64,000 nt of DNA. It comes from a virus. A program made the translations under genes and the position numbers. The stretch spans positions 1 to 64,000 of the IMG/VR virus record IMGVR_UViG_3300029267_002252; one strand, 5' to 3'. Numbering within the stretch: position 1 is the first letter of the stretch; the number at the start of each line of letters is the position of its first letter. Of the stretch, positions 1-64,000 are shown piece by piece. The notes beneath the pieces were generated by a model. The model searched no databases, was not told the origin of the DNA, and saw only the letters and a program-made list of their open reading frames with translations.

Positions 1-2
1 AC

Positions 3-743
3 TCAGTAAAGAATTTTGATGCGTTCTTTGAAGTTTTAGAAAAAGCGATTATACTGTATAAGATAACCGCTATCGTGACGACTCAAACACAGTTCCCGAC
101 TGAGCTGAAGGACAAGCATCCGCTTATTCAGTTCAAAGAGGGAGTTCAGTCAGCAGAATTTAAGGATATGCTGAGAAGAGCGCATGTGTTTTTTAGCTCG
201 TCACTACATGAGAGTTACTCACTGACTACTGTTGAAGCAGTATCGATGAATACTGTATGTATGCTTCCGGAGAAACCGTGGGTTGCTAACGGAATGTATT
301 CCGAATGCCCGTTCATCTATTCGATGAAGAAGAAGGACCATACAGTAGCTATGTTAAAGCGAATCAAGGAGGATTATCCAGTCGCTTTGAAGAAGCACGA
401 TGACTGGAGAAAGAGGTTCGTGAAGGAGCATGACCGTAAGGAGAACGTGAATCGGATGTACGGCATTATGAAGGATGCTATAAAGGACACGCTCTACTTT
501 CATGCAGATGTGGACAAGTTGTCCAGTATTCGAGACCAGTTGAAGAAGGAAGGAGCTGATACAGCTCATTTGAACCAGTTTATATCAAGGTATTTCGGGA
601 CAGCCGTGACGGATGTTGACCAGATTGGGTGCCCGAATAATTTGCTGATATATCCTGGACGTTATTGTTTTTACCGTACTTTGACTGACAACGGAATCGT
701 CGAGGACTTGTTCGACGGACCGGAAGTCATGTTTAGACTTTAA
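3..743 (+). CDS. glycosyltransferase (GT4-like), 3' part; 5' end outside window
   Basis: The reading frame is open from base 3 with no stop, so the gene begins upstream of the window; the GTG at 75 is an internal Val codon rather than a convincing start. About 246 residues are visible. The segment around FFSSSLHESYSLTTVEAVSM resembles the C-terminal nucleotide-sugar binding part of GT4 (group 1) glycosyltransferases, where a Glu in the E-[SA]-[FY] motif and a second Glu in the following EA motif contact the sugar donor. The tail (from about base 440) is not recognisable and is rich in charged residues. By family, it would transfer a sugar to DNA, a protein or a surface polymer; the acceptor cannot be read from the sequence. 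Phage enzymes of this class often modify phage DNA bases or host surface glycans. The fold assignment rests on one motif region. Confidence 0.6.
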   Translation, partial: SVKNFDAFFEVLEKAIILYKITAIVTTQTQFPTELKDKHPLIQFKEGVQSAEFKDMLRRAHVFFSSSLHESYSLTTVEAVSMNTVCMLPEKPWVANGMYSECPFIYSMKKKDHTVAMLKRIKEDYPVALKKHDDWRKRFVKEHDRKENVNRMYGIMKDAIKDTLYFHADVDKLSSIRDQLKKEGADTAHLNQFISRYFGTAVTDVDQIGCPNNLLIYPGRYCFYRTLTDNGIVEDLFDGPEVMFRL

Positions 744-757
744 TTATAGGGAGAGCG

Positions 758-1105
758 ATGAGCGACCCGATTATCGAAGAGCTTCGCGTATTCAAAAGGA
801 CTATGCCTGATGGACGAGTTGACTTGATTACTATGTTTATGCGTGTTGACCCGAAGAATCCTGTGACCCGCTATGTTGGACACACTGGATTAGCCCGTAT
901 GACGGATACTCCGATGGGCCCGGCTGAAATGAGTATGCCGATTGATTTCGACATACCCGCCAGATTTATCGAGGAAGCGTTTGAGAAGTTTGATGAGTTA
1001 GCAGACGAAGCGCAGAAAGACTTGAAACATAAGTTGGATAATCGAATCATACTGCCCGGAGAAATGCCTCCTGGTGGGCCGCCATCTTCTCCGTTTCGAG
1101 GATAA
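758..1105 (+). CDS. hypothetical protein, 115 aa
   Basis: ATG start with GGGAGA five bases upstream, 15 bases after the glycosyltransferase stop. The protein is soluble, has no signal peptide or membrane segment, and mixes acidic and basic residues. Its C-terminus is Pro/Gly-rich (PGEMPPGGPPSSPF). I recognise no family. It is probably co-transcribed with its neighbours, as only four bases separate it from the next start. Confidence 0.6.
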   Translation: MSDPIIEELRVFKRTMPDGRVDLITMFMRVDPKNPVTRYVGHTGLARMTDTPMGPAEMSMPIDFDIPARFIEEAFEKFDELADEAQKDLKHKLDNRIILPGEMPPGGPPSSPFRG

Positions 1106-1108
1106 TTT

Positions 1109-1927
1109 ATGAATATTAACACTGCATTTGAGAAAATGGGGGCGCGCGTAAAAGTTGAGCGCGTTTCCGATGATGTGCGGTGGGTACGTCGTACGCGCAT
1201 GGACGGGAATGTTGCTATGGATGTTCGCCGTGACCGCAAAGGAGAGTTCTTTGAAATTCTTCTTCGTGATGGAGTCGGAACTCAGATTCTTGACGTAAAA
1301 CCCAAAGACCGCCATCTTCTTATAATGGTTCGTGACCCGGAGAATCCTAAAGCGCGTTTTCTGTGTGGACACGATGAACGCCACTGGTTTACCGCAGCTA
1401 TTCCTGAGACTGCGGGAGCTTCTAACGTAGCAGAAGCTAAAGAAGCTTTGAAACCTGCTGCACTTCGCGAAATAGAAAATAAGCGCGGAGTAAAACGTAA
1501 AAACCGTCAGAAGCGTCATCGTAAAGCTGCCGGAGGAACCATTCATCGTCAGGGGGAGTTTACTTTTGTTCCCATGCCTGATATGGCTGTGAAGGATTGG
1601 CTCGTTCAGAAAAAGGAGCCTTTAGCTCAGCGCGGGAATCCGCATGTCGCTGATTTTTTGTATCGTACGGGAGGAACTACTCGTTACTTCCATACGAATT
1701 TTCCAGAAGGGGTAGATGTTCACAAGTATAATAAACTCGTGAAAGAGCGCGACGAAAGAGCGCGCGGAAGATGGGACCAGCGTACTACTGGAATGCGTGC
1801 GTTTGTGAAAGGGAAAATCCGTCACATCGAACACGCTACTGTAGACCTGGGGAATATTTGGCACGAAGTAATTGTGAATACGGAAGCTCTTTCTATTTCT
1901 CGTTCTAACGTTGTTTTTATGGATTGA
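1109..1927 (+). CDS. hypothetical basic protein, 272 aa
   Basis: Starts at ATG 1109, three bases after the previous stop, with a weak GAGGA upstream. The protein is rich in Arg and Lys throughout, most strikingly at residues 128-148 (KRGVKRKNRQKRHRK region), which suggests nucleic-acid or other polyanion binding. No membrane segment or known catalytic motif is visible. The C-terminal third (THFNL-like stretches, HIEHATVDLGNIW) looks globular. Function unknown; nucleic-acid binding is an inference from composition only. Confidence 0.6.
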   Translation: MNINTAFEKMGARVKVERVSDDVRWVRRTRMDGNVAMDVRRDRKGEFFEILLRDGVGTQILDVKPKDRHLLIMVRDPENPKARFLCGHDERHWFTAAIPETAGASNVAEAKEALKPAALREIENKRGVKRKNRQKRHRKAAGGTIHRQGEFTFVPMPDMAVKDWLVQKKEPLAQRGNPHVADFLYRTGGTTRYFHTNFPEGVDVHKYNKLVKERDERARGRWDQRTTGMRAFVKGKIRHIEHATVDLGNIWHEVIVNTEALSISRSNVVFMD

Positions 1928-1930
1928 CCT

Positions 1931-2275
1931 ATGGAAGGACCTGGACCTCGGAATAGACCTGAACTGGAAGAATATATTGTTTGGAGCAAACAGAATATTC
2001 GCATTAAAACCGAGCCGGGATTCTTCAAAGGATATCTTGACTGGGTGGAGGCGCACATGGAAGAACTTAAAGACCATGTGCGTCCCACCGGTTGCACTGA
2101 CGCAGTTATTATAATACTTGCTTATGAGTATTATAAGGAGCATCAGATTGACCTCGAAAATAAAGCAAACATGCTGCCTTGTATTGTGCAGAGTATATTG
2201 ATAGACCATATTGAAAAATGTAAGTTACGGTGCTTGATGTATCGCACTTGTTTTGAAGGAGAATTACCATGTTGA
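1931..2275 (+). CDS. hypothetical protein, 114 aa
   Basis: ATG 1931 follows the previous stop by three bases; its last codons overlap the start of the nicotinamidase gene (ATGTTGA), implying translational coupling. The protein is mildly acidic and mostly helical by composition, with four Cys in the C-terminal half (CTD, PCIV, KCK, RTCF). No family recognised. Its coupling to pncA makes it worth considering with the NAD genes, but nothing in its sequence shows an enzymatic role. Confidence 0.55.
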   Translation: MEGPGPRNRPELEEYIVWSKQNIRIKTEPGFFKGYLDWVEAHMEELKDHVRPTGCTDAVIIILAYEYYKEHQIDLENKANMLPCIVQSILIDHIEKCKLRCLMYRTCFEGELPC

Positions 2276-2847
2276 TTTTTGTAGACGTGGATACTCAGAG
2301 AGATTTTATGAATGAGGGAGGAGCACTATATGTTCCGAATGCCGAATCTATAAAACCAGCTCTTAAGCGACTGAATGATTATGCTGTCGAGAAAGGCATT
2401 AAGGTTGTGAAGACAATGGACGTTCATTTTGGAACTCCTGCGTATAAAGACGTTGAGGGTGAGCTTGAGGTCAATGGCGGACCGTTTCCTGAGCATTGCA
2501 TGTGCGGAACAGCGGGAGCGAAGTCTATTCAGGAAACTAAGAATAACGACGCAGATATATTCCGCAAGAATACGTACGACGTGTTTGCTGAGAAGGGCGG
2601 CAACGATGAGATTGTCAAATATCTTAAGGATAAGAAAGTCTCTTCAGCCGTTGTTTACGGAGTAGCGACCGATTACTGCGTGAAATCTGCTGTACTCGGA
2701 CTCCTGGAACGTGGAATCGAAGTCACTGTAGTTCGCGATGCTATTGCCGGAGTGGATGAAAAGAGTTCTGACGAAGCTCTTCAGGAGATGGAAGAAAAAG
2801 GAGCCGTAATCGCAGAGCTGGAAGCAGTCACCAAAGGAGAAGAGTAA
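2269..2847 (+). CDS. pncA: nicotinamidase (isochorismatase-like cysteine hydrolase)
   Basis: Deamidates nicotinamide to nicotinate and ammonia, the first step of deamidating NAD salvage; cytosolic. The 192 residues match the family length. The catalytic triad is visible: Asp8 in the D-x-Q-x-D-F motif (DTQRDF), Lys100 in FRKNTYD, and the nucleophile Cys137 in GVATDYCV, which also shows the cis-peptide V-A-T-D signature. Probable metal ligands are Asp51 and His53 (DVHF) and His76 (PEHC), followed by the CGTAGA segment typical of nicotinamidases. Start ATG 2269 has GAAGGAG seven bases upstream and overlaps the end of the preceding gene. The stop overlaps the start of nadE (taATG), so the two are probably translated together. 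A general isochorismatase-family amidase is possible, but the motif set and the nadE/pncB neighbours favour nicotinamidase. Confidence 0.88.
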   Translation: MLIFVDVDTQRDFMNEGGALYVPNAESIKPALKRLNDYAVEKGIKVVKTMDVHFGTPAYKDVEGELEVNGGPFPEHCMCGTAGAKSIQETKNNDADIFRKNTYDVFAEKGGNDEIVKYLKDKKVSSAVVYGVATDYCVKSAVLGLLERGIEVTVVRDAIAGVDEKSSDEALQEMEEKGAVIAELEAVTKGEE

Positions 2848-3584
2848 TGCAATGTGAGAAAGTAGCCGATACCATTCAGCGATGGATGAGGGAGCGAGTA
2901 ACAAAAGCAGGAGCACGGGGAGTCGTAGTCGGAGTGAGTGGTGGAATAGACTCTGCTGTTACTGCCGTCCTATGTAAGCGCGAGTTTGACGAAAATGTGA
3001 CCGGGCTGATAATGCCGTGCGAGTCTTTGGATGATGATGGGATTGACGCAGCTACGCTGTGCAGTACGTTTGCCATCTATTCCGAAGTAGTGGAACTCGG
3101 AGATACGTATAATAGTATGCTCAAGCTGTTCCCGGAAACGTTTGATTGTAAGCTTGCCAGAGCAAATCTGAAATCGCGTCTTCGTATGTGTGCCCTGTAT
3201 TACGTTGCAAACACTTGCAATTATCTTGTAGCCGGGACGAGCAATCTGACTGAGATAGAACTCGGGTATTATACGAAATATGGGGATGGGGGAGTTGACA
3301 TCGAACCTATTGGAAGTCTATATAAGACTCATGTTCGAAAGTTTGCTGAGCATCTCGGAGTTCCCGAGCGAATCCTCACAAAAGCACCTTCAGCCGGATT
3401 ATGGGAAGGGCAGACGGATGAGAAGGAAATCGGAATGACGTATACTCAGATGGATAGGGCGCTAGCAGGAATTGATTGCCAGGATGGGACATTATCGAAG
3501 CGCATGTTGCAGAGCCAACATAAGCGTCAGATGCCTCCGTGTTGTTTTGTTGATGAGAAACTTTTAGGAAGGGTGGACGAGTAA
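2847..3584 (+). CDS. nadE: NAD(+) synthetase, ammonia-dependent type
   Basis: Catalyses ATP-dependent amidation of nicotinate adenine dinucleotide to NAD, the last step of the Preiss-Handler pathway. At 245 residues it lacks a glutaminase domain, so it should use free ammonia, which the neighbouring nicotinamidase also releases. The N-type ATP pyrophosphatase loop SGGIDS lies at residues 31-36. The NAD-synthetase signature GTSNLTEIELGYYTKYGDGG lies at about 130-150, and the later K-x-PSAGLW-x-GQTDE segment closes the substrate pocket in the family. Start ATG overlaps the pncA stop; the RBS AAGGAG lies inside the end of pncA. The last Asp-Glu codons run straight into the next gene (taATG). All motif positions look intact, so I expect an active enzyme. 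Confidence 0.93.
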   Translation: MQCEKVADTIQRWMRERVTKAGARGVVVGVSGGIDSAVTAVLCKREFDENVTGLIMPCESLDDDGIDAATLCSTFAIYSEVVELGDTYNSMLKLFPETFDCKLARANLKSRLRMCALYYVANTCNYLVAGTSNLTEIELGYYTKYGDGGVDIEPIGSLYKTHVRKFAEHLGVPERILTKAPSAGLWEGQTDEKEIGMTYTQMDRALAGIDCQDGTLSKRMLQSQHKRQMPPCCFVDEKLLGRVDE

Positions 3585-3979
3585 TGGAGAAAGTAGTACT
3601 GCCCGAGAGACTTCCTGATGAGACTACTCTCGGAGAGAAGTATAAACCTGCTATGTCGATAATGGACCAAGCTACTGCTGACGAGTATTTCGAAGTGCTT
3701 GTCGAACATACTATGCGAATAGCTGGAAAATCCAGAGTAGAAGCTGAGAGCATAGAGCGGAAAAATCTTGGATACGTAGCGGGATATTATGGCCATGAAG
3801 TACGTCTTCGTGTGGAGAAATTATTTATGTGCCAGCATCCGATGCTAGGGCGTGCATCTGACGGAAGACCTACTCCGGAAGAAGCGTTTGATGCCGGAGT
3901 ACGTTGGGCGGAGCGCCAGAAGAGCGGGAACAAAGTGGAAGCTAACGGGGAATGGTTTAACGACGGAAAAGGAATGTAG
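3584..3979 (+). CDS. hypothetical protein coupled to nadE, 131 aa
   Basis: Start overlaps the nadE stop (taATG). The protein is soluble, with a predicted helical centre (ATADEYFEVLVEHTMRIA, SRVEAESIERKNLGYVAGYYG) and a short conserved-looking HPMLGRASDGRPTPEEAFDAG stretch near the C-terminus. I do not recognise an enzyme family. In particular there is no nucleotidyltransferase motif (G-x-F-x-P-x-H-x-G-H) that would make it the missing NadD. Tight coupling to nadE suggests joint expression rather than proving a joint function. Confidence 0.6.
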   Translation: MEKVVLPERLPDETTLGEKYKPAMSIMDQATADEYFEVLVEHTMRIAGKSRVEAESIERKNLGYVAGYYGHEVRLRVEKLFMCQHPMLGRASDGRPTPEEAFDAGVRWAERQKSGNKVEANGEWFNDGKGM

Positions 3980-3980
3980 T

Positions 3981-4259
3981 ATGGATATCATTATTCATGC
4001 CAAGCCGGAGGTAGTGGAACATAAGACGGCTTCTGATATTTATGAGTGTTGGTGGGACGTGTCGGGAACGCCCCGCCAGTTATTTGAGTATGATAAAGTT
4101 ATGTTTGCGTATAAAGGGAGAGTACATGCTGAAGGGGAAGTTATAAGCATCGAGCCTGGACGTATTGTAATGGAGCCGTTAAAGAAAGTAGATTATAAAG
4201 CTCCGACTAAGCCTCCCACTCGTGGATTTAAGTATGTGCGGGAGAATGGTGATGAGTGA
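3981..4259 (+). CDS. hypothetical small beta protein, 92 aa (possible PUA/ASCH-like fold)
   Basis: ATG 3981 directly follows the previous stop with AAAGGAA upstream; the open frame extends further 5' but that part overlaps the preceding gene and is a shadow. The middle (DKVMFAYKGRVHAEGEVISI) has the alternating pattern of a small beta barrel, resembling the region of PUA/EVE/ASCH-type domains in which a strand pair reads D-x-V-x-F-x-Y-x-G-x-x-x-G-x-A-x-V. This similarity is by eye and weak. Overlaps the next gene by the last codons (gATGAgtga). Confidence 0.5.
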   Translation: MDIIIHAKPEVVEHKTASDIYECWWDVSGTPRQLFEYDKVMFAYKGRVHAEGEVISIEPGRIVMEPLKKVDYKAPTKPPTRGFKYVRENGDE

Positions 4260-4527
4260 GGACCGGACTGCTGGAGAAAGCAGTGAAAATTACGATAAGC
4301 TTTTTGATGATTTTGAGGAAATCATGGCAAAGTCGTATCATGCGATTACTGATGAGGATGAGCTTCGGGATTTTTTCGAATCGATACGCGGCTCAGCCGT
4401 AGCAGCGATTCAGATGCTCGATGACCGTAGTCATATGGATGATGAGGATGATGAGCTGAATCCGGATGATTACGACCCGACTGAAAATCCTCTTGACCCT
4501 AATGATATTATTGATGAAGATTATTAA
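4252..4527 (+). CDS. hypothetical very acidic protein, 91 aa
   Basis: Start chosen at ATG 4252 because GGGAG lies seven bases upstream and the start overlaps the previous stop; an upstream ATG at 4246 is too close to that RBS. The protein is strongly acidic, and its C-terminal third is almost all Asp/Glu/Asn/Pro (MDDEDDELNPDDYDP). Small acidic phage proteins are sometimes DNA mimics or inhibitors of host nucleases and polymerases; here that is only a possibility from composition. No family recognised. Confidence 0.55.
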   Translation: MSEDRTAGESSENYDKLFDDFEEIMAKSYHAITDEDELRDFFESIRGSAVAAIQMLDDRSHMDDEDDELNPDDYDPTENPLDPNDIIDEDY

Positions 4528-4715
4528 TGTTTATCTGCGAGAAGTGTTGCATTGAGAACGGAGTAGATACGTTCTGGTTTATAATGCCGAACGTATCAGT
4601 TGGGCTGTGCGAGTCGTGCAGGAAGACGAAGCCGTGCATAGATTATCACGGTGATTTTCATAGAGCCGAAGAACCGAAAAAGAAGTGGTTCGATAATGAG
4701 AGGAGCGTAGACTAG
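4527..4715 (+). CDS. small Cys-rich (zinc-finger-like) protein, 62 aa
   Basis: ATG overlaps the previous stop (taATG). Two Cys pairs, CEKC at residues 4-7 and CESC at 28-31, are spaced as in treble-clef or zinc-ribbon mini-domains; an extra Cys and His follow (CIDYHGDFH). The C-terminus is charged. Probable zinc-binding protein of unknown role, perhaps nucleic-acid or protein binding. Confidence 0.5.
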   Translation: MFICEKCCIENGVDTFWFIMPNVSVGLCESCRKTKPCIDYHGDFHRAEEPKKKWFDNERSVD

Positions 4716-5329
4716 TGGCTAGAGGAAATACGACGATACCGTCACTGTATACGGCAGAAGAGGTGTGTGCAAAATTGCCAAAAGGATTAAAAGATTTTAT
4801 TAGCCCTTCTCGACTAGTAGAGTTAGCGGAACAAGGTTTTGCGCCATGTGTTAAGGTTGACATTCATCCAGAGCCCGTGTTTGAGTTGAGGGCGATTCGA
4901 GATTGGATAAAAGTTAACATGATTCACCATTACAAAGGTTCTCCGTTACCGCCTAATTGTATACAGGTTATTACGAATAATCCAAGAAGCTTAGTGCCGA
5001 CTGATTTACCTTATGGGATACAGCCGTTATTTGAGTGTTTGAAAGAATATCCGTTAGGGTATTTTCCTCCGTGCGTTTATTTTCTTGTGCGCGATAAGTT
5101 AATAGTGTATGTTGGTCAGACTACGTCGCTGCCTACGCGTATAGAGAGGCATCGTGAAGATAAGGATTTTAATTATGTATTTTATATGCATGTCCCGAAA
5201 ACTAGACTAGACGCAGTGGAATCTGCTTTTATAAAATATTTTAAGCCAGAATATAACGACCCGCGAAGCTACGCGAAAGAGCCTGATATGGGAGTTATTA
5301 ATGAATTTTTGAGTGTAGGTAGTGAGTAA
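4715..5329 (+). CDS. GIY-YIG nuclease domain protein with N-terminal HTH-like region
   Basis: GTG start overlapping the previous stop (taGTG), with AGGAG upstream. The C-terminal half holds a GIY-YIG core: VYFL at residues 121-124 and YVGQT at 132-136 stand for the two tripeptides, Arg142 and His146 follow at the catalytic positions, and Glu169 (DAVESAFIKYF) is the metal-binding Glu, ending with the usual F-x-P-x-Y-N. The N-terminal 65 residues (YTAEEVCAKL ... FELRAIRDWI) read like an excisionase/MerR-type helix-turn-helix, so it probably cleaves DNA at chosen sites. It could be a free-standing homing endonuclease, a DNA-repair nuclease or a host-DNA degrading enzyme; it sits between genes rather than inside one. 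Confidence 0.72.
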   Translation: MARGNTTIPSLYTAEEVCAKLPKGLKDFISPSRLVELAEQGFAPCVKVDIHPEPVFELRAIRDWIKVNMIHHYKGSPLPPNCIQVITNNPRSLVPTDLPYGIQPLFECLKEYPLGYFPPCVYFLVRDKLIVYVGQTTSLPTRIERHREDKDFNYVFYMHVPKTRLDAVESAFIKYFKPEYNDPRSYAKEPDMGVINEFLSVGSE

Positions 5330-5727
5330 TGGATAACAGAGTATTTAATGTCAACGGGACCGGAGACGAACTTCTACTCCAAACGTTGAAGCTCGCGTTT
5401 GCTCAGGAGGGGCGGAACACGACTGCTAATGCGTGGAGGGAAACTAAGAAGCATGGACTCATTTTATGCTGGACTATTCCGGATTCAAGTCCGGAGAATT
5501 ATAACCAGTTCCCGTCAGAGCTTACCGCAGAGGAAGTGTTTCCCGCAGTTAAGAAGTATCTTGAAAAAGCCGAGGATATCGAGATGAAGGATTGGGACGC
5601 GAATGCTGACCATGACGGAAGCAACGAACTCGGATGGAGAGTTTATTGCGAGGACTGGGGGCATGTTGATGACGATTTTTATGCTATCGTTGCTATAAAG
5701 CCCGCCTATATGTGGTACGGGAAATAA
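5329..5727 (+). CDS. hypothetical protein, 132 aa
   Basis: ATG overlaps the stop of the GIY-YIG gene. The protein is acidic with many Trp and Tyr (ENELGWRVYCEDWGHVDDDFYAI; NAWRETKKHGLILCW). It shows an alpha/beta mix with no transmembrane segment or catalytic signature that I recognise. Confidence 0.55.
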   Translation: MDNRVFNVNGTGDELLLQTLKLAFAQEGRNTTANAWRETKKHGLILCWTIPDSSPENYNQFPSELTAEEVFPAVKKYLEKAEDIEMKDWDANADHDGSNELGWRVYCEDWGHVDDDFYAIVAIKPAYMWYGK

Positions 5728-5728
5728 G

Positions 5729-6100
5729 ATGGGAAGTTTTGCCTCATGGAAGTTGCGGAATGCGCGACGTTCTGCGAAGTGCCGCGTCCTCAAGCTTGTC
5801 GAGATATTGTTGAATGACGATGAGCGTATGCAGCAGTTGACTGAGATGTGCTTCACTGCTTTGGAATGTATCGAGGACCCGATATGCGGGAACTGCGGGA
5901 AGCACAAAAGCGAACATCATTTTGAAAACGAGATATTTTGTTTTACAGATACGACAGGAGATATATTTACTGACGAGCCACACGATTATCGTCTGATTGA
6001 TTTTATAGAACACTTTTATCCGGAACAGCATGCTCAGTACATCAAAGAGTGGAAAAGGATGCACGGACATTTAGGAGAAGAAGATGCCAGTGATACGTAG
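5729..6100 (+). CDS. hypothetical protein with Cys/His metal-binding knuckle, 123 aa
   Basis: ATG 5729 follows the previous stop by one base. Central segment ICGNCGKHKSEHHFEN carries C-x2-C plus three His, suggesting a small zinc site. The N-terminus is basic and helical, the C-terminus acidic and aromatic. Overlaps the pncB start by 17 bases, so it is probably translationally coupled to pncB. Function unknown. Confidence 0.52.
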   Translation: MGSFASWKLRNARRSAKCRVLKLVEILLNDDERMQQLTEMCFTALECIEDPICGNCGKHKSEHHFENEIFCFTDTTGDIFTDEPHDYRLIDFIEHFYPEQHAQYIKEWKRMHGHLGEEDASDT

Positions 6101-7262
6101 TTTACTAGATACCGATTTATATAAACTCACAATGATGCAGTTTGCTTTGCATCAGTGCCCTGACGTATACGTGAAGTATGCGTTTAAGTGCCGGACTGAG
6201 GGAGTGGATTTTTCTCCTATTAAAGCCCGGATACAGGACGAGATAAATTACATGAATCGTCTGAGCTTCAAGGAAGATGAGTTGATGTATCTCCGTGACC
6301 TGAGATTTATGAAGCGCGATTTTATTGATTTCCTCAGAACGTTCAAGCTTCATTCAAGATATGTACACATCAGCGATTCTGATTCGGAAGGACTCAGCAT
6401 TATTGTCGAAGGGCCGTGGGTGCAGACTATTTTGTATGAGATTTATATTCTACGTACAGTTAATGCGTTATATTTTGACAACCTTTGTTCTTCTAAAGAC
6501 CGCAACGAGTTATTTAAGGAGGGGGAGAAGAAGCTGTCAGCCAGTCTATCGAACATACAGACGATGAAGGGAGTCAGTTTTGCTGATTTCGGAACGCGAC
6601 GCGCATTCTCTCCGGAATGGCATGCGCGCGTTATAAAGTTGCTGACTCAGCCTGAGATATTCCCCGGATTTATTGGGACGAGTAACGTCCTATTTGCAAA
6701 GGAGTACGGACTTAAGCCTATCGGAACGATGGCGCATGAAGTATTCCAAGTATGCCAAGCATTGACGAAGCCGGAATGGAGCCAGCGGTACGCGCTCCAG
6801 ACGTGGGCTGACGAGTATCGTGGCGACCTGGGGATTGCTTTGTCGGACACCCTAGGATTGCAGAAATTCCTCAAAGACTTCGACATGTATTTTGCAAAGC
6901 TGTTCGATGGAGTTCGTCAGGATTCCGGGAGCCCAACTGACTGGGTAGAGAAAGTCATCCGTCATTACGAAGATATGGGAATCGACCCCACAACGAAGAG
7001 CGCTGTATTCAGTGATGGATTGGATTTCAAGAATGTTGCCAAGATTCATACCTATGTCCGGGGACGTATAAAAGATGCTTATGGAGTTGGGACTCATTTG
7101 ACAAACAACCTCGGGCCAGAACCGATTCAGATTGTAATGAAAGTTATTGAAGCCGGCAGAGACCCCGAGAATCTTCAGCCTGTAGCAAAGCTGTCCGATT
7201 CTACGGGGAAGGAGATGTGTCGGGATAAGGATTATGTGGACTATTTGAAGAAAGTGATATGA
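6084..7262 (+). CDS. pncB: nicotinate phosphoribosyltransferase
   Basis: Joins nicotinate and PRPP to make nicotinate mononucleotide, the committed step of the Preiss-Handler route, fed by the nicotinamidase encoded 3.2 kb upstream. The 392 residues match PncB length. Visible family blocks are: N-terminal LLDTDLYKLTMMQFAL; FGTRRAFSPEWH; GTSNVLFAKEYG; GTMAHEV with the His that is phosphorylated in ATP-coupled members; LSDTLG; and the phosphoribosyl loop FDGVRQDSGSP, where most homologues have DSGDP. The C-terminal LSDSTGKEMC resembles the family's KLSD segment. ATG 6084 has AGGAGAAG upstream. The stop TGA overlaps the ATG of the next small gene. No truncation is seen. No NadD (nicotinate mononucleotide adenylyltransferase) is visible in the window, so that step would need the host enzyme or a gene elsewhere. 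Confidence 0.92.
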   Translation: MPVIRSLLDTDLYKLTMMQFALHQCPDVYVKYAFKCRTEGVDFSPIKARIQDEINYMNRLSFKEDELMYLRDLRFMKRDFIDFLRTFKLHSRYVHISDSDSEGLSIIVEGPWVQTILYEIYILRTVNALYFDNLCSSKDRNELFKEGEKKLSASLSNIQTMKGVSFADFGTRRAFSPEWHARVIKLLTQPEIFPGFIGTSNVLFAKEYGLKPIGTMAHEVFQVCQALTKPEWSQRYALQTWADEYRGDLGIALSDTLGLQKFLKDFDMYFAKLFDGVRQDSGSPTDWVEKVIRHYEDMGIDPTTKSAVFSDGLDFKNVAKIHTYVRGRIKDAYGVGTHLTNNLGPEPIQIVMKVIEAGRDPENLQPVAKLSDSTGKEMCRDKDYVDYLKKVI

Positions 7263-7408
7263 TGGGCGGATTACAGAAAACGTTAGCTGAGGGGCTCAGG
7301 GAAATTCTTGACAAGGTCGAATCGGGAGCGTATGGAAAGGACGACGACATTAACGTTGAAGCTGTCGAGGAAGATATCGAAGACGTTATGTGGGACGTCA
7401 AGGATTAG
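7262..7408 (+). CDS. small hypothetical acidic protein, 48 aa
   Basis: Short frame whose ATG overlaps the pncB TGA (aTGATGg). It encodes a 48-residue acidic helical peptide (MGGLQKTLAEGLREILDKVE ... DVMWDVKD). Without it there would be a 150-base gap in an otherwise gapless operon, which supports it being real. Function unknown. Confidence 0.5.
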   Translation: MGGLQKTLAEGLREILDKVESGAYGKDDDINVEAVEEDIEDVMWDVKD

Positions 7409-7410
7409 TC

Positions 7411-7602
7411 ATGAGTTTGTATAATTGGAGTTGGAAAGACCCGTTGTGCTGGATGGCTGTTGCGGGACCGCTGTTTATTTCTGTTCTTATTTTGTCCGCG
7501 CTTTTATATGGAGCTTGGAAGCTCGGGTGGAAAGCGGGATGGGCAGCACGTCATCAGGTGGAAGTTGAGCATATCGAAAAACGCAGTAATCAGGAGAAAT
7601 GA
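7411..7602 (+). CDS. small single-pass membrane protein, 63 aa
   Basis: Start set at ATG 7411 just after the previous stop. Residues about 12-36 form one hydrophobic helix (WMAVAGPLFISVLILSALLYG) with small residues, followed by a basic/amphipathic tail (WKLGWKAGWAARHQVEVEHIEKR). This topology (short exterior, membrane helix, charged interior tail) fits a small phage inner-membrane protein. It is not a convincing holin or spanin and no lysis partner is next to it. Confidence 0.5.
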   Translation: MSLYNWSWKDPLCWMAVAGPLFISVLILSALLYGAWKLGWKAGWAARHQVEVEHIEKRSNQEK

Positions 7603-7605
7603 TTT

Positions 7606-8028
7606 ATGCCTATAACGAAAGAGGAGTTTATTGAGAAAGTTGGTCGGGAACCTACTGAAGATGAATTATCACGAGTTAATTGTGAGATTGTCGGAGTACC
7701 TGGGCATGACCATTGTGGGTGGTGTGAGGAGCACGATAAGCCTCGGATAGTATGTAAATGCATTGCCGGAGATAATATCTACATGCATTCAAAATGCTGC
7801 GGCGCTCATTGGGAGCTTGTAAAGCATAACAATATAATCGGATTGTATTGCGCTAAGTGCTTTAAGTCGATAGGGGATGAGTTCAAAGTTATCATAGTTC
7901 CCAAGAAGCCGAAAGTGCCTCAAGCCCCGTCTCAGCACGCAGCGCCTCCGAAGGATATCAAGGTGGACGAACCTCCGCAGGACAAAAGTATTCCGGAGAA
8001 GGAATCGCAAGATGAAGCCGATTCTTGA
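7606..8028 (+). CDS. hypothetical zinc-binding protein, 140 aa
   Basis: ATG 7606 with AGGAGAAA upstream. The middle holds many Cys/His (HDHCGWCEEHDKPRIVCKC, KCCGAHWEL, YCAKC), enough for one or two zinc sites of the zinc-ribbon kind. The C-terminal 40 residues are Pro/Lys/Glu-rich and probably disordered. The last 17 bases overlap the NADAR gene. Family unknown. Confidence 0.55.
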   Translation: MPITKEEFIEKVGREPTEDELSRVNCEIVGVPGHDHCGWCEEHDKPRIVCKCIAGDNIYMHSKCCGAHWELVKHNNIIGLYCAKCFKSIGDEFKVIIVPKKPKVPQAPSQHAAPPKDIKVDEPPQDKSIPEKESQDEADS

Positions 8029-8563
8029 ATTCAAAGGAAAGTACTTTTTCCTGTCAAACTTTTACGAGATGGAGTTTGAGATGGACGGAGAGCTGCTTAA
8101 GTCCGGGGAACATGCATACCAGCGTGAGAAGACGTTGGACGCCGAGCGTCGCCAAGATATCGTAGACGCACCATCACCAGGGTCCGCGAAAAAGCGTGGG
8201 AGGAGAGTTATTCTTCGTGATGACTGGGAATGCATAAAAATACCGGTAATGGCTAAGGTTTTGCATTCGAAATTCAGTTATCCGGAAATGGAGCGCCGGC
8301 TGCTTTCTACCGGGGATTCGCTGCTTGTTGAGGGGAATACCTGGGGAGATGCTTTTTGGGGGTTTGACCTTATTCGAGGGTTCGGTCAGAACATGTTAGG
8401 ACGCCTTCTGATGCAGCTCCGTAAATCGAGACGTGATACTAGCCTTAAAGCGCGGTATGACCGCATAGCCGATTCTGAGTGGTTTAAGGAGCATTATAGC
8501 GATGTTTCGCTCGGAGACGGGATACCTGTCGATTATGGATATAGTGATATTTTTGATGATTGA
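8012..8563 (+). CDS. NADAR (YbiA-like, DUF1768) domain protein
   Basis: NADAR domains bind NAD/ADP-ribose-type ligands; characterised members include N-glycosidases of riboflavin intermediates (YbiA) and enzymes that remove ADP-ribose from DNA guanine, serving as antitoxins to DarT1. The 183 residues show the family blocks in order: FFLSNFYEMEFEMDG (12-26), S-x-EHAYQREK (31-40) with the conserved Glu-His-x-Tyr-Gln, APSPGSAKKRGR (53-64), DDWECIKIPVM (70-80), LLSTGDSLLVEGNTWGDAFWG (97-117) and GFGQNMLGRLLMQLR (123-137). Because it lies near NAD salvage genes, I infer a role in handling ADP-ribosylated substrates or NAD breakdown products during infection; which of the known activities it has cannot be read. 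Its stop is followed at once by a parS palindrome. Confidence 0.88.
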   Translation: MKPILEFKGKYFFLSNFYEMEFEMDGELLKSGEHAYQREKTLDAERRQDIVDAPSPGSAKKRGRRVILRDDWECIKIPVMAKVLHSKFSYPEMERRLLSTGDSLLVEGNTWGDAFWGFDLIRGFGQNMLGRLLMQLRKSRRDTSLKARYDRIADSEWFKEHYSDVSLGDGIPVDYGYSDIFDD

Positions 8564-8579
8564 TGTTTCACGTGAAACA
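8564..8579. promoter_or_regulatory. exact consensus parS (ParB-binding) palindrome
   Basis: TGTTTCACGTGAAACA, a perfect 16-bp palindrome (18 bp if the flanking A/T pair is counted), is identical to the canonical bacterial chromosomal parS site bound by ParB/Spo0J. It occupies the leader between the NADAR stop and the AGGAGG of the next gene, 28 bases before that gene's ATG. A ParB-like gene starts at 9209. The sequence match is direct; that it works as parS is inference. Confidence 0.85.
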
Positions 8580-8591
8580 TAGGAGGTTCAG

Positions 8592-9089
8592 ATGAACGAG
8601 AGAGATGTTATAAAAGAGACTCTTAAGCATATTTCAAGCGTATGCTGTAAGATTTTGAAGTTCTGTAATCGCATGCATATGAGAGCGTATCATCATGATG
8701 ATAGTAAGCTGGAAGAGCCGGAGTTTGAGACGTTTCTCAAATATACTCCAAAACTACGCGGTATGACGTATGACGTCAATCCTGACAGTGAGTATCAGAA
8801 GTGCTTAAAGGAGATGAAACCAGCCCTGGACCATCATTATGCGAATAATGCGCACCATCCTGAGCACCATGAGAAGGGGATTGAGGACATGACCCTTCTG
8901 GATGTTACCGAGATGCTTTGCGACTGGTGGGCTGCGACAGAGCGCCATGCTGATGGGGATATAATGACGAGTATCGAAAAGAATACCGAGCGTTTCGGAT
9001 TATCTCCGCAGCTTGCTAAGATATTAGCGAATACGATTATTGAACTCAAGAATGACCTCGTTACGCATAAACCGGAAGACGTCGCGTAA
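8592..9089 (+). CDS. DUF5662-like (HD-domain-like) protein, 165 aa
   Basis: ATG with a perfect AGGAGG five bases upstream. The His/Asp pattern HHDDSKL (34-40), DHHYANNAHHPEHH (80-93) and DVTEMLCDWWAATERH (104-119) matches phage-common DUF5662 proteins, which look like small HD-type metal-dependent phosphohydrolases. Substrate unknown; nucleotide or signalling-nucleotide hydrolysis would be the natural guess, stated only as inference. The leader contains the parS palindrome. It is the last gene before the regulatory gap at 9090-9208. Confidence 0.65.
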   Translation: MNERDVIKETLKHISSVCCKILKFCNRMHMRAYHHDDSKLEEPEFETFLKYTPKLRGMTYDVNPDSEYQKCLKEMKPALDHHYANNAHHPEHHEKGIEDMTLLDVTEMLCDWWAATERHADGDIMTSIEKNTERFGLSPQLAKILANTIIELKNDLVTHKPEDVA

Positions 9090-9208
9090 ATTTATGCGGT
9101 CGTTAAAATCGGTATGCATAAAATAGTATTTTTTATTTTTAGGTATGCATTCAATATGTGACAAAAATGTCACCAATGGCGGTGCAATCGATTGCAAAAG
9201 GAGGCAAT
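9090..9208 (+). promoter_or_regulatory. leader of ParB-like gene: direct repeats and palindromes
   Basis: The 119-base gap holds a direct repeat GGTATGCAT at 9111-9119 and 9142-9150 (31-base period, so the two sites face the same side of the helix), an inverted repeat GTGACA-AAAA-TGTCAC at 9158-9173, a perfect 14-bp palindrome at 9183-9196, and AAGGAGG at 9198-9204. This arrangement is typical of an operator region; no clear -35/-10 pair is seen, although the AT-rich stretch 9117-9140 could hold one. Confidence 0.5.
9183..9196. promoter_or_regulatory. palindrome TGCAATCGATTGCA upstream of ParB-like gene
   Basis: Perfect 14-bp palindrome ending two bases before the Shine-Dalgarno sequence and starting 26 bases before the start codon. 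A near-identical site lies at 49760 and a related one at 44839, each 29 bases before a start codon. Confidence 0.5.
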
Positions 9209-9973
9209 ATGGCAGACGAAGTTAAGAATAACGTAGAAGATGTGGTCAATATCCCGATTGAGAAATTAATCAAAGCTGACTGGAATCCGCAAGTACAGTC
9301 AACTGAGACGTTTAACGAACTGGTAGCTGAGATTGAATCTGACGGATTTGATGAGCCTCTTGTCGTTATCAAGCATCCGGATAAAGAGGACCGGTTTCTG
9401 ATTGTCGCCGGGAATCACCGGTACGACGCGGGGAAAGTCATCGGAATGACCGAATTACCCTGTATTATCAAGGATTGGGACGAAGAAGAAGCCAAAATCA
9501 AAGCCGTACGTCGCAACATCATCCACGGAGACCTGGACGAAAGACGCTTCAGCACCCTTGTAAACAGCATTAAACGCCGTGAGAAGATAACTGAGGACGA
9601 AGTCGCCAAGAAAATGGGATTCGCCAGTAAAGGTGAGTTTGATAAGCGGTATCGCAAGGAAGAGATAGAAAAGCGCGCAAAAGAGCGTAAGGAAGCTTAT
9701 TCTCATGACGATATCCCCAAAGAACTACAGATGGTCGATAATGTTACGGTGGCAGTCAACGATATCTTCAGTAATCATGAGGGAGATAGCATTGACCGGA
9801 GTTATCTGTTCTTCATGTACAAGAAGAAGATGCATCTCATCGTGACGTGCGATGACGCACTCGCGAAGACTGTATCAAAAACCGTGGGACACATCAATGA
9901 TAACTCTATGGACGCGGCTGAGTTTTTCAAGGCAGTGCTTGAAAAAGCAGTGAAGGAGTCGTCTAAAAAGTGA
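9209..9973 (+). CDS. ParB/Srx-like domain protein
   Basis: Start set at ATG 9209 because AAGGAGG precedes it by four bases; the longer frame from 9158 runs through the palindromes. The 254 residues begin with a ParB N-terminal domain: IPIEKLIKADWNPQ, LVAEIESDGFDEPLVVI, and AGNHRYDAGKVIGM, the counterpart of the G-E-R-R-x-R-A CTP/DNA-binding box of ParB. Residues about 125-155 (KITEDEVAKKMGFASKGEFDKRY) sit where ParB has its helix-turn-helix. The C-terminal 100 residues are not the usual ParB dimer domain and are unrecognised. It may be a DNA-binding partition or regulatory protein acting at the nearby parS, or a ParB-type nuclease/regulator of the packaging genes. The exact parS 630 bp upstream favours the first, but this is inference. 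Confidence 0.75.
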   Translation: MADEVKNNVEDVVNIPIEKLIKADWNPQVQSTETFNELVAEIESDGFDEPLVVIKHPDKEDRFLIVAGNHRYDAGKVIGMTELPCIIKDWDEEEAKIKAVRRNIIHGDLDERRFSTLVNSIKRREKITEDEVAKKMGFASKGEFDKRYRKEEIEKRAKERKEAYSHDDIPKELQMVDNVTVAVNDIFSNHEGDSIDRSYLFFMYKKKMHLIVTCDDALAKTVSKTVGHINDNSMDAAEFFKAVLEKAVKESSKK

Positions 9974-9983
9974 CGGTTTCCGG

Positions 9984-10010
9984 AAAAATGAAAAAAATTT
10001 CATTTTTTTC
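9984..10010 (+). terminator. AT-rich hairpin with T-run after ParB-like gene
   Basis: AAAAATGAAA (9984-9993), loop AAAA, TTTCATTTTT (9998-10007) with further T residues. The stem contains few G/C pairs, so it is a weak intrinsic terminator at best; the same A/T tract could act as an UP element for the promoter that starts one base later. Confidence 0.4.
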
Positions 10011-10039
10011 TTGACAAAATTTAGTCTATATGCTATACT
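10011..10039 (+). promoter_or_regulatory. sigma70-type promoter of the packaging/structural operon
   Basis: -35 TTGACA (10011-10016), 17-base spacer, extended -10 TGc-TATACT (10031-10039). This is a near-perfect housekeeping promoter preceded by an A/T tract. Expected start near 10046, 45 bases before the terminase small subunit GTG. Confidence 0.8.
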
Positions 10040-10042
10040 GCT

Positions 10043-10075
10043 TGTGAATGTCCGGATATTGAAATCACATTCACA
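10043..10075. promoter_or_regulatory. inverted repeat at the transcription start (possible operator or leader hairpin)
   Basis: TGTGAATGT (10043-10051) and ACATTCACA (10067-10075) form a 9-bp inverted repeat with a 15-base spacer, covering the expected +1 of the promoter. The location fits a repressor operator; as RNA it would form a hairpin just before GGGAGGA. Confidence 0.5.
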
Positions 10076-10090
10076 GGGAGGACGTCCGAC

Positions 10091-10642
10091 GTGGCAGAAA
10101 AAGACAAAGATGGTGCTTGGTTTGATGAAAAAGCCGACGCCGTAATGTCCCCCGAGCAGAAAAAAATTCAGTTACGCAGAGAAACAGTCTTCGAATTGTA
10201 TTATATGCGTAACATGTCACAAAGAGCAATCGCGAACGTCGTGACCTGCCACTACAACACAGTGGGTAGTGATTTGAAATACATTCGCGAGCACATGGCT
10301 AAGAAGCATGGACATGGTGATGTTGACGTTCAAATTTTTGAAACGTGTGAACGAATGCAAGCAACCATGTCTGAACTATGGATGAATTATACTGCTGCTA
10401 AGAAGGATATTGATAAGCAGCGTTACTTAGAATTATTTCATAAAGTTCAGAAGGACCTCGCCGCATTCAAGTTGGATGTGGGGTTGATGCCACGAGCAGC
10501 TTCCCGCTCGAAGATTGAAGTTATAGCGAAGGAAGTCCAAGAGATGTCCGAGGCTGAACTGCTATCTCAAAGAGATAGATTGGTTCAACGTATAACGAGC
10601 GGGGAGTTTGACGAGGGTGCCGGACAAAACTTCAACAATTGA
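10091..10642 (+). CDS. terminase small subunit (probable)
   Basis: GTG start, GGGAGGA at 10076-10082. The 183 residues carry an N-terminal helix-turn-helix (ETVFELYYMRNMSQRAIANVV, then HYNTVGSDLKYIRE, about residues 31-62) followed by a long helical region and a C-terminal EVIAKEVQEMSEAELLSQRD segment, the layout of small terminase subunits, which recognise packaging sites on the concatemer and load the large subunit. It lies directly upstream of, and overlaps, the large terminase gene. The assignment rests on architecture and position. Confidence 0.7.
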   Translation: MAEKDKDGAWFDEKADAVMSPEQKKIQLRRETVFELYYMRNMSQRAIANVVTCHYNTVGSDLKYIREHMAKKHGHGDVDVQIFETCERMQATMSELWMNYTAAKKDIDKQRYLELFHKVQKDLAAFKLDVGLMPRAASRSKIEVIAKEVQEMSEAELLSQRDRLVQRITSGEFDEGAGQNFNN

Positions 10643-13439
10643 GTCCCTTCATGGGTCAGCGGAAAAAAGTGATGCGCTAGAAGCTCTGCGTGTCATGGAG
10701 AGCCGTCTTCTTGAAATAAAGAAAGTGCGCTCACCCCTGGAGCATGGATTTGCCGACTTGCTCGGCGAAGAACTCGTTAACAAACGACACACCGAGTCAG
10801 ATAAAGAACACGCACTTAGACAACAGCAAGCCATCTATGATTTTGTATCGTCAACACTTTATTTAGTCAAAGATGGAAAACGCCAATACATTAAACTAGT
10901 CCCTGAAGCACGTCGTCTTATCGCTGACATTTTTTACGAACGTGTTAATAAAGCTATCCTCTGGAAATCTCGCGGCGGAGGAGGAAGCACATCAGCCGCA
11001 GTACTCATCTTTTTGATGATGGTTTACAAGTCAAAAGAGTTCACCAACCTTGCTGGTTCTGGTAGTCAGGCTCGTTCAATTTATGAAAAAGTTGTCGAGT
11101 TTTGTAGTTGTAACCCCCAGGTTTATCAGTATCTTATAGATGGTGACCCTTTGATATCCAGAACGCATTTTTATAATGGAGCAAAGCTCCATTGTATCAA
11201 TGCGACCGATAAGCAGGTCCGGAGTCGTCACGATTCCGGTCTTATTATTGATGAGGGGTGTTTACTCCCAGGTTCGAAAGTAATTACAGAGCGTGGGATT
11301 ATTAACGTGGAAGATGTTGTTCCAGGAGATTGTGTAGTCAATCAAGATGGAATTATAACTTCTGTTAAGAATGTATGGAGCAAGGATTGGGATAATCGAG
11401 TAGTAAATATATCACTTAATGGATGGTCTACAGGATTAGAGTTGACTCATGACCACAGAGTAAAGATAATTCGAGGACTCGATAAAGGAAATCCAAAAAG
11501 AAAAGATTCTGTTAACGAGTCTAGTGCTGAGTGGGTTCACGCCGAAGATATAAGTGATAGAGATTATGTCCTCATTCCAAAAATAAAGACGAGCGATATA
11601 GATGATTGTATACTCGCTGATACATACGACGGAGGGAAGTGGCTTGGATATTGGTTGGGGGACGGCTGGACCGGTAAACAGCGTTCAAGAGGAATTTATG
11701 TCGTATTCAATTCTAAAGATAAGCGTAATATAGATGAATATGTATCAATAAGTAAAGATTTGTTTGGGCGTGAGGTTTGCTTTGATAATTCGTCAGTTGA
11801 GAATAGAATTAATACTGATACTGCCTTATTTACTCATAAGGAATTAGCAGATTTTCTCGATACTACTTTCGGAACAAAGTCTACAGAAAAAGGAATGCCT
11901 TTTGACTTTATAGCTGGGCAATCTAAAGATTTTGTCCGTGGAGTTATAAGCGGACTTATAGCTTCCGATGGAACCGTATGGGAAGGGAAAGCCTCTTCAG
12001 GAGGAGTTTGCAAAAGAGCCTCGATACAGACCTCATCAGAAGCCCTGGCAGCTTCTATATTTACATGTCTGGCTAAACTTGGAGTAGCTGCTTCTTATAG
12101 AGAGCGTCCGGCGAAAATATCTAATATACGTGGTAAAGAGTACTGTACTAAAGAATCATGGGTTATTGATATAAATGGAAAGGCAATGAGCTTATTTACA
12201 GATACCGATGATTCTGATAGAAAGCAGAAGGCTTTTAATTCATGGGTGGAGATTGATAATTATATTGCTGTCCCTGTTAAAAGCGTAGAGTCTAGGCATT
12301 ATTCCGGAGAAGTGTGGGATATAGAAGTCAAAGACGGTGAATCATTTATGATGATGAATGCTGTTGTGCATAACTGTCAGGAAGACTTGAAAGCCGGCGA
12401 AGTGATGAAAACAGCTCTCCAGAACGCACTTACTCAGCCGGAACATCTTATCCTCATACTCAGTACGTTTCATCATCCTGAAGGATTTTTCCAGGAGTAT
12501 TGGGACGACGCAGAGACTCATGGATTTACTAGATATAAATGGTCTGTGTACGACACGATGGTCAAGTGTGAACTTGATATCGACTGCGCCGACTGTTATT
12601 TGTCTGAGGTAGTGAATGAACACGATGAGCGCGGACGCGTAATCGGAACGACCGTAAAAGGATGCAACGGAACTGCGCGGAAAGCAGAAGGTTACCAGTC
12701 GTTTGAAGCTGTATGTGATATTAAAAAAGTAAATGAGGGTTCGAGCGTTTATACAGTCGAGTTTGAATGCGAGCGCCCGAAATTTTACGGAAGCATTTAT
12801 GACATTGAAGCTTTAGCGGAATCGGAGTGGGAAGATATTACATGGTATGAAGAGATTGAGAAATCAGTAGGACTGGACTGGGGTTATGTAGGACAGACGG
12901 CAATATGCATGACTGTTCGAAGTGAGATAGGTGTCGGAGTTCTCGAGACAGCATGGTTTCATGAGCAAAAAATCGGGGAGATTATCGGATACCTGAATAA
13001 ACTTAGAGAAGAGTACGGTAACTTTGTAGTGTTTGCCGACTCATCGGACCAGTTCAGTAATCGCGAGCTGCATGAAGAAGGGTTCAAAGTAATTCCTGTT
13101 GTTTTTAAGAAATGGAAAGAGTTCGGAATACAAAACGTATCGAAGTTCCTTACTACCGGACGTCTTCAATTTCTTAAAGACGGAGAAGGTAATGACCAGT
13201 TACTTTCTCAGTTGAGGAGATACCGTGCTGACGGAAACGGTAAGCCGATAAAAAAGGATGACCACGGACCTGATGCTCTGATGTGTGCTATGCTTAACTG
13301 GAGATATTTTGAAATGTTTGCTGGCTCTCCGAATCTGAGGAAGATGCATCCGGAGCAGTACCAGGATAAGGACGGCTCGATTGATGGAGAGCAGAAAAGA
13401 AGCAAAATCGACGCCAATCAGCAAGTAATCTTAATTTGA
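10617..13439 (+). CDS. terL: terminase large subunit, interrupted in frame by an intein
   Basis: The packaging motor: ATPase plus RNase H-like nuclease that cuts concatemers and drives DNA into proheads. The precursor is 940 aa; removing the 372-aa intein leaves about 568 aa, normal for TerL. The ATPase Walker A region reads KSRGGGGST (coded at 10965-10991), with the Lys early as in deviant terminase P-loops, and Walker B is LIIDE (11241-11255), where the intein is inserted. The nuclease domain shows GLDWG (near 12870), FADSS (near 13034) and DDHGPDALM (near 13257), the acidic triad. Start uncertain: GTG 10617 has GGGGAG ten bases upstream, while TTG 10608 is too close to it. Both overlap the small subunit gene. 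Confidence 0.93.
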   Translation: MPDKTSTIESLHGSAEKSDALEALRVMESRLLEIKKVRSPLEHGFADLLGEELVNKRHTESDKEHALRQQQAIYDFVSSTLYLVKDGKRQYIKLVPEARRLIADIFYERVNKAILWKSRGGGGSTSAAVLIFLMMVYKSKEFTNLAGSGSQARSIYEKVVEFCSCNPQVYQYLIDGDPLISRTHFYNGAKLHCINATDKQVRSRHDSGLIIDEGCLLPGSKVITERGIINVEDVVPGDCVVNQDGIITSVKNVWSKDWDNRVVNISLNGWSTGLELTHDHRVKIIRGLDKGNPKRKDSVNESSAEWVHAEDISDRDYVLIPKIKTSDIDDCILADTYDGGKWLGYWLGDGWTGKQRSRGIYVVFNSKDKRNIDEYVSISKDLFGREVCFDNSSVENRINTDTALFTHKELADFLDTTFGTKSTEKGMPFDFIAGQSKDFVRGVISGLIASDGTVWEGKASSGGVCKRASIQTSSEALAASIFTCLAKLGVAASYRERPAKISNIRGKEYCTKESWVIDINGKAMSLFTDTDDSDRKQKAFNSWVEIDNYIAVPVKSVESRHYSGEVWDIEVKDGESFMMMNAVVHNCQEDLKAGEVMKTALQNALTQPEHLILILSTFHHPEGFFQEYWDDAETHGFTRYKWSVYDTMVKCELDIDCADCYLSEVVNEHDERGRVIGTTVKGCNGTARKAEGYQSFEAVCDIKKVNEGSSVYTVEFECERPKFYGSIYDIEALAESEWEDITWYEEIEKSVGLDWGYVGQTAICMTVRSEIGVGVLETAWFHEQKIGEIIGYLNKLREEYGNFVVFADSSDQFSNRELHEEGFKVIPVVFKKWKEFGIQNVSKFLTTGRLQFLKDGEGNDQLLSQLRRYRADGNGKPIKKDDHGPDALMCAMLNWRYFEMFAGSPNLRKMHPEQYQDKDGSIDGEQKRSKIDANQQVILI
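11259..12374 (+). mobile_element. intein with LAGLIDADG homing endonuclease inside terL
   Basis: Translates to 372 residues running from Cys1 (CLLPGSKVITERGIINVEDV, block A) to the C-terminal His-Asn, with Cys as the +1 extein residue (VVHN|C). Block B has the T-x-x-H motif (LELTHDHRV). Two LAGLIDADG motifs are present with their acidic residues (LGYWLGDGW near 11643 and SGLIASDGTV near 11950), so splicing and homing both look intact. It sits right after Walker B (LIIDEG|CQED), a conserved site typical of intein invasion. Codon use is richer in ATA and AGA than the flanking exteins, consistent with horizontal entry. Confidence 0.93.
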
Positions 13440-13453
13440 TATGGGAGACTAAT

Positions 13454-14050
13454 ATGGAGAGTAGACTGAAAACTTTTAAGCCGATGCATGACGCGGTTAT
13501 CAGTCCATGCTGTCTCCGGCACGTAGAACGTAACCACGGAATATATCCCGGAAAGGGATTTACGTGTTCCTCCTGTGGGACGTTTTTGAAAAGTGCGTGG
13601 CTCGACTTTAATAAGTCATTGAGTTACAGTGCCGACAGCATTTACAGACATGATAATAAGATTGAGGACTTTGTTCCGCTATCAGTTATCGTGCTTAGGA
13701 ACTACTCGGAAACTCGTCGTGAGTATGACAAGAAGTTCCGTGTTCTTCGCGAATCAGTTACCGCAGGTTTGGATGATGCCGAAGTTGTGGACAGGGACGA
13801 AGGACGTGAGTTCATCCTTAATTCTAATATTAAGGTGGACAGTATTCGTATTATCAGGCTCGGTCGTGATATCTACGCCCTTATCGGGAAGATGTCTGAA
13901 GAAGACCGGAAAGAAAAAGATGTAAGCGGAATAACATTCGCTTTTGGCGGTGGAGGAAGAGGTCGTAAGAAAAACATGGCATCATTTGCCATGACCGGAG
14001 GGGAAGTTCCCCCGAATCCGCAAGTACGTAACGTACGCCTCTTCGGATAA
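13454..14050 (+). CDS. hypothetical protein with zinc ribbon, 198 aa
   Basis: Start set at ATG 13454 (GGGAG six bases upstream); the open frame runs slightly further upstream. N-terminal CC-x14-19-CSSC arrangement (SPCCLRH ... FTCSSCGTFL) suggests a zinc ribbon. The middle is globular, and the C-terminus holds a Gly/Arg/Lys-rich stretch (FGGGGRGRKKN). Placed between terminase and portal, so possibly a packaging or portal-associated factor; family unrecognised. Confidence 0.55.
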   Translation: MESRLKTFKPMHDAVISPCCLRHVERNHGIYPGKGFTCSSCGTFLKSAWLDFNKSLSYSADSIYRHDNKIEDFVPLSVIVLRNYSETRREYDKKFRVLRESVTAGLDDAEVVDRDEGREFILNSNIKVDSIRIIRLGRDIYALIGKMSEEDRKEKDVSGITFAFGGGGRGRKKNMASFAMTGGEVPPNPQVRNVRLFG

Positions 14051-14091
14051 TATTTATTTTTTGTGGCGTTTTTTACGAGGTAGTATAAGGT

Positions 14092-15915
14092 ATGGCTGAA
14101 CCTGGAACAAGTACACTTGAAGGTGTGGAGAAGGGTACTGCCAAGGATGCCGGGATAGTGTACGAAGCTGTTGTCATTGAAGGCAACGATTTCGGAGGCA
14201 TCTTTGAGGAGAAATCTTTGTCGCAACCCACTGAGGGTTCGACGCAGAAGAAACCCGCCCAGCAGCAGACCAAGACGTTCAAAGAGAACGAAATAGCGAA
14301 GCCTACTTTTGATATTGATTTGTGGGCTTCGATGATGGAGTTCAATACTCGTCTTGCTCAGTGTGTGCGGTTGTATTCGCGCAATACTGTGGGGCTGGGG
14401 TGGAAAGTTACTTCTACAGTTACTATTAATCGGGAAGCACCCGATGAGCTTAAGCAGCGTTATGAGCTTGAAAAAATGATGTTACTAGACTTGTTGTTAA
14501 AACCGAATACGGATACGCCGTTTTCTGATTTATGCAATATGTTCATGACTGACAGATTGCTTATTGGAAATGGTTATATAGAAGTTGTCCGTAATCGAAA
14601 AGGTGACATCGTAGAGTTATATCATGCTAAATCCAGAACAATTCGTGTTCTTAAGAACGGGAATGGTTTTGTCCAGTTACGTGGAAACACTCTTCGTTAT
14701 TTCAAACATTTCGGAGAAACCCGTAATATGGATATGGACACCGGGGAACTCGGTGGAAGCGTGGGAATTAAGAAGCGCGCTTCAGAGATGATTCATTTCA
14801 AAGAATACAATACTGTAGATGACTTTTATGGAGTACCTCGTTATAAATCAACCGCACCTGCTATAATGGGTAATAGGGCTGCGGCTGAACGTAACCTGAA
14901 TTTCTTTCGTAACGATGCTGTTCCGAGAATGGCTCTTACAATATCTGGTGGGAAGCTTTCGCAAGATTCTGTGGACACAATTCAGAAATTCTTCAAAGCA
15001 TCCAAAGGAGTTTCTAATGCGCATCGCATGATGATTATTCAGGTGGATAGCGAAGCTACTCAGTTCACATCTCAAGCAAAGCCGGACGTTCAGTTGAAGC
15101 CGTTGACCGTTGGTGAGACGGATGACGCCAGTTTTCAGAATTATCGCATGCAGAACGATGAGGAAGTTCGCGAAGCATTTGGGATTGCGAAAGCGTTTTT
15201 TACTCCCGAGGACGTCAATAAAGCAGTTGCATATGCTACCAAGGAAATTACCAATGAGCAGGAGTTTGACCCGACGCAGAAACAGGTAGAGCACACATTT
15301 TACCATACGGTTATCATGGATATGTTCTCAAGTTCCGAAGGAGTGAATCAGAAAGACTTCTATTCAGTAATTAATAAAGCCAAGCAGTTTTTAGATGACG
15401 GAGTTCTCGAGCGCATACAGCGCAGACATTTCGGCGGCATATTCTTTTCGAAGTCCTCCCTGTCTGAAGAAGAGATGTGCCAGCATGAAACGCGTCGTAA
15501 GCGCAATGATTATGTTATCGATGTACTTCAGGCTACTGGACTTATGAAGTTTAATCGGATTCGTAAGGATGATGAGAATAATGATATACTTATGTTCGAG
15601 TCGCTCCCGTTAGTAAAGCTTGAGTTCGAGCGTCCGAAAGTTCTGGATGAAGCCGATAAAGCAGAAGTTCACGAGATTTATCTCGAGAATGGAGTTGTAA
15701 CTCCTAATGAAGTTCGTCAGGAGTTGGGTTTAGAACGTTATCCCGATGACCTCGATTTCGGCGATACTCCGATTCCATATTTCGATAAGGTCGGAGTCTA
15801 TACCGGTACAGGAAGTCAGGCGGTAGAGCCTGCTGCTGAACCGGACGATGAAGATGACGAGGATGGAACGGATGTAGACATTAATCCGGATGAAGGAGAT
15901 AATAACAATGAGTAG
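14092..15915 (+). CDS. portal protein
   Basis: Dodecameric ring at the capsid vertex through which DNA is packaged and to which the tail attaches. 607 aa. Typical HK97/PBSX-type blocks: N-terminal helical SMMEFNTRLAQCVRLYSRNTVGLGW, FMTDRLLIGNGYIEVVRN, ELYHAKSRTIRV, GVPRYKSTAPAIMGNRAAAERN, FFRNDAVPRMALTISGGKLS, and FQNYRMQNDEEVREAFGI followed by the long stem helix region. The N-terminal 65 residues are low-complexity and the C-terminal 30 are highly acidic, both probably disordered. The stop overlaps the start region of the protease gene by eight bases. Confidence 0.92.
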   Translation: MAEPGTSTLEGVEKGTAKDAGIVYEAVVIEGNDFGGIFEEKSLSQPTEGSTQKKPAQQQTKTFKENEIAKPTFDIDLWASMMEFNTRLAQCVRLYSRNTVGLGWKVTSTVTINREAPDELKQRYELEKMMLLDLLLKPNTDTPFSDLCNMFMTDRLLIGNGYIEVVRNRKGDIVELYHAKSRTIRVLKNGNGFVQLRGNTLRYFKHFGETRNMDMDTGELGGSVGIKKRASEMIHFKEYNTVDDFYGVPRYKSTAPAIMGNRAAAERNLNFFRNDAVPRMALTISGGKLSQDSVDTIQKFFKASKGVSNAHRMMIIQVDSEATQFTSQAKPDVQLKPLTVGETDDASFQNYRMQNDEEVREAFGIAKAFFTPEDVNKAVAYATKEITNEQEFDPTQKQVEHTFYHTVIMDMFSSSEGVNQKDFYSVINKAKQFLDDGVLERIQRRHFGGIFFSKSSLSEEEMCQHETRRKRNDYVIDVLQATGLMKFNRIRKDDENNDILMFESLPLVKLEFERPKVLDEADKAEVHEIYLENGVVTPNEVRQELGLERYPDDLDFGDTPIPYFDKVGVYTGTGSQAVEPAAEPDDEDDEDGTDVDINPDEGDNNNE

Positions 15916-18900
15916 AAAAAAAGTTGCTTTTAATACGCGAGTATTCAAAGCGTACACGAAAAAGGACGATTCTACCGGCGAAGAGAAAATGCATGTCGTG
16001 GCTATTGCCAGCGATTCTAAGCCGGACTGCGAAAATGACCGCATGAGCGAGCGGTGCATTGACGGGTTCGTCGAACAGTGTAATAGGGGAGTCGATATTC
16101 TCGACAACCATCGCTCAACATTCCCGATAGGCGTTACCAGCGAAGCCTGGAAGGAAGAGGAAGCCGATAAGGTAAATCTCGTTATTGATATCGAGCTGGA
16201 CGAAACCTTCCCGCAGAGCACCCGCCTGTTCCAGGATGTTCTCGAGGGCAGGGCGGAGTGGCAGATGAGCATTGGTGGTTATCTTGACCCCGATGCCGGG
16301 ATTGAGTATGAGATTAATAGTGAAGGTATTCGCGTCCGTGTTATTCATGGAATCGAGCTGGACCATATTGCTTGTACTCGAAAGAATCAAGCTTGCAATC
16401 AGCGCGCAGGATTCTTGCAGGCGATGATTAAGGATATCCTTGGCGGGATACCTGAGTTCAACCCTGCGAAATACCGCAAAGCTCTCGTCGCTATTCAGAA
16501 AGAGAATGGCGGTAACGGGAAGATTATTACTGGTCTTACCGGTAACGCTGATATGGACGAGCATTTCCACGAGTTCGCTATGTACGTAGTGGACGGGGAA
16601 GTCGTAGCCGGAGAGACCGGGATGTCGATATGGGGATTCGAAGGGACAGAACATACGCATACTATCAGTGACCTTATGAAAACTGATACTGCGCGTGAGC
16701 ACACGCACATTCTGATGATGGGTGTTGTGGAACTTTCTGTTGATAATCGTTTGACTGTCAAAGCTCTTCCTGAAGAAACTCTTTTTGGTGACGGAGCTTC
16801 GTATGATGAGTGGGCAACGAAAGTTCACAACATGTACGCGAAAAATGAAATCTCTGACGATTTAATGTATGCTTATATGAAGCAGCTCAGCGCACGCGCC
16901 GATGCATTCAAATCTGATTACGATAAATTTCGCAGGACTTTTGATGTCAAGAGTGTTGAGAAGTTCGTTGATTCCGCAGAGCGCCGTTTTAAGGATGTCC
17001 TGGAATGTGCGTGTAGCGGAAAATGCAGCGATAAAGAAGTTTATGATGAGGTAAGGCAGCAGTGCGCAGATATGTATGAGTATGGCTTGTACCTCGGAAA
17101 TATTATTACTGATAAGAGCGTTGAGACTACGGACGATGACGTTAAGCGTGTAGCGAAAGTCGCCCGCCAGATTGTTGATGACATAAATCATGCAAAGAAA
17201 CGCAGCGAAGTTATGTCTGATACGACGCTGGAAGACCAGGATTTTTTCGGAACAATTCTCAGGTTCTTGTCAGATGCTTTTGAAAAGACGGGCTACTACG
17301 ATGAAGAGTCTGCATCGTTCGCACTTACTGAAGTGAAGAGCCCATTTACAATAAAGGGAATAAAATTCCCAATGCCTAACGGTCCAATCGGTGATGCCAT
17401 CATGCGTACATCAGTTATTGCAGATGGGATTACCGGACAAGTAAGCAGGTTGTCCGACGACTACACTGTCGGCACGTCAAAAGCTGCCGGTGGGCACTTC
17501 CATAAATATATTGTCCGGAATCGTGACGGTAAGGGTATTGCGTTGAAATCCCTCGGACACACTCATTCAATAAGTGACCACAGGTTTATGGAAGAAGTCG
17601 AAAACCATGTCCATAAATTAGGAGGTGACGTCATGTCGGACAATATAATTGCTTTTGTTTCTCTTCCGCTCGCGGATGTCGAAGATAATATCAGTGCTTC
17701 GAAAGAAGTCAACGATTACGCGTGGGCTGACGGAGATGTTTTGAAATATCAACACCATTCTGACGGTAAGACAATTCTTCGCGGATTGATTGTATCAGCC
17801 GCAGAACTTCTTGGTGTTAAGGATGGCGGTAGAGTCGGTTCGGATGATGCCAAGGAGGTAGCTGCTCATTTGAATAAGCATTTTGAAGAATTTGATATAA
17901 CTCCTCCCGAAAAGCTTGCTTCTATCGCGAAACAAGGCTGGGCTTATTGTGTATGCCCGGACTGTGGATTTACTCAGGATAAAGAAGCCGGTGTTCCTTG
18001 CAGGACTATTGATTGTCCTGAGTGCGGTACTGCTTTGATGGGCAGTGATTCGCCGGGAGAAGTGAGCGAAAGTATTACGCTCAACAATTTTGCAATGCAT
18101 TTTGAGACGCAAGGCATAGAAATGCTATGGTTTAGTGAATTAATTGAAGGAGAATCCAATATGGGCAAGAAAATCGAAGACGAAGTCCAGGAGGATGTCG
18201 TTACTACTGATAAGGATAATAACGATGCTCCGACCGAGGACGCAGACAAAGACGTTACCAAAGAGGATGAAGCTGCGGATGCTTCTGACGGTGACGCTAC
18301 TGAAGGAGGAGATGACGCACCTGCTGAAGGCGGTGACGATGCTCCTGCTGAAGGTGAAGGCGATGCTCCTGCTGAAGGAGACGCTGAAAGTGATGACGCC
18401 GCACCTGCTGAAGGTGATGGTGATGCGCCTGCTGAAGGTGACGACGCTGCCGAAGGTGGTGACGCTGCCGAAGGCGATGCTGATGCTGATGCCGGTGACG
18501 GCGAAGCTGAAGGCGAAGGGGATGATGCCGAGGGTGGAGAAGAAAAGTCCATCTTTGACTCTATCCTCAAATCTCATCTGAAAACCAAAGAAGATGAGGA
18601 AGATGCTTCCGACGAAGGAGGCGATGACGAAGAGGGCGAAGCTGAAGGCGGAAACGCTGAAGGTGACGCGGGCGATGCAGAAGGAGAAGCTGGCAGCGAT
18701 TCTGACGCTGATGGTGAAGGTGACGCTGAAGAAAAAGAGCTTCCTCCTGTTCTTGACGGTATTGACGGATTCAGGTCTGCTCTCCAGCAGGCTATTGCTC
18801 TGGCCCTCGGTGGTCAGGCTGTGAGTCCCGAGCTTAAAAATCTGCTTGAGTCTATGGATAAGTATCTCACAGAGAAAGGTCTGCCCGACAGCTCTGTAAC

Positions 18901-19219
18901 TGCTGAGGATATTAACAAAGCGGTTACTGAGAAAACTGAAGCTGTGCTGAAGGATGTCGCTGGTGGCTTCGTGAAGACGCTGGAAGATATTGCGAAAGCA
19001 ATCTCCGTGTCAAGCGAACAGAATGCTGAGGTAAAGAAAACCCTGTCCGGACTCTCGAACAGAATTGCTGACCTTGAGGATGGGTCAAGTGGGAGTAACC
19101 AGAACAAAGAAGACGCCGGTGGCGAGGGCGGAGACGAAATCGATGAAGATAACGTTTTCCGTGGAATGTTCGGCAATCCTGCAAAACAGGCTTTTGGCAT
19201 GAGAGGTCAGAAGCAGTAA
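15908..19219 (+). CDS. prohead protease (XkdF/HK97-like) fused to scaffold protein
   Basis: Processes head proteins and, through its C-terminal part, guides capsid assembly. Start set at ATG 15908 (AAGGAG at 15893-15898). 1103 aa. Residues 1-165 resemble the XkdF-type head protease: His68 in ILDNHRSTFPIG and Ser121 in WQMSIGGYL are the likely catalytic pair, with ELDHIACTRKNQAC closing the domain. The middle has two His-x-His modules (coded at about 16556-16725 and 17488-17625) and a CPDCG ... CPECG zinc ribbon (near 17950-18050). Then come a long Ala/Glu/Gly/Asp repeat tract (18290-18730) and a C-terminal scaffold-like helical region ending in FRGMFGNPAKQAFG. The large size and multidomain make-up are unusual for a protease. 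In-frame internal starts may yield separate scaffold. Confidence 0.82.
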   Translation: MSRKKVAFNTRVFKAYTKKDDSTGEEKMHVVAIASDSKPDCENDRMSERCIDGFVEQCNRGVDILDNHRSTFPIGVTSEAWKEEEADKVNLVIDIELDETFPQSTRLFQDVLEGRAEWQMSIGGYLDPDAGIEYEINSEGIRVRVIHGIELDHIACTRKNQACNQRAGFLQAMIKDILGGIPEFNPAKYRKALVAIQKENGGNGKIITGLTGNADMDEHFHEFAMYVVDGEVVAGETGMSIWGFEGTEHTHTISDLMKTDTAREHTHILMMGVVELSVDNRLTVKALPEETLFGDGASYDEWATKVHNMYAKNEISDDLMYAYMKQLSARADAFKSDYDKFRRTFDVKSVEKFVDSAERRFKDVLECACSGKCSDKEVYDEVRQQCADMYEYGLYLGNIITDKSVETTDDDVKRVAKVARQIVDDINHAKKRSEVMSDTTLEDQDFFGTILRFLSDAFEKTGYYDEESASFALTEVKSPFTIKGIKFPMPNGPIGDAIMRTSVIADGITGQVSRLSDDYTVGTSKAAGGHFHKYIVRNRDGKGIALKSLGHTHSISDHRFMEEVENHVHKLGGDVMSDNIIAFVSLPLADVEDNISASKEVNDYAWADGDVLKYQHHSDGKTILRGLIVSAAELLGVKDGGRVGSDDAKEVAAHLNKHFEEFDITPPEKLASIAKQGWAYCVCPDCGFTQDKEAGVPCRTIDCPECGTALMGSDSPGEVSESITLNNFAMHFETQGIEMLWFSELIEGESNMGKKIEDEVQEDVVTTDKDNNDAPTEDADKDVTKEDEAADASDGDATEGGDDAPAEGGDDAPAEGEGDAPAEGDAESDDAAPAEGDGDAPAEGDDAAEGGDAAEGDADADAGDGEAEGEGDDAEGGEEKSIFDSILKSHLKTKEDEEDASDEGGDDEEGEAEGGNAEGDAGDAEGEAGSDSDADGEGDAEEKELPPVLDGIDGFRSALQQAIALALGGQAVSPELKNLLESMDKYLTEKGLPDSSVTAEDINKAVTEKTEAVLKDVAGGFVKTLEDIAKAISVSSEQNAEVKKTLSGLSNRIADLEDGSSGSNQNKEDAGGEGGDEIDEDNVFRGMFGNPAKQAFGMRGQKQ
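18161..19219 (+). CDS. nested scaffold protein from in-frame internal start
   Basis: AAGGAG (18147-18152) lies eight bases before an in-frame ATG at 18161 exactly where the protease/zinc-ribbon part ends and the charged scaffold region begins (MGKKIEDEVQEDVV). The product would be 352 aa: acidic repeat tract, helical C-terminal region, and FRGMFGNP tail. This is the lambda C/Nu3 arrangement, in which scaffold is made in excess from inside the protease gene. A second candidate start at 17633 has an even better SD (AGGAGGTGA, 17620-17628) and would give 528 aa. Confidence 0.6.
   Translation: MGKKIEDEVQEDVVTTDKDNNDAPTEDADKDVTKEDEAADASDGDATEGGDDAPAEGGDDAPAEGEGDAPAEGDAESDDAAPAEGDGDAPAEGDDAAEGGDAAEGDADADAGDGEAEGEGDDAEGGEEKSIFDSILKSHLKTKEDEEDASDEGGDDEEGEAEGGNAEGDAGDAEGEAGSDSDADGEGDAEEKELPPVLDGIDGFRSALQQAIALALGGQAVSPELKNLLESMDKYLTEKGLPDSSVTAEDINKAVTEKTEAVLKDVAGGFVKTLEDIAKAISVSSEQNAEVKKTLSGLSNRIADLEDGSSGSNQNKEDAGGEGGDEIDEDNVFRGMFGNPAKQAFGMRGQKQ
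18290..18730 (+). repeat. low-complexity Ala/Glu/Gly/Asp repeat tract in scaffold
   Basis: DNA is built from variants of gctcctgctgaaggtga and gatgctgaaggcga, encoding D-A-P-A-E-G and E-G-D-A units, broken once by a helical insert (KSIFDSILKSHLKTK). Near-identical neighbouring units make it prone to length change by slippage or recombination. Confidence 0.8.
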
Positions 19220-19269
19220 TTTGATTTTACTTTTTATTCCTAATTGCTTTTTGAAAAGGAGTTTATAGG

Positions 19270-20583
19270 ATGGACAACGAAGAAATCCTTAAAACAATCG
19301 AAACCGCTGATTTCCTGCATGGCGGTTTGCTTCATCCGAAGCAGCAGGACAAGTTCATCATGTACGTAAAGCAGTTCTCAACAATGCTTGACAATTGCCG
19401 CACAATCACGATGACTCAGAAACTCGAGGACATTGATAAAGTTCACATCGGTGAGCCTATCACTGAATCCGCTGCTGAAGCAACGGAACAGGGGTCCCCG
19501 AACAACGAAGGTGAGCCCAAATACAACAAGGTGACACTGACTGCCGTTAAGGTTCGGTCAACCTGGAATATTTCTACGGAAACGCTCCAGAATAACATCG
19601 AACAGGCCGGCTTTGAAGACACCATGATGCAGGGCATGACTCAGCGCATCGCGACTGACCTCGAGATGCTCGGTATCCAGGGTGATACCACTGCTGGTTC
19701 TGCAACGAAAGTTGCCCGCCTGCTCAACCGTCTCGACGGCTGGGACCTCCAGACTGAGAATTCTCATATTCTCGACGTTGCCGGCGCAAGCATTTCGAAA
19801 GATGTGTTCCGCGTCATGAAACGTCAGCTTCCGAAACAGTACCGCAATGACCCCGGCCTTCGCTGGATTATGTCTGACGCGCTGCTGGATGACTGGGTAG
19901 CTAGCCTGGCTGCTGACAAAGTTGCTGGTGTCTACGGGAACGCTGTCGAAGGACAGGGTCTCAACCCGCTCGGGATTCCTATCCTGACTGTTGAGATGAT
20001 TCCTGAAGACCTCCCCGTTTCTGCTGGAGCTGCTACTGCGGCTGAAGCAATCGGTTACAAATACGACCCGTTCGTAATTGTTGCTGGTTCCAACGATGCG
20101 CTTGACATCGATTTCACTGACTCGTCTGACGTCACCGTCAACGTAACCCTGACTCTGTCAGAAGGTACGCTGCACGCTGGTCAGGTGGCTAAGGAAATCA
20201 ATGCTGCTATCGCAACTGCTGGCGCTGCCGGTCTTGCGGAAGCAACCGCTGACAACCGCCTGAAGCTGAAAACGACTGAAACCGGTGTGGACACCGAGGT
20301 CATCGTTAACACTCCGGCGAACGGTGCTGAAACCACTCTCGGTATCAATGGTATCGATGTGGACGGTACTGACAGCGGCGGGACCGTTTTGGAAGGTTCC
20401 TTCATCTGGCTCGGCAACCCGCAGAACTTCATCTGTGGTATTCTTGCCGGAACTCGTATCTTCACGAAATTCAACGAGAAGAAAGACACGATTGAAAATA
20501 TCGTGTACAACCAGCTCGACGTGAAGGTTGAGAACCTCGATGCCATCGTGAAGGCTAAGAACGTCCGCCTGGCTTCAATCTAA
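19270..20583 (+). CDS. major capsid protein (HK97 fold) with inserted domain
   Basis: Forms the icosahedral shell. 437 aa; AAAAGGAG upstream. N-terminal TADFLHGGLLHPKQQDKFI and QFSTMLDNCRTI, then VRSTWNISTETLQNNIEQAGFEDTM, LRWIMSDALLDDWVASL and NPLGIPILTVEMIPED are the blocks expected of phage capsid proteins. The C-terminal WLGNPQNFICGI ... NIVYNQLDVKVENLDAIVK closes the fold. Residues about 268-345 (NDALDIDFTDSSDVTVNVTL ... ATADNRLKLKTTETG) read like a flagellin-IN-type beta domain inserted near the C-terminus, plausibly displayed on the shell. Codon use is the most C/G-ending of the window (AAC, CTC, CGC), as expected for the most highly expressed gene. Confidence 0.92.
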   Translation: MDNEEILKTIETADFLHGGLLHPKQQDKFIMYVKQFSTMLDNCRTITMTQKLEDIDKVHIGEPITESAAEATEQGSPNNEGEPKYNKVTLTAVKVRSTWNISTETLQNNIEQAGFEDTMMQGMTQRIATDLEMLGIQGDTTAGSATKVARLLNRLDGWDLQTENSHILDVAGASISKDVFRVMKRQLPKQYRNDPGLRWIMSDALLDDWVASLAADKVAGVYGNAVEGQGLNPLGIPILTVEMIPEDLPVSAGAATAAEAIGYKYDPFVIVAGSNDALDIDFTDSSDVTVNVTLTLSEGTLHAGQVAKEINAAIATAGAAGLAEATADNRLKLKTTETGVDTEVIVNTPANGAETTLGINGIDVDGTDSGGTVLEGSFIWLGNPQNFICGILAGTRIFTKFNEKKDTIENIVYNQLDVKVENLDAIVKAKNVRLASI

Positions 20584-20700
20584 GGTAGGCTCGTAGCCTA
20601 ATTTACGGGATACCTTAACGTGATAGGGAATGGGCAGCACTCTTGCACTAACAGTGTAGGAGTGCTGTACCTCCTTCCGATAAGTGTCCCAAATTGTTTT
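20581..20700 (+). terminator. structured intercistronic RNA after the capsid gene
   Basis: The capsid-downstream gap (20584-20723) contains nested inverted repeats: TAAGGTA (20581-20587, including the stop codon) with TACCTTA (20611-20617) enclosing TAGGCT-CGT-AGCCTA (20586-20600), then CAGCACTC (20635-20642) with GAGTGCTG (20660-20667) enclosing CACT-AACA-GTG. No T-run follows directly, so it may be an mRNA-stabilising or partial-termination element. Confidence 0.5.
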
Positions 20701-20723
20701 CCTTTTGAAGAGGAGTAGTTTCG

Positions 20724-21092
20724 ATGGCAGAATCAAGATATTTTGTGTATCAGGGCTCTGCTTCGTATTCGAAGATTGCTGATGATGGGTCAGCCGTTTA
20801 CCAGTTCAGACCTGGTAGTCCGGTAGAAGTGAAAAACTTCAATGACCAGATGAAATTCGCGGGAAACCCGGATTTTATTGAGACGGATAAGAAAGGTAAG
20901 CCCGTCGAAAACAGCGAACTTCCTACGAACAATGGCCCCGCTGGTGCTATCTCTTATGTGACGATGGGAGGGGAGAAACCTGCTCCGGCAGCCACACCCC
21001 CTGAACCCAAAGCAGAGGAGAAGCCTGCTGAACCCAAGAAAAAAACTTCCAGCGCTAAGAAAAAGAGCGCCAAGAAGAGCGCAGGGAAGTAG
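20724..21092 (+). CDS. hypothetical head-associated protein with Lys/Ala tail, 122 aa
   Basis: ATG with AGAGGAG upstream, after the structured gap. The N-terminal half (ESRYFVYQGSASYSKIADDGSAVYQFRPGSPVEV) looks like a small beta domain. The C-terminal 45 residues are Pro/Ala/Lys/Glu-rich and end in a histone-like SAKKKSAKKSAGK tail, likely disordered and able to bind DNA or acidic surfaces. Its position suggests a head decoration or head-tail joining role; family unrecognised. Confidence 0.55.
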   Translation: MAESRYFVYQGSASYSKIADDGSAVYQFRPGSPVEVKNFNDQMKFAGNPDFIETDKKGKPVENSELPTNNGPAGAISYVTMGGEKPAPAATPPEPKAEEKPAEPKKKTSSAKKKSAKKSAGK

Positions 21093-21101
21093 GAGACGCT
21101 G

Positions 21102-21941
21102 ATGTATCCGTTCAGATATTGCACTGTTGCTGAAGCCAAAGCCTATTCCGGAACGGAACAAGGGGTGGACGAAATACTCCGCCAAATTGAGCTTTGGAGT
21201 GAAACCATTAACCGTATTACAGGGAAGTGGTTTACCCCGCTTTACTTTGCGGGACAGATGGAGCAGTTGTATGATGGACGGTTTGTTATGCGTGGTAAGG
21301 TTCCTATCATTGAGATATCGGAACCAGTCGAAGCGGACTTTTCGCCTAACGGCGGATACAAGGATTTGCCTTTCGATACTGAGCACGTAGTTGTTCAGAG
21401 TGCTGAGGATAATGCTGAATACAGTTCGCTTTTATACAGTCAAGTCTCGGTAGCTGGTTACTTTGGTTGGCTTAATCATGCACGTACCAAAGTAACCACT
21501 ACCGTTACGACTGCTGCTGCGGAAGGTTCGGACACTCTTGTGTTCGACTCGACTGCGGGAATGAGCAAAGGAAGTGTCGTGCTCATTGATAATTATGTTT
21601 CTGCTATTATTTGCGAAGTATGCGATGACCATATTGTTAAAGTTGACCCGCTAGCCGAAAGCGTCGCAGTTGACGACGAGGTTATCGTGTTTGGACGCAT
21701 ACCTCGGGATATAGTTTATTGTACACAGGAACTCGTAGCCAAGAAAGGCGGAGGTCTCCAAGCGCAACGGAGTTACCAGTTTCAGCAGATGATGGTAAGT
21801 GAGACTACGGATAGTTATACGTACCGCTTAGCTGACCCAGGAGCTTCGGCATACGGGATTAATTCTGTCGGAACAGGAATTAACGAAGTTGATAAGATTT
21901 TGATGAGGTATCGTACGAACGTTGACGTGAGGCTTATATAA
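21102..21941 (+). CDS. head-tail connector/adaptor protein
   Basis: 279 aa, first of the connector genes after the capsid. The N-terminus (YPFRYCTVAEAKAYSG, IELWSETINRITGKWFTP) matches the helical start of HK97 gp6-type adaptors that bind the portal. An extra beta domain (EGSDTLVFDSTAGMSKGSVV ... DDEVIVFG, about residues 140-205) is inserted, similar to domains seen in the sheath gene here. The helical C-terminal half (DIVYCTQELVAKKGGG) resumes the adaptor. Stop overlaps the next start. Confidence 0.6.
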   Translation: MYPFRYCTVAEAKAYSGTEQGVDEILRQIELWSETINRITGKWFTPLYFAGQMEQLYDGRFVMRGKVPIIEISEPVEADFSPNGGYKDLPFDTEHVVVQSAEDNAEYSSLLYSQVSVAGYFGWLNHARTKVTTTVTTAAAEGSDTLVFDSTAGMSKGSVVLIDNYVSAIICEVCDDHIVKVDPLAESVAVDDEVIVFGRIPRDIVYCTQELVAKKGGGLQAQRSYQFQQMMVSETTDSYTYRLADPGASAYGINSVGTGINEVDKILMRYRTNVDVRLI

Positions 21942-22366
21942 TGAGTGACCCGTTAGTATCTTCGATTGATTATGATGCTCTTCCGATGAGGATGGCATTA
22001 GCTAAAATCAAGATAGCACAGCTCCGTATGAGCCACACTCATGTTGATAGAGTTTACGGAGAAGCCGTAGGGAAAGAAGAGCGCAAGACTGTTACTGTAT
22101 ATGGTCAGAACAACTCCGCAGCGATTAAGCGGAAAACAGCGACTTCTACTGGTGATAGGATTAATACTGCCGGGCATCTTGTATTCAAGAAGAAGGACCT
22201 GGACGATGCCGGAGTAGTTTTAAGAACCGGTGATTATATTATAGAAATTGCCGGAGCAAAAGTAAATTTTGAAATTGTCGAAGTTCGCCCTGAGAGTATT
22301 CTCGGGGGGAAACAGCGTTTAATATATGCAGACTACATGGCTGCAAAAGAAAGGTCGTCAGTATAA
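21941..22366 (+). CDS. probable head-closure/neck protein, 141 aa
   Basis: ATG overlaps the adaptor stop, and the stop overlaps the next gene. The C-terminal part (GHLVFKKKDLDDAGVVLRTGDYIIEIAGAKVNFEIVEV) is a beta-rich domain like the stopper/head-closure proteins that follow the adaptor. Assignment is by position and composition; no diagnostic motif is seen. Confidence 0.5.
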   Translation: MSDPLVSSIDYDALPMRMALAKIKIAQLRMSHTHVDRVYGEAVGKEERKTVTVYGQNNSAAIKRKTATSTGDRINTAGHLVFKKKDLDDAGVVLRTGDYIIEIAGAKVNFEIVEVRPESILGGKQRLIYADYMAAKERSSV

Positions 22367-23076
22367 TGGCACTCGCAACACTCGGAAAAATCAAAGCTAC
22401 TAAGGGAGCACGCAAAGCTCTTAGTATCAATTTCCGTTTGGGGCGGACTAGTCGTTATTATAAGAGTGATATCCGCCGTGCACAGAAGGCTTTGGTTAAG
22501 CTTCCTGATGTTTTGATGTTATCTTTTAAGAGAGCGACTGGACGTGCGACGTTTGTTAAAGGATTGAAGACAGTATTTGCAAATACTGCTCAAGCAGCAG
22601 CATCGCAAGTGCCTTTACGTGAAGCGACAATCCGTATACGTGAGTATATGAATAGTGAGTTAGGATATCCTATGGCATCGTCTGATAAAGTGATGGTGCA
22701 TAGCGGGCGTATGTTAACTGACGGGATAGATGTCGGAGCTACCGGAAAAGGGAAAAACTTCAGCTTGTGGGTCGGGTTTTCTGCGAGATTGCGGTCACCC
22801 GTTCCTGTAAAGACGCCGCATAGCGGATTATCCTATGCTGACGTAGCTCGTAGAATTGAATCGGGATTTGTTATTCCGATTGATAGTACTGTGAAGGAGC
22901 TGTTTGCCAATGCTGGATTAAAGCTGAACACGAAGAAGCGTAAAGCTCTTTATGTTAAGCCGAGACCCTTCATGGATAAAACTGCTCGAGTAACGATACA
23001 ATATATTTATGATGTCGGTTTGAAAGAGACTGAAAAAGAAATTGATGGTGCTGCTGCGGAGGTTATACCGTTCTAA
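22366..23076 (+). CDS. neck/tail-completion protein (HK97 gp10-like, tentative)
   Basis: 236 aa, basic. Contains KVMVHSGRMLTDGI and a C-terminal YVKPRPFMDKTARVTI, the pattern (short beta segment, then RPF(M/L) near the C-terminus) found in HK97-gp10-type minor tail/neck proteins. Coupled to both neighbours by taATG overlaps. Probably helps join head and tail. Confidence 0.5.
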   Translation: MALATLGKIKATKGARKALSINFRLGRTSRYYKSDIRRAQKALVKLPDVLMLSFKRATGRATFVKGLKTVFANTAQAAASQVPLREATIRIREYMNSELGYPMASSDKVMVHSGRMLTDGIDVGATGKGKNFSLWVGFSARLRSPVPVKTPHSGLSYADVARRIESGFVIPIDSTVKELFANAGLKLNTKKRKALYVKPRPFMDKTARVTIQYIYDVGLKETEKEIDGAAAEVIPF

Positions 23077-24386
23077 TGGCTAGTCTAGTTTTTTGCGCAA
23101 ACAGATTTGATGGATGGGAGATGTCAAGTAGGGATGCCTACCTTGATACTTCATCCCGTTTTATATCGTTGCGTAAGACGGATGTATACGGAAACTACGC
23201 GCGTGGAGGTATGTATTACCCTGCTGACTTCAAGAGTTATTCATTACGGGCGTCGCTTATCGATAGTTTTTTCGGGTTAACTGTTAGTGCAAGTGATTGC
23301 AAATTAGGATTTAGGATATCTACTGATGGAGGCAATCATTGGCAGTATTTTAATGGTCAGCGTTGGGTGACTATCGGGGGAGCCAGGGGTGGCGGCGGAG
23401 ATTATGTTGGAGGACTTGGGATTCACATGCTTCTTGGGGACGACTACGATGAGCCTGAGTGGATGAATGAGAACAAATTCCATCAGGGGATACAGAGTCT
23501 TTCGCCCGGCGAGCGTAATATAATGATGTGGATTAAGATGTACCCGGTTGATTTGGATACTAAGCCTAAGTTTAACTGGATAGCTATTGATTTTGTCGAA
23601 AGTATCCGGGATAATTTTCTTGATGATAGTATTCGTTCAATATCTATGCACCTACAGAATTACTATTATTTTGATGACCGTGTCGTCAAAGAATTAGATA
23701 GAGCCGATACATATAGGCTTCCGTATACGACCAGGACTGACCCTGAAGGGAATACGGTCCCGGCGTCTACGATTGTCGAGTACGTCAGAGCATACAATAT
23801 AGATGACGACCCGCAGAAAACGACCAACGTCGTTTCTGATTGGAGTTCTGACGGAAACATTACATTTACATCAGAGCAGGATGGATATGTTGAATTCCAG
23901 TTTGGTCATAGGCCACCAGTTCATGTTGAAACGAAGCCTATTGTCCAGTTATCTGATGAAGTTGCTCTTGTTATAGCAACTATTAATGAAGAAGAGTGGG
24001 GTCCCTATGAAGATAAAGTTGAAATAAACTGGTGGGACTTTTCTTCGCGAACATACCTGGAGCGTTGGGCAGAATTTCGTTTCGACCTCTTATGCCAAGC
24101 TCATCGTACAGAGCAGGCTGTTAGAATGGAGGAAGGGATACGTAGGCTCATTGAACGACGCTCAGTTTATTCTGAAGGGCTTGGAAGAAGATTGAAGTGG
24201 ACTTTGCGGTATGATGAAGTCACGACACCTTCCAGAGTTATTGATGAACTTACCGTCGTGGACGTTCCACTACGGTTCGGGAGGTACCGTAGTATCGGAG
24301 CGGTTAAAGAGTCTAAGCTTGCTACCGATATTGATATTAACGTAATTGTAATAGAAAGGAGTGCTCAATATGAAGCAAGTTACTAA
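23076..24386 (+). CDS. structural protein of unknown family, 436 aa
   Basis: Lies where a tail terminator or neck protein is expected, but is larger. The N-terminal half is Trp/Gly/Tyr-rich and beta-like (GFRISTDGGNHWQYFNGQRWVTIGG resembles BNR-type or carbohydrate-binding repeats). The C-terminal third (RFDLLCQAHRTEQAVRMEEGIRRLI) is helical, resembling tail-terminator-like folds. So a fusion of a tail-joining domain and a decoration domain is possible. Overlaps the next gene by 17 bases. Confidence 0.5.
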   Translation: MASLVFCANRFDGWEMSSRDAYLDTSSRFISLRKTDVYGNYARGGMYYPADFKSYSLRASLIDSFFGLTVSASDCKLGFRISTDGGNHWQYFNGQRWVTIGGARGGGGDYVGGLGIHMLLGDDYDEPEWMNENKFHQGIQSLSPGERNIMMWIKMYPVDLDTKPKFNWIAIDFVESIRDNFLDDSIRSISMHLQNYYYFDDRVVKELDRADTYRLPYTTRTDPEGNTVPASTIVEYVRAYNIDDDPQKTTNVVSDWSSDGNITFTSEQDGYVEFQFGHRPPVHVETKPIVQLSDEVALVIATINEEEWGPYEDKVEINWWDFSSRTYLERWAEFRFDLLCQAHRTEQAVRMEEGIRRLIERRSVYSEGLGRRLKWTLRYDEVTTPSRVIDELTVVDVPLRFGRYRSIGAVKESKLATDIDINVIVIERSAQYEASY

Positions 24387-24660
24387 TCTCACAAAAAATT
24401 TGAGAGCGTATGACTTAGACTCTTTCGACGAGAACGGTAGACGCAGAGCCGTACATCTTGCTCCAGGTGAAAGCGTATCTTTGAAGAACGATGACGCTGC
24501 ATCGAGACAGCTTGTAGCAGCCCTTGACCGTAAAGAAATTTCGATTGAGGATGCAAAAGCTGCTAAGGAAGATAAGGAAGATAAGAAAGAAGAGAGTGGC
24601 GAGTCAAAAAAACCTGCAAAAAAATCAAGTAGTAAACCTAAAGATAAGGAGGATAAGTAA
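24370..24660 (+). CDS. hypothetical small protein with Lys/Glu tail, 96 aa
   Basis: Start set at ATG 24370 (AAGGAG at 24356-24361). The first 60 residues form a small domain (NLRAYDLDSFDENGRRRAVHLAPGESV), reminiscent of short tail accessory proteins. The last 40 are alternating Lys/Glu/Ser (KEDKEDKKEESGESKKPAKK) and surely disordered. The stop overlaps the sheath start. Role unknown. Confidence 0.5.
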   Translation: MKQVTNLTKNLRAYDLDSFDENGRRRAVHLAPGESVSLKNDDAASRQLVAALDRKEISIEDAKAAKEDKEDKKEESGESKKPAKKSSSKPKDKEDK

Positions 24661-26630
24661 TGGCGCAAAGATTACATCCGGATGTTTACGTTGAAGAAAT
24701 CGGTGGACGTCCGACTCTCCTCGGAGTTGGAACGGGAACCGGTTCCTTCATAGGGACTGCTCCTAGCGGTCCTACGAATGTCGCTGTACTGGTCACCAAC
24801 TATGCCCAGTATGAAAGCACATTCGGACCTGACGGTGGAAATCTCGATGAAGCTGTCAAAGCGTTTTTTGATAATGGCGGAACCAGGTGTTACGTCATTC
24901 GCGTCGTAGGGACCGGCGCACTTGCTGCAAGTGCATCTCTGGATGATATGGACGCTGACGCGAGGTACGTCGGTACAGAGATGAACGGAGCAACAATTAC
25001 AACTACGCGGTATACGTGTCTGATTGACCCGTCAGATGACCTCGTATCCGCAACGGGGACTGAAGTTGACCTCGTAGATGCTTCCAATGTCGAGATTGGG
25101 GACATCATCAACTTTTGGGACGGAGCTGCATGGGTAGAGGTTCACGTTGTAGATATTGTTGGAAACAAGATTTACCACGCTGCCGTTACTTTCTCAGGCA
25201 CCGTCAACGGAGTTACGACTCAGACTTACCCCGGTGTATGTGCTACGACACATAAGATTTCCACTCGGGTTAACGGTGTTCTGAGCAACGGCGTGGCTGT
25301 TACGCAGCTTACGCTTCAGAGCATCGGCGCGCTGGAAATCGGTGATGCTGTAAGCATTGTTTACTGGGATAGCGTCGGTGGCGCCGCCTATCAGTGGACT
25401 CGCAGAATTACCGCTATCAACGGTAATATAGTGACAATCGATTCCTCGATAACTCCGGGTGCAGACATGACTCCGTATGTCGCATCACTTGAGTTCAGTG
25501 TTGTCGTTTCGAATAACGGCGTTGTTATTGAAGATACTCTTGACAATCTTTCAGCAAGTGCTCAGAGTCCTCGATTCTACGGGACTATCGTGAATGCTAC
25601 GACCGGTTCACAGAATATCTCGCAGTATGTCGAGCTGAGTTATACTGGCGGTGGTTCGAGTGTCGGCGATAACATTCCGTTTAATATGGCATCGCCGTAT
25701 GACGGAAGCGCTGTAGCGATGGCTGGCGGAAATGCCGGTGGAACTCCGAGCAATGATGACTACATCGGGACTCAGACCGCTCCTCGGACCGGCATGGGTC
25801 TTCTGGAAGATGTTCGCGAAGTGAACATGCTTTCAGTTCCGGGTGTCACGACGGAAGCTGTGATTCTGGAAGGTGTTCGTTATTGTGAGATTCAGCGCGG
25901 GACCATTTCTTATATTTATGCTGGACCGGCTGGCTATAATCCCACTCAGATTAAGCAGTGGAGGAGCCAGGTTGTCAATGTGGACAGCAGTCATGCTATC
26001 CTTCTGTACCCGTGGTACAACATTGATGATGGTCTCGGCGGAAATAAACTCATATCTCCGGACGGAGCTTTCCAGGGAATATGGGCTCGTGTAGCCGGAC
26101 AGCAGAATATTTCTGTTGCTCCTGCGAATGTTGTTGTTGCGAACGCTAAGAGTCTCGAATACGATGTATCGAACGGTGAGCAGGACATCCTGAACCCGCT
26201 CGGAATTAACTGCATCCGTGACTTCGGAACTCGCGGTATTCGTATTTGGGGTGTGCGTACTCTCACCTCTCTTACCGATGGACGTCATTACACGAACGTT
26301 CGCGGGCTGCTGAATTTCATCAAGGCTACAGTCTTTGAAGGAACGCAGTGGGCTGTTTTCAAAAACAGCGACCCGAAACTGTGGGGACAGATACGCAACG
26401 TTGTGACAAAATTCCTCCGTGGCCTGTGGCAGGAGGGTATGCTTTACCCGTCAGATGATATGGGTCGTGCTTTCTACGTTAAGTGTGACGCAGAAAACAA
26501 TCCCGAAGAAGTACGCAACCAGGGGAAAGTCGTCTGTGAAATTGGCGTTAACCCGCCGCTACCCGCCGAGTTTGTTGTATTCAAAATCGGTCTGTGGGAT
26601 GGTGGTGGGTCTATCACTGAGACCGTTTAA
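24660..26630 (+). CDS. tail sheath protein
   Basis: The contractile sheath that marks this as a myovirus. 656 aa. N-terminus HPDVYVEEIGGRPTLLGVGTGTGSFIGTAPSGP is the sheath signature, followed by FFDNGGTRCYVIRV. Residues about 115-300 hold two inserted beta domains (DLVDASNVEIGDIINFW and LTLQSIGALEIGDAVSIVYW are paralogous). The C-terminal core shows LLYPWYNIDDGLG, ISPDGAFQGIWAR, NPLGINCIRDFGTRGIRIWG and the final GMLYPSDDMGRAFYVKCD, VVCEIGVNPPLPAEFVVFKIG, all typical. The next gene encodes the tube. Confidence 0.95.
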   Translation: MAQRLHPDVYVEEIGGRPTLLGVGTGTGSFIGTAPSGPTNVAVLVTNYAQYESTFGPDGGNLDEAVKAFFDNGGTRCYVIRVVGTGALAASASLDDMDADARYVGTEMNGATITTTRYTCLIDPSDDLVSATGTEVDLVDASNVEIGDIINFWDGAAWVEVHVVDIVGNKIYHAAVTFSGTVNGVTTQTYPGVCATTHKISTRVNGVLSNGVAVTQLTLQSIGALEIGDAVSIVYWDSVGGAAYQWTRRITAINGNIVTIDSSITPGADMTPYVASLEFSVVVSNNGVVIEDTLDNLSASAQSPRFYGTIVNATTGSQNISQYVELSYTGGGSSVGDNIPFNMASPYDGSAVAMAGGNAGGTPSNDDYIGTQTAPRTGMGLLEDVREVNMLSVPGVTTEAVILEGVRYCEIQRGTISYIYAGPAGYNPTQIKQWRSQVVNVDSSHAILLYPWYNIDDGLGGNKLISPDGAFQGIWARVAGQQNISVAPANVVVANAKSLEYDVSNGEQDILNPLGINCIRDFGTRGIRIWGVRTLTSLTDGRHYTNVRGLLNFIKATVFEGTQWAVFKNSDPKLWGQIRNVVTKFLRGLWQEGMLYPSDDMGRAFYVKCDAENNPEEVRNQGKVVCEIGVNPPLPAEFVVFKIGLWDGGGSITETV

Positions 26631-26646
26631 TTGAAGGAGTCATAGT

Positions 26647-27144
26647 ATGGCGAATATAGGACAAAGAGAGGTTTCACGGAACTACAAATATGAAGTAGAG
26701 ATAGGTGCCATCGGTACCTTTGGATTCTCTATGGTATCCGGTCTCTCTGATGAATCTGAGGTCATTGAGTACCGTGAGGGAAATATGGCTGCATACCCGA
26801 GGAAACTTGTCGGTCAGGCGAGTTCCGGGGATGTTACGCTTGAGCGCGGTGCCGGCGATGACGAGGCTACCGCAGCGCTCCTCGGATGGAGAGAGACTGC
26901 GAAGACAATCATGGACGCAGGGGAACCCGGTTCTCCGTTGTCTATGGAAGATATTCGCGAGGATATCATCATCAGAGTTCAGGGTGAAATCGACCAGGCT
27001 GTTATACTGTCGTATAAGCTTGAGAATGCATGGCCTTCTGCCGTTGAAGTAGGCGACCTCGATGCAGGTGCATCAGAAGTTCTGATTCACACGCTGACCG
27101 TCGTTTCCGAGAGGACCAGCTTCGCGCAGCTCGACAGTTTCTAA
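26647..27144 (+). CDS. tail tube protein (T4 gp19-like)
   Basis: Makes the inner tube inside the sheath. 165 aa, GAAGGAG upstream. N-terminal NYKYEVEIGAIGTFGFSMVSGLSDESEVIEY and VTLERGAGDDEATAALLGW fit the T4 gp19/CIS tube family, in which a G-[FY]-x-x-V-S-G-L motif begins the first sheets; the C-terminal WPSAVEVGDLDAGASEVLIHTLTV matches the family closing strands. Confidence 0.92.
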   Translation: MANIGQREVSRNYKYEVEIGAIGTFGFSMVSGLSDESEVIEYREGNMAAYPRKLVGQASSGDVTLERGAGDDEATAALLGWRETAKTIMDAGEPGSPLSMEDIREDIIIRVQGEIDQAVILSYKLENAWPSAVEVGDLDAGASEVLIHTLTVVSERTSFAQLDSF

Positions 27145-27163
27145 GTAAAAAGACCGTTACTTC

Positions 27164-27195
27164 AGGGAGAGTCGTTTTGTCAGGCGGCTCTCCCT
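27164..27195 (+). terminator. hairpin after tail tube gene
   Basis: AGGGAGAG (27164-27171) pairs with CTCTCCCT (27188-27195), extended inside by C-G and G-C pairs, with a T-rich loop. No T-run follows; it may act as an attenuator or mRNA 3'-end stabiliser after a highly expressed gene. Confidence 0.5.
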
Positions 27196-27224
27196 CAACC
27201 TTATTCTCTTGAAGGGGAATTAAC

Positions 27225-28013
27225 ATGGCAAAGTTTGATGAAGACACTGTAGATATTGAGCTTCTCTGTGGAGTGCTCAATGAGGATGGGTCGCTCGAAA
27301 AGAGCTGCACCATTAAGTCTATGACTGGTGGGCTGCGCAAAAAAGTAGCGCAGCCTGAAATGCGTAAGGACGGATATAAGATTATAAATGCTGTCCTGGA
27401 CGCATGTGTTGTTTCTGTGGGTGGTAATCCCTTTACCCCGAGCCGTGAGGCAAAACGTTTACTCATGGCTGACTCGGACTATCTTCTTCTGAAGATACGT
27501 CAGCTTTCCCTCGGTGACCATATCGACCTCGACCTTAAATGTCCCGCATGCGGGAATTCGTGGGGCGGTACGCTTGAAATCGGAGACATAGAATGTTTTC
27601 CGATGGATGACGATGATTTCAAAATCGAGGATTTCGAAGCGAAGTTTAATGTTAAAACCGAAAACTGGGATTGTACTGTACGTCTTCCGAACTGTGAGGA
27701 CCAGAAGATTATTGCCAAGCTTGCGCAGAACAATCCTATCGCAGCACAGCACCAGATGTACGCCCGTACGATATTAACTTCTGACGGGAAGAAAGTCGAT
27801 GGAAAAGAACTCATGAAGCAGCTTGACGGGCTTCCTGTTAAGTACATTGACGAACTTACTGATGGAATTAATGAGAATCTTCCGGGAGTGGAGACTTCTC
27901 ATAGCGCCGATTGCCCGAGTTGTGGACAGGAAGTCACAATGGAGGTTAGTGGCGCGGATTTTTTATTCTCGAGACCCAAAGCTCGAACGAAAGGAAAGTC
28001 AACGATTGGATAA
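27225..28013 (+). CDS. tail assembly chaperone, short form
   Basis: 262 aa, between tube and tape measure as in all contractile and siphoviral tails. N-terminal VLNEDGSLEKSCTIKSMTGG and MADSDYLLLKIRQLSLGDHI resemble T4 gp26/baseplate-chaperone type proteins. Two C-x2-C pairs (KCPACGNSW and ADCPSCGQEV) should bind zinc. Near the 3' end lies a canonical -1 slippery site, so a longer fused form is expected (27225-28198). The short form ends KARTKGKSTIG. Confidence 0.75.
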   Translation: MAKFDEDTVDIELLCGVLNEDGSLEKSCTIKSMTGGLRKKVAQPEMRKDGYKIINAVLDACVVSVGGNPFTPSREAKRLLMADSDYLLLKIRQLSLGDHIDLDLKCPACGNSWGGTLEIGDIECFPMDDDDFKIEDFEAKFNVKTENWDCTVRLPNCEDQKIIAKLAQNNPIAAQHQMYARTILTSDGKKVDGKELMKQLDGLPVKYIDELTDGINENLPGVETSHSADCPSCGQEVTMEVSGADFLFSRPKARTKGKSTIG

Positions 28014-28198
28014 ACTCAAGAATAGCAGTTATTGCACTCGAGTTTCGCTTTGGGTATGCGGAATGTATCAATATGCCGCTTCCTACGTTGAAGTGGTTTG
28101 CGGATAAAGCGATGGAACGGATAGATAAAAAGAACGAGCAGGCGCGGAAAGCTGAAGCATCCGCACGGTCGGCACGAGCAAGAGGACGTAAAAGGTAG
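27225..28198 (+). CDS. tail assembly chaperone, long form by -1 frameshift
   Basis: At 27959-27965 the sequence T TTT TTA is in the exact phase (X XXY YYZ) for -1 slippage in the short-form frame. The -1 frame then stays open for 77 codons, past the short-form stop at 28013, to TAG 28196-28198. The extension reads FALRF-like alpha/beta sequence then MPLPTLKWFADKAMERIDKK and a basic RSARARGRKR tail, with no start codon or RBS of its own, and it fills the otherwise unexplained 190-base gap before the tape measure. Product about 324 aa. This is the G/GT layout of tail chaperones. Efficiency unknown. Confidence 0.78.
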
Positions 28199-28205
28199 AT
28201 AACTA

Positions 28206-31200
28206 ATGGCAGTACGTGGTTTAATTGGAATGGGCATTCGGGTATTCGCTGAAAAACCGAAAGGTTTGGAGAATATCCTGCGCACCAATAAATATCTCGG
28301 CATGACTGCTGTCAGCGCGCTTAAAGCACAGTCTGCCGTAATGGGTTTATCGACAGCCGTCTCTGCCGTAGCGTCTGTCGCAGCGGCAGGTCTTGCCGTT
28401 GGATTGGGAAAGGTCGTTAGCGAAGCAATCGAGATGGAACGCATAATGACTGACCTTCGCCGAATTACCCGGATGCACGTCTCTGATATTAACTCGCTGT
28501 CTAAAGCGTATCTTGAGATGTCAGCTACCTTACCGATGTCCGCAGCAGAACTTGGAAACACTGCTGTTGAACTTGCTCGTCTCGGTGTCCGTGGAATGGA
28601 CGCATTGAAACAAGGTGCTCTTACTGCCGCGAAGCTGTCTAAAACGACAGTGATGTCTGAAGCTGAATCTGCTATCGCTATTGGTCGTATCTCAAAAGTA
28701 TTCGGGATGGACCTGACGAAGAATGCTGATAAAGTTGCGTCTGCTATGGTTAAGGTAGCGACGACTACGACTGCTACTGCTGACATCCTCGCTAAGACCA
28801 CAATGAGGATGGGTGGTATGGCTCGTCAGATGGGATTCACTGCTCCTGAAGTCATCGGTCTTGCCGGTGTAATCAGGGACCTCGGTGAACAGCCGACCGT
28901 TGCTGCTACACAGATGATTAAATTTATGACGATGATGTCCAAGCGCCAAAAAGCATTTGCAGATTTTATCGGAGTAACTCAGGAAGTATATTCGACAATG
29001 CTCCAGACACGACCGATGGAAATTCTTGTCAGAGTGTTGACTCGACTCGGTAACTTGAGTAGGAGCGAAGTTGCTCCTGCGATTGAGGTACTCGGTCTGA
29101 ACGCTGCTCGTGCTATTCGTGTATTCATGGGTTTGACTGCTCGTGTTCGCGATATTGAAAAGCAGGTCGGCGTTGCTAATAACGCATTTCGCCAGGGGAC
29201 CGAACTTAATGAGCAGTATGCAATTACAGCTACGTCAGTACACGCTAAAATTATGATTTTAATAGGGTCTATTAAGAACCTTGCGATTATCGTTGGTTCC
29301 GCATTACTTCCTCCGCTGAGAGCTGTCATAAATGTTTTCATAGCATTTTTTGCCGCACTTCTTATGATTCCTCGTCCCATATGGATGCTCGTAGGACTTA
29401 CCGCAGGGTTAGTAACTGTTATTACAATAGTAATGGCGGGGTTATCTGCCCTACTGACGCTGTTTATGCTTTCCAGAGTACTTCTTATTAAGTGGGCGAG
29501 CGCTGTGAATCGCGGAAGCTGGGCTGCTGCAATGATGGCTAATAAAATGGGAATATTGACATTAGCTAAGAAACTGTTAGTCCGTACTACTGAGAAGATG
29601 GGCACGGTATATGCAGCGTTTACTAAGCAACTGAGGATGACCTGGAAAGTATGGGTAATGCAGGGGAAGGCTGTTACTGAACTTGGAAATCTGCTTAAGT
29701 GGGCTGGAGCAAAGATGCTTGCCTTCGGGAAAGTAGCATGGTCGGCAGCTTCAAAGGGAGTTAAGTATTTGTGGGGGCAGCTCATTATACTAAAAGCAAA
29801 TATTATGTCCGTAGTATGGTGGCAGAGTATTTGGAATAAAGTGTTAAAGCAGTGGGGTAAGGTTACTGCGTTTGTAACAAAGTATATCGGAAAGCTCGGG
29901 ACTTTTACTCAGAACTGGATTGCCCAGGGGAGGATAGGGTCAGCAGTTTTATCAAAACTGTCTCAGGTGTTCGGGTTTGCGGGGGCTGCGATAGCATCGG
30001 TAGTCGGAGTAGTGTTCGCTTTAATTGCTTCTATTAAAATATTGAATTCTATTCTCGACGTAGTTAGTGGGAACAGTACTGATTTTCAGAAAGCGATTGC
30101 CGTAATATTCTTCCCAATAACTGCCGCCGTTGCAGCTATTAAGCTAGTCATTAGAGCTGTAAAGCAAGTAATATCGTGGACACAGTCTTTAATGAGAGTA
30201 CTCGGAAAGGGCGGGGTTTTAGCTGCCATAGGAGCGTTAGCATTAGCTTTCTGGATTCTTATTACTCCATTACTGTATCACATACTTTCTACTCAAGCAT
30301 TGATTGCTAAATACTGGGGATTGTTTACTGCTACAGTGATGAATACCGTAGCGTCAAAAGCGTGGTGGGCAGCGCAGTGGAATAACGTTTTATTGATATG
30401 GAACAAATACATACCGGGGTTAGTGGCTGGAGAAGCAGCGACAATAGCGTTTGGAAAAGCACAGTTATTTGCTGCGGGCGTAGCTATTAAGAAAATGATT
30501 ATTGCTTTATGGGGAGCTACCGCAGCCGTACTGAAGTTTACGTGGGCATTACTTACTAATCCTGTAACTTGGATAGTTTTAGGGATAGCCGCTGCCGTAG
30601 CGTTCTTGGGGTACGTATTTTATAAAGCATGGGGACTGATAAAAGTTGTACTGGAGCCGTTTTTTGATTTGATGCGCACCATTGGATTAGCTGTTCAGAA
30701 ACTAGTGCATATGTTCAGGTCGCTCGTATCAATACTTGCTCAAGTGTTTAAGGCTGTCGCTATCGTTGCCGGAGTATTCCTCGGAGCACTGTTTTTCCCG
30801 ATAGTCGCAGCAGTATATATTATCAGGATACTTATTAAGCTTCTTAATCTATTGATTATGGGGATAATAAATGTTCTGATTGATATGATGACACCGTTTG
30901 TCGATTTATGGAATGATTTAGTAGATTTTGTATCTCCCGCCGTGGATAAATTTAATGAGTGGATAGATGCAGCCAAAGATTTTTTGAAGCCGACAAAGGG
31001 GTTGATAAAAGCATTCGAAGTACTCGCTAAACCGATTGTTGCTCTCATAGCTGCTGTTGCTATTTTGAAGTTTAATCTTATAGGGTTAGCGGCAAAAGCG
31101 ATAGCAGCAGCTATCTCTGGATTGATAGCTCTCGTTCCTATGGTATGGAGTGCCGTAGTTGCTACGTGGAATTTTGCTACCGCTATGTGGGCGAGTGGGC

Positions 31201-31922
31201 TTGCTCCGATAATATTGCTTATAGCCGGGATACTGTTTATAGTAGGAGCTGCTATATGGTATGCTGGTAAATTCTTACTGTGGTTCGGAAAAATATTATT
31301 CGGATGGATAGTTGCCGGATTTAAGTGGTTGCTCGGACTTTTTGAAAAACTTAGCTGGGCGTTGAAAAAGGTTGCCTTCTTGTTTTTTCCATTTTTAGCT
31401 CCGCTATACTTAGCGTATAAAGTTTTTAAGTGGATATACGATTTATTATTTGGAAATTCATTATTCCCTGAGCTTATCGAGGGAGTGAAGATTGTTACTG
31501 ATTTGTTCAAAGTATTTTTGAAAGTTTTGACATCCATATTCGGGATATTCGGATTGATTGGAAAGATAATCAGTTCGATATTCGGAGGTGGTGGCGATAT
31601 GTCAGCTAATATGTCAATGAATATTGTTGCTGGAAATATCGTGGCGCCGATATCAGGACTCGGGGACTCCAGCGCAGTAGCGAGTATCGGTATTGATAAT
31701 GACATGTCTGTAGGGCGAGGAGGCGGAGGAGGAGCAGCCGCCGCAGCCGCCGCAGCTTCAGGAGGCGGAGCTTCTACAATGCCGACTGTAGTTATACCTG
31801 TTGTTTTGAATCTTGACGGACGTAAGATATATGAAACTGTTCTTCAGTATTCGGGTGAGGACCTTCTTCGCAGACATACCGAAGGTGATAGGAAACCGCC
31901 TGGTGTTGGGAGTTGGAAATAA
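28206..31922 (+). CDS. tape measure protein
   Basis: Sets tail length and is ejected ahead of the DNA. 1238 aa. The N-terminal 330 residues follow the TP901-type tape-measure core (EMERIMTDLRRITRMH, LPMSAAELGNTAVELARLGVRG, MGFTAPEVIGLAGVIRDLGEQP, GTELNEQYAITATSVHAKIMILIGSIKN). The rest is a series of hydrophobic Ala/Val/Ile/Trp-rich segments (about residues 375-430, 600-720, 760-960, 1000-1090), fit to enter the host membrane. A Gly/Ala-rich linker (GGGGAAAAAAA) precedes the last 50 residues. By the usual 0.15 nm per residue the tail would be near 185 nm, an upper estimate. Stop overlaps the next ATG. Confidence 0.92.
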   Translation: MAVRGLIGMGIRVFAEKPKGLENILRTNKYLGMTAVSALKAQSAVMGLSTAVSAVASVAAAGLAVGLGKVVSEAIEMERIMTDLRRITRMHVSDINSLSKAYLEMSATLPMSAAELGNTAVELARLGVRGMDALKQGALTAAKLSKTTVMSEAESAIAIGRISKVFGMDLTKNADKVASAMVKVATTTTATADILAKTTMRMGGMARQMGFTAPEVIGLAGVIRDLGEQPTVAATQMIKFMTMMSKRQKAFADFIGVTQEVYSTMLQTRPMEILVRVLTRLGNLSRSEVAPAIEVLGLNAARAIRVFMGLTARVRDIEKQVGVANNAFRQGTELNEQYAITATSVHAKIMILIGSIKNLAIIVGSALLPPLRAVINVFIAFFAALLMIPRPIWMLVGLTAGLVTVITIVMAGLSALLTLFMLSRVLLIKWASAVNRGSWAAAMMANKMGILTLAKKLLVRTTEKMGTVYAAFTKQLRMTWKVWVMQGKAVTELGNLLKWAGAKMLAFGKVAWSAASKGVKYLWGQLIILKANIMSVVWWQSIWNKVLKQWGKVTAFVTKYIGKLGTFTQNWIAQGRIGSAVLSKLSQVFGFAGAAIASVVGVVFALIASIKILNSILDVVSGNSTDFQKAIAVIFFPITAAVAAIKLVIRAVKQVISWTQSLMRVLGKGGVLAAIGALALAFWILITPLLYHILSTQALIAKYWGLFTATVMNTVASKAWWAAQWNNVLLIWNKYIPGLVAGEAATIAFGKAQLFAAGVAIKKMIIALWGATAAVLKFTWALLTNPVTWIVLGIAAAVAFLGYVFYKAWGLIKVVLEPFFDLMRTIGLAVQKLVHMFRSLVSILAQVFKAVAIVAGVFLGALFFPIVAAVYIIRILIKLLNLLIMGIINVLIDMMTPFVDLWNDLVDFVSPAVDKFNEWIDAAKDFLKPTKGLIKAFEVLAKPIVALIAAVAILKFNLIGLAAKAIAAAISGLIALVPMVWSAVVATWNFATAMWASGLAPIILLIAGILFIVGAAIWYAGKFLLWFGKILFGWIVAGFKWLLGLFEKLSWALKKVAFLFFPFLAPLYLAYKVFKWIYDLLFGNSLFPELIEGVKIVTDLFKVFLKVLTSIFGIFGLIGKIISSIFGGGGDMSANMSMNIVAGNIVAPISGLGDSSAVASIGIDNDMSVGRGGGGGAAAAAAAASGGGASTMPTVVIPVVLNLDGRKIYETVLQYSGEDLLRRHTEGDRKPPGVGSWK

Positions 31923-32614
31923 TGGCTGATTATCCTCGTAAAGCTACGATGCCGAAAAAGTTCGGCGCAGACGATGAGCAGAAGACGAGACCGTTAAATG
32001 CCAATACGTATAAGATGGCGTTATTCCAGCGTGATGACCCGTCTGATTTAATGCTGTTCCACTATAACCCGACTACTTGGAGCGATACCCGCCAGACTAA
32101 ATATGAAGAGGAAGAAGTAAGTGAGTGGGAAGGTGTTCGTCCGCAGTATGACGGAACCGGTCAGCGTATTGTTACGATGACGTTGTTTTTTGATGACTTT
32201 TCGCTTGGCGATAATATGCCGGAAGCTTCAGGTCGTGCCGGATGGCGTGGTCCGAATGTTCTTACTCACGGAGTTCGTTATAACGTATCGCCTGAAAAGA
32301 GTGTTCACGCGCTTGGAAGCCGTGGTGACAGGCATGTTCGCGGCGGAACGTCGAATAGTACTCGTGGAATGAGACCTACGCAGGGAAGTATCGAATGGTT
32401 GCGCATGCGTTCGATGACTATACCGGGATTATGGGATTCTCCGCCCATTTTAGTATTCAATGGGCTGAAGCATCACCGTTCTCCGAAGCTGTTCACATGT
32501 GTTATTACAAAAGTTGATATAACGCCTCTTGTTCAGCGGTCATACAACCCGTGGATAATAAAGAGAGCTAATGTAGATATAGAACTTAAAGAGTTCCTGG
32601 AATCACCGATTTAA
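31922..32614 (+). CDS. tail tube initiator / CIS tube-associated baseplate protein
   Basis: Start set at ATG 31922 overlapping the tape-measure stop. 230 aa. The segment MLFHYNPTTWSDTRQTKYEE ... GQRIVTMTLFFDDFSLGD matches contractile-injection-system tube/LysM-domain proteins (F-N-P-x-x-x-x-x-K ... L-x-L-x-L-x-F-D), which sit between hub and tube. A Gly/Arg-rich loop (GSRGDRHVRGGTSNSTRG) interrupts the middle. The next gene supplies the LysM-like part. Confidence 0.68.
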   Translation: MADYPRKATMPKKFGADDEQKTRPLNANTYKMALFQRDDPSDLMLFHYNPTTWSDTRQTKYEEEEVSEWEGVRPQYDGTGQRIVTMTLFFDDFSLGDNMPEASGRAGWRGPNVLTHGVRYNVSPEKSVHALGSRGDRHVRGGTSNSTRGMRPTQGSIEWLRMRSMTIPGLWDSPPILVFNGLKHHRSPKLFTCVITKVDITPLVQRSYNPWIIKRANVDIELKEFLESPI

Positions 32615-32623
32615 GGATTTTAT

Positions 32624-32938
32624 ATGCCGGTATATGGAAATAGCAGATATCGCGGATTGAAGTATACGAGTGTTAAGCATCTTGATGGTTCAGTCAAAGT
32701 GTTTATACACTCACGCACTCCAGTCAAGCGTACAGATATCTCTACTCCGTTGAAGGTGCGGTTTGTCCGGGAACGCGATATGATTGACATGGTAGCCCAT
32801 TCGCATGGAAAAGATGAGCGTAAGTGGTGGCTTATTGCCGATATAAACGAGGTTCTTTTTCCCCTCGAGATGGGGGAGGGAGAAATCTATATTCCAGAAC
32901 AGCAGGAGTTTGCAAAAATTGGTAGACGAACAGTATGA
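32624..32938 (+). CDS. LysM/gp53-like baseplate protein, 104 aa
   Basis: Small protein following the tube initiator. The segment RDMIDMVAHSHGKDERKWWLIADINEVLFPLEMGEGEIYIP has the D-x-hydrophobic-x-x-[IV]-A ... W-x-[LI]-[IL]-A-x-x-N ... P ... G-x-x-[IL]-x-[IV]-P layout of LysM-like baseplate proteins of the gp53 type, which link hub and wedge. The 3' end overlaps the hub gene. Confidence 0.65.
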   Translation: MPVYGNSRYRGLKYTSVKHLDGSVKVFIHSRTPVKRTDISTPLKVRFVRERDMIDMVAHSHGKDERKWWLIADINEVLFPLEMGEGEIYIPEQQEFAKIGRRTV

Positions 32939-34214
32939 AGTATGTAGTATAGAGTATACCGGGGAATCTATCCCCACTACTCAGCAGTCGAGAATTTCGA
33001 CTGATGCTGCCCAATCGCCTGAGAAGAAGTCAGGAGTAAACCAGCCTCCTTCTCGAGCTAACCCGCAGTTCATTGTTGAACTCGAGGGACAGGATATGGA
33101 GAAGCATCACTACACCGAATTTATTGAAAGTGTCTACGTTGAAGATACGTGTGATAAGATTCCTATTGCACGTGTTGTATTTAATAATGAAGATGGGCGC
33201 TTCACGAACGAACCGCTGTGGGATGCCGATAAAAAGCTCAAAGTATATGTCGGATATCCAGAAGCCGGAATTGAATCAAAAGTCGGGACATTTTATACTC
33301 GACCTGCAAAGATGATATTTAGCGAGAAGCCTCAAGTAATTATTGAAGGGTGGGGCGAAGAAGTTTTACTGAGTTTTCCGGAGAAACGTCGCATATGGAA
33401 TGACATGAAAGATAGCGACATAGCTCAGGAGATAGCGGATTCATATGGATTCGAAGCAGTTATAGATGAGACTGATGAGCAGTTTAATCAGATTACTCAG
33501 GCTAACGAAAGTGATATGAACTTTCTCATTAAGCGCGCCCGTCTTTACGGTTATGTCGTGTATGTTAAATTTAGTACACTTCATTTCCATGCGCCGAAGT
33601 ACACATTTTCAGAAGTTAATCTTCGTTATCGTCAAGGGGAGCAGTCAACACTTTCAGGATTTTCTGTCGATACTCTTCGTGATTATCGTGCAAAACAGTA
33701 TGCTGCATCTCAGATGGACCCGATTACTCATGAATATTTTCAGGTGGAAGGGAGTGACCTTCAAGATGAGATATCTGAAACGACATCATCAAAATTTGAT
33801 AATGTCGATATGTGGGATAAGCTGATGCAGGTTAATCAGCAGAGCCCATATGGGTTCCTTGTAAATCAGGGACATAGTCAGACAAAAGAACGTTATCAAG
33901 CTTATGTTGATGCTCGCGCAAAAGTATCCAGATGGATACTAAGCGGAACCGGAGCTTGTATAGGTTTGCAGAATCTTAATGCCGGCGATACGATAAACCT
34001 GCTCGGAATTGGAAGATGGAGCGGGGAATACCTTATGACCAAAGTGGTGCACGATTATGTCGGTGGCGGGTATAAGATATATTTTGACGTAACTCGGACT
34101 TGGACAGCGAGTGCGACGGAAGCTGAGAAGAAGCGTACGAATGCCGAGACCGGAATGAATAAAGATGACACATTAAGCAGCAGCGGAAGTGCTGGAGAGG
34201 TGCTGGTAGCATGA
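32919..34214 (+). CDS. baseplate hub protein (gpD/gp27-like)
   Basis: 431 aa. Layout of late-control gpD-type hub proteins: an N-terminal domain with ESVYVEDTCDKIPIARVVFNN, a KLKVYVGYPEAGIES segment, the EKPQVIIEGWGEEVLLSF barrel, DIAQEIADSYGFE, and QANESDMNFLIKRARLYGYVVYV, which is characteristic. The C-terminal GDTINLLGIGRWSGEYLMTKVVHDYVGGGY closes the second barrel. Start uncertain: TTG 32919 lies ten bases after AGGAG, while TTG 32910 is only one base after it. No in-frame ATG is near. Stop overlaps the spike gene (ATGA). Confidence 0.85.
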   Translation: MVDEQYEVCSIEYTGESIPTTQQSRISTDAAQSPEKKSGVNQPPSRANPQFIVELEGQDMEKHHYTEFIESVYVEDTCDKIPIARVVFNNEDGRFTNEPLWDADKKLKVYVGYPEAGIESKVGTFYTRPAKMIFSEKPQVIIEGWGEEVLLSFPEKRRIWNDMKDSDIAQEIADSYGFEAVIDETDEQFNQITQANESDMNFLIKRARLYGYVVYVKFSTLHFHAPKYTFSEVNLRYRQGEQSTLSGFSVDTLRDYRAKQYAASQMDPITHEYFQVEGSDLQDEISETTSSKFDNVDMWDKLMQVNQQSPYGFLVNQGHSQTKERYQAYVDARAKVSRWILSGTGACIGLQNLNAGDTINLLGIGRWSGEYLMTKVVHDYVGGGYKIYFDVTRTWTASATEAEKKRTNAETGMNKDDTLSSSGSAGEVLVA

Positions 34215-35071
34215 GCGAAGGAATTCCTTACAAAGACCGCGAATACCTGGGGAAATACCGGGGTATTGTGCGTGAAGTTGAGGACCCGGAGCAGTTAGGA
34301 CGTATCAGGGCACAGGTCCCCTCTATTATGGGAGAGGAGTTGCTTCCTTGGGCGTACCCCTGCTTCCCCATAGATTTTTTTGGGGTTCCGGCTATTGATA
34401 CTGTAGTTTATATTGAATTTGAAGCCGGGAATGTCGAGAGACCTCTTTACTCCGGAGTATGGTTTGGTAAAGGGGATGATGCGCTGTACAAGTACCATTC
34501 TCGCGTAATCGGGGAAGAAGATAGCGCGATGAGCGGGGTTAAGGGAAGTGATAGCATAAATCCGGGGAATACCGGGAAAGTAGATGAGCCGGAGAACCCG
34601 TATCAGGGAGTATATCCCAAGGTGCGCTCCATAAAGTTCCCGTCAGGACTAATCGTAGAGATAGATGAGAGTAATGAGGATGGCCCCAGGTTCCACGTAT
34701 TCCATCCTACAGGGACTTTTTTTGAGATACACCCTGATGGGAAAGTTGTACAAAAGTCGCTCTCAAGCTATTCTGTAGTGTCTGAGGACGCTTCTGTGCA
34801 TATCGGGGGAGCGTTGAAAGTCATGATAGAGGATTTGCTGTCCATAGCAGCCTCCGGGGACAGTGTTGTTGATATTGATGGAAGCTTGACAATCCGCGTT
34901 GGCGGAGATTTCAGGGTTGAGGCTGATGGTTCTTTTGTTGCCGTTGCAAATGATTTCACTTGGGATGGCGGTGGAGGGCCGTACGGAAATGTTGTTACGA
35001 CGCAGAGTATCTGTCCGTACACGGGGTCGCCTCATCCTGAAGGTTCTTCTAAAGTAGGATGTAGTAACTAA
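34211..35071 (+). CDS. baseplate spike (gpV/gp5 OB-fold) protein
   Basis: 286 aa, GGAGAGG upstream, overlapping the hub stop. N-terminal OB fold: YRGIVREVEDPEQLGRIRAQVPSIMGEELLPWAYPC and VPAIDTVVYIEFEAGNVERPLYSGVWF match Phage_base_V. The C-terminal half is a repetitive triple-stranded beta-helix-like region (GTFFEIHPDGKVVQKS, SVVDIDGSLTIRVGGDFRVEADG), the membrane-piercing needle, ending with ICPYTGSPHPEGSSKVGC, a Cys/His tip motif common to such spikes. There is no lysozyme domain. Confidence 0.88.
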   Translation: MSEGIPYKDREYLGKYRGIVREVEDPEQLGRIRAQVPSIMGEELLPWAYPCFPIDFFGVPAIDTVVYIEFEAGNVERPLYSGVWFGKGDDALYKYHSRVIGEEDSAMSGVKGSDSINPGNTGKVDEPENPYQGVYPKVRSIKFPSGLIVEIDESNEDGPRFHVFHPTGTFFEIHPDGKVVQKSLSSYSVVSEDASVHIGGALKVMIEDLLSIAASGDSVVDIDGSLTIRVGGDFRVEADGSFVAVANDFTWDGGGGPYGNVVTTQSICPYTGSPHPEGSSKVGCSN

Positions 35072-35250
35072 TGCCGATGAACGAAGCGCAGCTTGCTGCG
35101 GAGATAAACGATGCCCTGAATAAGGAGATGGGCGGTGGCGGAAAAGATGTCGCCAAGTATCGGCTGAAACTGGCTAAGGCTATTGCTAAAGCCGTTGTTA
35201 AACATTTGCGTGCGACTCTTATGGATTCGCAGGGCAATAAGCATATGTAG
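35071..35250 (+). CDS. small hypothetical protein, 59 aa
   Basis: Short frame whose ATG overlaps the spike stop (taATG). Encodes a basic, Ala-rich helical peptide (MPMNEAQLAAEINDALNKEM ... LRATLMDSQGNKHM). It exactly fills the gap to the next gene, so it is likely real. The shape resembles small tail chaperone or capsid-vertex peptides, but no function can be assigned. Confidence 0.55.
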   Translation: MPMNEAQLAAEINDALNKEMGGGGKDVAKYRLKLAKAIAKAVVKHLRATLMDSQGNKHM

Positions 35251-35257
35251 GGTAGGT

Positions 35258-37270
35258 ATGGCACTTAACGAAACACAGAAAGCAAAATTCTTAGACCAGA
35301 CTGAGTTTATTCAGCAGCTCGGGTTGGTTGATGGGATGCGTGGAGTGACTGCTGATACGCAGTTGTTCGCTGTGAATCTCAACAATATTGTTGGGGTAGA
35401 GGAGCGTACTGTTGATACGTATGGGGATTTGCCGGACCCGACACTTGTTACTCCTGATGAGATGTGGGTAGTTCTGGAAGAGATGCTTCCGACGATTTTA
35501 AGCGGCGGTTATTATTCTGATGGAGCTGCTTGGATATATTTTGAAAATAAATCTATATATGAGAATTTTATTGAGCAGGATTTTAAGGATTCATTTACCG
35601 GCTCATCTGATGTAACGATACTCGAGGAGTGGTTTAAGAATCTCGGGTTCGAGATTGTTAGCACGAGCAAGTGGTTATATCACAGCGGAGTAAAATTCCA
35701 TGAAGTTCTTGGGGATGCTCGCGGATATTATTTGCCGAATAATGCAGATACGCATACCGAGATAGAGTGGGTAGCCGGCGGAGTAATAAGAACGATTCAA
35801 GAATATTTCATGAACGAGGAGGGAATCACGCCCCCGACTACTGCTACAGAATATGTCACAGCTATTGAGCAGTTAATGGCTATCGTACATTCTGTTGACC
35901 CTGAAGAGGGAGACGTACTTCGTTATCCCGACCTTGACCAGGAGTATATGTACGTTGACCAGGGGGCTGCGCTTGAGAACGCTATTAATCAGCTTATTGA
36001 GGCTAATGGTGATGGTTATCTCGTTACTGTCGGAGATTTGCGTTATAATTATCTCGTTAGTGGTGACCCGGCTGACCCCGCGTCTGAATTATATAAACTT
36101 ATGATACTTCCGCAGTTTGAGAAAACACTCAAGAATACGGAGCAGGATTTACAGGGAGTTATTATTGAAGATGATTCGAATCGTCAGACGATGCAGGATG
36201 GATTCGATATTATGGATGATTTTCAAAGTAAAACCGAGGCGATGTATAATAGCGCACAGATACGCGAATATCACCAGTGGACTGGTGCGCAGATATTTGA
36301 CGATTCTCCGAACCAGCCTCCTGCTGAGACTGGGTATGAAGCCGTATGGTCATTTTTTACTAGCCCGACACCCCCTACTCCTCCTCACGTAGAGCGCATG
36401 CGTATTAAGACGTATTGGCCCATACTCGGAGCAAGTGCTGCGAATATTACTCTTCTTGAGATTGATGATGTTGACGTGACTCCGTTTATTGAGTCTGTAT
36501 CAGCATACGAAGTGGTAGTTAAGGATTGGAACGCGCCCTATCCTCCTATTCCAACAATACCAGCTAAAGTAGAGATTGAGTATAAGACTGATTACAGTTT
36601 GATTCATTGGACGTATCCTGGTGACCACCCGCCTGCTTCGGGAATCCCGAAGACTTTTGTTCGTGATAATACGGATAGTGCCCGGATTGGATACCGGATG
36701 CTGAAGCTTACTGATATTTATTTTCCCGACCCGTCTGTCAGAGAGACGTTTGACCCGGACTATCTTAGTGATGACCCGTACGTTGTTCCGTATATGGAGA
36801 ATATTGATTACTGGCGGGTAGTTACTAACGGATGGAATCCGGAATTCGAATCGGCCATATTATCAGATATGGATGTTGATTTGCCTGACTCTTCTGTCGA
36901 TAAGACAGGAAAGTTGTATATGTATACAAAAGATGCCACGAGCGCTATTACGTCCGGGAGTAACTGGAGCTGTTCCGCCCCATCGGGGTATTCGACAGTT
37001 AGTGAATTTTTGCAAGCGATTGCAGACGCATGGAATGACGATAAGTGGGATATCGTATTTAATGGGGCGTGGCAGATTCGCGAGAATCCGCAGGAGTTTG
37101 AGTTTGACGACGGAGTGATTGTTGAAACTCGGTATAATCCTGATGGGACTCGAGCAGAAGTTGTTCAGATTTGCCAGACATATGATGAAATTTTTAATAA
37201 ACGTGCGGATGTTCTTTCTAAGAAAGAATATTACGATTCTATTGTTGATGCTTATGATTTGGAGTCATAG
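35258..37270 (+). CDS. large baseplate/tail structural protein, unknown family, 670 aa
   Basis: Start set at ATG 35258; the open frame extends upstream only as a shadow of the 59-aa gene. Acidic, soluble, rich in Tyr/Trp/Pro. The N-terminal half is mixed helical (NETQKAKFLDQTEFIQQLGL; QFEKTLKNTEQDLQGVII). The C-terminal half is beta-like, with repeated Y-x-x-D-P patterns and PPYPPIPTIPAKVEIEYKT. It lies between the spike and gp25, so a baseplate role is expected. I recognise no family. Confidence 0.6.
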   Translation: MALNETQKAKFLDQTEFIQQLGLVDGMRGVTADTQLFAVNLNNIVGVEERTVDTYGDLPDPTLVTPDEMWVVLEEMLPTILSGGYYSDGAAWIYFENKSIYENFIEQDFKDSFTGSSDVTILEEWFKNLGFEIVSTSKWLYHSGVKFHEVLGDARGYYLPNNADTHTEIEWVAGGVIRTIQEYFMNEEGITPPTTATEYVTAIEQLMAIVHSVDPEEGDVLRYPDLDQEYMYVDQGAALENAINQLIEANGDGYLVTVGDLRYNYLVSGDPADPASELYKLMILPQFEKTLKNTEQDLQGVIIEDDSNRQTMQDGFDIMDDFQSKTEAMYNSAQIREYHQWTGAQIFDDSPNQPPAETGYEAVWSFFTSPTPPTPPHVERMRIKTYWPILGASAANITLLEIDDVDVTPFIESVSAYEVVVKDWNAPYPPIPTIPAKVEIEYKTDYSLIHWTYPGDHPPASGIPKTFVRDNTDSARIGYRMLKLTDIYFPDPSVRETFDPDYLSDDPYVVPYMENIDYWRVVTNGWNPEFESAILSDMDVDLPDSSVDKTGKLYMYTKDATSAITSGSNWSCSAPSGYSTVSEFLQAIADAWNDDKWDIVFNGAWQIRENPQEFEFDDGVIVETRYNPDGTRAEVVQICQTYDEIFNKRADVLSKKEYYDSIVDAYDLES

Positions 37271-38140
37271 ATGTTAGTACCGTCATACTCATCATCTGAT
37301 TTACGTGACCAGTTCTCTACCGAACTGGGGTATTCGGAAACTCCGGAAGACCCGAGGGATTCCACGCCAGAGACTCCTGACCCGGATGCTACTGGACCTC
37401 AGCCGGCTGCTTCGCCTCCGCCGGAGATTCCAGGAAACGTTCCTGAAGACCGGAGTTTACGAGATGCTGCTCATGAGGCGTGTAATATTCTTTTGGATTT
37501 GTTTAAGAAGATGAACTATTTTTGTCAAGAGATAGCTTATTACATAAACGCAGGACAGAATAAGATGAATCAGGGAATGAACGCAGTTCAGAATTTTTCA
37601 GTAAAGGTGCCGAACTTTCCTCCGACACCGAAATTTACTGATGCGTTTGGTGACCTTGCAGCAGCGTGCCCGTTTGTTATGTCAGTTCTTCCAAAGGATA
37701 ATCTCGCGAATTTTATTGATGGTACGCTTAATACGTTAACATCGAGTATGCAGGCGGACATAAACGGACTGCTTAACTCTGTTCGTGAGAGCAAAGCATT
37801 TAAGAGACTTACGAATGCCGTTGATAAAATTAACCAGAGTGCCAATGTTCTTAAAGCGCAGATATACGGATTTATTAAAGTAATGGAATCTATTATTAAA
37901 TGTATACAAGCAATATGTGATGCTATCGAATCGAGTCCTCTAGCCGAACACTTGAAGAAGTGGAAGGAATGGGCGGTCGGAACCACTGAAGGTGGATTGA
38001 GTGATTCGTTCATGGGTAAGTGGGCATCGGATGTTCAGAACCAGAACGCAGCTAAGATGGCTGCTTTTGAGAAGTTTGCAAAGCCCATTCCAAAATGGAA
38101 ATCACCAGAGCCTAAAGTATATCCAGGAATAGGAGCGTAG
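37271..38140 (+). CDS. structural protein with Pro-rich N-terminus, 289 aa
   Basis: ATG one base after the previous stop, GGAG upstream. The first 60 residues are Pro/Asp/Glu-rich (TPETPDPDATGPQPAASPPP), probably disordered. The rest is helical with several Cys (NYFCQEIAYYINAGQNKMNQG; KVMESIIKCIQAICDAIES) and a likely coiled-coil stretch (about 150-230). Baseplate-module position; family unknown. Confidence 0.58.
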   Translation: MLVPSYSSSDLRDQFSTELGYSETPEDPRDSTPETPDPDATGPQPAASPPPEIPGNVPEDRSLRDAAHEACNILLDLFKKMNYFCQEIAYYINAGQNKMNQGMNAVQNFSVKVPNFPPTPKFTDAFGDLAAACPFVMSVLPKDNLANFIDGTLNTLTSSMQADINGLLNSVRESKAFKRLTNAVDKINQSANVLKAQIYGFIKVMESIIKCIQAICDAIESSPLAEHLKKWKEWAVGTTEGGLSDSFMGKWASDVQNQNAAKMAAFEKFAKPIPKWKSPEPKVYPGIGA

Positions 38141-38150
38141 AGAAAGGTCA

Positions 38151-38642
38151 ATGATGGACGGACTAAGAACATTTTACGAGCAGCTCGGCAGTGCCGATAA
38201 AGACGCGTTCGTACAGATGGTTTCGGAATCGAGTATGACTGTCGCACCCGCTGTGAAGGAATCGGTGGAGACGAGACTCAAAGAAGTTATTGCCGAAATC
38301 AACAAAGTTAATTCTAAACGCGAGATGTTAAGTAATAAAGCTAATCGTCTTGCCGATTTTGCCGGAAAGCTTCAGGAGTTTATGGATGGCAATAAGAATT
38401 ATGCTATCGAGATTGTTCTGATAAAGAAGTTCTTCAGTCTTGCTGAAGATAATCTTCGTCAGAAGATAGCTGACTTAAAACCTGATGAGCTTTTGAAAGA
38501 AAAGTATGCATTGAAATCAAAGTTACGTGAGATGCGCGATGATATCGCATCGTTTTCTAAGATAAATCACGTACTTCATTTAATAATTAAGAAGAGAGGA
38601 CCGCAGAATGTCCAACGGGAACGGGCAATTACCGTCGAATGA
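38151..38642 (+). CDS. coiled-coil structural protein, 163 aa
   Basis: ATGATG start with GAAAGG upstream. Nearly all helical and highly charged (VKESVETRLKEVIAEINKVNSKREML; LREMRDDIASFSK), consistent with a long coiled coil. The last 35 bases overlap the gp25 gene. It may be a baseplate assembly chaperone or connector; no family recognised. Confidence 0.58.
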   Translation: MMDGLRTFYEQLGSADKDAFVQMVSESSMTVAPAVKESVETRLKEVIAEINKVNSKREMLSNKANRLADFAGKLQEFMDGNKNYAIEIVLIKKFFSLAEDNLRQKIADLKPDELLKEKYALKSKLREMRDDIASFSKINHVLHLIIKKRGPQNVQRERAITVE

Positions 38643-39030
38643 TGTAATTGGAAGGGGTTTTCAATATCCTTTCAGCATCAACCCCAATAATGGGGGAGTG
38701 AATAGTACTGAGGGCGATACAAATATCGTTCAGAGTATTGTTCATATTCTTGACGTAAGCTTCGGCGAGTATCCGGGGACGCGGGATTTTGGTAGCAGTA
38801 TCTATGACTTGGTATTCACGATTAATGACCCTTCTAACGATTCATTGTTACAGCATTTTATTATTGAATCGCTCGAGCGCTGGGAGCCGCGAGTACAAGT
38901 TATTTCAGTTACAGTAAATAGAGGTAGGTACAAGGAAGGAATCCTTGAGATAGGCATCGACTTTTTTATATTACAGACACATCAGCCTACTTCAATGGTG
39001 TATCCGTTCTATCTGCCGCAGGAGGCTTAG
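38608..39030 (+). CDS. baseplate wedge protein, gp25-like
   Basis: 140 aa, GAGAGGA upstream. GRGFQYPFSINPNNGG, DTNIVQSIVHILDVSFGEYPGTRDFGSSIYDLVF and LQHFIIESLERWEPRVQVISV are the GPW/gp25 blocks, including the conserved E-Y/R-P-G-T-R-x-F-G and the R-W-E-P-R motif. The C-terminal strands contact the sheath in known baseplates. It is followed by the J-like gene as in P2, Mu and T4-type clusters. Confidence 0.9.
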   Translation: MSNGNGQLPSNDVIGRGFQYPFSINPNNGGVNSTEGDTNIVQSIVHILDVSFGEYPGTRDFGSSIYDLVFTINDPSNDSLLQHFIIESLERWEPRVQVISVTVNRGRYKEGILEIGIDFFILQTHQPTSMVYPFYLPQEA

Positions 39031-39031
39031 T

Positions 39032-41005
39032 ATGGTAACAAGGGGACGTATTCCCACGATAGATTATTCTAGCAGGGATTTTGAAGCTATCAAAGATGAT
39101 ATGATAGCGACTATCCCATTTTTCCTGCCAGAATGGACTCAGCATAACGAGAATGATTTCGGTATTGCGCTAATTCGTCTTTTCTCGATGATGGGTGATG
39201 TACTTCATTATTACATTGACCGTGTTCATAATGAGTCGTACCTGCCTACGCTGATTAAGCGGGAATCTGCTATAAACATATTGAACTTGATTGATTATCA
39301 GATGAGCAGGCCGTCTGCTGCTACTGTTGATATGGTGTTCGCACTCGCTTCAGTTCAGACTGAAGATACCGTTGTAGCGCAGGGGACGCAGTTGCTTACG
39401 AATCCGTTGTTCGAAGGGGATACGGGTATCTTGTTTGAGACGCTCGATGACCTCATTATTCGCGCCGGGACGCTTGGCAATGAATCTATCGCAGCCGTCG
39501 TTCAGGAATATAATGACCTTCCGACTGATACGTCTTTACCTGATGCAGAGGATTCGCTTGAAGTAAACACTGTTTATTTTGTTGTAGCCGAGGATGCGTA
39601 TTATCGTGTCAATAATACCGGTAATTGGGAATTACTTAATGTTACTCCTCCCGATTCCGTTAGTGTCGGTGACTATGTTTATAGTGTTAGCGCGGAAGAA
39701 GGACTTTCAAAAGTTTACACGTTTCCAGCAGTATCTCAGAGCGAAGCGTTTTTACGTTTTAGGATACCGGAAACGGGGATTATTCAGGATTCAACAAAAA
39801 GTTATGTTGATGAAGGCGGTGGTTTTAATGAGTGGCCTATTATACAATCATGGCTCGAGGCAGATTTTGACGATAAGAATACTGTGCTGTATACGGATGC
39901 TGACGGAAATGTAGACCTCGAATTCGGAAACAACATACAAGGGAAGCAGCTCAATGCCGGGAATGTTGTCAGAGCCACTTATCGAGTAGGTGGCGGGGAA
40001 GAGGGGAATGTCGGAGCGCATACCATAGTTAATATCAACACCCCTCAATCTATATATTGGGTAATCGATTACAATACGAAAGTAGTCGCGGGATGCACCA
40101 ATCCGTTACAAGCGTCCGGGGGAGCTGACGAGGAATCTATTGACGAGGCCCGAAGAAAAGGACCACAGAGTTTACGTACGCTGTATCGTGCCGTTACTGC
40201 CGAAGACTTTAAGACTATATGTGAATCTGTGCCGGGAGTATCACGTTGCGCCGTCATTCAAGGCGGGCAGATAGAATCTTGCGGATTCTGCGCCATAACA
40301 CTTGCAGTCTATCCCGAAGGTGGCGGACCGTTATCAAGCGAGCTTGAGCAGCGCATACTCAATGAGATTGAGGAAAAACGCATGGTATGCACCTCAGTAG
40401 TAATACAGCGTGCTGACGATGTCGAAATCAATATGAAGGGGAGTGTGTACGGTTATGTCAACTATCTCCAGGAGGATGTTGAAAATAATCTTGCTGATGC
40501 TATTGAACTTTATTTTGAAGAAACGCGCGTTAATGCTGACTTGACTCAGCCTGTTTATCTTAGTGATGTTATGGCGATGCTCGACGGGGTTGAGGGAGTT
40601 GACCACGTTGACCTTACAGAAATAACACGCAAGCCGAATCCTACTTATCGGATTAATAGCGGCGGTTGGACAGTTACGGGGTTTGAAGTCGGAAAAGATT
40701 CTGTTGACGAGACTTTTACCTGTACGTTTATCAATAAAGACGAGTTCAAAGTGACCGGCTCTGAAACCGGAGACCATGCGAATGGGACTATCGATGTTCC
40801 ATATAGTTCTGATAATGAAGAGATTTCTTTTGTTGTTAACTCCGGTGAGCAGGATGCTGCTCAGGGAGACGAGTTTAGTTTTGTAACTTCGCCTAAAATC
40901 GGGAATATATCTACTACGGGAGCTGAGATACCTGTCGAAGGGGATATCGAACTCGAAGTAATTATACCCGAAGAAGGCGGAAGAACGTCTGGACCTTGTG
41001 GATAA
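39032..41005 (+). CDS. baseplate J-like wedge protein
   Basis: 657 aa. N-terminal IDYSSRDFEAIKDDMIATIP and WTQHNENDFGIALIRLFSMMGDVLHYYIDRVHNESYLPTL are the family start. Central LEFGNNIQGKQLNAGNVVRATYRVGGGEEGNVGAHTI and GGADEESIDEARRKGPQSLRT ... AVTAEDFKTICESVPGVSRC are the classic Baseplate_J blocks. C-terminal YLSDVMAMLDGVEGVDHVDL follows, then a beta domain (FTCTFINKDEFKVTGSETGDHANG) as an extra tail. Confidence 0.92.
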   Translation: MVTRGRIPTIDYSSRDFEAIKDDMIATIPFFLPEWTQHNENDFGIALIRLFSMMGDVLHYYIDRVHNESYLPTLIKRESAINILNLIDYQMSRPSAATVDMVFALASVQTEDTVVAQGTQLLTNPLFEGDTGILFETLDDLIIRAGTLGNESIAAVVQEYNDLPTDTSLPDAEDSLEVNTVYFVVAEDAYYRVNNTGNWELLNVTPPDSVSVGDYVYSVSAEEGLSKVYTFPAVSQSEAFLRFRIPETGIIQDSTKSYVDEGGGFNEWPIIQSWLEADFDDKNTVLYTDADGNVDLEFGNNIQGKQLNAGNVVRATYRVGGGEEGNVGAHTIVNINTPQSIYWVIDYNTKVVAGCTNPLQASGGADEESIDEARRKGPQSLRTLYRAVTAEDFKTICESVPGVSRCAVIQGGQIESCGFCAITLAVYPEGGGPLSSELEQRILNEIEEKRMVCTSVVIQRADDVEINMKGSVYGYVNYLQEDVENNLADAIELYFEETRVNADLTQPVYLSDVMAMLDGVEGVDHVDLTEITRKPNPTYRINSGGWTVTGFEVGKDSVDETFTCTFINKDEFKVTGSETGDHANGTIDVPYSSDNEEISFVVNSGEQDAAQGDEFSFVTSPKIGNISTTGAEIPVEGDIELEVIIPEEGGRTSGPCG

Positions 41006-41008
41006 AAT

Positions 41009-42964
41009 ATGGCGATAATAACATATGTTGGTGACATAGGCTTAACGGTTACGCCGCATTCGGATTACGACAACGGCATAATCGAAGAGTTCATCACGTA
41101 CGGTCATCTTAAGATTGACTTAGTGCCGAGTGGACCGACGCTTCGTCTGCATTATCCTGACGATTGGTTCGCGGAAGTATTTGAAGTCGAGCGTGCCGGA
41201 GAGCAGCCGCAGATTAAGATAACATATCAGATACCTCTTGCAAAAGATGTAACTAAATTAAGAGTAGTCAGAAGAGCGTATACTTTTCCCGTGAATGAGA
41301 ATGATGGAGATATTATCCTTGAAGATGATATTATGCAGGAGGGGGAATATTACCATTCTGACTTGAATGTTGAGCCGTTTGTCCCGTACTTTTATACATG
41401 CTTTTCTGAAGTAAACGGCGGATGGATTTCGGGACGCAGAGTACAGAAGTCAGCTATTACATACCAGGGGAACTATTTTCCACAGAAGTTGTGGGGTCAG
41501 ATGCCGCTTAACGAGCAGGTTAAGGACGAGCAGGGACCTGATGCTGTAGCGACTGTTCTCGAAGAGACTGAAGCTTTAGGGGAGACATATAATATAACCG
41601 AGGACGGCGAGACTGCCAGAGGACAGCTTCAGAGATTCTTCAAACTTATCGGGTTCGAGCTTGATGACGTCAAGGGTATGATTGATTTGATGTTCAATAA
41701 TATGAGGAACCCTGAGAAATCGACTGATGGAGTTCTTCCTTATATAGCAGCTCTTATCGGACTGAGTTTGAATACAGAGTTTAGCGTTGATAGGCAGCGG
41801 CGTGAGATTCTTGATGCCGTCGGGCTATATAAGATAAAAGGAACGCCGCTCGGATTTACCGCAGCAGCTCGATTGATTACAAGCGTTAAGCAGATAGAAC
41901 TTATCGAATATAAGGATTTCTTACTGTGCTCAAATAATACGGAGCGATTGAGTGCTCGGACAATTACCGATTATCCGGATTTGTACTTGGATGAGTTCGG
42001 AGTATATGACCCGTATAAGATTGTCAATCCTCGTTCATGGAGTGAAGTATTCAATCCTTATACATTTGAGCTTCGTTTATTTGTTTCTGATACGGATACA
42101 GTAAGTGCTATCGTGCTTGCGAAGATTGAGCGCGTAATGGATAACTTTAGCCCAGTATGTACGACCGGGTTCGTGACGTTGTTACCGACAGCCGTTGAGG
42201 AAGATATCAACCTTGAAATTGAAGACATTGACCTCGATACTATTATTAGTGATGATACTGAAGAAATCGGGGTAGGTTTTGATTCGTCGCAATATTATAT
42301 GTCGTACGCTTCATTTAGTAAGTGGCAAGTGAATTATAGTGATTATGGAGGCCCGAAGTTCGAAATAGACGGGTATGATGCAGCGAATGATTTAAGTCCG
42401 GGTGATAAGTTTACAATCTCCGGGATAACGTCGAATCCGTCGCAGAACGGAATTTACACTGTGGCGTGGGTGTCTCCCGGATTGAATCCAGGACCAGTTT
42501 CATTTATAGGGACAGTCGAATCTATACCGGGGCCGCCCGATACGTTTAGTGAAGGCGAGATAGCGTACGGGCCTACGCCAATTAATGTTACAAACAGTTA
42601 TACCGCGCGAAGCGCGTTCGCATATTATCTCAGAATTATCAACATAATTAGCACCGTTGCGTCCACGAAGACGATAAAGGTCAGTGGCGACTATAGTAGT
42701 ATTATAGGAGTCGGTCATGTGATTGAAGTTAGAAATGCACCGACTGCCGGAGTTAACGGATATTATACCGTTGTAAGTGCGACGTATAGTTCCAGTCCGG
42801 ATGAAACTGACGTTGTTGTGCAGGAAAGCATCGCTGATAGTACCGGTGAAGGGGATATCTATCACGGAACTTTCGAGAGTGAGTTGTGGTGGGATGTTAT
42901 AACCGATGTTGAAGGAGAAGAGACCGGTATGACGGAAGTTGTCAGTTCGTTGGGAGTAAGCTAA
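41009..42964 (+). CDS. tail protein gpI-like with extra beta domains
   Basis: 651 aa. Residues about 150-420 fit P2 gpI-type proteins (LPYIAALIGLSLNTEFSVDR, REILDAVGLYKIKGTPLGFTAAARL), which attach fibres to the wedge. The first 45 residues are two copies of the Y-x-G-D-I-x-L-x-x-x-P-x-S repeat that dominates the protein at 56575-57924. Residues about 430-650 hold two small beta domains, the second (SGDYSSIIGVGHVIEV ... GYYTVVSATY) also present in the spike at 62602. So it looks like the platform that carries the receptor-binding array. Confidence 0.78.
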   Translation: MAIITYVGDIGLTVTPHSDYDNGIIEEFITYGHLKIDLVPSGPTLRLHYPDDWFAEVFEVERAGEQPQIKITYQIPLAKDVTKLRVVRRAYTFPVNENDGDIILEDDIMQEGEYYHSDLNVEPFVPYFYTCFSEVNGGWISGRRVQKSAITYQGNYFPQKLWGQMPLNEQVKDEQGPDAVATVLEETEALGETYNITEDGETARGQLQRFFKLIGFELDDVKGMIDLMFNNMRNPEKSTDGVLPYIAALIGLSLNTEFSVDRQRREILDAVGLYKIKGTPLGFTAAARLITSVKQIELIEYKDFLLCSNNTERLSARTITDYPDLYLDEFGVYDPYKIVNPRSWSEVFNPYTFELRLFVSDTDTVSAIVLAKIERVMDNFSPVCTTGFVTLLPTAVEEDINLEIEDIDLDTIISDDTEEIGVGFDSSQYYMSYASFSKWQVNYSDYGGPKFEIDGYDAANDLSPGDKFTISGITSNPSQNGIYTVAWVSPGLNPGPVSFIGTVESIPGPPDTFSEGEIAYGPTPINVTNSYTARSAFAYYLRIINIISTVASTKTIKVSGDYSSIIGVGHVIEVRNAPTAGVNGYYTVVSATYSSSPDETDVVVQESIADSTGEGDIYHGTFESELWWDVITDVEGEETGMTEVVSSLGVS

Positions 42965-43296
42965 TGGCATTAACACGAAAGAAGATTCAAGGTACCGCGT
43001 TCTATAAAGGTACTAGCAGCGAGATGGTTATGCTCGACGTCGCTGACGTTAAATGTTATGAAGCAGGGACTACTACTGCGATACCCATGTATGCTACGAA
43101 GACAGGGGGAACACCATTTTGGCCCAGTCCTCCTGGCGCAGGTTTGAAGACCGATGCTAATGGGTATTTTCAGTTTTGGATAGAGTTTGAAGGATTGATT
43201 AAGGTGGAGATTACCAAGTTTGGATATACTCCGATTGTTCGGGACCATATTGGTACGCCGCCTGCTGACATGATAATTTATGGAGGCACTTTTTAA
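42964..43296 (+). CDS. stand-alone fibre adapter domain protein, 110 aa
   Basis: ATG overlaps the previous stop. The whole protein is one domain, IQGTAFYKGTSSEMVMLDVADVKCYEAGTTTAIPMYATKTGG then DANGYFQFWIEFEGLIKVEITKFGYTPI, also found at the N-terminus of the proteins at 49789 and 52980. It resembles carboxypeptidase-regulatory/prealbumin-like beta sandwiches. Likely an adapter or cap that binds the tail platform. Confidence 0.65.
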   Translation: MALTRKKIQGTAFYKGTSSEMVMLDVADVKCYEAGTTTAIPMYATKTGGTPFWPSPPGAGLKTDANGYFQFWIEFEGLIKVEITKFGYTPIVRDHIGTPPADMIIYGGTF

Positions 43297-43327
43297 TAAA
43301 GGCCATATTGTTTAAGGAGATATAGCT

Positions 43328-44791
43328 ATGGCTGAAGCTGTTCCGATTAGATTTTATTACGGTACGCGTTCCGGATTTGATTCAGTAAGTGATGCATCCG
43401 AAATAGGTCAGCCTTATTTTTTGACTGACCTAAACGCAATTGTTGTTGCGCATTCTACCGATGCGCCTAGTTCCGGGAACCTTAACTTTCTCCGTGGAGC
43501 AGTTAAGACCCAGTCCACAGGTTCGACACCGACTGACAGTGCTGCCGATGCGTTCGGAGCTGCCAGCGGTCTGTTGATTTTTGACACGTCCAGCGATACG
43601 CTGTACATTTCGAACGGTTCGACCTGGGAGACGATTTCCACTGGTGCTCAGCAGTTGAGTGACCTTACTGATGTTGGAGTTGCGACTCCGACTGATGGTA
43701 ATGTTCTTCGCGGTGACGGTGACAGTTGGGAGTCCGCAGTATTGCAGCACGATGACCTTGGTGGCGTAGGAGCTGATGACCACCACAATCGTGACCACGC
43801 GATTGACAGTACTTCTGACCACGACGGAGTGTCAGGAGCTACTGAGGACAATTTCGTATCTTTTGACTCGAATGGTCTGCCTAAAGATTCGGGGAAGAGT
43901 GATTCTGATTATGAAGATGCTGGAGCCGTGACTTCGCACGAAAGTACGTATGACCACTCGGACTTACACACTCGCCAGCATGCGATTGACAGTGCATCCG
44001 ACCATACGGGTACCGCGACGACCGGTAATCTGCTTGAAGCGGATGCGAATGGACTTCCGACTGACGCGAGTTACAAGCTGAATGACTCTGGTGATACTTC
44101 TGCCGACCTCTGGTCAGCATCGAAAATTGACTCCGAGATTCAGTCAGCTATTGACGGACTCGACTGGCAGGACTCTGTCCTCAGTTATATTACCGACAAT
44201 ACAGTCGCTCCTCCGAGTGAAACTACTGGAAATCGTTTCATCCTCGCCGGCGACGGCGGTGCTCCTCATGCGAACTGGGACGGTGCTTCTGCCGGAGACC
44301 TCGTTGAGTTCAACGGGTCTACTTGGGATGCCTATACGCCGAATGAAGGTTGGGCTGCGTGGGTAGAGGATACCAATGAGACTCGCGTATACAATGGGTC
44401 CGCATGGGTGAAACGCGCTGCTACTGAGAACCACAATGATATGGCTAACATTCAGGGCGGAACTGCATCAGAGCGTTACCATTTGACCAATGCTCAGCAT
44501 ACTGTTGCGACACAAGCCGCTACATCTGGACAGAATGGTTACATGACCTCCACTTACGCAAGTAAACTGGATGGGATTGAAGACAGTGCCGATGTGACTG
44601 ATGCGACCAATGTTGCTGCGGCTGGTGCTATTATGGGAACATCCTTTTCCGGGAAGGGTGAACTTATTGGAGCGTCTGCTGATGATACCCCTGGAATTCT
44701 TGCAGCCGGGACAGACAATTATGTTCTGATTGCTGATTCCGGGGAAACTCTCGGAATTAAATGGGGTCCGGTGGCAGGAGGAACCTTCTAA
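43328..44791 (+). CDS. tail fibre protein, 487 aa
   Basis: AAGGAG upstream. N-terminal AEAVPIRFYYGTRSGFDS is shared with the next gene (AEEVPIRFLYGAEAS), marking a common attachment segment. The shaft has fibre repeats (DHDGVSGATEDNFVSFDSNG, HESTYDHSDLHTRQHAIDSAS). The C-terminus (GKGELIGASADDTPGILAAG ... LIADSGETLGIKW) is a widespread phage fibre module. Probably trimeric and exposed at the baseplate. Confidence 0.8.
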   Translation: MAEAVPIRFYYGTRSGFDSVSDASEIGQPYFLTDLNAIVVAHSTDAPSSGNLNFLRGAVKTQSTGSTPTDSAADAFGAASGLLIFDTSSDTLYISNGSTWETISTGAQQLSDLTDVGVATPTDGNVLRGDGDSWESAVLQHDDLGGVGADDHHNRDHAIDSTSDHDGVSGATEDNFVSFDSNGLPKDSGKSDSDYEDAGAVTSHESTYDHSDLHTRQHAIDSASDHTGTATTGNLLEADANGLPTDASYKLNDSGDTSADLWSASKIDSEIQSAIDGLDWQDSVLSYITDNTVAPPSETTGNRFILAGDGGAPHANWDGASAGDLVEFNGSTWDAYTPNEGWAAWVEDTNETRVYNGSAWVKRAATENHNDMANIQGGTASERYHLTNAQHTVATQAATSGQNGYMTSTYASKLDGIEDSADVTDATNVAAAGAIMGTSFSGKGELIGASADDTPGILAAGTDNYVLIADSGETLGIKWGPVAGGTF

Positions 44792-44805
44792 AACGAGCAA
44801 TCATA

Positions 44806-44833
44806 GGGAGGGGAGGAATGAGCCTCCCCTCCC
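44806..44833 (+). terminator. G-rich perfect hairpin between fibre and tailspike genes
   Basis: GGGAGGGGAGG (44806-44816), loop AATGAG, CCTCCCCTCCC (44823-44833): 11 uninterrupted base pairs. Followed by AAAATTG rather than a T-run, so perhaps attenuation or mRNA protection rather than a classical terminator. Confidence 0.6.
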
Positions 44834-44838
44834 AAAAT

Positions 44839-44852
44839 TGCAGGTGATTGCA
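44839..44852. promoter_or_regulatory. motif TGCAGGTGATTGCA upstream of tailspike gene
   Basis: Variant of the 9183 palindrome (11 of 14 positions the same), lying 29 bases before the ATG of the tailspike gene and directly before CGGAGGA. Its half-sites TGCA and ATTGCA match the 49760 site. Confidence 0.35.
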
Positions 44853-44867
44853 CGGAGGATATAGAGA

Positions 44868-47800
44868 ATGGCTGAAGAAGTCCCGATTAGATTTTTATAC
44901 GGAGCGGAAGCAAGTATTCCATCCGCTACTGGTGCCGATGGTAGACCGATAGTTACTGATGACACCGATGATGAAAAATTATATGTAGCAATTAACAACG
45001 CCAACGTCCAGATGGGCGGTAAAGCAGTTGTAGAACATACTCAGCAGACGACAGGTAATCCGCATAGTCTTGATTATTCTGACGTGTCGGGAGCTGACGG
45101 AGCCACCGATGTTACCGGGGCTGAACTGGAAGAGTTGACTGATGGAAGTAAATCTGCTTTGCATGAACATCAGATGCCGTATGATTATCTCATCGCGCCT
45201 TCAGGAGGAAATTATACTTCTATATCAGCATATGTAGCAGACTCTCCTGCCCAAGGAGATGTTATAGCGTTAGCTCCCGGAACGTATACTGAAACTAGTA
45301 ATATAACGCTCCAGGCAGGAGTTACTATGTTTGCTTTAGCCAGCCAGCGCGATAGCAACCAACCTGTTAGAGTTGTTTTAGGGAGTTATTCATTCCAAGG
45401 AGGTGCTGGTTCAAGGATTGATGGAATATATTTTGATATAACTCCAAATTCAGATTCCAATAAAATAACATTATCTATAGATACTATATTCGAAAACTGT
45501 GTTCTTGACTATTCCGGAACCGTCGGTAGCCAAGGGATATATTTCAACTCCGGGTGTATTATCAGTAATACGCGGATACTTGGAAACAATTACTTATATA
45601 ATGCTCTTGAATGTAACGGAGCAGAGAATTTCAGTTTGAGAGATATTTATATATCTGGAGTAGATACTGATTACGGTCGAGGGGTATATTTACTATCTCC
45701 GAATGTAGGCGGCTCAACCATACAAAGAATTACGATGGAAGATTTTGCTACTGCCTCGTCCGCTAACGATGCAGTATACTTATCAGGAAATACCGCAACT
45801 AAACCTTGTTCTGTAGAGCATTTGCATATCAACGGCGGAAGTAATGTAAATGTAGGGCTGTATATTTACAGCGATATAGAAGGAGCAATGAGCGTTTCAG
45901 ATTGCAGTTTCACGCAGTGTTTTATCGGAATGCAAGTAACTTCTGGAAGATGCGCTTTAAGTAACGTAACAGCTTATGATTGTGATAGAGGGTTTTATTT
46001 CTCCGGAGCAGTTCAAGGCTCTAATATAGTTGCTCGGGGATGCGGCGACGGGACTACTAGCGGTTATGGTATGTATATAGGGTCGTGGAGATGTAACATA
46101 TCAAACATATCAATATCGAATACAGTTTCCGGTTCTTGGGATATTCGCAATCCTAGTGGGCAAAGAAATGTTATAAGTAATTTTCACTGCGCTGGTGACT
46201 GTAGTTTAAGCGGTGCTGACAATGTTTATGCCTTTGGGACTATCGAAGGTGACCTTACTATAGGTGAAGGGAGTACCGACGATAGAAATGTTTTCATCGA
46301 TGTTAAAGTATTCGGTTCGGAAACAGATGGAGGAATACATACTAAATGGAATTCACGAGTTCATAGAGATGCTTCTGGAACACCTTCGTCTGCTTATGAT
46401 GTTGATGATGGATATGAGCGCGGAGATTTTTGGATACAGGAATCTACTGATTCATTATGGGTGTGTGTAGATAATTCTACCGGAGCTGCTGTGTGGACGC
46501 AACTTGTCCCAGTTAGTTTAGATTTATCTGGACATAACGTAACTGAGCTTGATGATGTTTCTAGTGCCGGTTCTGGACAAATAATTACGTCCGGAGAGCG
46601 CACCAACCTGTCTACCGCATATAATCACAGCCAAGTAACTACGGGAAATCCACACAGCTTAGATGCTGCTGACGTAGGAGCAGCTCCTTCGAGTCACGGG
46701 TCTGCAAACCATTCCGGAACTATAGGTACAGCTTCTCAAATATCTGATTTTGATACTGAAGTGTCTAATAATACCAACGTTTCCGCTAATACCGCAGCGA
46801 GACACGCAGAATCTCATACAATAGCGTCTCATAGCGATACAACTGCAACTGGAGCGGAGCTTAATACGTTGACTGGTGGTGGTAATGCTGATGCATTGCA
46901 TTCACATTCTGCTCCATCTCATACGATAGCATCGCATTCAGATACATCAGCAACCGGAGCAGAGTTAGATTCCCTTACTGATGGAAGTAAAGTTACACTC
47001 CATAAGCATCAGGGCGATTGGGACACTTTGATTGATGCCGGAGGGAACGGCGATTTTTCTACAGTAGGAGCAGCCGTTTCCGGAAGTCCCAGTCAAGCTG
47101 GTTCAGTGTGGTCTGTCATAGGGAGTACTACTGAGTCGGGGAATGTTACCCTTCCTCAAGATGTTGCGCTAGTCGGCAATGGTCCGTCAGGTACCCCTAA
47201 TCATGTTTCAAGACTTGTTATGGGAAATAATACTCTTGCCCTGAGTGCTGGATGTGTAGTTAGGGGATTAGAGCTATATTTTACCCCGACGTCGGATACT
47301 AATAAAATAACTATGGCGGCTGACTCAGCTTTAATTGATTGTACTATTATTCTTACCGGAAGTACCAAATCAAAAGTAATCTCGATAAATGGAGCGAGAA
47401 CAAAGATACATAATGTTATTATTGATGGTAATGATTATACATATAATGCTATTTATAGCGGAGTTGCTTATGAGGAAATTTCCATACAAGATGTTACAAT
47501 TAAAGAATTTAACTGTGCTTCTGGTGGTGGGACATGTGTAACTATAACAGCTCCAGGAAACGGATGTATTTTTAGAAATATTAATATTACTGAACTTGCT
47601 TCCGGGACGCCTAGCGAGTACGTATGCAGTTTTGGAACGCCGTCAGGCTATGGCGTGGTTTACGATAATATTAGGATAGATGGAAATGATAGTTGTAATT
47701 CAGCAATTTTTGGCAGTTCGATATCATATCCGATTAATGTTAGCAATTGTACGTTTTTGAATATATCGTCTTCTTATCAAGTGCAGATGGGACAAGGTGC

Positions 47801-48908
47801 TCAAGTATCTAATATCGTATGCAGTAATATAGCGACTCTTAATCTTGGTGCGTACGCGTCTGCACGTGGAGTAAAGATGGTAAATAGCTGTGGACGTATT
47901 TACGGTTCGACGTGGGTCGGTCTACATGATTTTTATATGTCTTCTGGTTCTGGTGAGTTTACGTATGAAATCCAACTGGGAACATTTTGCGATGTATCTC
48001 ATGGACTTGTAGACGGAGATTATTATCAGCCGGGACCGCAAGGTTCCTGTAGCCGTGTGTACGTCACAGGAAATATGTATTTGTATAATACCGTAAGGTG
48101 GCGTGAAGTTACTTGTGATGGGACTTTTTATGTTGATACGGGAGGAGTTACTTCTTATGCAGATACTTATGTAGCTCCTTATTATTATAGCCCTTCTTAT
48201 GACCGGTTTCGCAATAATCTCAGGATGAGCTCATCTGCATATGCAAGTGAGAGTGTTGGGAGTATTTCATGGAGCCCGCTTAGATTCAGGGGGAATGTCC
48301 TGCGCACTGATTTTGGTCTAAGTGACAATTCTTGGACGTCGGTAGGAAATACGGGAAATCGGTTGGGAGTCAGGGTAGAGGCCGGAGTAACCTATATTAT
48401 AGAGTATTTTATTCTCGTAGTAGGTAGGCCGGGAACCTCAACAGGAATCATTCAGCTCAGGTTTAACTTTCCGAGCATGGAAACAGACAGTTTTGGGGGT
48501 ATTTATGGGTTTACTGAGGAGCATAACCTTGATGTTTCGGTCGGCAGTGATTATTTTGGTGGCCCAGGAGCTTATAGGACGACAGCATCGGTTGGTGGTT
48601 ATAAGAGTTGGGGGCTTAATGCTTTGACCGGGCAAGATATATGGGTGCGGTCTTCTGGAAACGATAGCACTGCGGGAGTCACTGGCACGGTAACTTTTCA
48701 CACACAGATAGGTACATTGAGCACATCATACTATTATTTTTTCCCAATGCATGTATGGTTGATGTACGAGTGTGGAGATGTAGAGGGTTGGTTTTACCCG
48801 GATATTCTAATGAATTGGGGTGGTACTCAGGCAGTGGTTAAGCAGAATTCTTATGTGAGGATGTCAGCCGGAGCCGCAGAGACCCTGTCCTCCATAGAGA
48901 CCCAATAG
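44868..48908 (+). CDS. tailspike with two tandem beta-helix domains, 1346 aa
   Basis: Receptor-binding and possibly polysaccharide-cleaving spike. N-terminal AEEVPIRFLYGAEAS attachment segment and fibre repeats (QQTTGNPHSLDYSDVSGADG). Residues about 105-480 form one pectate-lyase-like beta helix, opening with the typical PYDYLIAPSGGNYTSISAYV ... LAPGTYTE and followed by many N-C-x-F/I and S-N-x-x-I rungs. After a linker with bound-water fibre repeats (ASHSDTSATGAELDSLTDGS) a second helix begins with DWDTLIDAGGNGDFSTVGAAV and runs to about 1090. The last 230 residues (RFRGNVLRTDFGLSDNSWTSVG ... VTFHTQIGTLSTSYYYF) are a beta-sandwich tip. The two helices are paralogous (both contain DGIYFDITPNSDSNKITLSI/LELYFTPTSDTNKITMAA). 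Confidence 0.85.
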   Translation: MAEEVPIRFLYGAEASIPSATGADGRPIVTDDTDDEKLYVAINNANVQMGGKAVVEHTQQTTGNPHSLDYSDVSGADGATDVTGAELEELTDGSKSALHEHQMPYDYLIAPSGGNYTSISAYVADSPAQGDVIALAPGTYTETSNITLQAGVTMFALASQRDSNQPVRVVLGSYSFQGGAGSRIDGIYFDITPNSDSNKITLSIDTIFENCVLDYSGTVGSQGIYFNSGCIISNTRILGNNYLYNALECNGAENFSLRDIYISGVDTDYGRGVYLLSPNVGGSTIQRITMEDFATASSANDAVYLSGNTATKPCSVEHLHINGGSNVNVGLYIYSDIEGAMSVSDCSFTQCFIGMQVTSGRCALSNVTAYDCDRGFYFSGAVQGSNIVARGCGDGTTSGYGMYIGSWRCNISNISISNTVSGSWDIRNPSGQRNVISNFHCAGDCSLSGADNVYAFGTIEGDLTIGEGSTDDRNVFIDVKVFGSETDGGIHTKWNSRVHRDASGTPSSAYDVDDGYERGDFWIQESTDSLWVCVDNSTGAAVWTQLVPVSLDLSGHNVTELDDVSSAGSGQIITSGERTNLSTAYNHSQVTTGNPHSLDAADVGAAPSSHGSANHSGTIGTASQISDFDTEVSNNTNVSANTAARHAESHTIASHSDTTATGAELNTLTGGGNADALHSHSAPSHTIASHSDTSATGAELDSLTDGSKVTLHKHQGDWDTLIDAGGNGDFSTVGAAVSGSPSQAGSVWSVIGSTTESGNVTLPQDVALVGNGPSGTPNHVSRLVMGNNTLALSAGCVVRGLELYFTPTSDTNKITMAADSALIDCTIILTGSTKSKVISINGARTKIHNVIIDGNDYTYNAIYSGVAYEEISIQDVTIKEFNCASGGGTCVTITAPGNGCIFRNINITELASGTPSEYVCSFGTPSGYGVVYDNIRIDGNDSCNSAIFGSSISYPINVSNCTFLNISSSYQVQMGQGAQVSNIVCSNIATLNLGAYASARGVKMVNSCGRIYGSTWVGLHDFYMSSGSGEFTYEIQLGTFCDVSHGLVDGDYYQPGPQGSCSRVYVTGNMYLYNTVRWREVTCDGTFYVDTGGVTSYADTYVAPYYYSPSYDRFRNNLRMSSSAYASESVGSISWSPLRFRGNVLRTDFGLSDNSWTSVGNTGNRLGVRVEAGVTYIIEYFILVVGRPGTSTGIIQLRFNFPSMETDSFGGIYGFTEEHNLDVSVGSDYFGGPGAYRTTASVGGYKSWGLNALTGQDIWVRSSGNDSTAGVTGTVTFHTQIGTLSTSYYYFFPMHVWLMYECGDVEGWFYPDILMNWGGTQAVVKQNSYVRMSAGAAETLSSIETQ

Positions 48909-48919
48909 AGGATTAGTAT

Positions 48920-49759
48920 ATGAATAATTATAGTGATGTAACTTTGACAATTGACGACCTTACTTCAGATTTGACAGATGGTGGGTTTTATCGGGATGAG
49001 CGCGGGTCAACGTTTACTAATTGCGTTTTCCAAAATACTGCTGGCGATGCTATGATTGAGCATGTTGATTTTTCATATGCTTTGTTTACCAACTGTACAT
49101 GGAGCAACCCTGTTAAAGATTGTTTATTCGTATCTGCTGAAGGAGCGGTTCCGGGGATATGTAATGTCGTGTTCGATTCAGCTCCTCCTGATAAATGGCT
49201 CCCGGCAGATGACATTAACACTATTCTCAGGGGTACGGGGGAAGAAACTGAGTGGGATTTTGCCCGTATTGATGAGACTGCTGTTCGAAATGCTTTTGAG
49301 AACACCCCTATAAATATGGATGACGAGAATCCAGAATATCTTACAGCAGATGATTATACATTGACTATGGGGAAAGCTCATTATGATTGCCCGATATATG
49401 CTGGGGAAGTTTCGAGAACTGAGTGGTTAGCTGTGGCTACATTTGAAATATCTACAGATGCTATTGATTCATACCAGCCTTACGATGGTATTCCAGATAT
49501 TCCAGCGAACGGGACAAGCTCATGTACAATTACCGTTACTGCAAAAGACCGCGCAGGAGATACCAAAGATGATGATACGACAGTAGTCGTATTTAAGACA
49601 ACCAGGGGAAGCTTAAGTTCGTTACAGGTTACGATGACTGATGGAGTAGCCGAAACAGATTTAACGTCAGTTACAGAAACGACTATCGCTACTGTTACAG
49701 CAGAGATAGAAGGAGAGGAGCCGCTGACTATTGATATTCAGTTTGCTCCTACGACATAA
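48920..49759 (+). CDS. spike-associated protein with Ig-like (Big-1) domain, 279 aa
   Basis: ATG 48920 with GAGGATT upstream. The first 100 residues contain short beta-helix-like rungs (STFTNCVFQNTAGDAMIEHVDFSYALFTNCTW). Residues about 190-278 read as a bacterial Ig-like group 1 fold: GTSSCTITVTAKDRAGDTKDDDTTVVV, then GSLSSLQVTMTDGVAETDLTS, ending in a VTAEIEG strand. Such domains bind host surface sugars or strengthen fibres. Confidence 0.68.
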   Translation: MNNYSDVTLTIDDLTSDLTDGGFYRDERGSTFTNCVFQNTAGDAMIEHVDFSYALFTNCTWSNPVKDCLFVSAEGAVPGICNVVFDSAPPDKWLPADDINTILRGTGEETEWDFARIDETAVRNAFENTPINMDDENPEYLTADDYTLTMGKAHYDCPIYAGEVSRTEWLAVATFEISTDAIDSYQPYDGIPDIPANGTSSCTITVTAKDRAGDTKDDDTTVVVFKTTRGSLSSLQVTMTDGVAETDLTSVTETTIATVTAEIEGEEPLTIDIQFAPTT

Positions 49760-49773
49760 TGCAATTGATTGCA
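49760..49773. promoter_or_regulatory. motif TGCAATTGATTGCA upstream of tailspike gene
   Basis: One base different from the palindrome at 9183 (13 of 14), with the same AAA following, and 29 bases before the ATG at 49789. It overlaps the stop codon region of the preceding gene. Confidence 0.4.
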
Positions 49774-49788
49774 AAGTGAGGATAGATA

Positions 49789-52458
49789 ATGGCACGAGTT
49801 AAAGTATTCGGAACCGCTTGGTTTGAGGGGGCTAATAACGTAATGACTACGCTCGCTGGAGCTGATGTCAATGCGTACGAAGCCGGAACCACGACACCTG
49901 TTGATATGTATGCAAATCAGACGGGCGGTTCACCTATCGGTTCACTTCAGACATTGCTCAACGGGTATTATGAGTTTTGGGTCGAATACAAAGGAGCATT
50001 GAAAGTATATATTGATAAGCTCGGGTTTGACCCGATTGAGCGGGATTTTGTATATATTGGGCATGGCGATGACGGAAGCATCAAAGACCACGAGGATGTA
50101 AGCAGCACGATTGTACCGAATGACGGAGAGGTTCTGATTTATAATGATACTGAAGGAGAGTATCGTCCTGGACCGATGTCTGCCAGCGGAGTAGTTGTGT
50201 GGGATGCTGTGATTGATACGGAAAACGATGCCGACCCTGAAGGTGACTTCATTACTGCGATGCAGGATGCCACAAAGAGAACTATTGCCGTAATCGGAAC
50301 GAATGACCTGACGTTTGACCATATAACGACAAGTGCGTACATGTATATCACTAATGTTGCTGATAAATATGTATGGTTTGAATACGGGATTAAAATTAAT
50401 GTCGATTTTACCGCAGTTGGACCAATGGCCCCACAGGAGCAGGGATTCTTCAGGATTCAGCCCGGAGCTAATATAGATGATTATGACTGGAAGTTCGAGA
50501 ATATGTACATCTCCATTGATAATGGAGCTGGTGAAGGGGGATTTTTCTCGTTCGGACAGTATATGGGGTCTTCGTATAATTGGCTGTCATCTATTGATTT
50601 TACCAACTGTATTTTTGAAGTTAACAGCAGTAATATAACTAACCCCGTGTTTATTGAAGTGATGCCTTCTGGAAATTATATTGACGGGATATTCCTGAAT
50701 AAAGTCATTTTTGATGGCTGGTATAACATGGTCATTGATGACGATGCTGACGATGGAAAGGGAGTGTTCTGGATTAATTCTGTCCACACTCATTTTTGGA
50801 ACAGCCGCGATGCTGGTTCTACGAACTGGTGGAAGAAATTTAACAATGCATATCAGGTTACCGGTGGATTTAATTCGCTGGTTCCGAAAGGAAGCTCGCC
50901 TCATTCATACCTTGATGCCGATACGCTTGACGGATACCATGCTTCTGACTTGATGGGAAGTGCGCCGTCTGCTGACAACGTATCATATACGAATGTAAGC
51001 GGAGGAGTTGATAATCATATTTCTGGTTCCGATGTTGATACTATTTTGTCGGAATTGAGTGCCGCTGTAGACGGAGTCAGTCAGTATGTAATGTATCCCG
51101 GAGATAGTAATTCTGAACTTGACGCGATAATTACTGACATCGGCGGGAGCGGTCAGGCGAAGATTACATTCATGCCTGGAGCATACTCATTTACAACTAA
51201 AGGGGCGGGGAATGATTTTGATTTTGGAGCTGCCGATGTAACGATTGAAGGTTATGGCGAAGCTACTCAAATAAGTATAACCGGGACGACGTACACTGGT
51301 TCGTGGATGAAGACTACAGGAAAGCTTGCCGTCAACGACATGTACGTGAACGCTTTAGGGAAAAAGACTTATATATTTGATGGCGGGACTGTTTCGCGCT
51401 TCACCAGACTGAGACTGTCTCTTGGGACAATATTAGCGACGACGTATACGTTTATGAGCGACTGCTATATGCCGAGCAGTAATGTCAGTTTTGGGAATTA
51501 TGCTAATATTTCCAACTGTCAGTTTACCGGTTCTGGAATTACGAACGTAGTCGGAGCAGCAGCAGTACTTACTGGGATATATAATCTCAGTTCTAATTGG
51601 ACGGTAGGCGGTAATGGCGTAATGCATATGGACGGAACTGCCGGAGTGATGAATTTTTCATCATCGTGTGAGTTTCATCTTAATGGTTCGCTTTTGAATA
51701 CAGCGAGCATTACATTAGGGAGTGAATCTATATTCTATCCGGGACAGGTATATATTTCGATGTCATATAGTTCCGGGAATCCGATGATAATTCTTAATGA
51801 TAACGCCAGTATCCAAGGTGGAGTCATTAGAATGCCGATAGACCCCGGACAGACTGTGATGGATTTGATTCAAGTATACAGTTCTACAGGAAATTCAGCG
51901 TGGAATATTAACGGAGTTACTTTTCTACCGAAGCTGTATGATAGTAATTGGGATGTTATCGGAGGAGCTTCTACGCTTACATTCATAAAGTATAGCGGTG
52001 CCGGAGGAAAAGTGTACATGTCCGATTGTATTATCCGTTTCGATGCGAACGGTTTTGATATAATGGACGATAACAGTAAGATACGTCTGAGCGATTCGGG
52101 AGCGTACGTGCACCTGAATAATTTAGCTTATGAGTTTTTCCGTTCAGGCGGGCCGCTTACTTTTACTGCGTTGAATCTCAGAGCCGAATTTTCAGCAGCA
52201 TCGTTCAGAGGATGTACTTTAGTCGGGCATCAGCCTGATTTTCAAATATATGCGACGACTGCCTTGGATTGCCAGGTGTCGGGAAGTAGAATAATATGCA
52301 ATTCATTAACCCTTTCAAATAGGAGCCAAGTAACAGGGAGCCAGATAGAAGGAAATATTGGAGTACTTACATCAGGAGCAGATACGATTGTGAACGGATG
52401 TCACGTAACTGGAAGTATTAGTGGAAGTGTTGAAATCAATGCGAACAACACTTCTTGA
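49789..52458 (+). CDS. tailspike with adapter domain and beta helix, 889 aa
   Basis: GAGGATA upstream. Residues 1-90 are the adapter domain shared with 42964 and 52980 (NAYEAGTTTPVDMYA, GYYEFWVEYKGALKVYIDKLGF). Residues 120-370 form a beta-rich domain starting with VVWDAVIDTENDADPEGDFI. A linker (VSYTNVSGGVDNHISGSDVDTILSELSAAVDG) shared with the spike at 59041 leads into a right-handed beta helix (QYVMYPGDSNSELDAIITDI, ITFMPGAYSFTTKG, many S-N-C-x-F rungs) that runs to the C-terminus. No enzyme active site can be named. A terminator-like hairpin follows. Confidence 0.82.
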   Translation: MARVKVFGTAWFEGANNVMTTLAGADVNAYEAGTTTPVDMYANQTGGSPIGSLQTLLNGYYEFWVEYKGALKVYIDKLGFDPIERDFVYIGHGDDGSIKDHEDVSSTIVPNDGEVLIYNDTEGEYRPGPMSASGVVVWDAVIDTENDADPEGDFITAMQDATKRTIAVIGTNDLTFDHITTSAYMYITNVADKYVWFEYGIKINVDFTAVGPMAPQEQGFFRIQPGANIDDYDWKFENMYISIDNGAGEGGFFSFGQYMGSSYNWLSSIDFTNCIFEVNSSNITNPVFIEVMPSGNYIDGIFLNKVIFDGWYNMVIDDDADDGKGVFWINSVHTHFWNSRDAGSTNWWKKFNNAYQVTGGFNSLVPKGSSPHSYLDADTLDGYHASDLMGSAPSADNVSYTNVSGGVDNHISGSDVDTILSELSAAVDGVSQYVMYPGDSNSELDAIITDIGGSGQAKITFMPGAYSFTTKGAGNDFDFGAADVTIEGYGEATQISITGTTYTGSWMKTTGKLAVNDMYVNALGKKTYIFDGGTVSRFTRLRLSLGTILATTYTFMSDCYMPSSNVSFGNYANISNCQFTGSGITNVVGAAAVLTGIYNLSSNWTVGGNGVMHMDGTAGVMNFSSSCEFHLNGSLLNTASITLGSESIFYPGQVYISMSYSSGNPMIILNDNASIQGGVIRMPIDPGQTVMDLIQVYSSTGNSAWNINGVTFLPKLYDSNWDVIGGASTLTFIKYSGAGGKVYMSDCIIRFDANGFDIMDDNSKIRLSDSGAYVHLNNLAYEFFRSGGPLTFTALNLRAEFSAASFRGCTLVGHQPDFQIYATTALDCQVSGSRIICNSLTLSNRSQVTGSQIEGNIGVLTSGADTIVNGCHVTGSISGSVEINANNTS

Positions 52459-52470
52459 TGAGCGTTTTAT

Positions 52471-52503
52471 AGTGGAACGCGATTTTGTAACCGCCACTTT
52501 TTT
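52471..52503 (+). terminator. possible Rho-independent terminator after tailspike
   Basis: AGTGG (52471-52475) pairs with CCACT (52494-52498), loop of 18 bases that can pair partly, followed by TTTTTT (52498-52503). Short stem but a proper T-run. Confidence 0.45.
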
Positions 52504-52519
52504 CATAAGGAGATAGAAC

Positions 52520-52918
52520 ATGCCTAAGTGGTGCGATGATGGAGAAAACATGGTAGCTGACACCATTTTCGGAACCCTGTCCCCCGTAGACCCGCTCTAC
52601 ATCGGACTGTACGAAAACGGAACGGAGCCTGCTGAGGATGATGGGCTCAGCGACCTTACGGAGCAGAGCGGTGACGGGTACGCCCGTATACAGCTCGACC
52701 GTGGAAGCTGGACTATCACTGACGATACGGCTGAGTACGCGCAGGTTACTTTTACTGCTGCGGGAGCAGCGTGGGGTAACCAGTATGGGTATTTTATTAC
52801 TGATGCTGCGAGCGGCACGACCGGAAGGTTGGTAGCTGTTGAGCATTTCAGTGACGGACCGTACAATGTGGGCGATGGCGATAGCGTCAAAATCACCCCC
52901 AAGGTGACCGTTAGCTAA
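52520..52918 (+). CDS. small tail/fibre structural protein, 132 aa
   Basis: ATAAGGAG upstream. The beta-rich sequence MVADTIFGTLSPVDPLYIGLYENGTEPA ... LTEQSGDGYARIQLDRGSWT ... WGNQYGYFITDAASG matches a small phage structural protein type often found beside fibre genes, in which the L-T-E-x-x-G-x-G-Y-A-R motif is typical. It may be a fibre tip or minor head/tail decoration. A G/C-rich hairpin follows directly. Confidence 0.6.
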   Translation: MPKWCDDGENMVADTIFGTLSPVDPLYIGLYENGTEPAEDDGLSDLTEQSGDGYARIQLDRGSWTITDDTAEYAQVTFTAAGAAWGNQYGYFITDAASGTTGRLVAVEHFSDGPYNVGDGDSVKITPKVTVS

Positions 52919-52930
52919 GCAGTTTTCGTG

Positions 52931-52954
52931 GGGGTGGGGGTTATTCCCCACCCC
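52931..52954 (+). terminator. G/C hairpin after 52520-52918 gene
   Basis: GGGGTGGGG (52931-52939), loop GTTATT, CCCCACCCC (52946-52954): nine perfect G/C-rich pairs, followed by TGCATCTGACTGAGG and no T-run. Same style as the hairpin at 44806. Confidence 0.6.
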
Positions 52955-52979
52955 TGCATCTGACTGAGGAGAATTTTTA

Positions 52980-53684
52980 ATGGCAAATAGGAAAAAGATA
53001 TTCGGTATTGCTACCGAAGAAGGTACTGATAATACCCTTGTTATATTTGACGGGGCTACGGTAAGTGCGTACCAAGCCGGGACCTCGACGCCTATCAATC
53101 AGTACGCTACCGAAGGTGCTGCGTCTCCTTCGACAATTTTGACGGACGACCAGGGCGAGTATGAGTTCTGGATTGATATAGATGAAGATGCTGACCGCAT
53201 TAAAATTGAAATTACCAAATCCGGACATACGTCTATTGTTATTGATGACATATTCATCGCCGTGCCGTATATTCAGGATGGCGGAGACATTTATTACAAG
53301 GATAATTCCAGGGGGGATAAGTGGTTATCGCTTCATCAGGTATTTGTTAACGGCGCTCGAAATAATAATAGCGTCACGGACATATATTTAAGTCTTTACG
53401 ACAGGGGTCCCAGTAACCTGATTCCGTACGTACTTCCTTTTGATGCGACACTTGTAGGGATGACTTTGTCGTGTACCAGCAACACCGTATCGTGGACAGG
53501 AGAAGTACGTAAGAATGGAGTAGCTGCTGTTGAAGATTCGCTGTCAATAGCTAATCAATATACGAATTATGATTTCACAAAGAATACGGATTTTGATGCG
53601 GGAGACCGTATAGAAATTTATATGAACGGAACCAGCATACCACGTCCGTCCGTGGGGCTGTATTTCCGTAGGAGGAAGACATAA
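52980..53684 (+). CDS. adapter-domain fibre protein, 234 aa
   Basis: GAGGAG upstream. Residues 1-95 are the shared adapter domain (VSAYQAGTSTPINQYATEGA, DDQGEYEFWIDIDEDADRIK, IEITKSGHTSIVIDD). The C-terminal 130 residues form a jelly-roll-like beta domain (LHQVFVNGARNNNSVTDIYLSLYDRGPSN, PFDATLVGMTLSCTSNTVSW, FDAGDRIEIYMNG) of the type found on phage fibre and capsid-surface knobs. Stop overlaps the next ATG. Confidence 0.72.
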   Translation: MANRKKIFGIATEEGTDNTLVIFDGATVSAYQAGTSTPINQYATEGAASPSTILTDDQGEYEFWIDIDEDADRIKIEITKSGHTSIVIDDIFIAVPYIQDGGDIYYKDNSRGDKWLSLHQVFVNGARNNNSVTDIYLSLYDRGPSNLIPYVLPFDATLVGMTLSCTSNTVSWTGEVRKNGVAAVEDSLSIANQYTNYDFTKNTDFDAGDRIEIYMNGTSIPRPSVGLYFRRRKT

Positions 53685-55558
53685 TGCCTGCACCTACACC
53701 TGATAACCAGTATAAAATAACTACTACAGGAACGCTGAGTCCTGTTGTGTTTGATGACCTCGGAGCCAGGAGCTTCGTCCACCCTACTGTTGATTATGAC
53801 CTGCTGCAAGAATTTACGGAGCAGGAGATATATGAATCTGCTGATGTGCAGGACGCTATAGGGTCGGGACACATTACTGTTGAAGATAAGTACGGAAATC
53901 CCATAACAGACCCGCCAGCACAGATGAACAAAGAAACGTATGACTCTAACGATGATGGAATACCTGATAGTGCCGCTACTGTTGACGACGGTGTGGGCAA
54001 TGCATCTACTGCTGCTGAAGTCAAAGACGCAGTTGACCGCGTACATGACCAAGTTCACGATATTGACGGCTCTGACCATAATGGGGTGTCAGGGGCGACT
54101 GAAGATAACCTTGTATCTTTTGATGCTAACGGGCGCCCGAAGGATAGTGGTTATGACGTAGGGGATTTTGACCCTGCCGGAGAAGCTGCTAATGAAGTTG
54201 GCGCCCATGAGACTACTTATGACCACAGTACTTATGATACAGCATATACGCATAGTCAGACTACGACAGGAAATCCACATAACTTAGACCCTGCCGATGT
54301 TGGAGCCGAGCCTGCTGATTCTACTATAATGAAAGAAGGGGAAAATGTAAGCCTTCTTAATAATGATGCTGATTACCAGTCGGGTTCGGAAGTCGATTCA
54401 TCTATATCTACTCATGCTGGTGATGCTAATGCGCATCATAACGAATTGCACTCGATTGCAAGCCATAATGATACGTCAGCTACTGGCGCGGAACTCGACA
54501 CACTTACTGATGGAAGCAATGCTGATTCATTGCATGACCATACAGAAGCTTCTGTAACTGTTACTCATGCATCTACTACTGGGCAGACTGCGAATGACCA
54601 TCATAATCAATCTCATGTTCTTGCTACAGAGACAGCTTTAGGACCTGACCATACTATCTCAGGAGCAACCGCAGGAGATGTATTGAGAGCGTCTGGAGCT
54701 ACCGCAGCTAATTTCCAAGCATTGAATCATGCAGATTTAGCTAATAAAGATGCTGAGACTGATATTAAACATGTAACCGATGATGAAAAGGATGCACTCG
54801 ATAATGCCCCAAATTCTCTAACTGAAGCAAACCCTGTAGTAGACTACAGCTTTATAGCAGGGGCCATGAAGGGATTCATCCATAATCTCCTAATGTCAAT
54901 GAATGATTCCAACCCCGATTATCAGGTAGATATTGGAGCTGGAAGATGTGTTTCAGATGATGGAACAGATTTTATTGTTTCAGATTCAGATATAACAGTA
55001 GATATAACAGCGTCCGGTGTTAATGGACTTGATACGGGTTCGGAGTCATCCAGCACATGGTATGCTGTGTGGATAATAAAAAATCCGACTAACGGAAATG
55101 TTCGAGGGCTTCTTTCAGAGTCTTTTACATCTCCGACCTTACCCTCGGGATACACGAAGAAAAGAAGGATAGGGTCAATCTATAATGATTCTGGTTCAGA
55201 TTTCTTTCCTGGCAGGTATGAAGGCTCAGGTTCAAGAAGGTACTGGATATGGGATGATGATATTCTTGTGCTTTCAGGAGGAAGCTCGACTTCTTATACA
55301 GATGTCGATGCGTCAGATTCAGCTCCCCCATCAAGCAGATTACTGTATGTACGCCTTAATATGGATGGAACAAGTTTCGCACAATTCACTTTCAGAGAAA
55401 ATGGAAATACAGCGGCAATTCCAGACAGAGAGTACGCCTATGTTGATATTGGGGGTCATATTTTCATTCCCGTAGATGAGAATCAGATATTTGAGTATTA
55501 TGTGACGTCTGGAGATGATGCTGAAGTCCGAGTACAAGGCTACTGGGAGGATTTATAA
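53684..55558 (+). CDS. long tail fibre protein, 624 aa
   Basis: GTAGGAGG upstream. The shaft has fibre repeats shared with 43328 and 44868 (DHNGVSGATEDNLVSFDANG, QTTTGNPHNLDPADVGAEPA, ASHNDTSATGAELDTLTDGS). After VVDYSFIAGAMKGFIHNLLM a C-terminal head of about 220 residues follows (YAVWIIKNPTNGNVRGLLSE, PSGYTKKRRIGSIYNDSGSD, YVDIGGHIFIPVDENQIFEY), a conserved phage fibre tip domain. Likely a trimeric receptor-binding fibre. Confidence 0.82.
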   Translation: MPAPTPDNQYKITTTGTLSPVVFDDLGARSFVHPTVDYDLLQEFTEQEIYESADVQDAIGSGHITVEDKYGNPITDPPAQMNKETYDSNDDGIPDSAATVDDGVGNASTAAEVKDAVDRVHDQVHDIDGSDHNGVSGATEDNLVSFDANGRPKDSGYDVGDFDPAGEAANEVGAHETTYDHSTYDTAYTHSQTTTGNPHNLDPADVGAEPADSTIMKEGENVSLLNNDADYQSGSEVDSSISTHAGDANAHHNELHSIASHNDTSATGAELDTLTDGSNADSLHDHTEASVTVTHASTTGQTANDHHNQSHVLATETALGPDHTISGATAGDVLRASGATAANFQALNHADLANKDAETDIKHVTDDEKDALDNAPNSLTEANPVVDYSFIAGAMKGFIHNLLMSMNDSNPDYQVDIGAGRCVSDDGTDFIVSDSDITVDITASGVNGLDTGSESSSTWYAVWIIKNPTNGNVRGLLSESFTSPTLPSGYTKKRRIGSIYNDSGSDFFPGRYEGSGSRRYWIWDDDILVLSGGSSTSYTDVDASDSAPPSSRLLYVRLNMDGTSFAQFTFRENGNTAAIPDREYAYVDIGGHIFIPVDENQIFEYYVTSGDDAEVRVQGYWEDL

Positions 55559-55559
55559 A

Positions 55560-55979
55560 ATGAACGTAGTAATAGATAAGGATACGAATCAAGTTAAGCG
55601 GTTTGGTAACGTAGATTTTGAAAATGATGGGCAGTTTGATTCTGAAACAGAAGAAATGCTTACAACTGATTTTATGTTTGATGAATCGGTCCATGAGAGG
55701 GAGTGGTTTTGGAATGAAACCACTGAGACCTTCGATAAAGGTGACCCTGTAAAAAGACTGGATAGGTATAAAATTATAAGAGATATTCTTAGTAGTGCCA
55801 CTCCTGGAGAACAGCAAACAAGGATGTTTACAGCTATGAATAAGTATGGAGCTATGTTCATTGCGGCCCTTGATAACAACAATATTGATTTAGCTAAGCT
55901 ACAAGCCGATATAGCACTGTCGAATGGTGACATCATACAAGCTGACCACGATATACTTTATTCTTGTATTGAAGGTTAA
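55560..55979 (+). CDS. hypothetical fibre-associated protein, 139 aa
   Basis: Start set at ATG 55560 (GGGAGG at 55545-55550) overlapping the fibre stop region. Acidic N-terminal half (FGNVDFENDGQFDSETEEML) and helical C-terminal half (RYKIIRDILSSATPGEQQTRMFTAMNKYG). Positioned like a fibre-assembly chaperone, but no motif confirms that. Confidence 0.55.
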   Translation: MNVVIDKDTNQVKRFGNVDFENDGQFDSETEEMLTTDFMFDESVHEREWFWNETTETFDKGDPVKRLDRYKIIRDILSSATPGEQQTRMFTAMNKYGAMFIAALDNNNIDLAKLQADIALSNGDIIQADHDILYSCIEG

Positions 55980-55984
55980 CGTTA

Positions 55985-56575
55985 ATGGATTATCCAGAAT
56001 TTAATCTAGACATCCCAAGAATAGGATATTTTGTCGTATACAAGGGCGACAATTCTTTTTTCTGCAATCAGATTCGCAAGGTTCAGCGTGACCTCGGATT
56101 TGACCAGACTGATTCTGATTATACTCATATTGAAGTTAGTGGCGGTGGGCCGTGGACTGTCGGTGCGCTTTTTCCGAAATCAAAGCTTATTAATATTATA
56201 AAGAAGTATCCAGGAAGATATATTAAGATTATGAAATATAACGGAGAAGATTATGACGGAAGACCTTCAGCGAAGGTCGGGTTCTTTGGTTCGTCTCGCG
56301 CGAATCTTCCGTACAGTTTTCTCGGAGCTATTTGGCATCGCCTGAATAGCTGGTTATTTCCTGGAATAAATCCGTTTGTATCGAAGAAGCGACCGATATG
56401 TTCTTACTTGTGCGCGTGGGCGCTGTGTAAGGAGTATCCCGATGCATTTGAAGAGCCGAAGAATGTTATGCCCGCGCATTTTTTAAGTAATACGAAATTT
56501 ACTTGTGTATGGCAGGGGTATCTGCCTGTTGCTGAGAATGAAGTTGAATTTAATAAAGTGAAGATTGGTAAATAA
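55985..56575 (+). CDS. permuted NlpC/P60 (YiiX/DUF830-like) papain-fold protein, 196 aa
   Basis: Small alpha/beta protein with the circularly permuted papain arrangement: catalytic His in DYTHIEVSGGG (about residue 48) comes before the nucleophile Cys in KKRPICSYLCAWALCKEYP (about 138), as in YiiX/YebB-type enzymes where C-S-x-L-[VC]-A-W follows S-H-x-x. N-terminal PRIGYFVVYKGDNSFFCNQI is the usual G-D-hydrophobic lead. Family members are amidases/peptidases or acyl hydrolases acting on peptidoglycan or lipids. In a tail cluster it could digest cell-wall peptides or take part in lysis. The RBS is weak. Confidence 0.68.
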   Translation: MDYPEFNLDIPRIGYFVVYKGDNSFFCNQIRKVQRDLGFDQTDSDYTHIEVSGGGPWTVGALFPKSKLINIIKKYPGRYIKIMKYNGEDYDGRPSAKVGFFGSSRANLPYSFLGAIWHRLNSWLFPGINPFVSKKRPICSYLCAWALCKEYPDAFEEPKNVMPAHFLSNTKFTCVWQGYLPVAENEVEFNKVKIGK

Positions 56576-57924
56576 TGCCTGTATTTATCGGTAACGAAGA
56601 GTCTGTATCTGCTGTCAATAAGGGGAGTATAACTCCTATTGTCGGTAACCTGACCGTCGAGATGAAACCAGGGATGGTCAGGGGGGACTATACCGGAACT
56701 CTCGGAATCGATATGATAATCCCACAGTATCCGGGAAGTCCTTATAAGAAATATTATCAGATACATAATGCTATTAGCGGGATATCGGGAACAGTCGTCA
56801 CGCTTACTCCGGATTCTATATATGAAGAAGTTCAGCAGGAATGGGAGTATAACGGAGAGCTTTATATACATTTGATGCCCGAATCCGAAGTTGTTCGGGA
56901 TTACGTGTATGGGGGTTCTTTAGATGTATCCCTGACGCCATCATCAACCCGTGTACGCGAGTTTGTTGTTGAGGGGAATATTGGATTATCGCTGACGCCG
57001 CACAGCGTCTATGACCACTATGACCAGCTCTTTGCGTATGCTGGAGATATCGGTGTGACCTTGACCCCCTCGTCGGAGAGGAATCGGGAATGGGTACGTA
57101 CCGGAGACCTGGAGGTTGACCTCCTCCCGGATTCTGACTCCAGCTACCATAACGTATTTACTTTTGAAGGAGACATGGGGTTCAATCTGACCCCGTCATC
57201 TGAGCGTAACAGAACGCACTCGTATGCCGGAGATGTTGACGTACTGCTTACTCCGGATAGTTTGTATCAGAAGCAGGACGCAGGAGAAGATTATGCCGGA
57301 AATATTCCGCTGGAGCTTGCGCTTGCATCAGAGTACGTGCGTGAGTGGACGTATTCCGGTAACGTGCAGCTATCACTGCTTCCGGAGTCTGAGGCATCCT
57401 TCACGCACGTTTTTGAAGGTAACCTCGGATTCAGCTTTATCCCGAATTCGCACACAGAAAAATCCGAGCAGACATTTATATATAATGGAGATATCGAACT
57501 AGATTTATTGCCGGCATCTTCGTATTTTAAGACGGATAACAAATTCGAATATGTTGGAAACATACCCCTTGAATTGACTCCGGACAGCGATTCAAGTCTC
57601 GAGTATGTATACGAGGGGGACCTTGGAGTAACGCTTACGCCGGAATCTGCCGCTATAGCTGAAATGGTGTATGCCGGGAATCTTGCGTTATCGCTTACTC
57701 CTGCTTCTGATTATTACAAGCATGAGCATGAGGAATCGTATGTTGGTTCGATTGGAATGAGCCTGCTGCCTGAAGCGTCATCAATCGTTTTTGAAAGAGG
57801 GCACGTTGGTCAGCTTGAGATTGTAATGGGACTTAAATCTGAGTACCGTTCTGATTTGCAGGTGATTGCAGACGTTGTCGAGCTGGAAGTTCCGAGTAAA
57901 TATATAGAATTAGAGGTGAGTTAA
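56575..57924 (+). CDS. tail protein built of about 18-20 short beta repeats, 449 aa
   Basis: Nearly the whole protein is tandem repeats of 20-24 residues with consensus Y-x-G-[DN]-[IL]-x-[LV]-x-L-x-P-x-S-x-x (examples YAGDIGVTLTPSSE, YVGNIPLELTPDSD, FEGDMGFNLTPSSE). Unit length alternates between about 20 and about 23. This predicts a regular array of beta hairpins or a solenoid. The same unit occurs twice at the N-terminus of the gpI-like protein (41009) and at the C-terminus of the next gene. Placed between a papain-fold protein and a BppU-like protein, so likely a baseplate or fibre scaffold. I know no named family for it. Confidence 0.72.
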   Translation: MPVFIGNEESVSAVNKGSITPIVGNLTVEMKPGMVRGDYTGTLGIDMIIPQYPGSPYKKYYQIHNAISGISGTVVTLTPDSIYEEVQQEWEYNGELYIHLMPESEVVRDYVYGGSLDVSLTPSSTRVREFVVEGNIGLSLTPHSVYDHYDQLFAYAGDIGVTLTPSSERNREWVRTGDLEVDLLPDSDSSYHNVFTFEGDMGFNLTPSSERNRTHSYAGDVDVLLTPDSLYQKQDAGEDYAGNIPLELALASEYVREWTYSGNVQLSLLPESEASFTHVFEGNLGFSFIPNSHTEKSEQTFIYNGDIELDLLPASSYFKTDNKFEYVGNIPLELTPDSDSSLEYVYEGDLGVTLTPESAAIAEMVYAGNLALSLTPASDYYKHEHEESYVGSIGMSLLPEASSIVFERGHVGQLEIVMGLKSEYRSDLQVIADVVELEVPSKYIELEVS

Positions 57925-58404
57925 ATGGCAGAAGTCATACGACACAAAAAGAGATACAAACTCAATAATTTTGGGTTCAATATATTATTCAAGATAACAG
58001 AAGCGGACACGCAGGAACCGAAAGACTTGACGGGATATGATGCCAAGTTTTTGATGTGGGTACCTGGGAGTTCCGAAGTATATCTTGACGGCGAATGCCG
58101 AATACACGATGCTGATAAGGGTGAGTGTATTTATCTTGTGAAGGACGGAGATTTTGATAGGCTCGGCATCTATTATGCTGAAATTCAGTTGTCAAGAACA
58201 GGAGTGCTTGAAGATACAGAGACTTTTGAAGTGACTATCTATGGTACCGCTCCATCCGGATGTCCCGATGTTCCTGGAGACCAGTATGAGTATGAAGGTG
58301 AGATTAATATGTATGTTAATTCTTCACATGATGCCAGCATTGAATACGGAGTTGTCGGGAACTTGGCAGTCGAATTATTTATAGACTCAACATATGTTAT
58401 ATAA
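57925..58404 (+). CDS. BppU-like N-terminal domain plus two beta repeats, 159 aa
   Basis: GAGGTGAG upstream. Residues 1-110 (FGFNILFKITEADTQEPKDLTGYDAKFLMWVPG ... IYYAEIQLSRTGVLEDTETFEVTI) follow the layout of baseplate-upper-protein (BppU) N-terminal Ig-like domains, which dock fibres to a baseplate. The last 45 residues (YEGEINMYVNSSHDASIEYG, VVGNLAVELFIDSTYV) are the same repeat as in the preceding gene. So it probably connects repeat protein and fibres. Confidence 0.65.
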   Translation: MAEVIRHKKRYKLNNFGFNILFKITEADTQEPKDLTGYDAKFLMWVPGSSEVYLDGECRIHDADKGECIYLVKDGDFDRLGIYYAEIQLSRTGVLEDTETFEVTIYGTAPSGCPDVPGDQYEYEGEINMYVNSSHDASIEYGVVGNLAVELFIDSTYVI

Positions 58405-58417
58405 TAAGGAGTGAGTA

Positions 58418-59014
58418 ATGAGATATCCAGTAGTAGATAGAAAACCTATCATCAAGCGCGAGCGGCGTAAGATTGAAGTCGTCAGCGTGGGGATGGAGGG
58501 TATTTGGTGGGATAAAATACACACCCTCCAGGATGACGGTAGCATCATAATTACCGAGACTGAGAAAGTTCACAATACCATTATGGATAGTGTCGCCAAT
58601 CTTATCGCCGGACTTCTGAAGAATGAGACGACGTTTACTGGCGGTATTCTGTATCATGCGCTTAGTCGTGGAAATTCTGCTTGGGATACGTCCCCGACTC
58701 CGCCTTCGCCCGATAAGTCGAACACGACATTGCTCGATGAGTATTTCAGAAAAGCCCCGGACCTGATTGAATATATTGACGGAACCGGGAACCCGACGCT
58801 TACGATTACAAATCGAATCCGCATAAAGACGACATTTGACTTCAGTGAAGCCAATGGTGAGTGGATTCGTGAACAGGGGATTTTTGGCGGTGACGCTACG
58901 ACCGGACTCGATAGCGGACATATCGTTAATACGATACGTCACAGTAGGATAAGAAAAGAGGACAATGTAAAACTGGAACGTTTCATTCAGTTTAATATTG
59001 TCGTCAATACATAA
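58418..59014 (+). CDS. tail/baseplate structural protein, 198 aa
   Basis: ATAAGGAG upstream. The beta-rich C-terminal half (TITNRIRIKTTFDFSEANGEWIREQGIFGG ... DNVKLERFIQFNIVV) is like phage tail-fibre-associated domains with the E-x-G-I-F motif. The N-terminal part (PIIKRERRKIEVVSVGMEG, HNTIMDSVANLIAGLL) is a short lead with a helix. Role likely structural, exact family uncertain. Confidence 0.6.
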   Translation: MRYPVVDRKPIIKRERRKIEVVSVGMEGIWWDKIHTLQDDGSIIITETEKVHNTIMDSVANLIAGLLKNETTFTGGILYHALSRGNSAWDTSPTPPSPDKSNTTLLDEYFRKAPDLIEYIDGTGNPTLTITNRIRIKTTFDFSEANGEWIREQGIFGGDATTGLDSGHIVNTIRHSRIRKEDNVKLERFIQFNIVVNT

Positions 59015-59040
59015 ACGATATTTTATGAGGAGAAGTTATA

Positions 59041-62000
59041 ATGGGAGCACCCGACGCTAATATCAGTCGAGACATTTTCGACGAAAGGAAGCGGTACCGC
59101 AGAGCCGTTGCTCAGCAGGGAGTTCCTCTGGTAGACGCTGATGAGAATGACGCTAGTAAGTCGCTCGCAACATATACACAGAGAATCATGCAGCAGGCAC
59201 TCGGCGATGGATGGATTAATGATGGATTCAAAATCGTTGAGGCTGACAGTTCAGGGCACCGTTCAAGTGACCCCGCAGACAATTTTGTAGTTGCTGGTAG
59301 TGACCTGAGTGCGCATGCCGGAGAGGACATTGATGACCCGTACCTGACCGGTGCGTTTATGCTTGAGGGATTGCGAGCCGTTCTTTTTGGGGACGTTGAG
59401 TATAAACCTGACGATTCTTTCCCCGACCCTCCGGGGAACCCCGAACCAATATCAGCCCAGTCTATTTTCCCGAGAGTAGAGGATGTTAACGAAGGCGGTG
59501 GGAATACTACTGTAGTGGATACCGCACAGCAGTATAAAGTAAATGAGCTGGTAGGTCGTAGTATTCACGTATTGGGAAGTGGACTTGCTCCTCAAGCCAT
59601 TACTGCGAACACTGCTACCGAGATTACGTTTGCCGGAAGTCATTCATCTAGTATAAACAGGTATGACCGATATGTCATCACACTCACTGCGCCGACAATC
59701 GCAGACCCAGGAACACGTGAGGACGGAGTATACCTTAATATGTATCTTGACCAGATAAATGCTCAGGAAGACCCTTCGTTGTATCACGCTATCGGAGGAG
59801 CAGTTGAATGCAAGATTCGTGAGCAGGTAATCCAGGAGATATTTGTACGCGAGGATATCGGGACACATGGCGACTGGATTAACGAGCTTGACGACGTCGA
59901 TGGTCAGTATCGTTATACGGATGCTGACGGGAATCTTCATTATGTAGTTAAGCTCGCTTCGATTGAGCGTGCTGGTGCTGGTCATGTTGATAATGCGAAT
60001 ATTCGAAACTCGATGATTACAAATCTTCAGGGGGAATTTGCGTTCGGACTTACAAACTCGCCGTTCCTGTTGATGGGTTCTGCTGAATATGCTGACCATA
60101 CGACTGACCCGGATAATATCCCCGTACATAGTGTAAACGGATGGCCTGAAGTTCCGGAAGGATATCCTTCTAATGCTGTTTATATTGCGCGGAAAGAGGA
60201 CGACAATGCGAACCCAGCCGGGTTTTACGGAAATACCGCAGGTAGCTGGGTATACTTGTATAACGTGGAAGTTGAAGATGCTTCTGATGTCAACTATACG
60301 AACCAGAGTTCGGGGCTGGATACGTGGATTAGTTCGCCTGCTGATTTAGATACCGTCCTGTCAGAGATAAGTGCCGGGATGGATACCATCGCTGCGGCAA
60401 GTGATGACGCGAGTGAAATTGCGTACACTAACGTAAGCGGAGGGACGGATAATCACATTACATCTCCGAGTAATGTCGATGCCGTATTATCAGAATTGAG
60501 TGACGCTATTGATAATAATGTAATTCAGTATACTATGGAGCCCGGAGACGGAATTACCGAGTGGCAAGCTATTGTAGATGCTATAGTTGCTTCCGGGAGC
60601 GGGACAAGACATCAGATTACATTTATGCCGGGAAGTTACAATTTAAGTTGCCCCAATCAAGCCGTAGCTTGGGATTTCGGAAGTCATTATGTGACTATAA
60701 CCAGTTATGGAAGACAGGTTACTAATGTTAATTTCAATAAGAATGCAGGGCAGTCAATACAGACAGCTATTGCGTGCAATTATCAATTTAGAGTTTTTGG
60801 TATTAATCTTGGAGACCTTGGAGACTGGGACCATAACAGCGACATCATATTTGATTGCGATTCTTACGGCTCTCATTTCGAAGATATGTATCTCGACGGG
60901 AGTGCTGGCGGAATTAATATGACTCTCATTAATGCTGGAAATGCTGCCACGATTACTAATATCGAGCTTTTCGATGATTGCAGGATAGTTGTTGATAACA
61001 ACGCTTATATTTCGAATATTAAAGGCGGGACGCGCGTCGATATTACTGCGGGTAATGATTGTATTATAACGGACTGCAACGGAGGTCTCGGAGTAGTTTC
61101 GATGGGTGAGCGGGGAGTTATATCTAACTGCGGAGAGCTTGGGGGAGCTGTTACTCAGTTGAGTGAAGGTAAAATTATTAACTGTAGGGTAGATAATCCC
61201 ATAACTATTACTCAGGGGAATAGTGGGACTATTGAGAATGCTTTCTTGTATAATACGAGCATTGATATTATTCAGGGGGATGGGGGCAGGTGCATTCTTG
61301 TTGGCGACGGAAACAGATTCCATCAGTTGACTCAAGGAGATAATTCTCAGTTCAGTGCTACCGAAGCCCGCCTGTTTGGGGATTATTGTCTACAGGCAGG
61401 GGATTATCATTGGATTGAACAAGGAGATAATTCTCATATATTTGCGTCTTCTTTTCATGTTACCGACTATAACCCTGTCGAATCAGGTACTCACGTTATA
61501 AAGCAAGGGCAGGACTGCACTATTACTGGAATTAAATTTTATGCGAATCTTATGGGAGAGACCTGGAGTACTAGTAGTAAGGTTATGCATTTTATTACTC
61601 AAAGTTACAGAGGAGCTATATCTAACGTAACTATGACCTTAAATTGCGGAAATGCGTGGACGGGTAATAATATTCGTTTGCATATTTTCAACTTGTCTAA
61701 TCAGTCGAGGTTGTCTAATTGTCTGTGCTGGACTACGGGGACAGGTTTTACAGATTCGGGAACCGGTAATGGCGTGTTTGTGTGGAACGTTAATTATATG
61801 TCTCTCTGCTATTTCCGCAACATGGGTGCTGTGCCTTTATATATTGACACTTCGCATTTATCCACATGTTATATAGATGGAGATATAATAGGGGCTTCAG
61901 TTAAGATAACCGGCTCTTATGTAACCGGAGATATTATTAGTGTAAGAGAGGCGTCTGGAAACCAGATAATTGGGGATATTACAGTTACGTCGAGTGTTTA

Positions 62001-62178
62001 TGCCCACATAGTTGGAAACCAGTTAGACAATGTGGTAGGTAATGGGAGCAGTATCGGGTGTAACGTATCGAATAATAGTATACTAGGGAATGTTTCCGGA
62101 GGTGGGAGCCACCTTACTGATAATTATATTGGCGGGAGCACTACCGGTACTTGGGTTCGCTCTCATGATAATATATAA
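59041..62178 (+). CDS. large beta-helix tailspike, paralog of next spike, 1045 aa
   Basis: ATG with GAGGAGAA upstream. N-terminal 420 residues (MGAPDANISRDIFDERKRYR ... VPLVDADENDASKSL) form an attachment region that is repeated in the gene at 62602. It includes REQVIQEIFVREDIGTHGDW and LHYVVKLASIERAG. Then the Y-T-N-[QV]-S-[SG]-G linker occurs twice (residues about 415-500; the second copy is shared with 49789), followed by a right-handed beta helix from TMEPGDGITEWQAIVDAI and ITFMPGSYNL to the end, rich in ITNIELFDDCRIVVDNN-type rungs. Likely a depolymerase or receptor-binding spike; no catalytic site named. Confidence 0.82.
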   Translation: MGAPDANISRDIFDERKRYRRAVAQQGVPLVDADENDASKSLATYTQRIMQQALGDGWINDGFKIVEADSSGHRSSDPADNFVVAGSDLSAHAGEDIDDPYLTGAFMLEGLRAVLFGDVEYKPDDSFPDPPGNPEPISAQSIFPRVEDVNEGGGNTTVVDTAQQYKVNELVGRSIHVLGSGLAPQAITANTATEITFAGSHSSSINRYDRYVITLTAPTIADPGTREDGVYLNMYLDQINAQEDPSLYHAIGGAVECKIREQVIQEIFVREDIGTHGDWINELDDVDGQYRYTDADGNLHYVVKLASIERAGAGHVDNANIRNSMITNLQGEFAFGLTNSPFLLMGSAEYADHTTDPDNIPVHSVNGWPEVPEGYPSNAVYIARKEDDNANPAGFYGNTAGSWVYLYNVEVEDASDVNYTNQSSGLDTWISSPADLDTVLSEISAGMDTIAAASDDASEIAYTNVSGGTDNHITSPSNVDAVLSELSDAIDNNVIQYTMEPGDGITEWQAIVDAIVASGSGTRHQITFMPGSYNLSCPNQAVAWDFGSHYVTITSYGRQVTNVNFNKNAGQSIQTAIACNYQFRVFGINLGDLGDWDHNSDIIFDCDSYGSHFEDMYLDGSAGGINMTLINAGNAATITNIELFDDCRIVVDNNAYISNIKGGTRVDITAGNDCIITDCNGGLGVVSMGERGVISNCGELGGAVTQLSEGKIINCRVDNPITITQGNSGTIENAFLYNTSIDIIQGDGGRCILVGDGNRFHQLTQGDNSQFSATEARLFGDYCLQAGDYHWIEQGDNSHIFASSFHVTDYNPVESGTHVIKQGQDCTITGIKFYANLMGETWSTSSKVMHFITQSYRGAISNVTMTLNCGNAWTGNNIRLHIFNLSNQSRLSNCLCWTTGTGFTDSGTGNGVFVWNVNYMSLCYFRNMGAVPLYIDTSHLSTCYIDGDIIGASVKITGSYVTGDIISVREASGNQIIGDITVTSSVYAHIVGNQLDNVVGNGSSIGCNVSNNSILGNVSGGGSHLTDNYIGGSTTGTWVRSHDNI

Positions 62179-62189
62179 AGGAAATGAAT

Positions 62190-62588
62190 ATGAAGATTTT
62201 ATGCTTTAATCCCGATATTGGAAATATTGGAACACAGTCTGATGTTAAAGAGTCTGATATTTCTTTTGACGAAGATGGCGTTCGTATAGTTGTTAATGAT
62301 ATGACATATAACGCTGCTTTTTCTTTTTATAAGTTTAAGACGCGTTCCACGAAAAGTATAGTCGAGTCTTTTGAATCCGATGCAGCCGAATTAAAGGATA
62401 TCAGAAAAAATATATTTCGTAAGCGTGAAATGCCGCGTACCCCTGAAGAAGACGGGGCGGAAAATTCGGAAGTAGTTATTTCCGAACTTGAGGAAAAGCG
62501 CGATGGAGTATTGTCCCGGATGCAGGATAAAATTGATTCGTATATCGAAGAAGATAAGCTTGAAAAAATAGAAGTTACAAAGTCATAA
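62190..62588 (+). CDS. hypothetical protein between two spikes, 132 aa
   Basis: Start set at ATG 62190, seven bases after AAGGA; the ATG at 62184 is too close. N-terminal beta part (ILCFNPDIGNIGTQSDVKES, VRIVVNDMTYNAAFSFY) then a charged helical half (ESFESDAAELKDIRKNIFRK; SELEEKRDGVLSRMQDKIDS). It may be a spike chaperone or spacer. No family recognised. Confidence 0.55.
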   Translation: MKILCFNPDIGNIGTQSDVKESDISFDEDGVRIVVNDMTYNAAFSFYKFKTRSTKSIVESFESDAAELKDIRKNIFRKREMPRTPEEDGAENSEVVISELEEKRDGVLSRMQDKIDSYIEEDKLEKIEVTKS

Positions 62589-62601
62589 AGGAGAATAGAT
62601 A

Positions 62602-64000
62602 ATGGGCGCACCTGATGCTAATATAAGTCGTGATATTTACGACGAAAAGAAAAGATATCGCCGTGCGATAGTTCAGCAGGGTGTCCCCTGGGTAGACGCT
62701 GACGAGAATGATGCGACCGAATCGCTAAGCACGTATGTCCAGAGGACGCTACAGCTCGGGCTCGGTGACGGATACATTAATGATGGATTCCGGATTGTCG
62801 AAGCTGACGGGACTCCAGGGGGAGGTTATCACCGTACGAGCGATAACGTTAATAACTTTGTTGTTGCCGGAAGTGAGCAGGGCGGAGCACTTGAGGGAGC
62901 TGATATTGATGATGGCTCTCTTGGCGGGGCGTTCCTTCTTGAAGGACTTCGTTGTGCGTTATTCGGGGATGTGGAGTATAAGCCTGATGCGACGTTCCCT
63001 GCGCCTCCGAATGAAGCGGAACCGGAATCAGCAAGGTCGATATTCCCACGCGTTACTGAAGTTGAAGAGACTGGCGGTAATACGATAATACATGATTCGG
63101 CGCAGAAATATAAGGTCGATGAATTCAAAGGACGACAGATTCATATTCTGAACGGGACGCTGACGCCTATTGATATTGTATCGAATACCGCGACCTCAAT
63201 AACCGTAGCAGGGAGTTACTCGAGTGTTATTGATGTATATGACCGCTATGTTATTAGGTTGACTGACCCTATTGGGGAAACTGTCGTTAACGTGACACAG
63301 GGAAGCAAGCTGTTTCATATCAGTGGGGACTGGGCTTCGCGTTTTGTAGCGGGGCGTTCGATAAGTATTGCCGGTAGTACCGGGAATGACGGGACATATA
63401 CTGTCGTTACTGCGACGTATGATGTCGGCGATGATGAGACTGATGTGGAAGTAGCTGAAGCTATCCCGAGTGCGACTGCTGATGGTACGTTGTATGATTC
63501 GTATGACGGAGCGACGCGCGCTGACGCAGTATATTTGAATGTATACCTTGACCAAATAAATGCAGAAGAAGACCCGAATCTTCTTCATCCGCTGTCAACA
63601 TCGACCGAAGCTCAAATTCGTGAACAGGTAATTCAGGAAATCTATGTTCGCGAGGACATTGCGCTGAATGGAGATTGGCTTTCTGAGATTGATGTTGTCG
63701 GACAGCATTATCGTTACGAGGATGTGGATGGGAACCTGCATTATGTAATAAAGCTCGCTGAAATTGAGCGTATAGCCGGCGACGATACGATTACAAATGC
63801 CATGGTTACTAATCTTCCGCTTGCGTTCGGAGCAGCAATTACAGCATTTAATATTCTCGGTTCTGCGGAGTATGCTAATTACAGTACGCCTGGAGATAAT
63901 ATTCCCGTCGATTCAGTTGGAGGATGGCCTCAAGTTCCTGCGGGAACTCCGCCGAGTGCGTGGTATATTGCCCGTAAAGTTGACGATGATGCGCCGCCGA
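62602..64000 (+). CDS. second large spike, paralog of 59041 gene; 3' end outside window
   Basis: ATG with AAAGGAG upstream; open to the last base, so the gene continues beyond the window (466 codons seen). The N-terminus nearly repeats that of the 59041 product (MGAPDANISRDIYDEKKRYR ... VDADENDATESL). It shares REQVIQEIYVREDI and LHYVIKLAEIERIAG. An extra beta domain is inserted (LFHISGDWASRFVAGRSISI ... DGTYTVVTATY, coded near 63295-63450), also present in the gpI-like protein. Probably another beta-helix spike. Confidence 0.8.
   Translation, partial: MGAPDANISRDIYDEKKRYRRAIVQQGVPWVDADENDATESLSTYVQRTLQLGLGDGYINDGFRIVEADGTPGGGYHRTSDNVNNFVVAGSEQGGALEGADIDDGSLGGAFLLEGLRCALFGDVEYKPDATFPAPPNEAEPESARSIFPRVTEVEETGGNTIIHDSAQKYKVDEFKGRQIHILNGTLTPIDIVSNTATSITVAGSYSSVIDVYDRYVIRLTDPIGETVVNVTQGSKLFHISGDWASRFVAGRSISIAGSTGNDGTYTVVTATYDVGDDETDVEVAEAIPSATADGTLYDSYDGATRADAVYLNVYLDQINAEEDPNLLHPLSTSTEAQIREQVIQEIYVREDIALNGDWLSEIDVVGQHYRYEDVDGNLHYVIKLAEIERIAGDDTITNAMVTNLPLAFGAAITAFNILGSAEYANYSTPGDNIPVDSVGGWPQVPAGTPPSAWYIARKVDDDAPP

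Follow-up and report, generated by a model that had tools for sequence, protein, structure and literature searches.

A block of phage genes that probably encodes a deamidating NAD salvage set, and its recurrence across viruses

We conclude, with a probability of about three in four, that a block of co-directional genes in a tailed phage is best explained as a phage-borne deamidating NAD salvage set. The block encodes a PncA-like nicotinamidase, an NAD synthetase (NadE) and a nicotinate phosphoribosyltransferase (PncB). The window, the whole stretch of DNA analysed, comprises 64,000 nucleotides, positions 1 to 64,000 of IMG/VR record IMGVR_UViG_3300029267_002252, and coordinates below refer to it unless stated otherwise. 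The record is 101.5 kb long and lies wholly inside a 183.6-kb record at 100% identity; a terminal repeat of 123 bp in the longer record suggests that the 183.6-kb genome is complete. Pfam matches to portal, tail sheath, baseplate J and base V proteins identify the source as a tailed phage; the match to TerL in the record is weak.

Gene block and enzyme assignments

The features of the block and its downstream neighbour are as follows.

2269..2847, +, pncA-like nicotinamidase, 192 aa (PF00857, PDB 1ilw, AlphaFold2 fold, conserved residues)
2847..3584, +, nadE, ammonia-type NAD(+) synthetase, 245 aa (TIGR00552, PRK13980, PDB 3p52)
3584..6100, +, about seven small ORFs in the gap between nadE and pncB, no known NAD role (ORF list): 3584-3979, 3852-4259, 4222-4527, 4527-4715, 4715-5329, 5329-5727 and 5729-6100
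6084..7262, +, pncB, nicotinate phosphoribosyltransferase, 392 aa (TIGR01514, PRK05321, PDB 1yir)
8012..8563, +, NADAR-domain protein (ADP-ribose chemistry), 183 aa (PF08719, 75.8 bits against a cut-off of 35.1; phrog_1017)

The original prediction of intact genes for PncA, NadE and PncB is borne out by the reading frames, by equivalog-level scores for NadE and PncB, and by the fold and residues of PncA. Nicotinamidases convert nicotinamide to nicotinate and NH3. The product of the first gene scores 97.8 bits against the Isochorismatase family PF00857 (cut-off 27), and its best matches among PDB sequences are nicotinamidases (1ilw, E 3.8e-24). An AlphaFold2 model with pLDDT 93.6 has as its top fold match the nicotinamidase of P. 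horikoshii (E 8.6e-17, TM 0.83/0.89). The isochorismatase fold is accompanied by an Asp/Lys/Cys catalytic triad and an Asp-His-His metal site; Asp8, Asp51, His53, His76 and Cys137 are invariant among 33 viral homologues, and Lys100 aligns to a Lys in 1ilw. Because the protein scores 78.9 bits against the curated nicotinamidase equivalog NF008623, under its cut-off of 174, we name it PncA-like. Two homologues at the equivalent cassette position score above that cut-off, at 219.7 and 188.0 bits.

Ammonia-type NadE makes NAD from NaAD, NH3 and ATP. The phage protein exceeds the cut-offs of both TIGR00552 (245.9 bits, cut-off 63.65) and PRK13980 (257.4, cut-off 255), matches PDB 3p52 with E 1e-43, has the SGGxDS loop at S31-S36 and carries no glutaminase domain. 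PncB joins nicotinate to PRPP, giving NaMN. Here the assignment is supported by PRK05321 (483.9 bits, cut-off 379), TIGR01514 (413.7, cut-off 269.55) and PDB 1yir (E 3.2e-90); His218 of GTMAHE and the GTSN motif at T199-S200-N201 are invariant in a 10-member alignment. Nicotinate phosphoribosyltransferases are told apart from NAMPT by the GTS motif, in which they have Ser where NAMPT has Asp; GTS is present in 67 of 70 viral PncBs.

All three ORFs are uninterrupted and lie, on the + strand, where they had been predicted, each with its own purine-rich ribosome-binding site (GAAGGAG, AAAGGAG and TAGGAG). They had also been taken to be adjacent, which does not hold. The nadE start falls within the pncA stop (TAATG, an overlap of 1 nt), while pncB starts 2.5 kb downstream of nadE, beyond about seven small ORFs, so that the arrangement is one co-directional gene block and not an adjacent trio. 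One of these ORFs, 4715-5329, has a weak GIY-YIG match of 20.8 bits, under the cut-off of 22.6. Promoter and terminator predictions equal in number those from shuffled sequence and therefore draw no operon limits.

Recent acquisition from a host chromosome was considered and dropped. The GC content of the cassette (0.47 and 0.46) is close to that of the window (0.45), and the phage PncB branches among viral PncBs in a tree with weak inner support and a bacterial sample biased to near relatives; together these argue against a recent pick-up from a host. The idea that the NADAR gene is a constant component of the cassette was likewise dropped, since a homologue lies close to just two other PncB types among 80 loci; it may be an associate.

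The adenylation step and recurrence across viruses

It had been predicted that only NadD was missing, to be supplied by the host or by another phage gene. A search of the apparently complete 183.6-kb genome makes this specific: no NadD was found (best TIGR00482 score 8.6 bits, E 0.21), and the sole nucleotidyltransferase of the NadD fold (PF01467), at 24491-25027 of the fuller genome, was rejected as the missing NadD since NCBIfam assigns it to CoaD (170.1 bits, cut-off 103.3). The four-enzyme deamidating pathway is thus not encoded wholly by this phage, and the step from NaMN to NaAD must come from the host. NadD is present in relatives (G007, L153, L178, L180, L188, L199, L209, L211 and others), with the assignment above cut-off in the cassettes of several.

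The co-occurrence survey that had been proposed shows that pncA and nadE recur near pncB in diverse viruses. Within 10 kb of 70 non-identical viral PncB loci, pncA was found at 49, nadE at 40, both at 37, and both with an adenylyltransferase at 19; fourteen loci had none of these partners nearby. Some contigs in this IMG/VR sample may be miscalled as viral; flanks were checked at five loci. In 61 of the 64 multi-gene loci the genes share a single strand, and overlaps of 1-30 nt are frequent. Compact pncA-nadE-nadD-pncB operons occur in some relatives, and in one virus NadD is fused to NadE as a single protein. A radical-SAM gene also recurs at the cassettes and, with adjacent small genes, offers further leads.

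For comparison, 50 PncB-bearing viral contigs of at least 32 kb were set against 39 RtcB-bearing controls, which are shorter on average. Above cut-off, NAD synthase occurs on 34/50 PncB contigs and isochorismatase on 31/50, against 2/39 (weak partial matches) for NadE and 0/39 for PncA on the controls (Fisher p 7e-10 and 4e-11, respectively). Among isolated phages, Bacillus phage G and Sinorhizobium phage Phosso bear the set.

Proposed pathway and alternative readings

A deamidating route of the Preiss-Handler type encoded by the phage, as originally predicted, is well supported, as are the enzyme identities, and the order of reactions would follow established enzymology. PncA would convert nicotinamide to nicotinate, PncB would combine this with PRPP to give NaMN, host NadD would adenylate NaMN to NaAD, and phage NadE would amidate NaAD to NAD, possibly with NH3 released by PncA. 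Lacking NadD, this phage would depend on its host for adenylation; many relatives encode a NadD of their own, which completes the pathway. Recycling of ammonia from PncA to NadE is consistent with a NadE that has no glutaminase domain, although it need not hold in every relative, since the NadE ORF is longer in 7 of 46 (one of the seven being the NadD-NadE fusion). The likeliest benefit would be to uphold the NAD level of an infected cell in which NADase defences in particular cleave NAD to nicotinamide as host gene expression fails. A role against NAD-depleting defences is plausible, and the set would presumably be expressed during infection and raise NAD.

It is possible, though we hold it only tentatively, that the genes are an ordinary auxiliary metabolic set that raises NAD for replication regardless of defence, for example in hosts that are precursor-limited or repress PncB or PncA. 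PncA, PncB and NadE are common in hosts, so the gain may lie in general metabolism. Other cofactor genes occur in this phage group (CoaD in this phage), no specific defence was found tied to the cassette, and NAD salvage in KVP40 is said to aid progeny production, in work cited in PMC11097641. Against this, PncB alone would serve nicotinate uptake, whereas a start from nicotinamide through PncA is expected if NAD is cleaved, and pncA accompanies most of the viral PncB loci (49/70). The phage is also rich in genes with likely counter-defence or repair roles, among them an Apyc1-family metallo-beta-lactamase, RtcB and RlaP. Metabolic support and counter-defence may both hold.

We think it unlikely that the cassette supplies the phage's own NAD consumers (DNA ligase A, ADP-ribosyltransferases, KptA or sirtuins) without acting counter to the host. 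A KptA-like phosphotransferase does lie within the Bacillus phage G cassette, and G007 encodes an NAD-dependent ligase; however, KptA-like genes are near none of 80 PncB loci, and ART, SIR2 and KptA are absent from the Pfam families listed in a scan of a large part of the phage proteins. Provision of NAD for an NAD-dependent DNA ligase was dropped, as there is no such ligase in this phage or in nine of ten other records tested.

That the PncA-like protein is some other isochorismatase-family amidase, leaving three genes and no pathway, is most improbable: the superfamily is functionally mixed and the protein misses the NCBIfam nicotinamidase cut-off, but its nearest homologues in both sequence and fold are nicotinamidases, D8, K100, C137 and the metal ligands are all there, its relatives at the same cassette position pass that cut-off, and pncA tracks pncB and nadE across viruses.

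Relation to known NAD restoration

Antiphage defences commonly work by depleting NAD. Phage NAD restoration is known so far by two routes, from ADP-ribose or via NMN. The salvage set looks like an apparently undescribed version of known viral NAD restoration, namely NARP2-like phage NAD salvage. A deamidating route, if true, would be a third chemical answer to NAD depletion, built from different enzymes. The odds seem to us level that it constitutes a third, widespread phage NAD-reconstitution pathway, in which a deamidating PncA-PncB-NadD-NadE cassette borne by large phages (with one NadD-NadE fusion) restores NAD from nicotinamide that Thoeris, SIR2, TIR or CBASS NADases set free, and some of these phages, this one included, leave NadD to the host. 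With the pattern across viruses in hand, the question of whether defence or growth maintains NAD genes in phages becomes testable.

The predicted distinctness from NARP1 and NARP2 is supported against published descriptions of both. NARP2 (NAMPT and NMN adenylyltransferase; NadV/NadM/NadR, KVP40-type phages) resembles the cassette in being a phage-encoded route from nicotinamide and PRPP through a mononucleotide and an adenylyltransferase to NAD, and differs in that the cassette would deamidate nicotinamide first and pass through nicotinate, NaMN and NaAD in place of NMN. The cassette also requires NadE last, and its PncB is a nicotinate, not a nicotinamide, transferase. The NAMPT and NMN adenylyltransferase that define NARP2 were not found in this phage, in which PncB is the only NAPRT-family match and CoaD the only PF01467 protein. 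NARP1 (Adps and Namat) likewise rebuilds NAD from NAD-cleavage products, in two steps from ADP-ribose pyrophosphate and nicotinamide according to PMC12774641; among the matches found, no cassette enzyme is of the Adps or Namat type. The surveys of phage NAD genes that were compared follow NAMPT/NadM/NadR routes only, and two systematic ones make no mention of NadE or PncA; a search built on NAMPT, NadM and NadR would miss a deamidating route.

Enzyme families and reaction order are those of bacterial deamidating salvage (PncA-PncB-NadD-NadE; nicotinamidase, then Preiss-Handler). The phage version differs in forming a co-directional cassette, with NadD absent here and fused to NadE in one relative. 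For Xanthomonas phage X1, pncB, nadM, nadD and nadE are listed as auxiliary metabolic genes, with the suggestion that they help against NAD depletion (PMC13384950). The transferase beside nadE in X1 is, however, annotated as a nicotinamide phosphoribosyltransferase and no pncA was seen in that stretch, which places X1 closer to NARP2 plus NadE; used as a phmmer query, the X1 NAMPT matched nothing in the regions flanking the 80 PncB loci. Bacillus phage G (gp275-gp283, within about 7 kb) and Sinorhizobium phage Phosso (268773-274414, within 6-7 kb) resemble the cassette in each combining an isochorismatase/hydrolase, PncB, a NadD-/NadM-like adenylyltransferase and NadE, although their PncBs are distant (33% identity for Phosso, 27% for G). 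Their GenBank annotation is piecemeal; both also have a Nudix gene, and phage G has KptA.

NAD genes of the phage

Three NAD genes lie in the window, each an intact ORF:

2269-2847 (+), PncA-like nicotinamidase
2847-3584 (+), NadE, NAD synthetase, above the curated equivalog cut-off
6084-7262 (+), PncB, nicotinate phosphoribosyltransferase, above the curated equivalog cut-off

The original prediction of three adjacent intact genes is right as to their reality, integrity and common strand, but while the pncA and nadE reading frames overlap, sharing TAATG, pncB lies 2.5 kb beyond nadE, with about seven small ORFs in the interval. PncA scores 78.9 bits against the strict nicotinamidase cut-off of 174. 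Its closest relatives of solved structure are nicotinamidases, and its predicted structure (pLDDT 93.6) best matches the P. horikoshii nicotinamidase. All 33 viral homologues keep Asp8, Cys137 and the three metal ligands (Asp51, His53, His76), and Lys100 aligns opposite a Lys of 1ilw.

The window covers bases 1-64000 of a virus record 101,531 bases long, which has portal, sheath and baseplate genes and is contained in full at 100% identity within another IMG/VR record, 183,648 bases in length. An exact 123-base repeat is common to both ends of the latter, so that it appears to be complete, a genome of about 183.5 kb assembled as a circle. Its sole PF01467 protein is encoded on stretch L047:

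L047:4491-5027 (-), CoaD, coenzyme A gene (TIGR01510)

A TIGR01510 score of 170.1 bits (cut-off 103.3) identifies this protein as CoaD, phosphopantetheine adenylyltransferase, and rules it out as a phage NadD. No NadD was found in the complete genome, where the best score of the NadD model, 8.6 bits, fell on the coaD gene; the original prediction had left open whether another phage gene supplies it. NadD is nearly universal among bacteria. Since the complete genome holds no NadD, the window's phage, judged by its genes, would supply the other three enzymes (PncA, PncB, NadE) and need its host for the NadD step.

NAD cassettes in other viruses

Other viruses with grouped NAD genes had already turned up in the first scans. 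One of them, G007, packs pncA, nadE and pncB into about 4 kb together with a gene for a radical SAM protein and one for a true NadD, which scores 134.8 with TIGR00482 (cut-off 112.45). A PncB alignment search yielded 252 viral PncB loci. In the 50 PncB contigs of at least 32 kb, NAD synthase (34/50), isochorismatase (31/50) and a PF01467 enzyme (28/50) were found over cut-off, against 2/39 (weak, partial) for NAD synthase and 0/39 for isochorismatase in control contigs picked by the unrelated gene RtcB, which are shorter on average (Fisher p = 7e-10 and 4e-11, respectively). Within 10 kb of pncB, 70 non-identical loci include pncA in 49, nadE in 40 and both in 37. An adenylyltransferase is present besides in 19, a nadD count that takes in some weak-scoring NadM-like or CoaD-like proteins (NadM-Nudix like in L159, CoaD-like in L183). 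NadD is true or near its cut-off in L153, L178, L180, L181, L188, L209, L211 and L213. Of the 64 loci that hold more than one of the genes, 61 have them all on a single strand; overlaps of 1-30 nt are frequent, and gene order and spacing appear operon-like.

At L180:8020-9342 (+), on IMG/VR contig 3300031998_000310, a single 440-aa protein joins NadD (residues 6-191, 136.9 bits) to NadE (200-431, 165.5 bits), both above cut-off, and is apparently a bifunctional enzyme for the last two steps. Viral calls in IMG/VR were spot-checked through the flanks of five cassette loci (L178, L180, L188, L199 and L211), which carry phage DNA polymerase, primase-helicase, RNA ligase and endolysin; one flank also has phrog_1880, a PnuC-like nicotinamide mononucleotide transporter. 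Two cultured phages have comparable clusters: Bacillus phage G (isochorismatase, PncB, NadD and NadE at 201653-207372) and Sinorhizobium phage Phosso (hydrolase, adenylyltransferase, PncB and NadE at 268773-274414).

A radical SAM family recurs near the NAD cassettes of several phages. Its gene adjoins pncB and nadD in G007 and lies near pncA in another virus, G003; in the genome that includes the window it is found close to coaD:

L047:6168-6992 (-), radical SAM protein
L056:12786-13658 (-), radical SAM protein
L059:6704-7540 (+), radical SAM protein
Also in the PncB loci L153, L202, L206, L209, L216 and L217

The cassette's GC content (0.47 and 0.46) is similar to that of the window (0.45). 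The window's PncB is at most 54% identical to other viral PncB and about 50% identical to betaproteobacterial PncB. The virus label changes 3 times on the PncB tree vs 33 in shuffles, with inner support low and bacteria sampled by similarity.

Proposed pathway and its novelty

In established enzymology, PncA converts nicotinamide to nicotinate and NH3, PncB makes NaMN from nicotinate and PRPP, NadD makes NaAD from NaMN and ATP, and NadE makes NAD from NaAD, NH3 and ATP. Phage PncA would thus deamidate nicotinamide, releasing NH3; phage PncB would use PRPP to carry nicotinate to NaMN; NadD, host-supplied in the window's phage, would form NaAD; and phage NadE would complete the route to NAD. Lacking a glutaminase domain, this NadE could draw on the ammonia that PncA would release. 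Such recycling is, judged by ORF length, no general rule across viral cassettes, because 7 of 46 viral nadE ORFs, the NadD-NadE fusion among them, exceed 330 aa.

NADase defences cleave NAD, and nicotinamide as a starting point fits a cell undergoing such cleavage, from which the counter-defence purpose given in the original prediction is inferred. The main rival, that the NAD genes generally support replication, is compatible with counter-defence.

Phage NAD salvage is already known. Surveys of jumbo phages (PMC7824862) and of viral NAD-ADP-ribose systems (PMC9503650) both name NadV/NAMPT, NadM and NadR and leave NadE and PncA unmentioned; snow phages have been reported with NAMPT, nadM, nadR and, separately, nadE (PMC11097641), and NARP1 uses ADP-ribose (PMC12774641). 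For phage X1, a 2026 paper (PMC13384950) reports pncB, nadM, nadD and nadE and puts forward a counter-defence role, whereas in that phage's record it is NAMPT that adjoins nadE. In the open-access literature, where absence is no proof, we found no paper that presents PncA, PncB, NadD and NadE together as a pathway of phages, and within that literature the variant is therefore counted as new.

Other genes of the phage

The genome of about 183.5 kb has about 45 tRNA genes, nearly all grouped around the record ends; the stretches concerned (L046, L054 and L055) also encode RlaP, an RNA repair nucleotidyltransferase, and an RF-1 domain release-factor-like protein. It further encodes an HD domain protein, a Ro-like TROVE protein, RtcB and an Apyc1-family (anti-Pycsar) metallo-beta-lactamase, the gene for the last (L046:8993-9874) overlapping that for the RtcB RNA ligase (L046:7846-9015), both (-). 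A second radical SAM protein, L054:16184-17020 (-), matches viperin (pVip) at 51 bits. CobT-VWA, MoxR-type AAA ATPase and RecA genes lie within 7492-19294 (+) of L001, from the same phage. At window 10608-13439, a large terminase-like ORF of 943 aa is interrupted in frame by an intein-like insert, which matches both splicing and LAGLIDADG homing endonuclease domains. A NADAR-domain gene (window 8012-8563), 750 bases downstream of pncB, has a weak PADLOC match to PDC-M42C, and its motif LVEGNTWGDAFWG suggests a YbiA-type catalytic Glu.

Follow-up and report, generated by a model that had tools for sequence, protein, structure and literature searches.

For bacterial chromosomal parS, the consensus TGTTTCACGTGAAACA was taken as used in PMC10197239. 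Phage parABS cassettes of the RedRock type and of P1 encode both parA and parB and carry their own, different parS repeats (PMC7157519). Phage phi29 has host-type parS without a ParB of its own, and in this phage the host segregation protein acts on phage DNA, according to PMC9437464; the same paper cites Meijer 2005 for the reported entrapment of the phi29 genome in the spore via host Spo0J. Four parS sites with one mismatch each were counted in phi29 (0.0002 expected). In the mobile element SGI1, which has parS without parAB and uses a resident ParB, parS mimics bind the ParB of the IncC plasmid, stabilise SGI1 and act against the helper (PMC10954446).

The DNA analysed here (the window: 64,000 nucleotides, positions 1 to 64,000 of IMG/VR record IMGVR_UViG_3300029267_002252) belongs to a virus record of 101,531 bp, and the whole window was found at 100% identity inside a longer record of the same virus (183,648 bp). 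At positions 8564-8579 the window contains TGTTTCACGTGAAACA, identical to the chromosomal consensus at 16/16 positions. A preliminary description of this DNA had reported the exact match, which was confirmed in the sequence; the perfect palindrome is actually 18 bp long (ATGTTTCACGTGAAACAT, 8563-8580, unstranded), with the consensus as its core, and is proposed as a putative loading site for host ParB. The site lies between two genes of the + strand. Upstream is a NADAR (DUF1768) domain gene (8012-8563; PF08719, E=6e-21), and the last base of its stop codon TGA (8561-8563) is also the first A of the palindrome. Downstream, a Shine-Dalgarno (SD) sequence read from the letters (AGGAGG, 8581-8586, + strand) abuts the 3' end of the palindrome and serves a DUF5662-family gene (8592-9089, 165 aa; PF18907, E=1.6e-35). 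Of the 28 bp that separate the NADAR stop from the DUF5662 ATG (8592), the palindrome thus occupies the greater part, and its earlier placement in the leader of the DUF5662 gene was borne out, with SD and ATG following directly. Further copies, a search for which had been suggested, were looked for in the whole phage genome and none was found: parS is present once in the 101,531-bp record and once in the 183,648-bp record, where every other match differs at 4 or more positions.

Compared with chromosomal parS, the window site has the same 16 bases and, in addition, the A..T flanks that are frequent in viral copies, but it stands in a phage without parA or canonical parB, in single copy and not near a known replication origin; GC skew was monotonic along the 183-kb record, with no minimum near parS, so that no origin is indicated there. 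With the RedRock-type and P1 cassettes the window phage shares a parS on the phage genome, although no parA was detected in it. Like phi29, it has a host-type parS without its own ParB, but the window virus is a 183-kb tailed phage with one exact site, and phi29 a podophage of 19 kb that infects a spore former and carries several. Both SGI1 and the window virus have parS without a cognate parB gene, but the system targeted by SGI1 belongs to a plasmid, and SGI1 carries two copies and the Sci protein, whereas the window site would target a chromosomal system. The layout of Spiroplasma phage 4 is identical to that of the window (stop codon, ATGTTTCACGTGAAACAT, SD, ATG), but that phage is a 4.4-kb single-stranded DNA microvirus.

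Other features of the virus were recorded during the survey. A set of NAD-salvage genes lies next to the NADAR gene (2269-3584 and 6084-7262): from their translations, 2269-2847 is isochorismatase/nicotinamidase-like and 2847-3584 NAD synthetase-like, and the nicotinate phosphoribosyltransferase (NAPRT) of the set was identified by Pfam. The large terminase subunit is encoded by an ORF of 943 aa (10608-13439) with an apparent intein (CLLPGSKVITERG ... VVHNC). Divergent relatives were sought in viral contigs with the ParB-like, DUF5662 and baseplate proteins, and all contigs recovered were identical ones of this virus; blastn of 8012-9973 against the phage collection gave no match, and tblastn of 18 window proteins against the collected loci returned one identical contig and otherwise only weak ParB_N matches.

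The expectation for one given 16-mer in 64 kb is 64000/4^16 = 1.5e-5, in agreement with the order of 1 in 100,000 given in the preliminary description. This figure ignores the post-hoc choice among many famous motifs, and parS was therefore compared with two control palindromes of the same dinucleotide make-up, TTGTTCACGTGAACAA and TTTGTCACGTGACAAA. In IMG/VR viral contigs, parS was found in at least 120 stretches, against 5 for TTGTTCACGTGAACAA and 11 for TTTGTCACGTGACAAA; viral contigs may contain host DNA, and isolate genomes gave the same picture. A total of ~2,200 viral stretches with parS was extrapolated (rough 95% range 960-6,700) from the pattern parS-N(0-4)-AGGAG, which was present in 5/120 of the matches listed and had a full count of 91, presuming that the first 120 matches listed were a fair sample. 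This SD-proximal arrangement was mildly above chance among those matches and does not amount to a general rule. In annotated phage genomes, a query of 30 bases containing the 18-mer matched 357 records with parS or a near copy, against 4 for the control query; isolate records are redundant, with many near-identical phages, so that 357 is no tally of independent events.

Viral sites tend to lie outside genes. Among the matches listed, 45/107 lay in ORFs of at least 120 aa, against 81% of random positions, and a preference for A on the 5' side and T on the 3' side of the core was observed; the window site, intergenic and with A..T flanks, resembles the other viral sites in both respects. Near-copies with 1-2 mismatches were found 14 times within 1 kb of exact viral sites, where ~0.06 were expected. 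A pure chance match would not be without precedent, since an event of 1.5e-5 per window is sometimes expected when very many windows are scanned and the control palindromes themselves were present 5-11 times in the viral collection; but the chance share of viral parS is at most ~4-9% from the count of at least 120, and <1% by extrapolation, and the window site is intergenic and extended to 18 bp. We therefore regard chance as very unlikely and the parS of the window as a real, non-random site.

Among the isolates listed as matches were the virulent Listeria phages A511 and P100, Lactobacillus Harbinvirus, Gordonia Woesvirus and Orchidvirus, phages of Microbacterium, Arthrobacter, Stenotrophomonas and Roseobacter, microviruses, and Spiroplasma phage 4. 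In alignments of the Gordonia and Lactobacillus sites, the core was constant and the flanks varied; these sites were picked by their core, and the constancy is no independent proof of selection. In the Gordonia phages Woes and PatrickStar, the parS cores lie inside perfect palindromes of ~30 bp, whose arms vary between sites yet remain complementary. Several microvirus records (PQ006097, PQ006178, OQ686938 and others) have multiple parS matches each, at up to 12 strand-counted places. In the Listeria phages P100 and LP-083-2, parS is found beside gp159 and adjoins a DUF1768 (NADAR) gene; the window parS is also NADAR-adjacent, possibly by coincidence.

The isolates also bear on which protein would be used. 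Escherichia coli is without a chromosomal ParABS system. Escherichia was not among the ten commonest names, which leaves at most 9 of the 357 matching records for it, and the phage collection holds at least 538 Escherichia records; few Escherichia phages with parS is what capture of host ParB predicts. On the other side, some phages of ParB-bearing hosts were not prominent among the matching records. Canonical ParB (TIGR00180, curated cut-off) was detected in 0/100 of the parS-bearing viral records tested, five of which gave weak matches.

A phage-encoded reader of the site was considered as well. As the preliminary description had noted, a ParB-like gene begins 630 bp downstream of parS, with its ATG at 9209 (9209-9973, + strand); its product (254 aa; PF02195, E=1.6e-11) is a non-canonical ParB_N-domain protein and the sole ParB_N protein detected in the virus. 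Were it the cognate binder, the phage would have its own partition or regulatory system, with the site as centromere or operator. The proximity of the gene, the ParB_N fold and a helix-turn-helix predicted at residues 129-147 (low-confidence single-sequence model, pLDDT 43) speak for this possibility. However, the protein aligned with Noc/Spo0J only as far as the start of the recognition helix, and the canonical C-terminal dimer domain was not aligned. The residues of Caulobacter ParB that contact parS are listed as Q162, G170, K171, S172, R173 and N178 (PMC7383237); the corresponding residues of the phage protein, read from an alignment to Spo0J and Desulfoluna ParB (position N178 by ungapped extension), are E, G, F, A, S and D, so that five of the six are changed and G170 alone is retained. 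Its CTPase motifs are GNHR and RNIIH, against GERR and ENIQR (ENxxR) in Desulfoluna ParB. With contact residues and CTPase motifs altered, the protein is unlikely to read parS, and it was rejected as the reader on these grounds. No ParA-type ATPase was detected (AAA_31 gave no hit across the 183-kb record), and the ParB-like gene has a different palindrome in its own leader. A phage partition or regulatory system centred on the 9209-9973 protein is accordingly rated as highly doubtful. The earlier suggestion that the site nucleates spreading of this protein is disfavoured, given the single retained contact glycine and the want of a canonical ParB in 100/100 parS-bearing records.

The palindrome in question, TGCAATCGATTGCA (9183-9196, unstranded), lies directly 5' of the SD of the ParB-like gene and is a copy of the dispersed motif TTGCAAGTGATTGCAA (TGCA-N6-TGCA), of which 34 copies were counted in 183 kb against ~3 expected (uniform-base estimate). 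Other copies in the window are at 3206, 23288, 37011, 44839, 49760, 54447 and 57857; the spacing is strictly 6, and several copies stand immediately 5' of SD sequences. TTGCAAGTGATTGCAA may be a stoperator-like candidate site of some phage protein, and a phage-encoded DNA-binding regulator would more plausibly bind TGCAATCGATTGCA than parS.

The position of parS in a leader raises a further explanation, namely that the palindrome is an mRNA leader hairpin, or the operator of another protein, and that its likeness to parS is coincidental. The palindrome immediately precedes an SD, as does the palindrome of the ParB-like gene, and the RNA could pair as AUGUUUC-ACGU-GAAACAU. Folding of the leader was nevertheless no better than that of shuffled sequences (z = -0.32), and the excess across the collection is one of the exact parS letters, not of palindromes of the same composition; this coincidence is considered improbable. 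The RNA hairpin as such was rejected, its stability being not unusual. The + strand from 7895 to 10011 yielded no sigma-70-like promoter, and the DUF5662 gene is therefore probably transcribed by read-through from upstream. The near-identical strong promoters of the 183-kb record, of the type CTTGAC-N10-TATATGATATAATA, have a core present in up to ~19 copies. Regulation of DUF5662 by binding at the site, as put forward in the preliminary description, thus found no support in the form of a classical operator: parS at a promoter was rejected, with no consensus promoter nearby and no unusual structure in the leader RNA. A roadblock or spreading effect on DUF5662 is possible.

The reading that we favour, and hold to be likely, is that the phage-borne chromosomal-type parS recruits the ParB of the host. 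It is favoured because the 18-bp palindrome is intergenic, occurs once per virus, is accompanied by no ParA or canonical ParB and by no tyrosine integrase (none was detected in the virus), and belongs to a class of sites in excess in viral DNA that has no cognate ParB. The wide occurrence of viral parS suggests that it is probably a hook for host ParB and not for the neighbouring phage ParB-like protein. Among the options raised in the preliminary description, capture of host ParB is the best supported, on the viral excess and on the 0/100 records with canonical ParB. The presence of only one parS in the phage was counted against it.

Proteins of the phage were also compared with those of cellular genomes and other phages. 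Among the genomes reached, the NAPRT was closest to Desulfobacterota (Desulfonema, Desulfoluna; 48-52%), which is no proof of host, and the DUF5662 protein was closest to proteins of Bacillus and Lysinibacillus phages, which is likewise no proof. The genomes with the nearest NAPRT relatives (n=7: six Desulfobacterota and one Clostridia) all have canonical ParB (7/7), and exact parS was found in 6/7, at 1-2 sites in 1.8-6.5 Mb.

Recruitment of host ParB would proceed as follows. Host ParB-CTP clamps would load at the phage parS and slide onto the neighbouring phage DNA, and the phage genome, infecting or replicating, would be handled as an origin region by the ParA/SMC machinery of the host. 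Phage DNA might in this way be tethered or positioned, and it might be retained, or passed to a daughter cell or spore, chiefly under delayed lysis (compare phi29 and Spo0J). Any effects on transcription of the NADAR and DUF5662 genes would be incidental or an additional use of the site.

The same binding could instead make the site a decoy, with replicated phage parS copies titrating host ParB and disturbing chromosome segregation or origin control. Bacterial chromosomes carry from one to 20 parS sites (PMC10197239), and few were present in the genomes searched here (1-2 exact sites in 6/7), so that ~100 phage copies could exceed their number. A titration-like route is also how SGI1 destabilises its helper plasmid (PMC10954446). 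With one site per genome, though, a decoy brings no gain before replication and is a weak sponge until then, and the sequence offers nothing to tell a decoy from capture. We rate the decoy as unlikely.

Beyond the window, capture of the host centromere may be a general phage strategy, in which unrelated tailed phages and microviruses repeatedly gained exact parS without parA or parB; we consider the arguments on this evenly balanced. Host ParB would then load on phage DNA and place or retain it like an extra chromosome origin, and the window phage would be one of ~2,000 contigs, a generalisation for which our confidence is likewise divided. The kind of interaction is already known from phi29 and SGI1, and its breadth across phages may be the new part. 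The open-licence literature returned no paper joining parS, phage and "host ParB", and of the open-licence papers containing the 16-mer and "phage", none, judging by titles and passages, describes parS in a virulent phage.

If this reading is true, host chromosome segregation would be a target common to many phages through one 16-bp sequence, virulent biocontrol phages such as Listeria P100 included. Phages bearing parS should then infect ParB-bearing hosts, and the site would give a clue to host range from sequence. The persistence of phages, in carrier states, in spores or through unequal inheritance, would be linked to ParABS.
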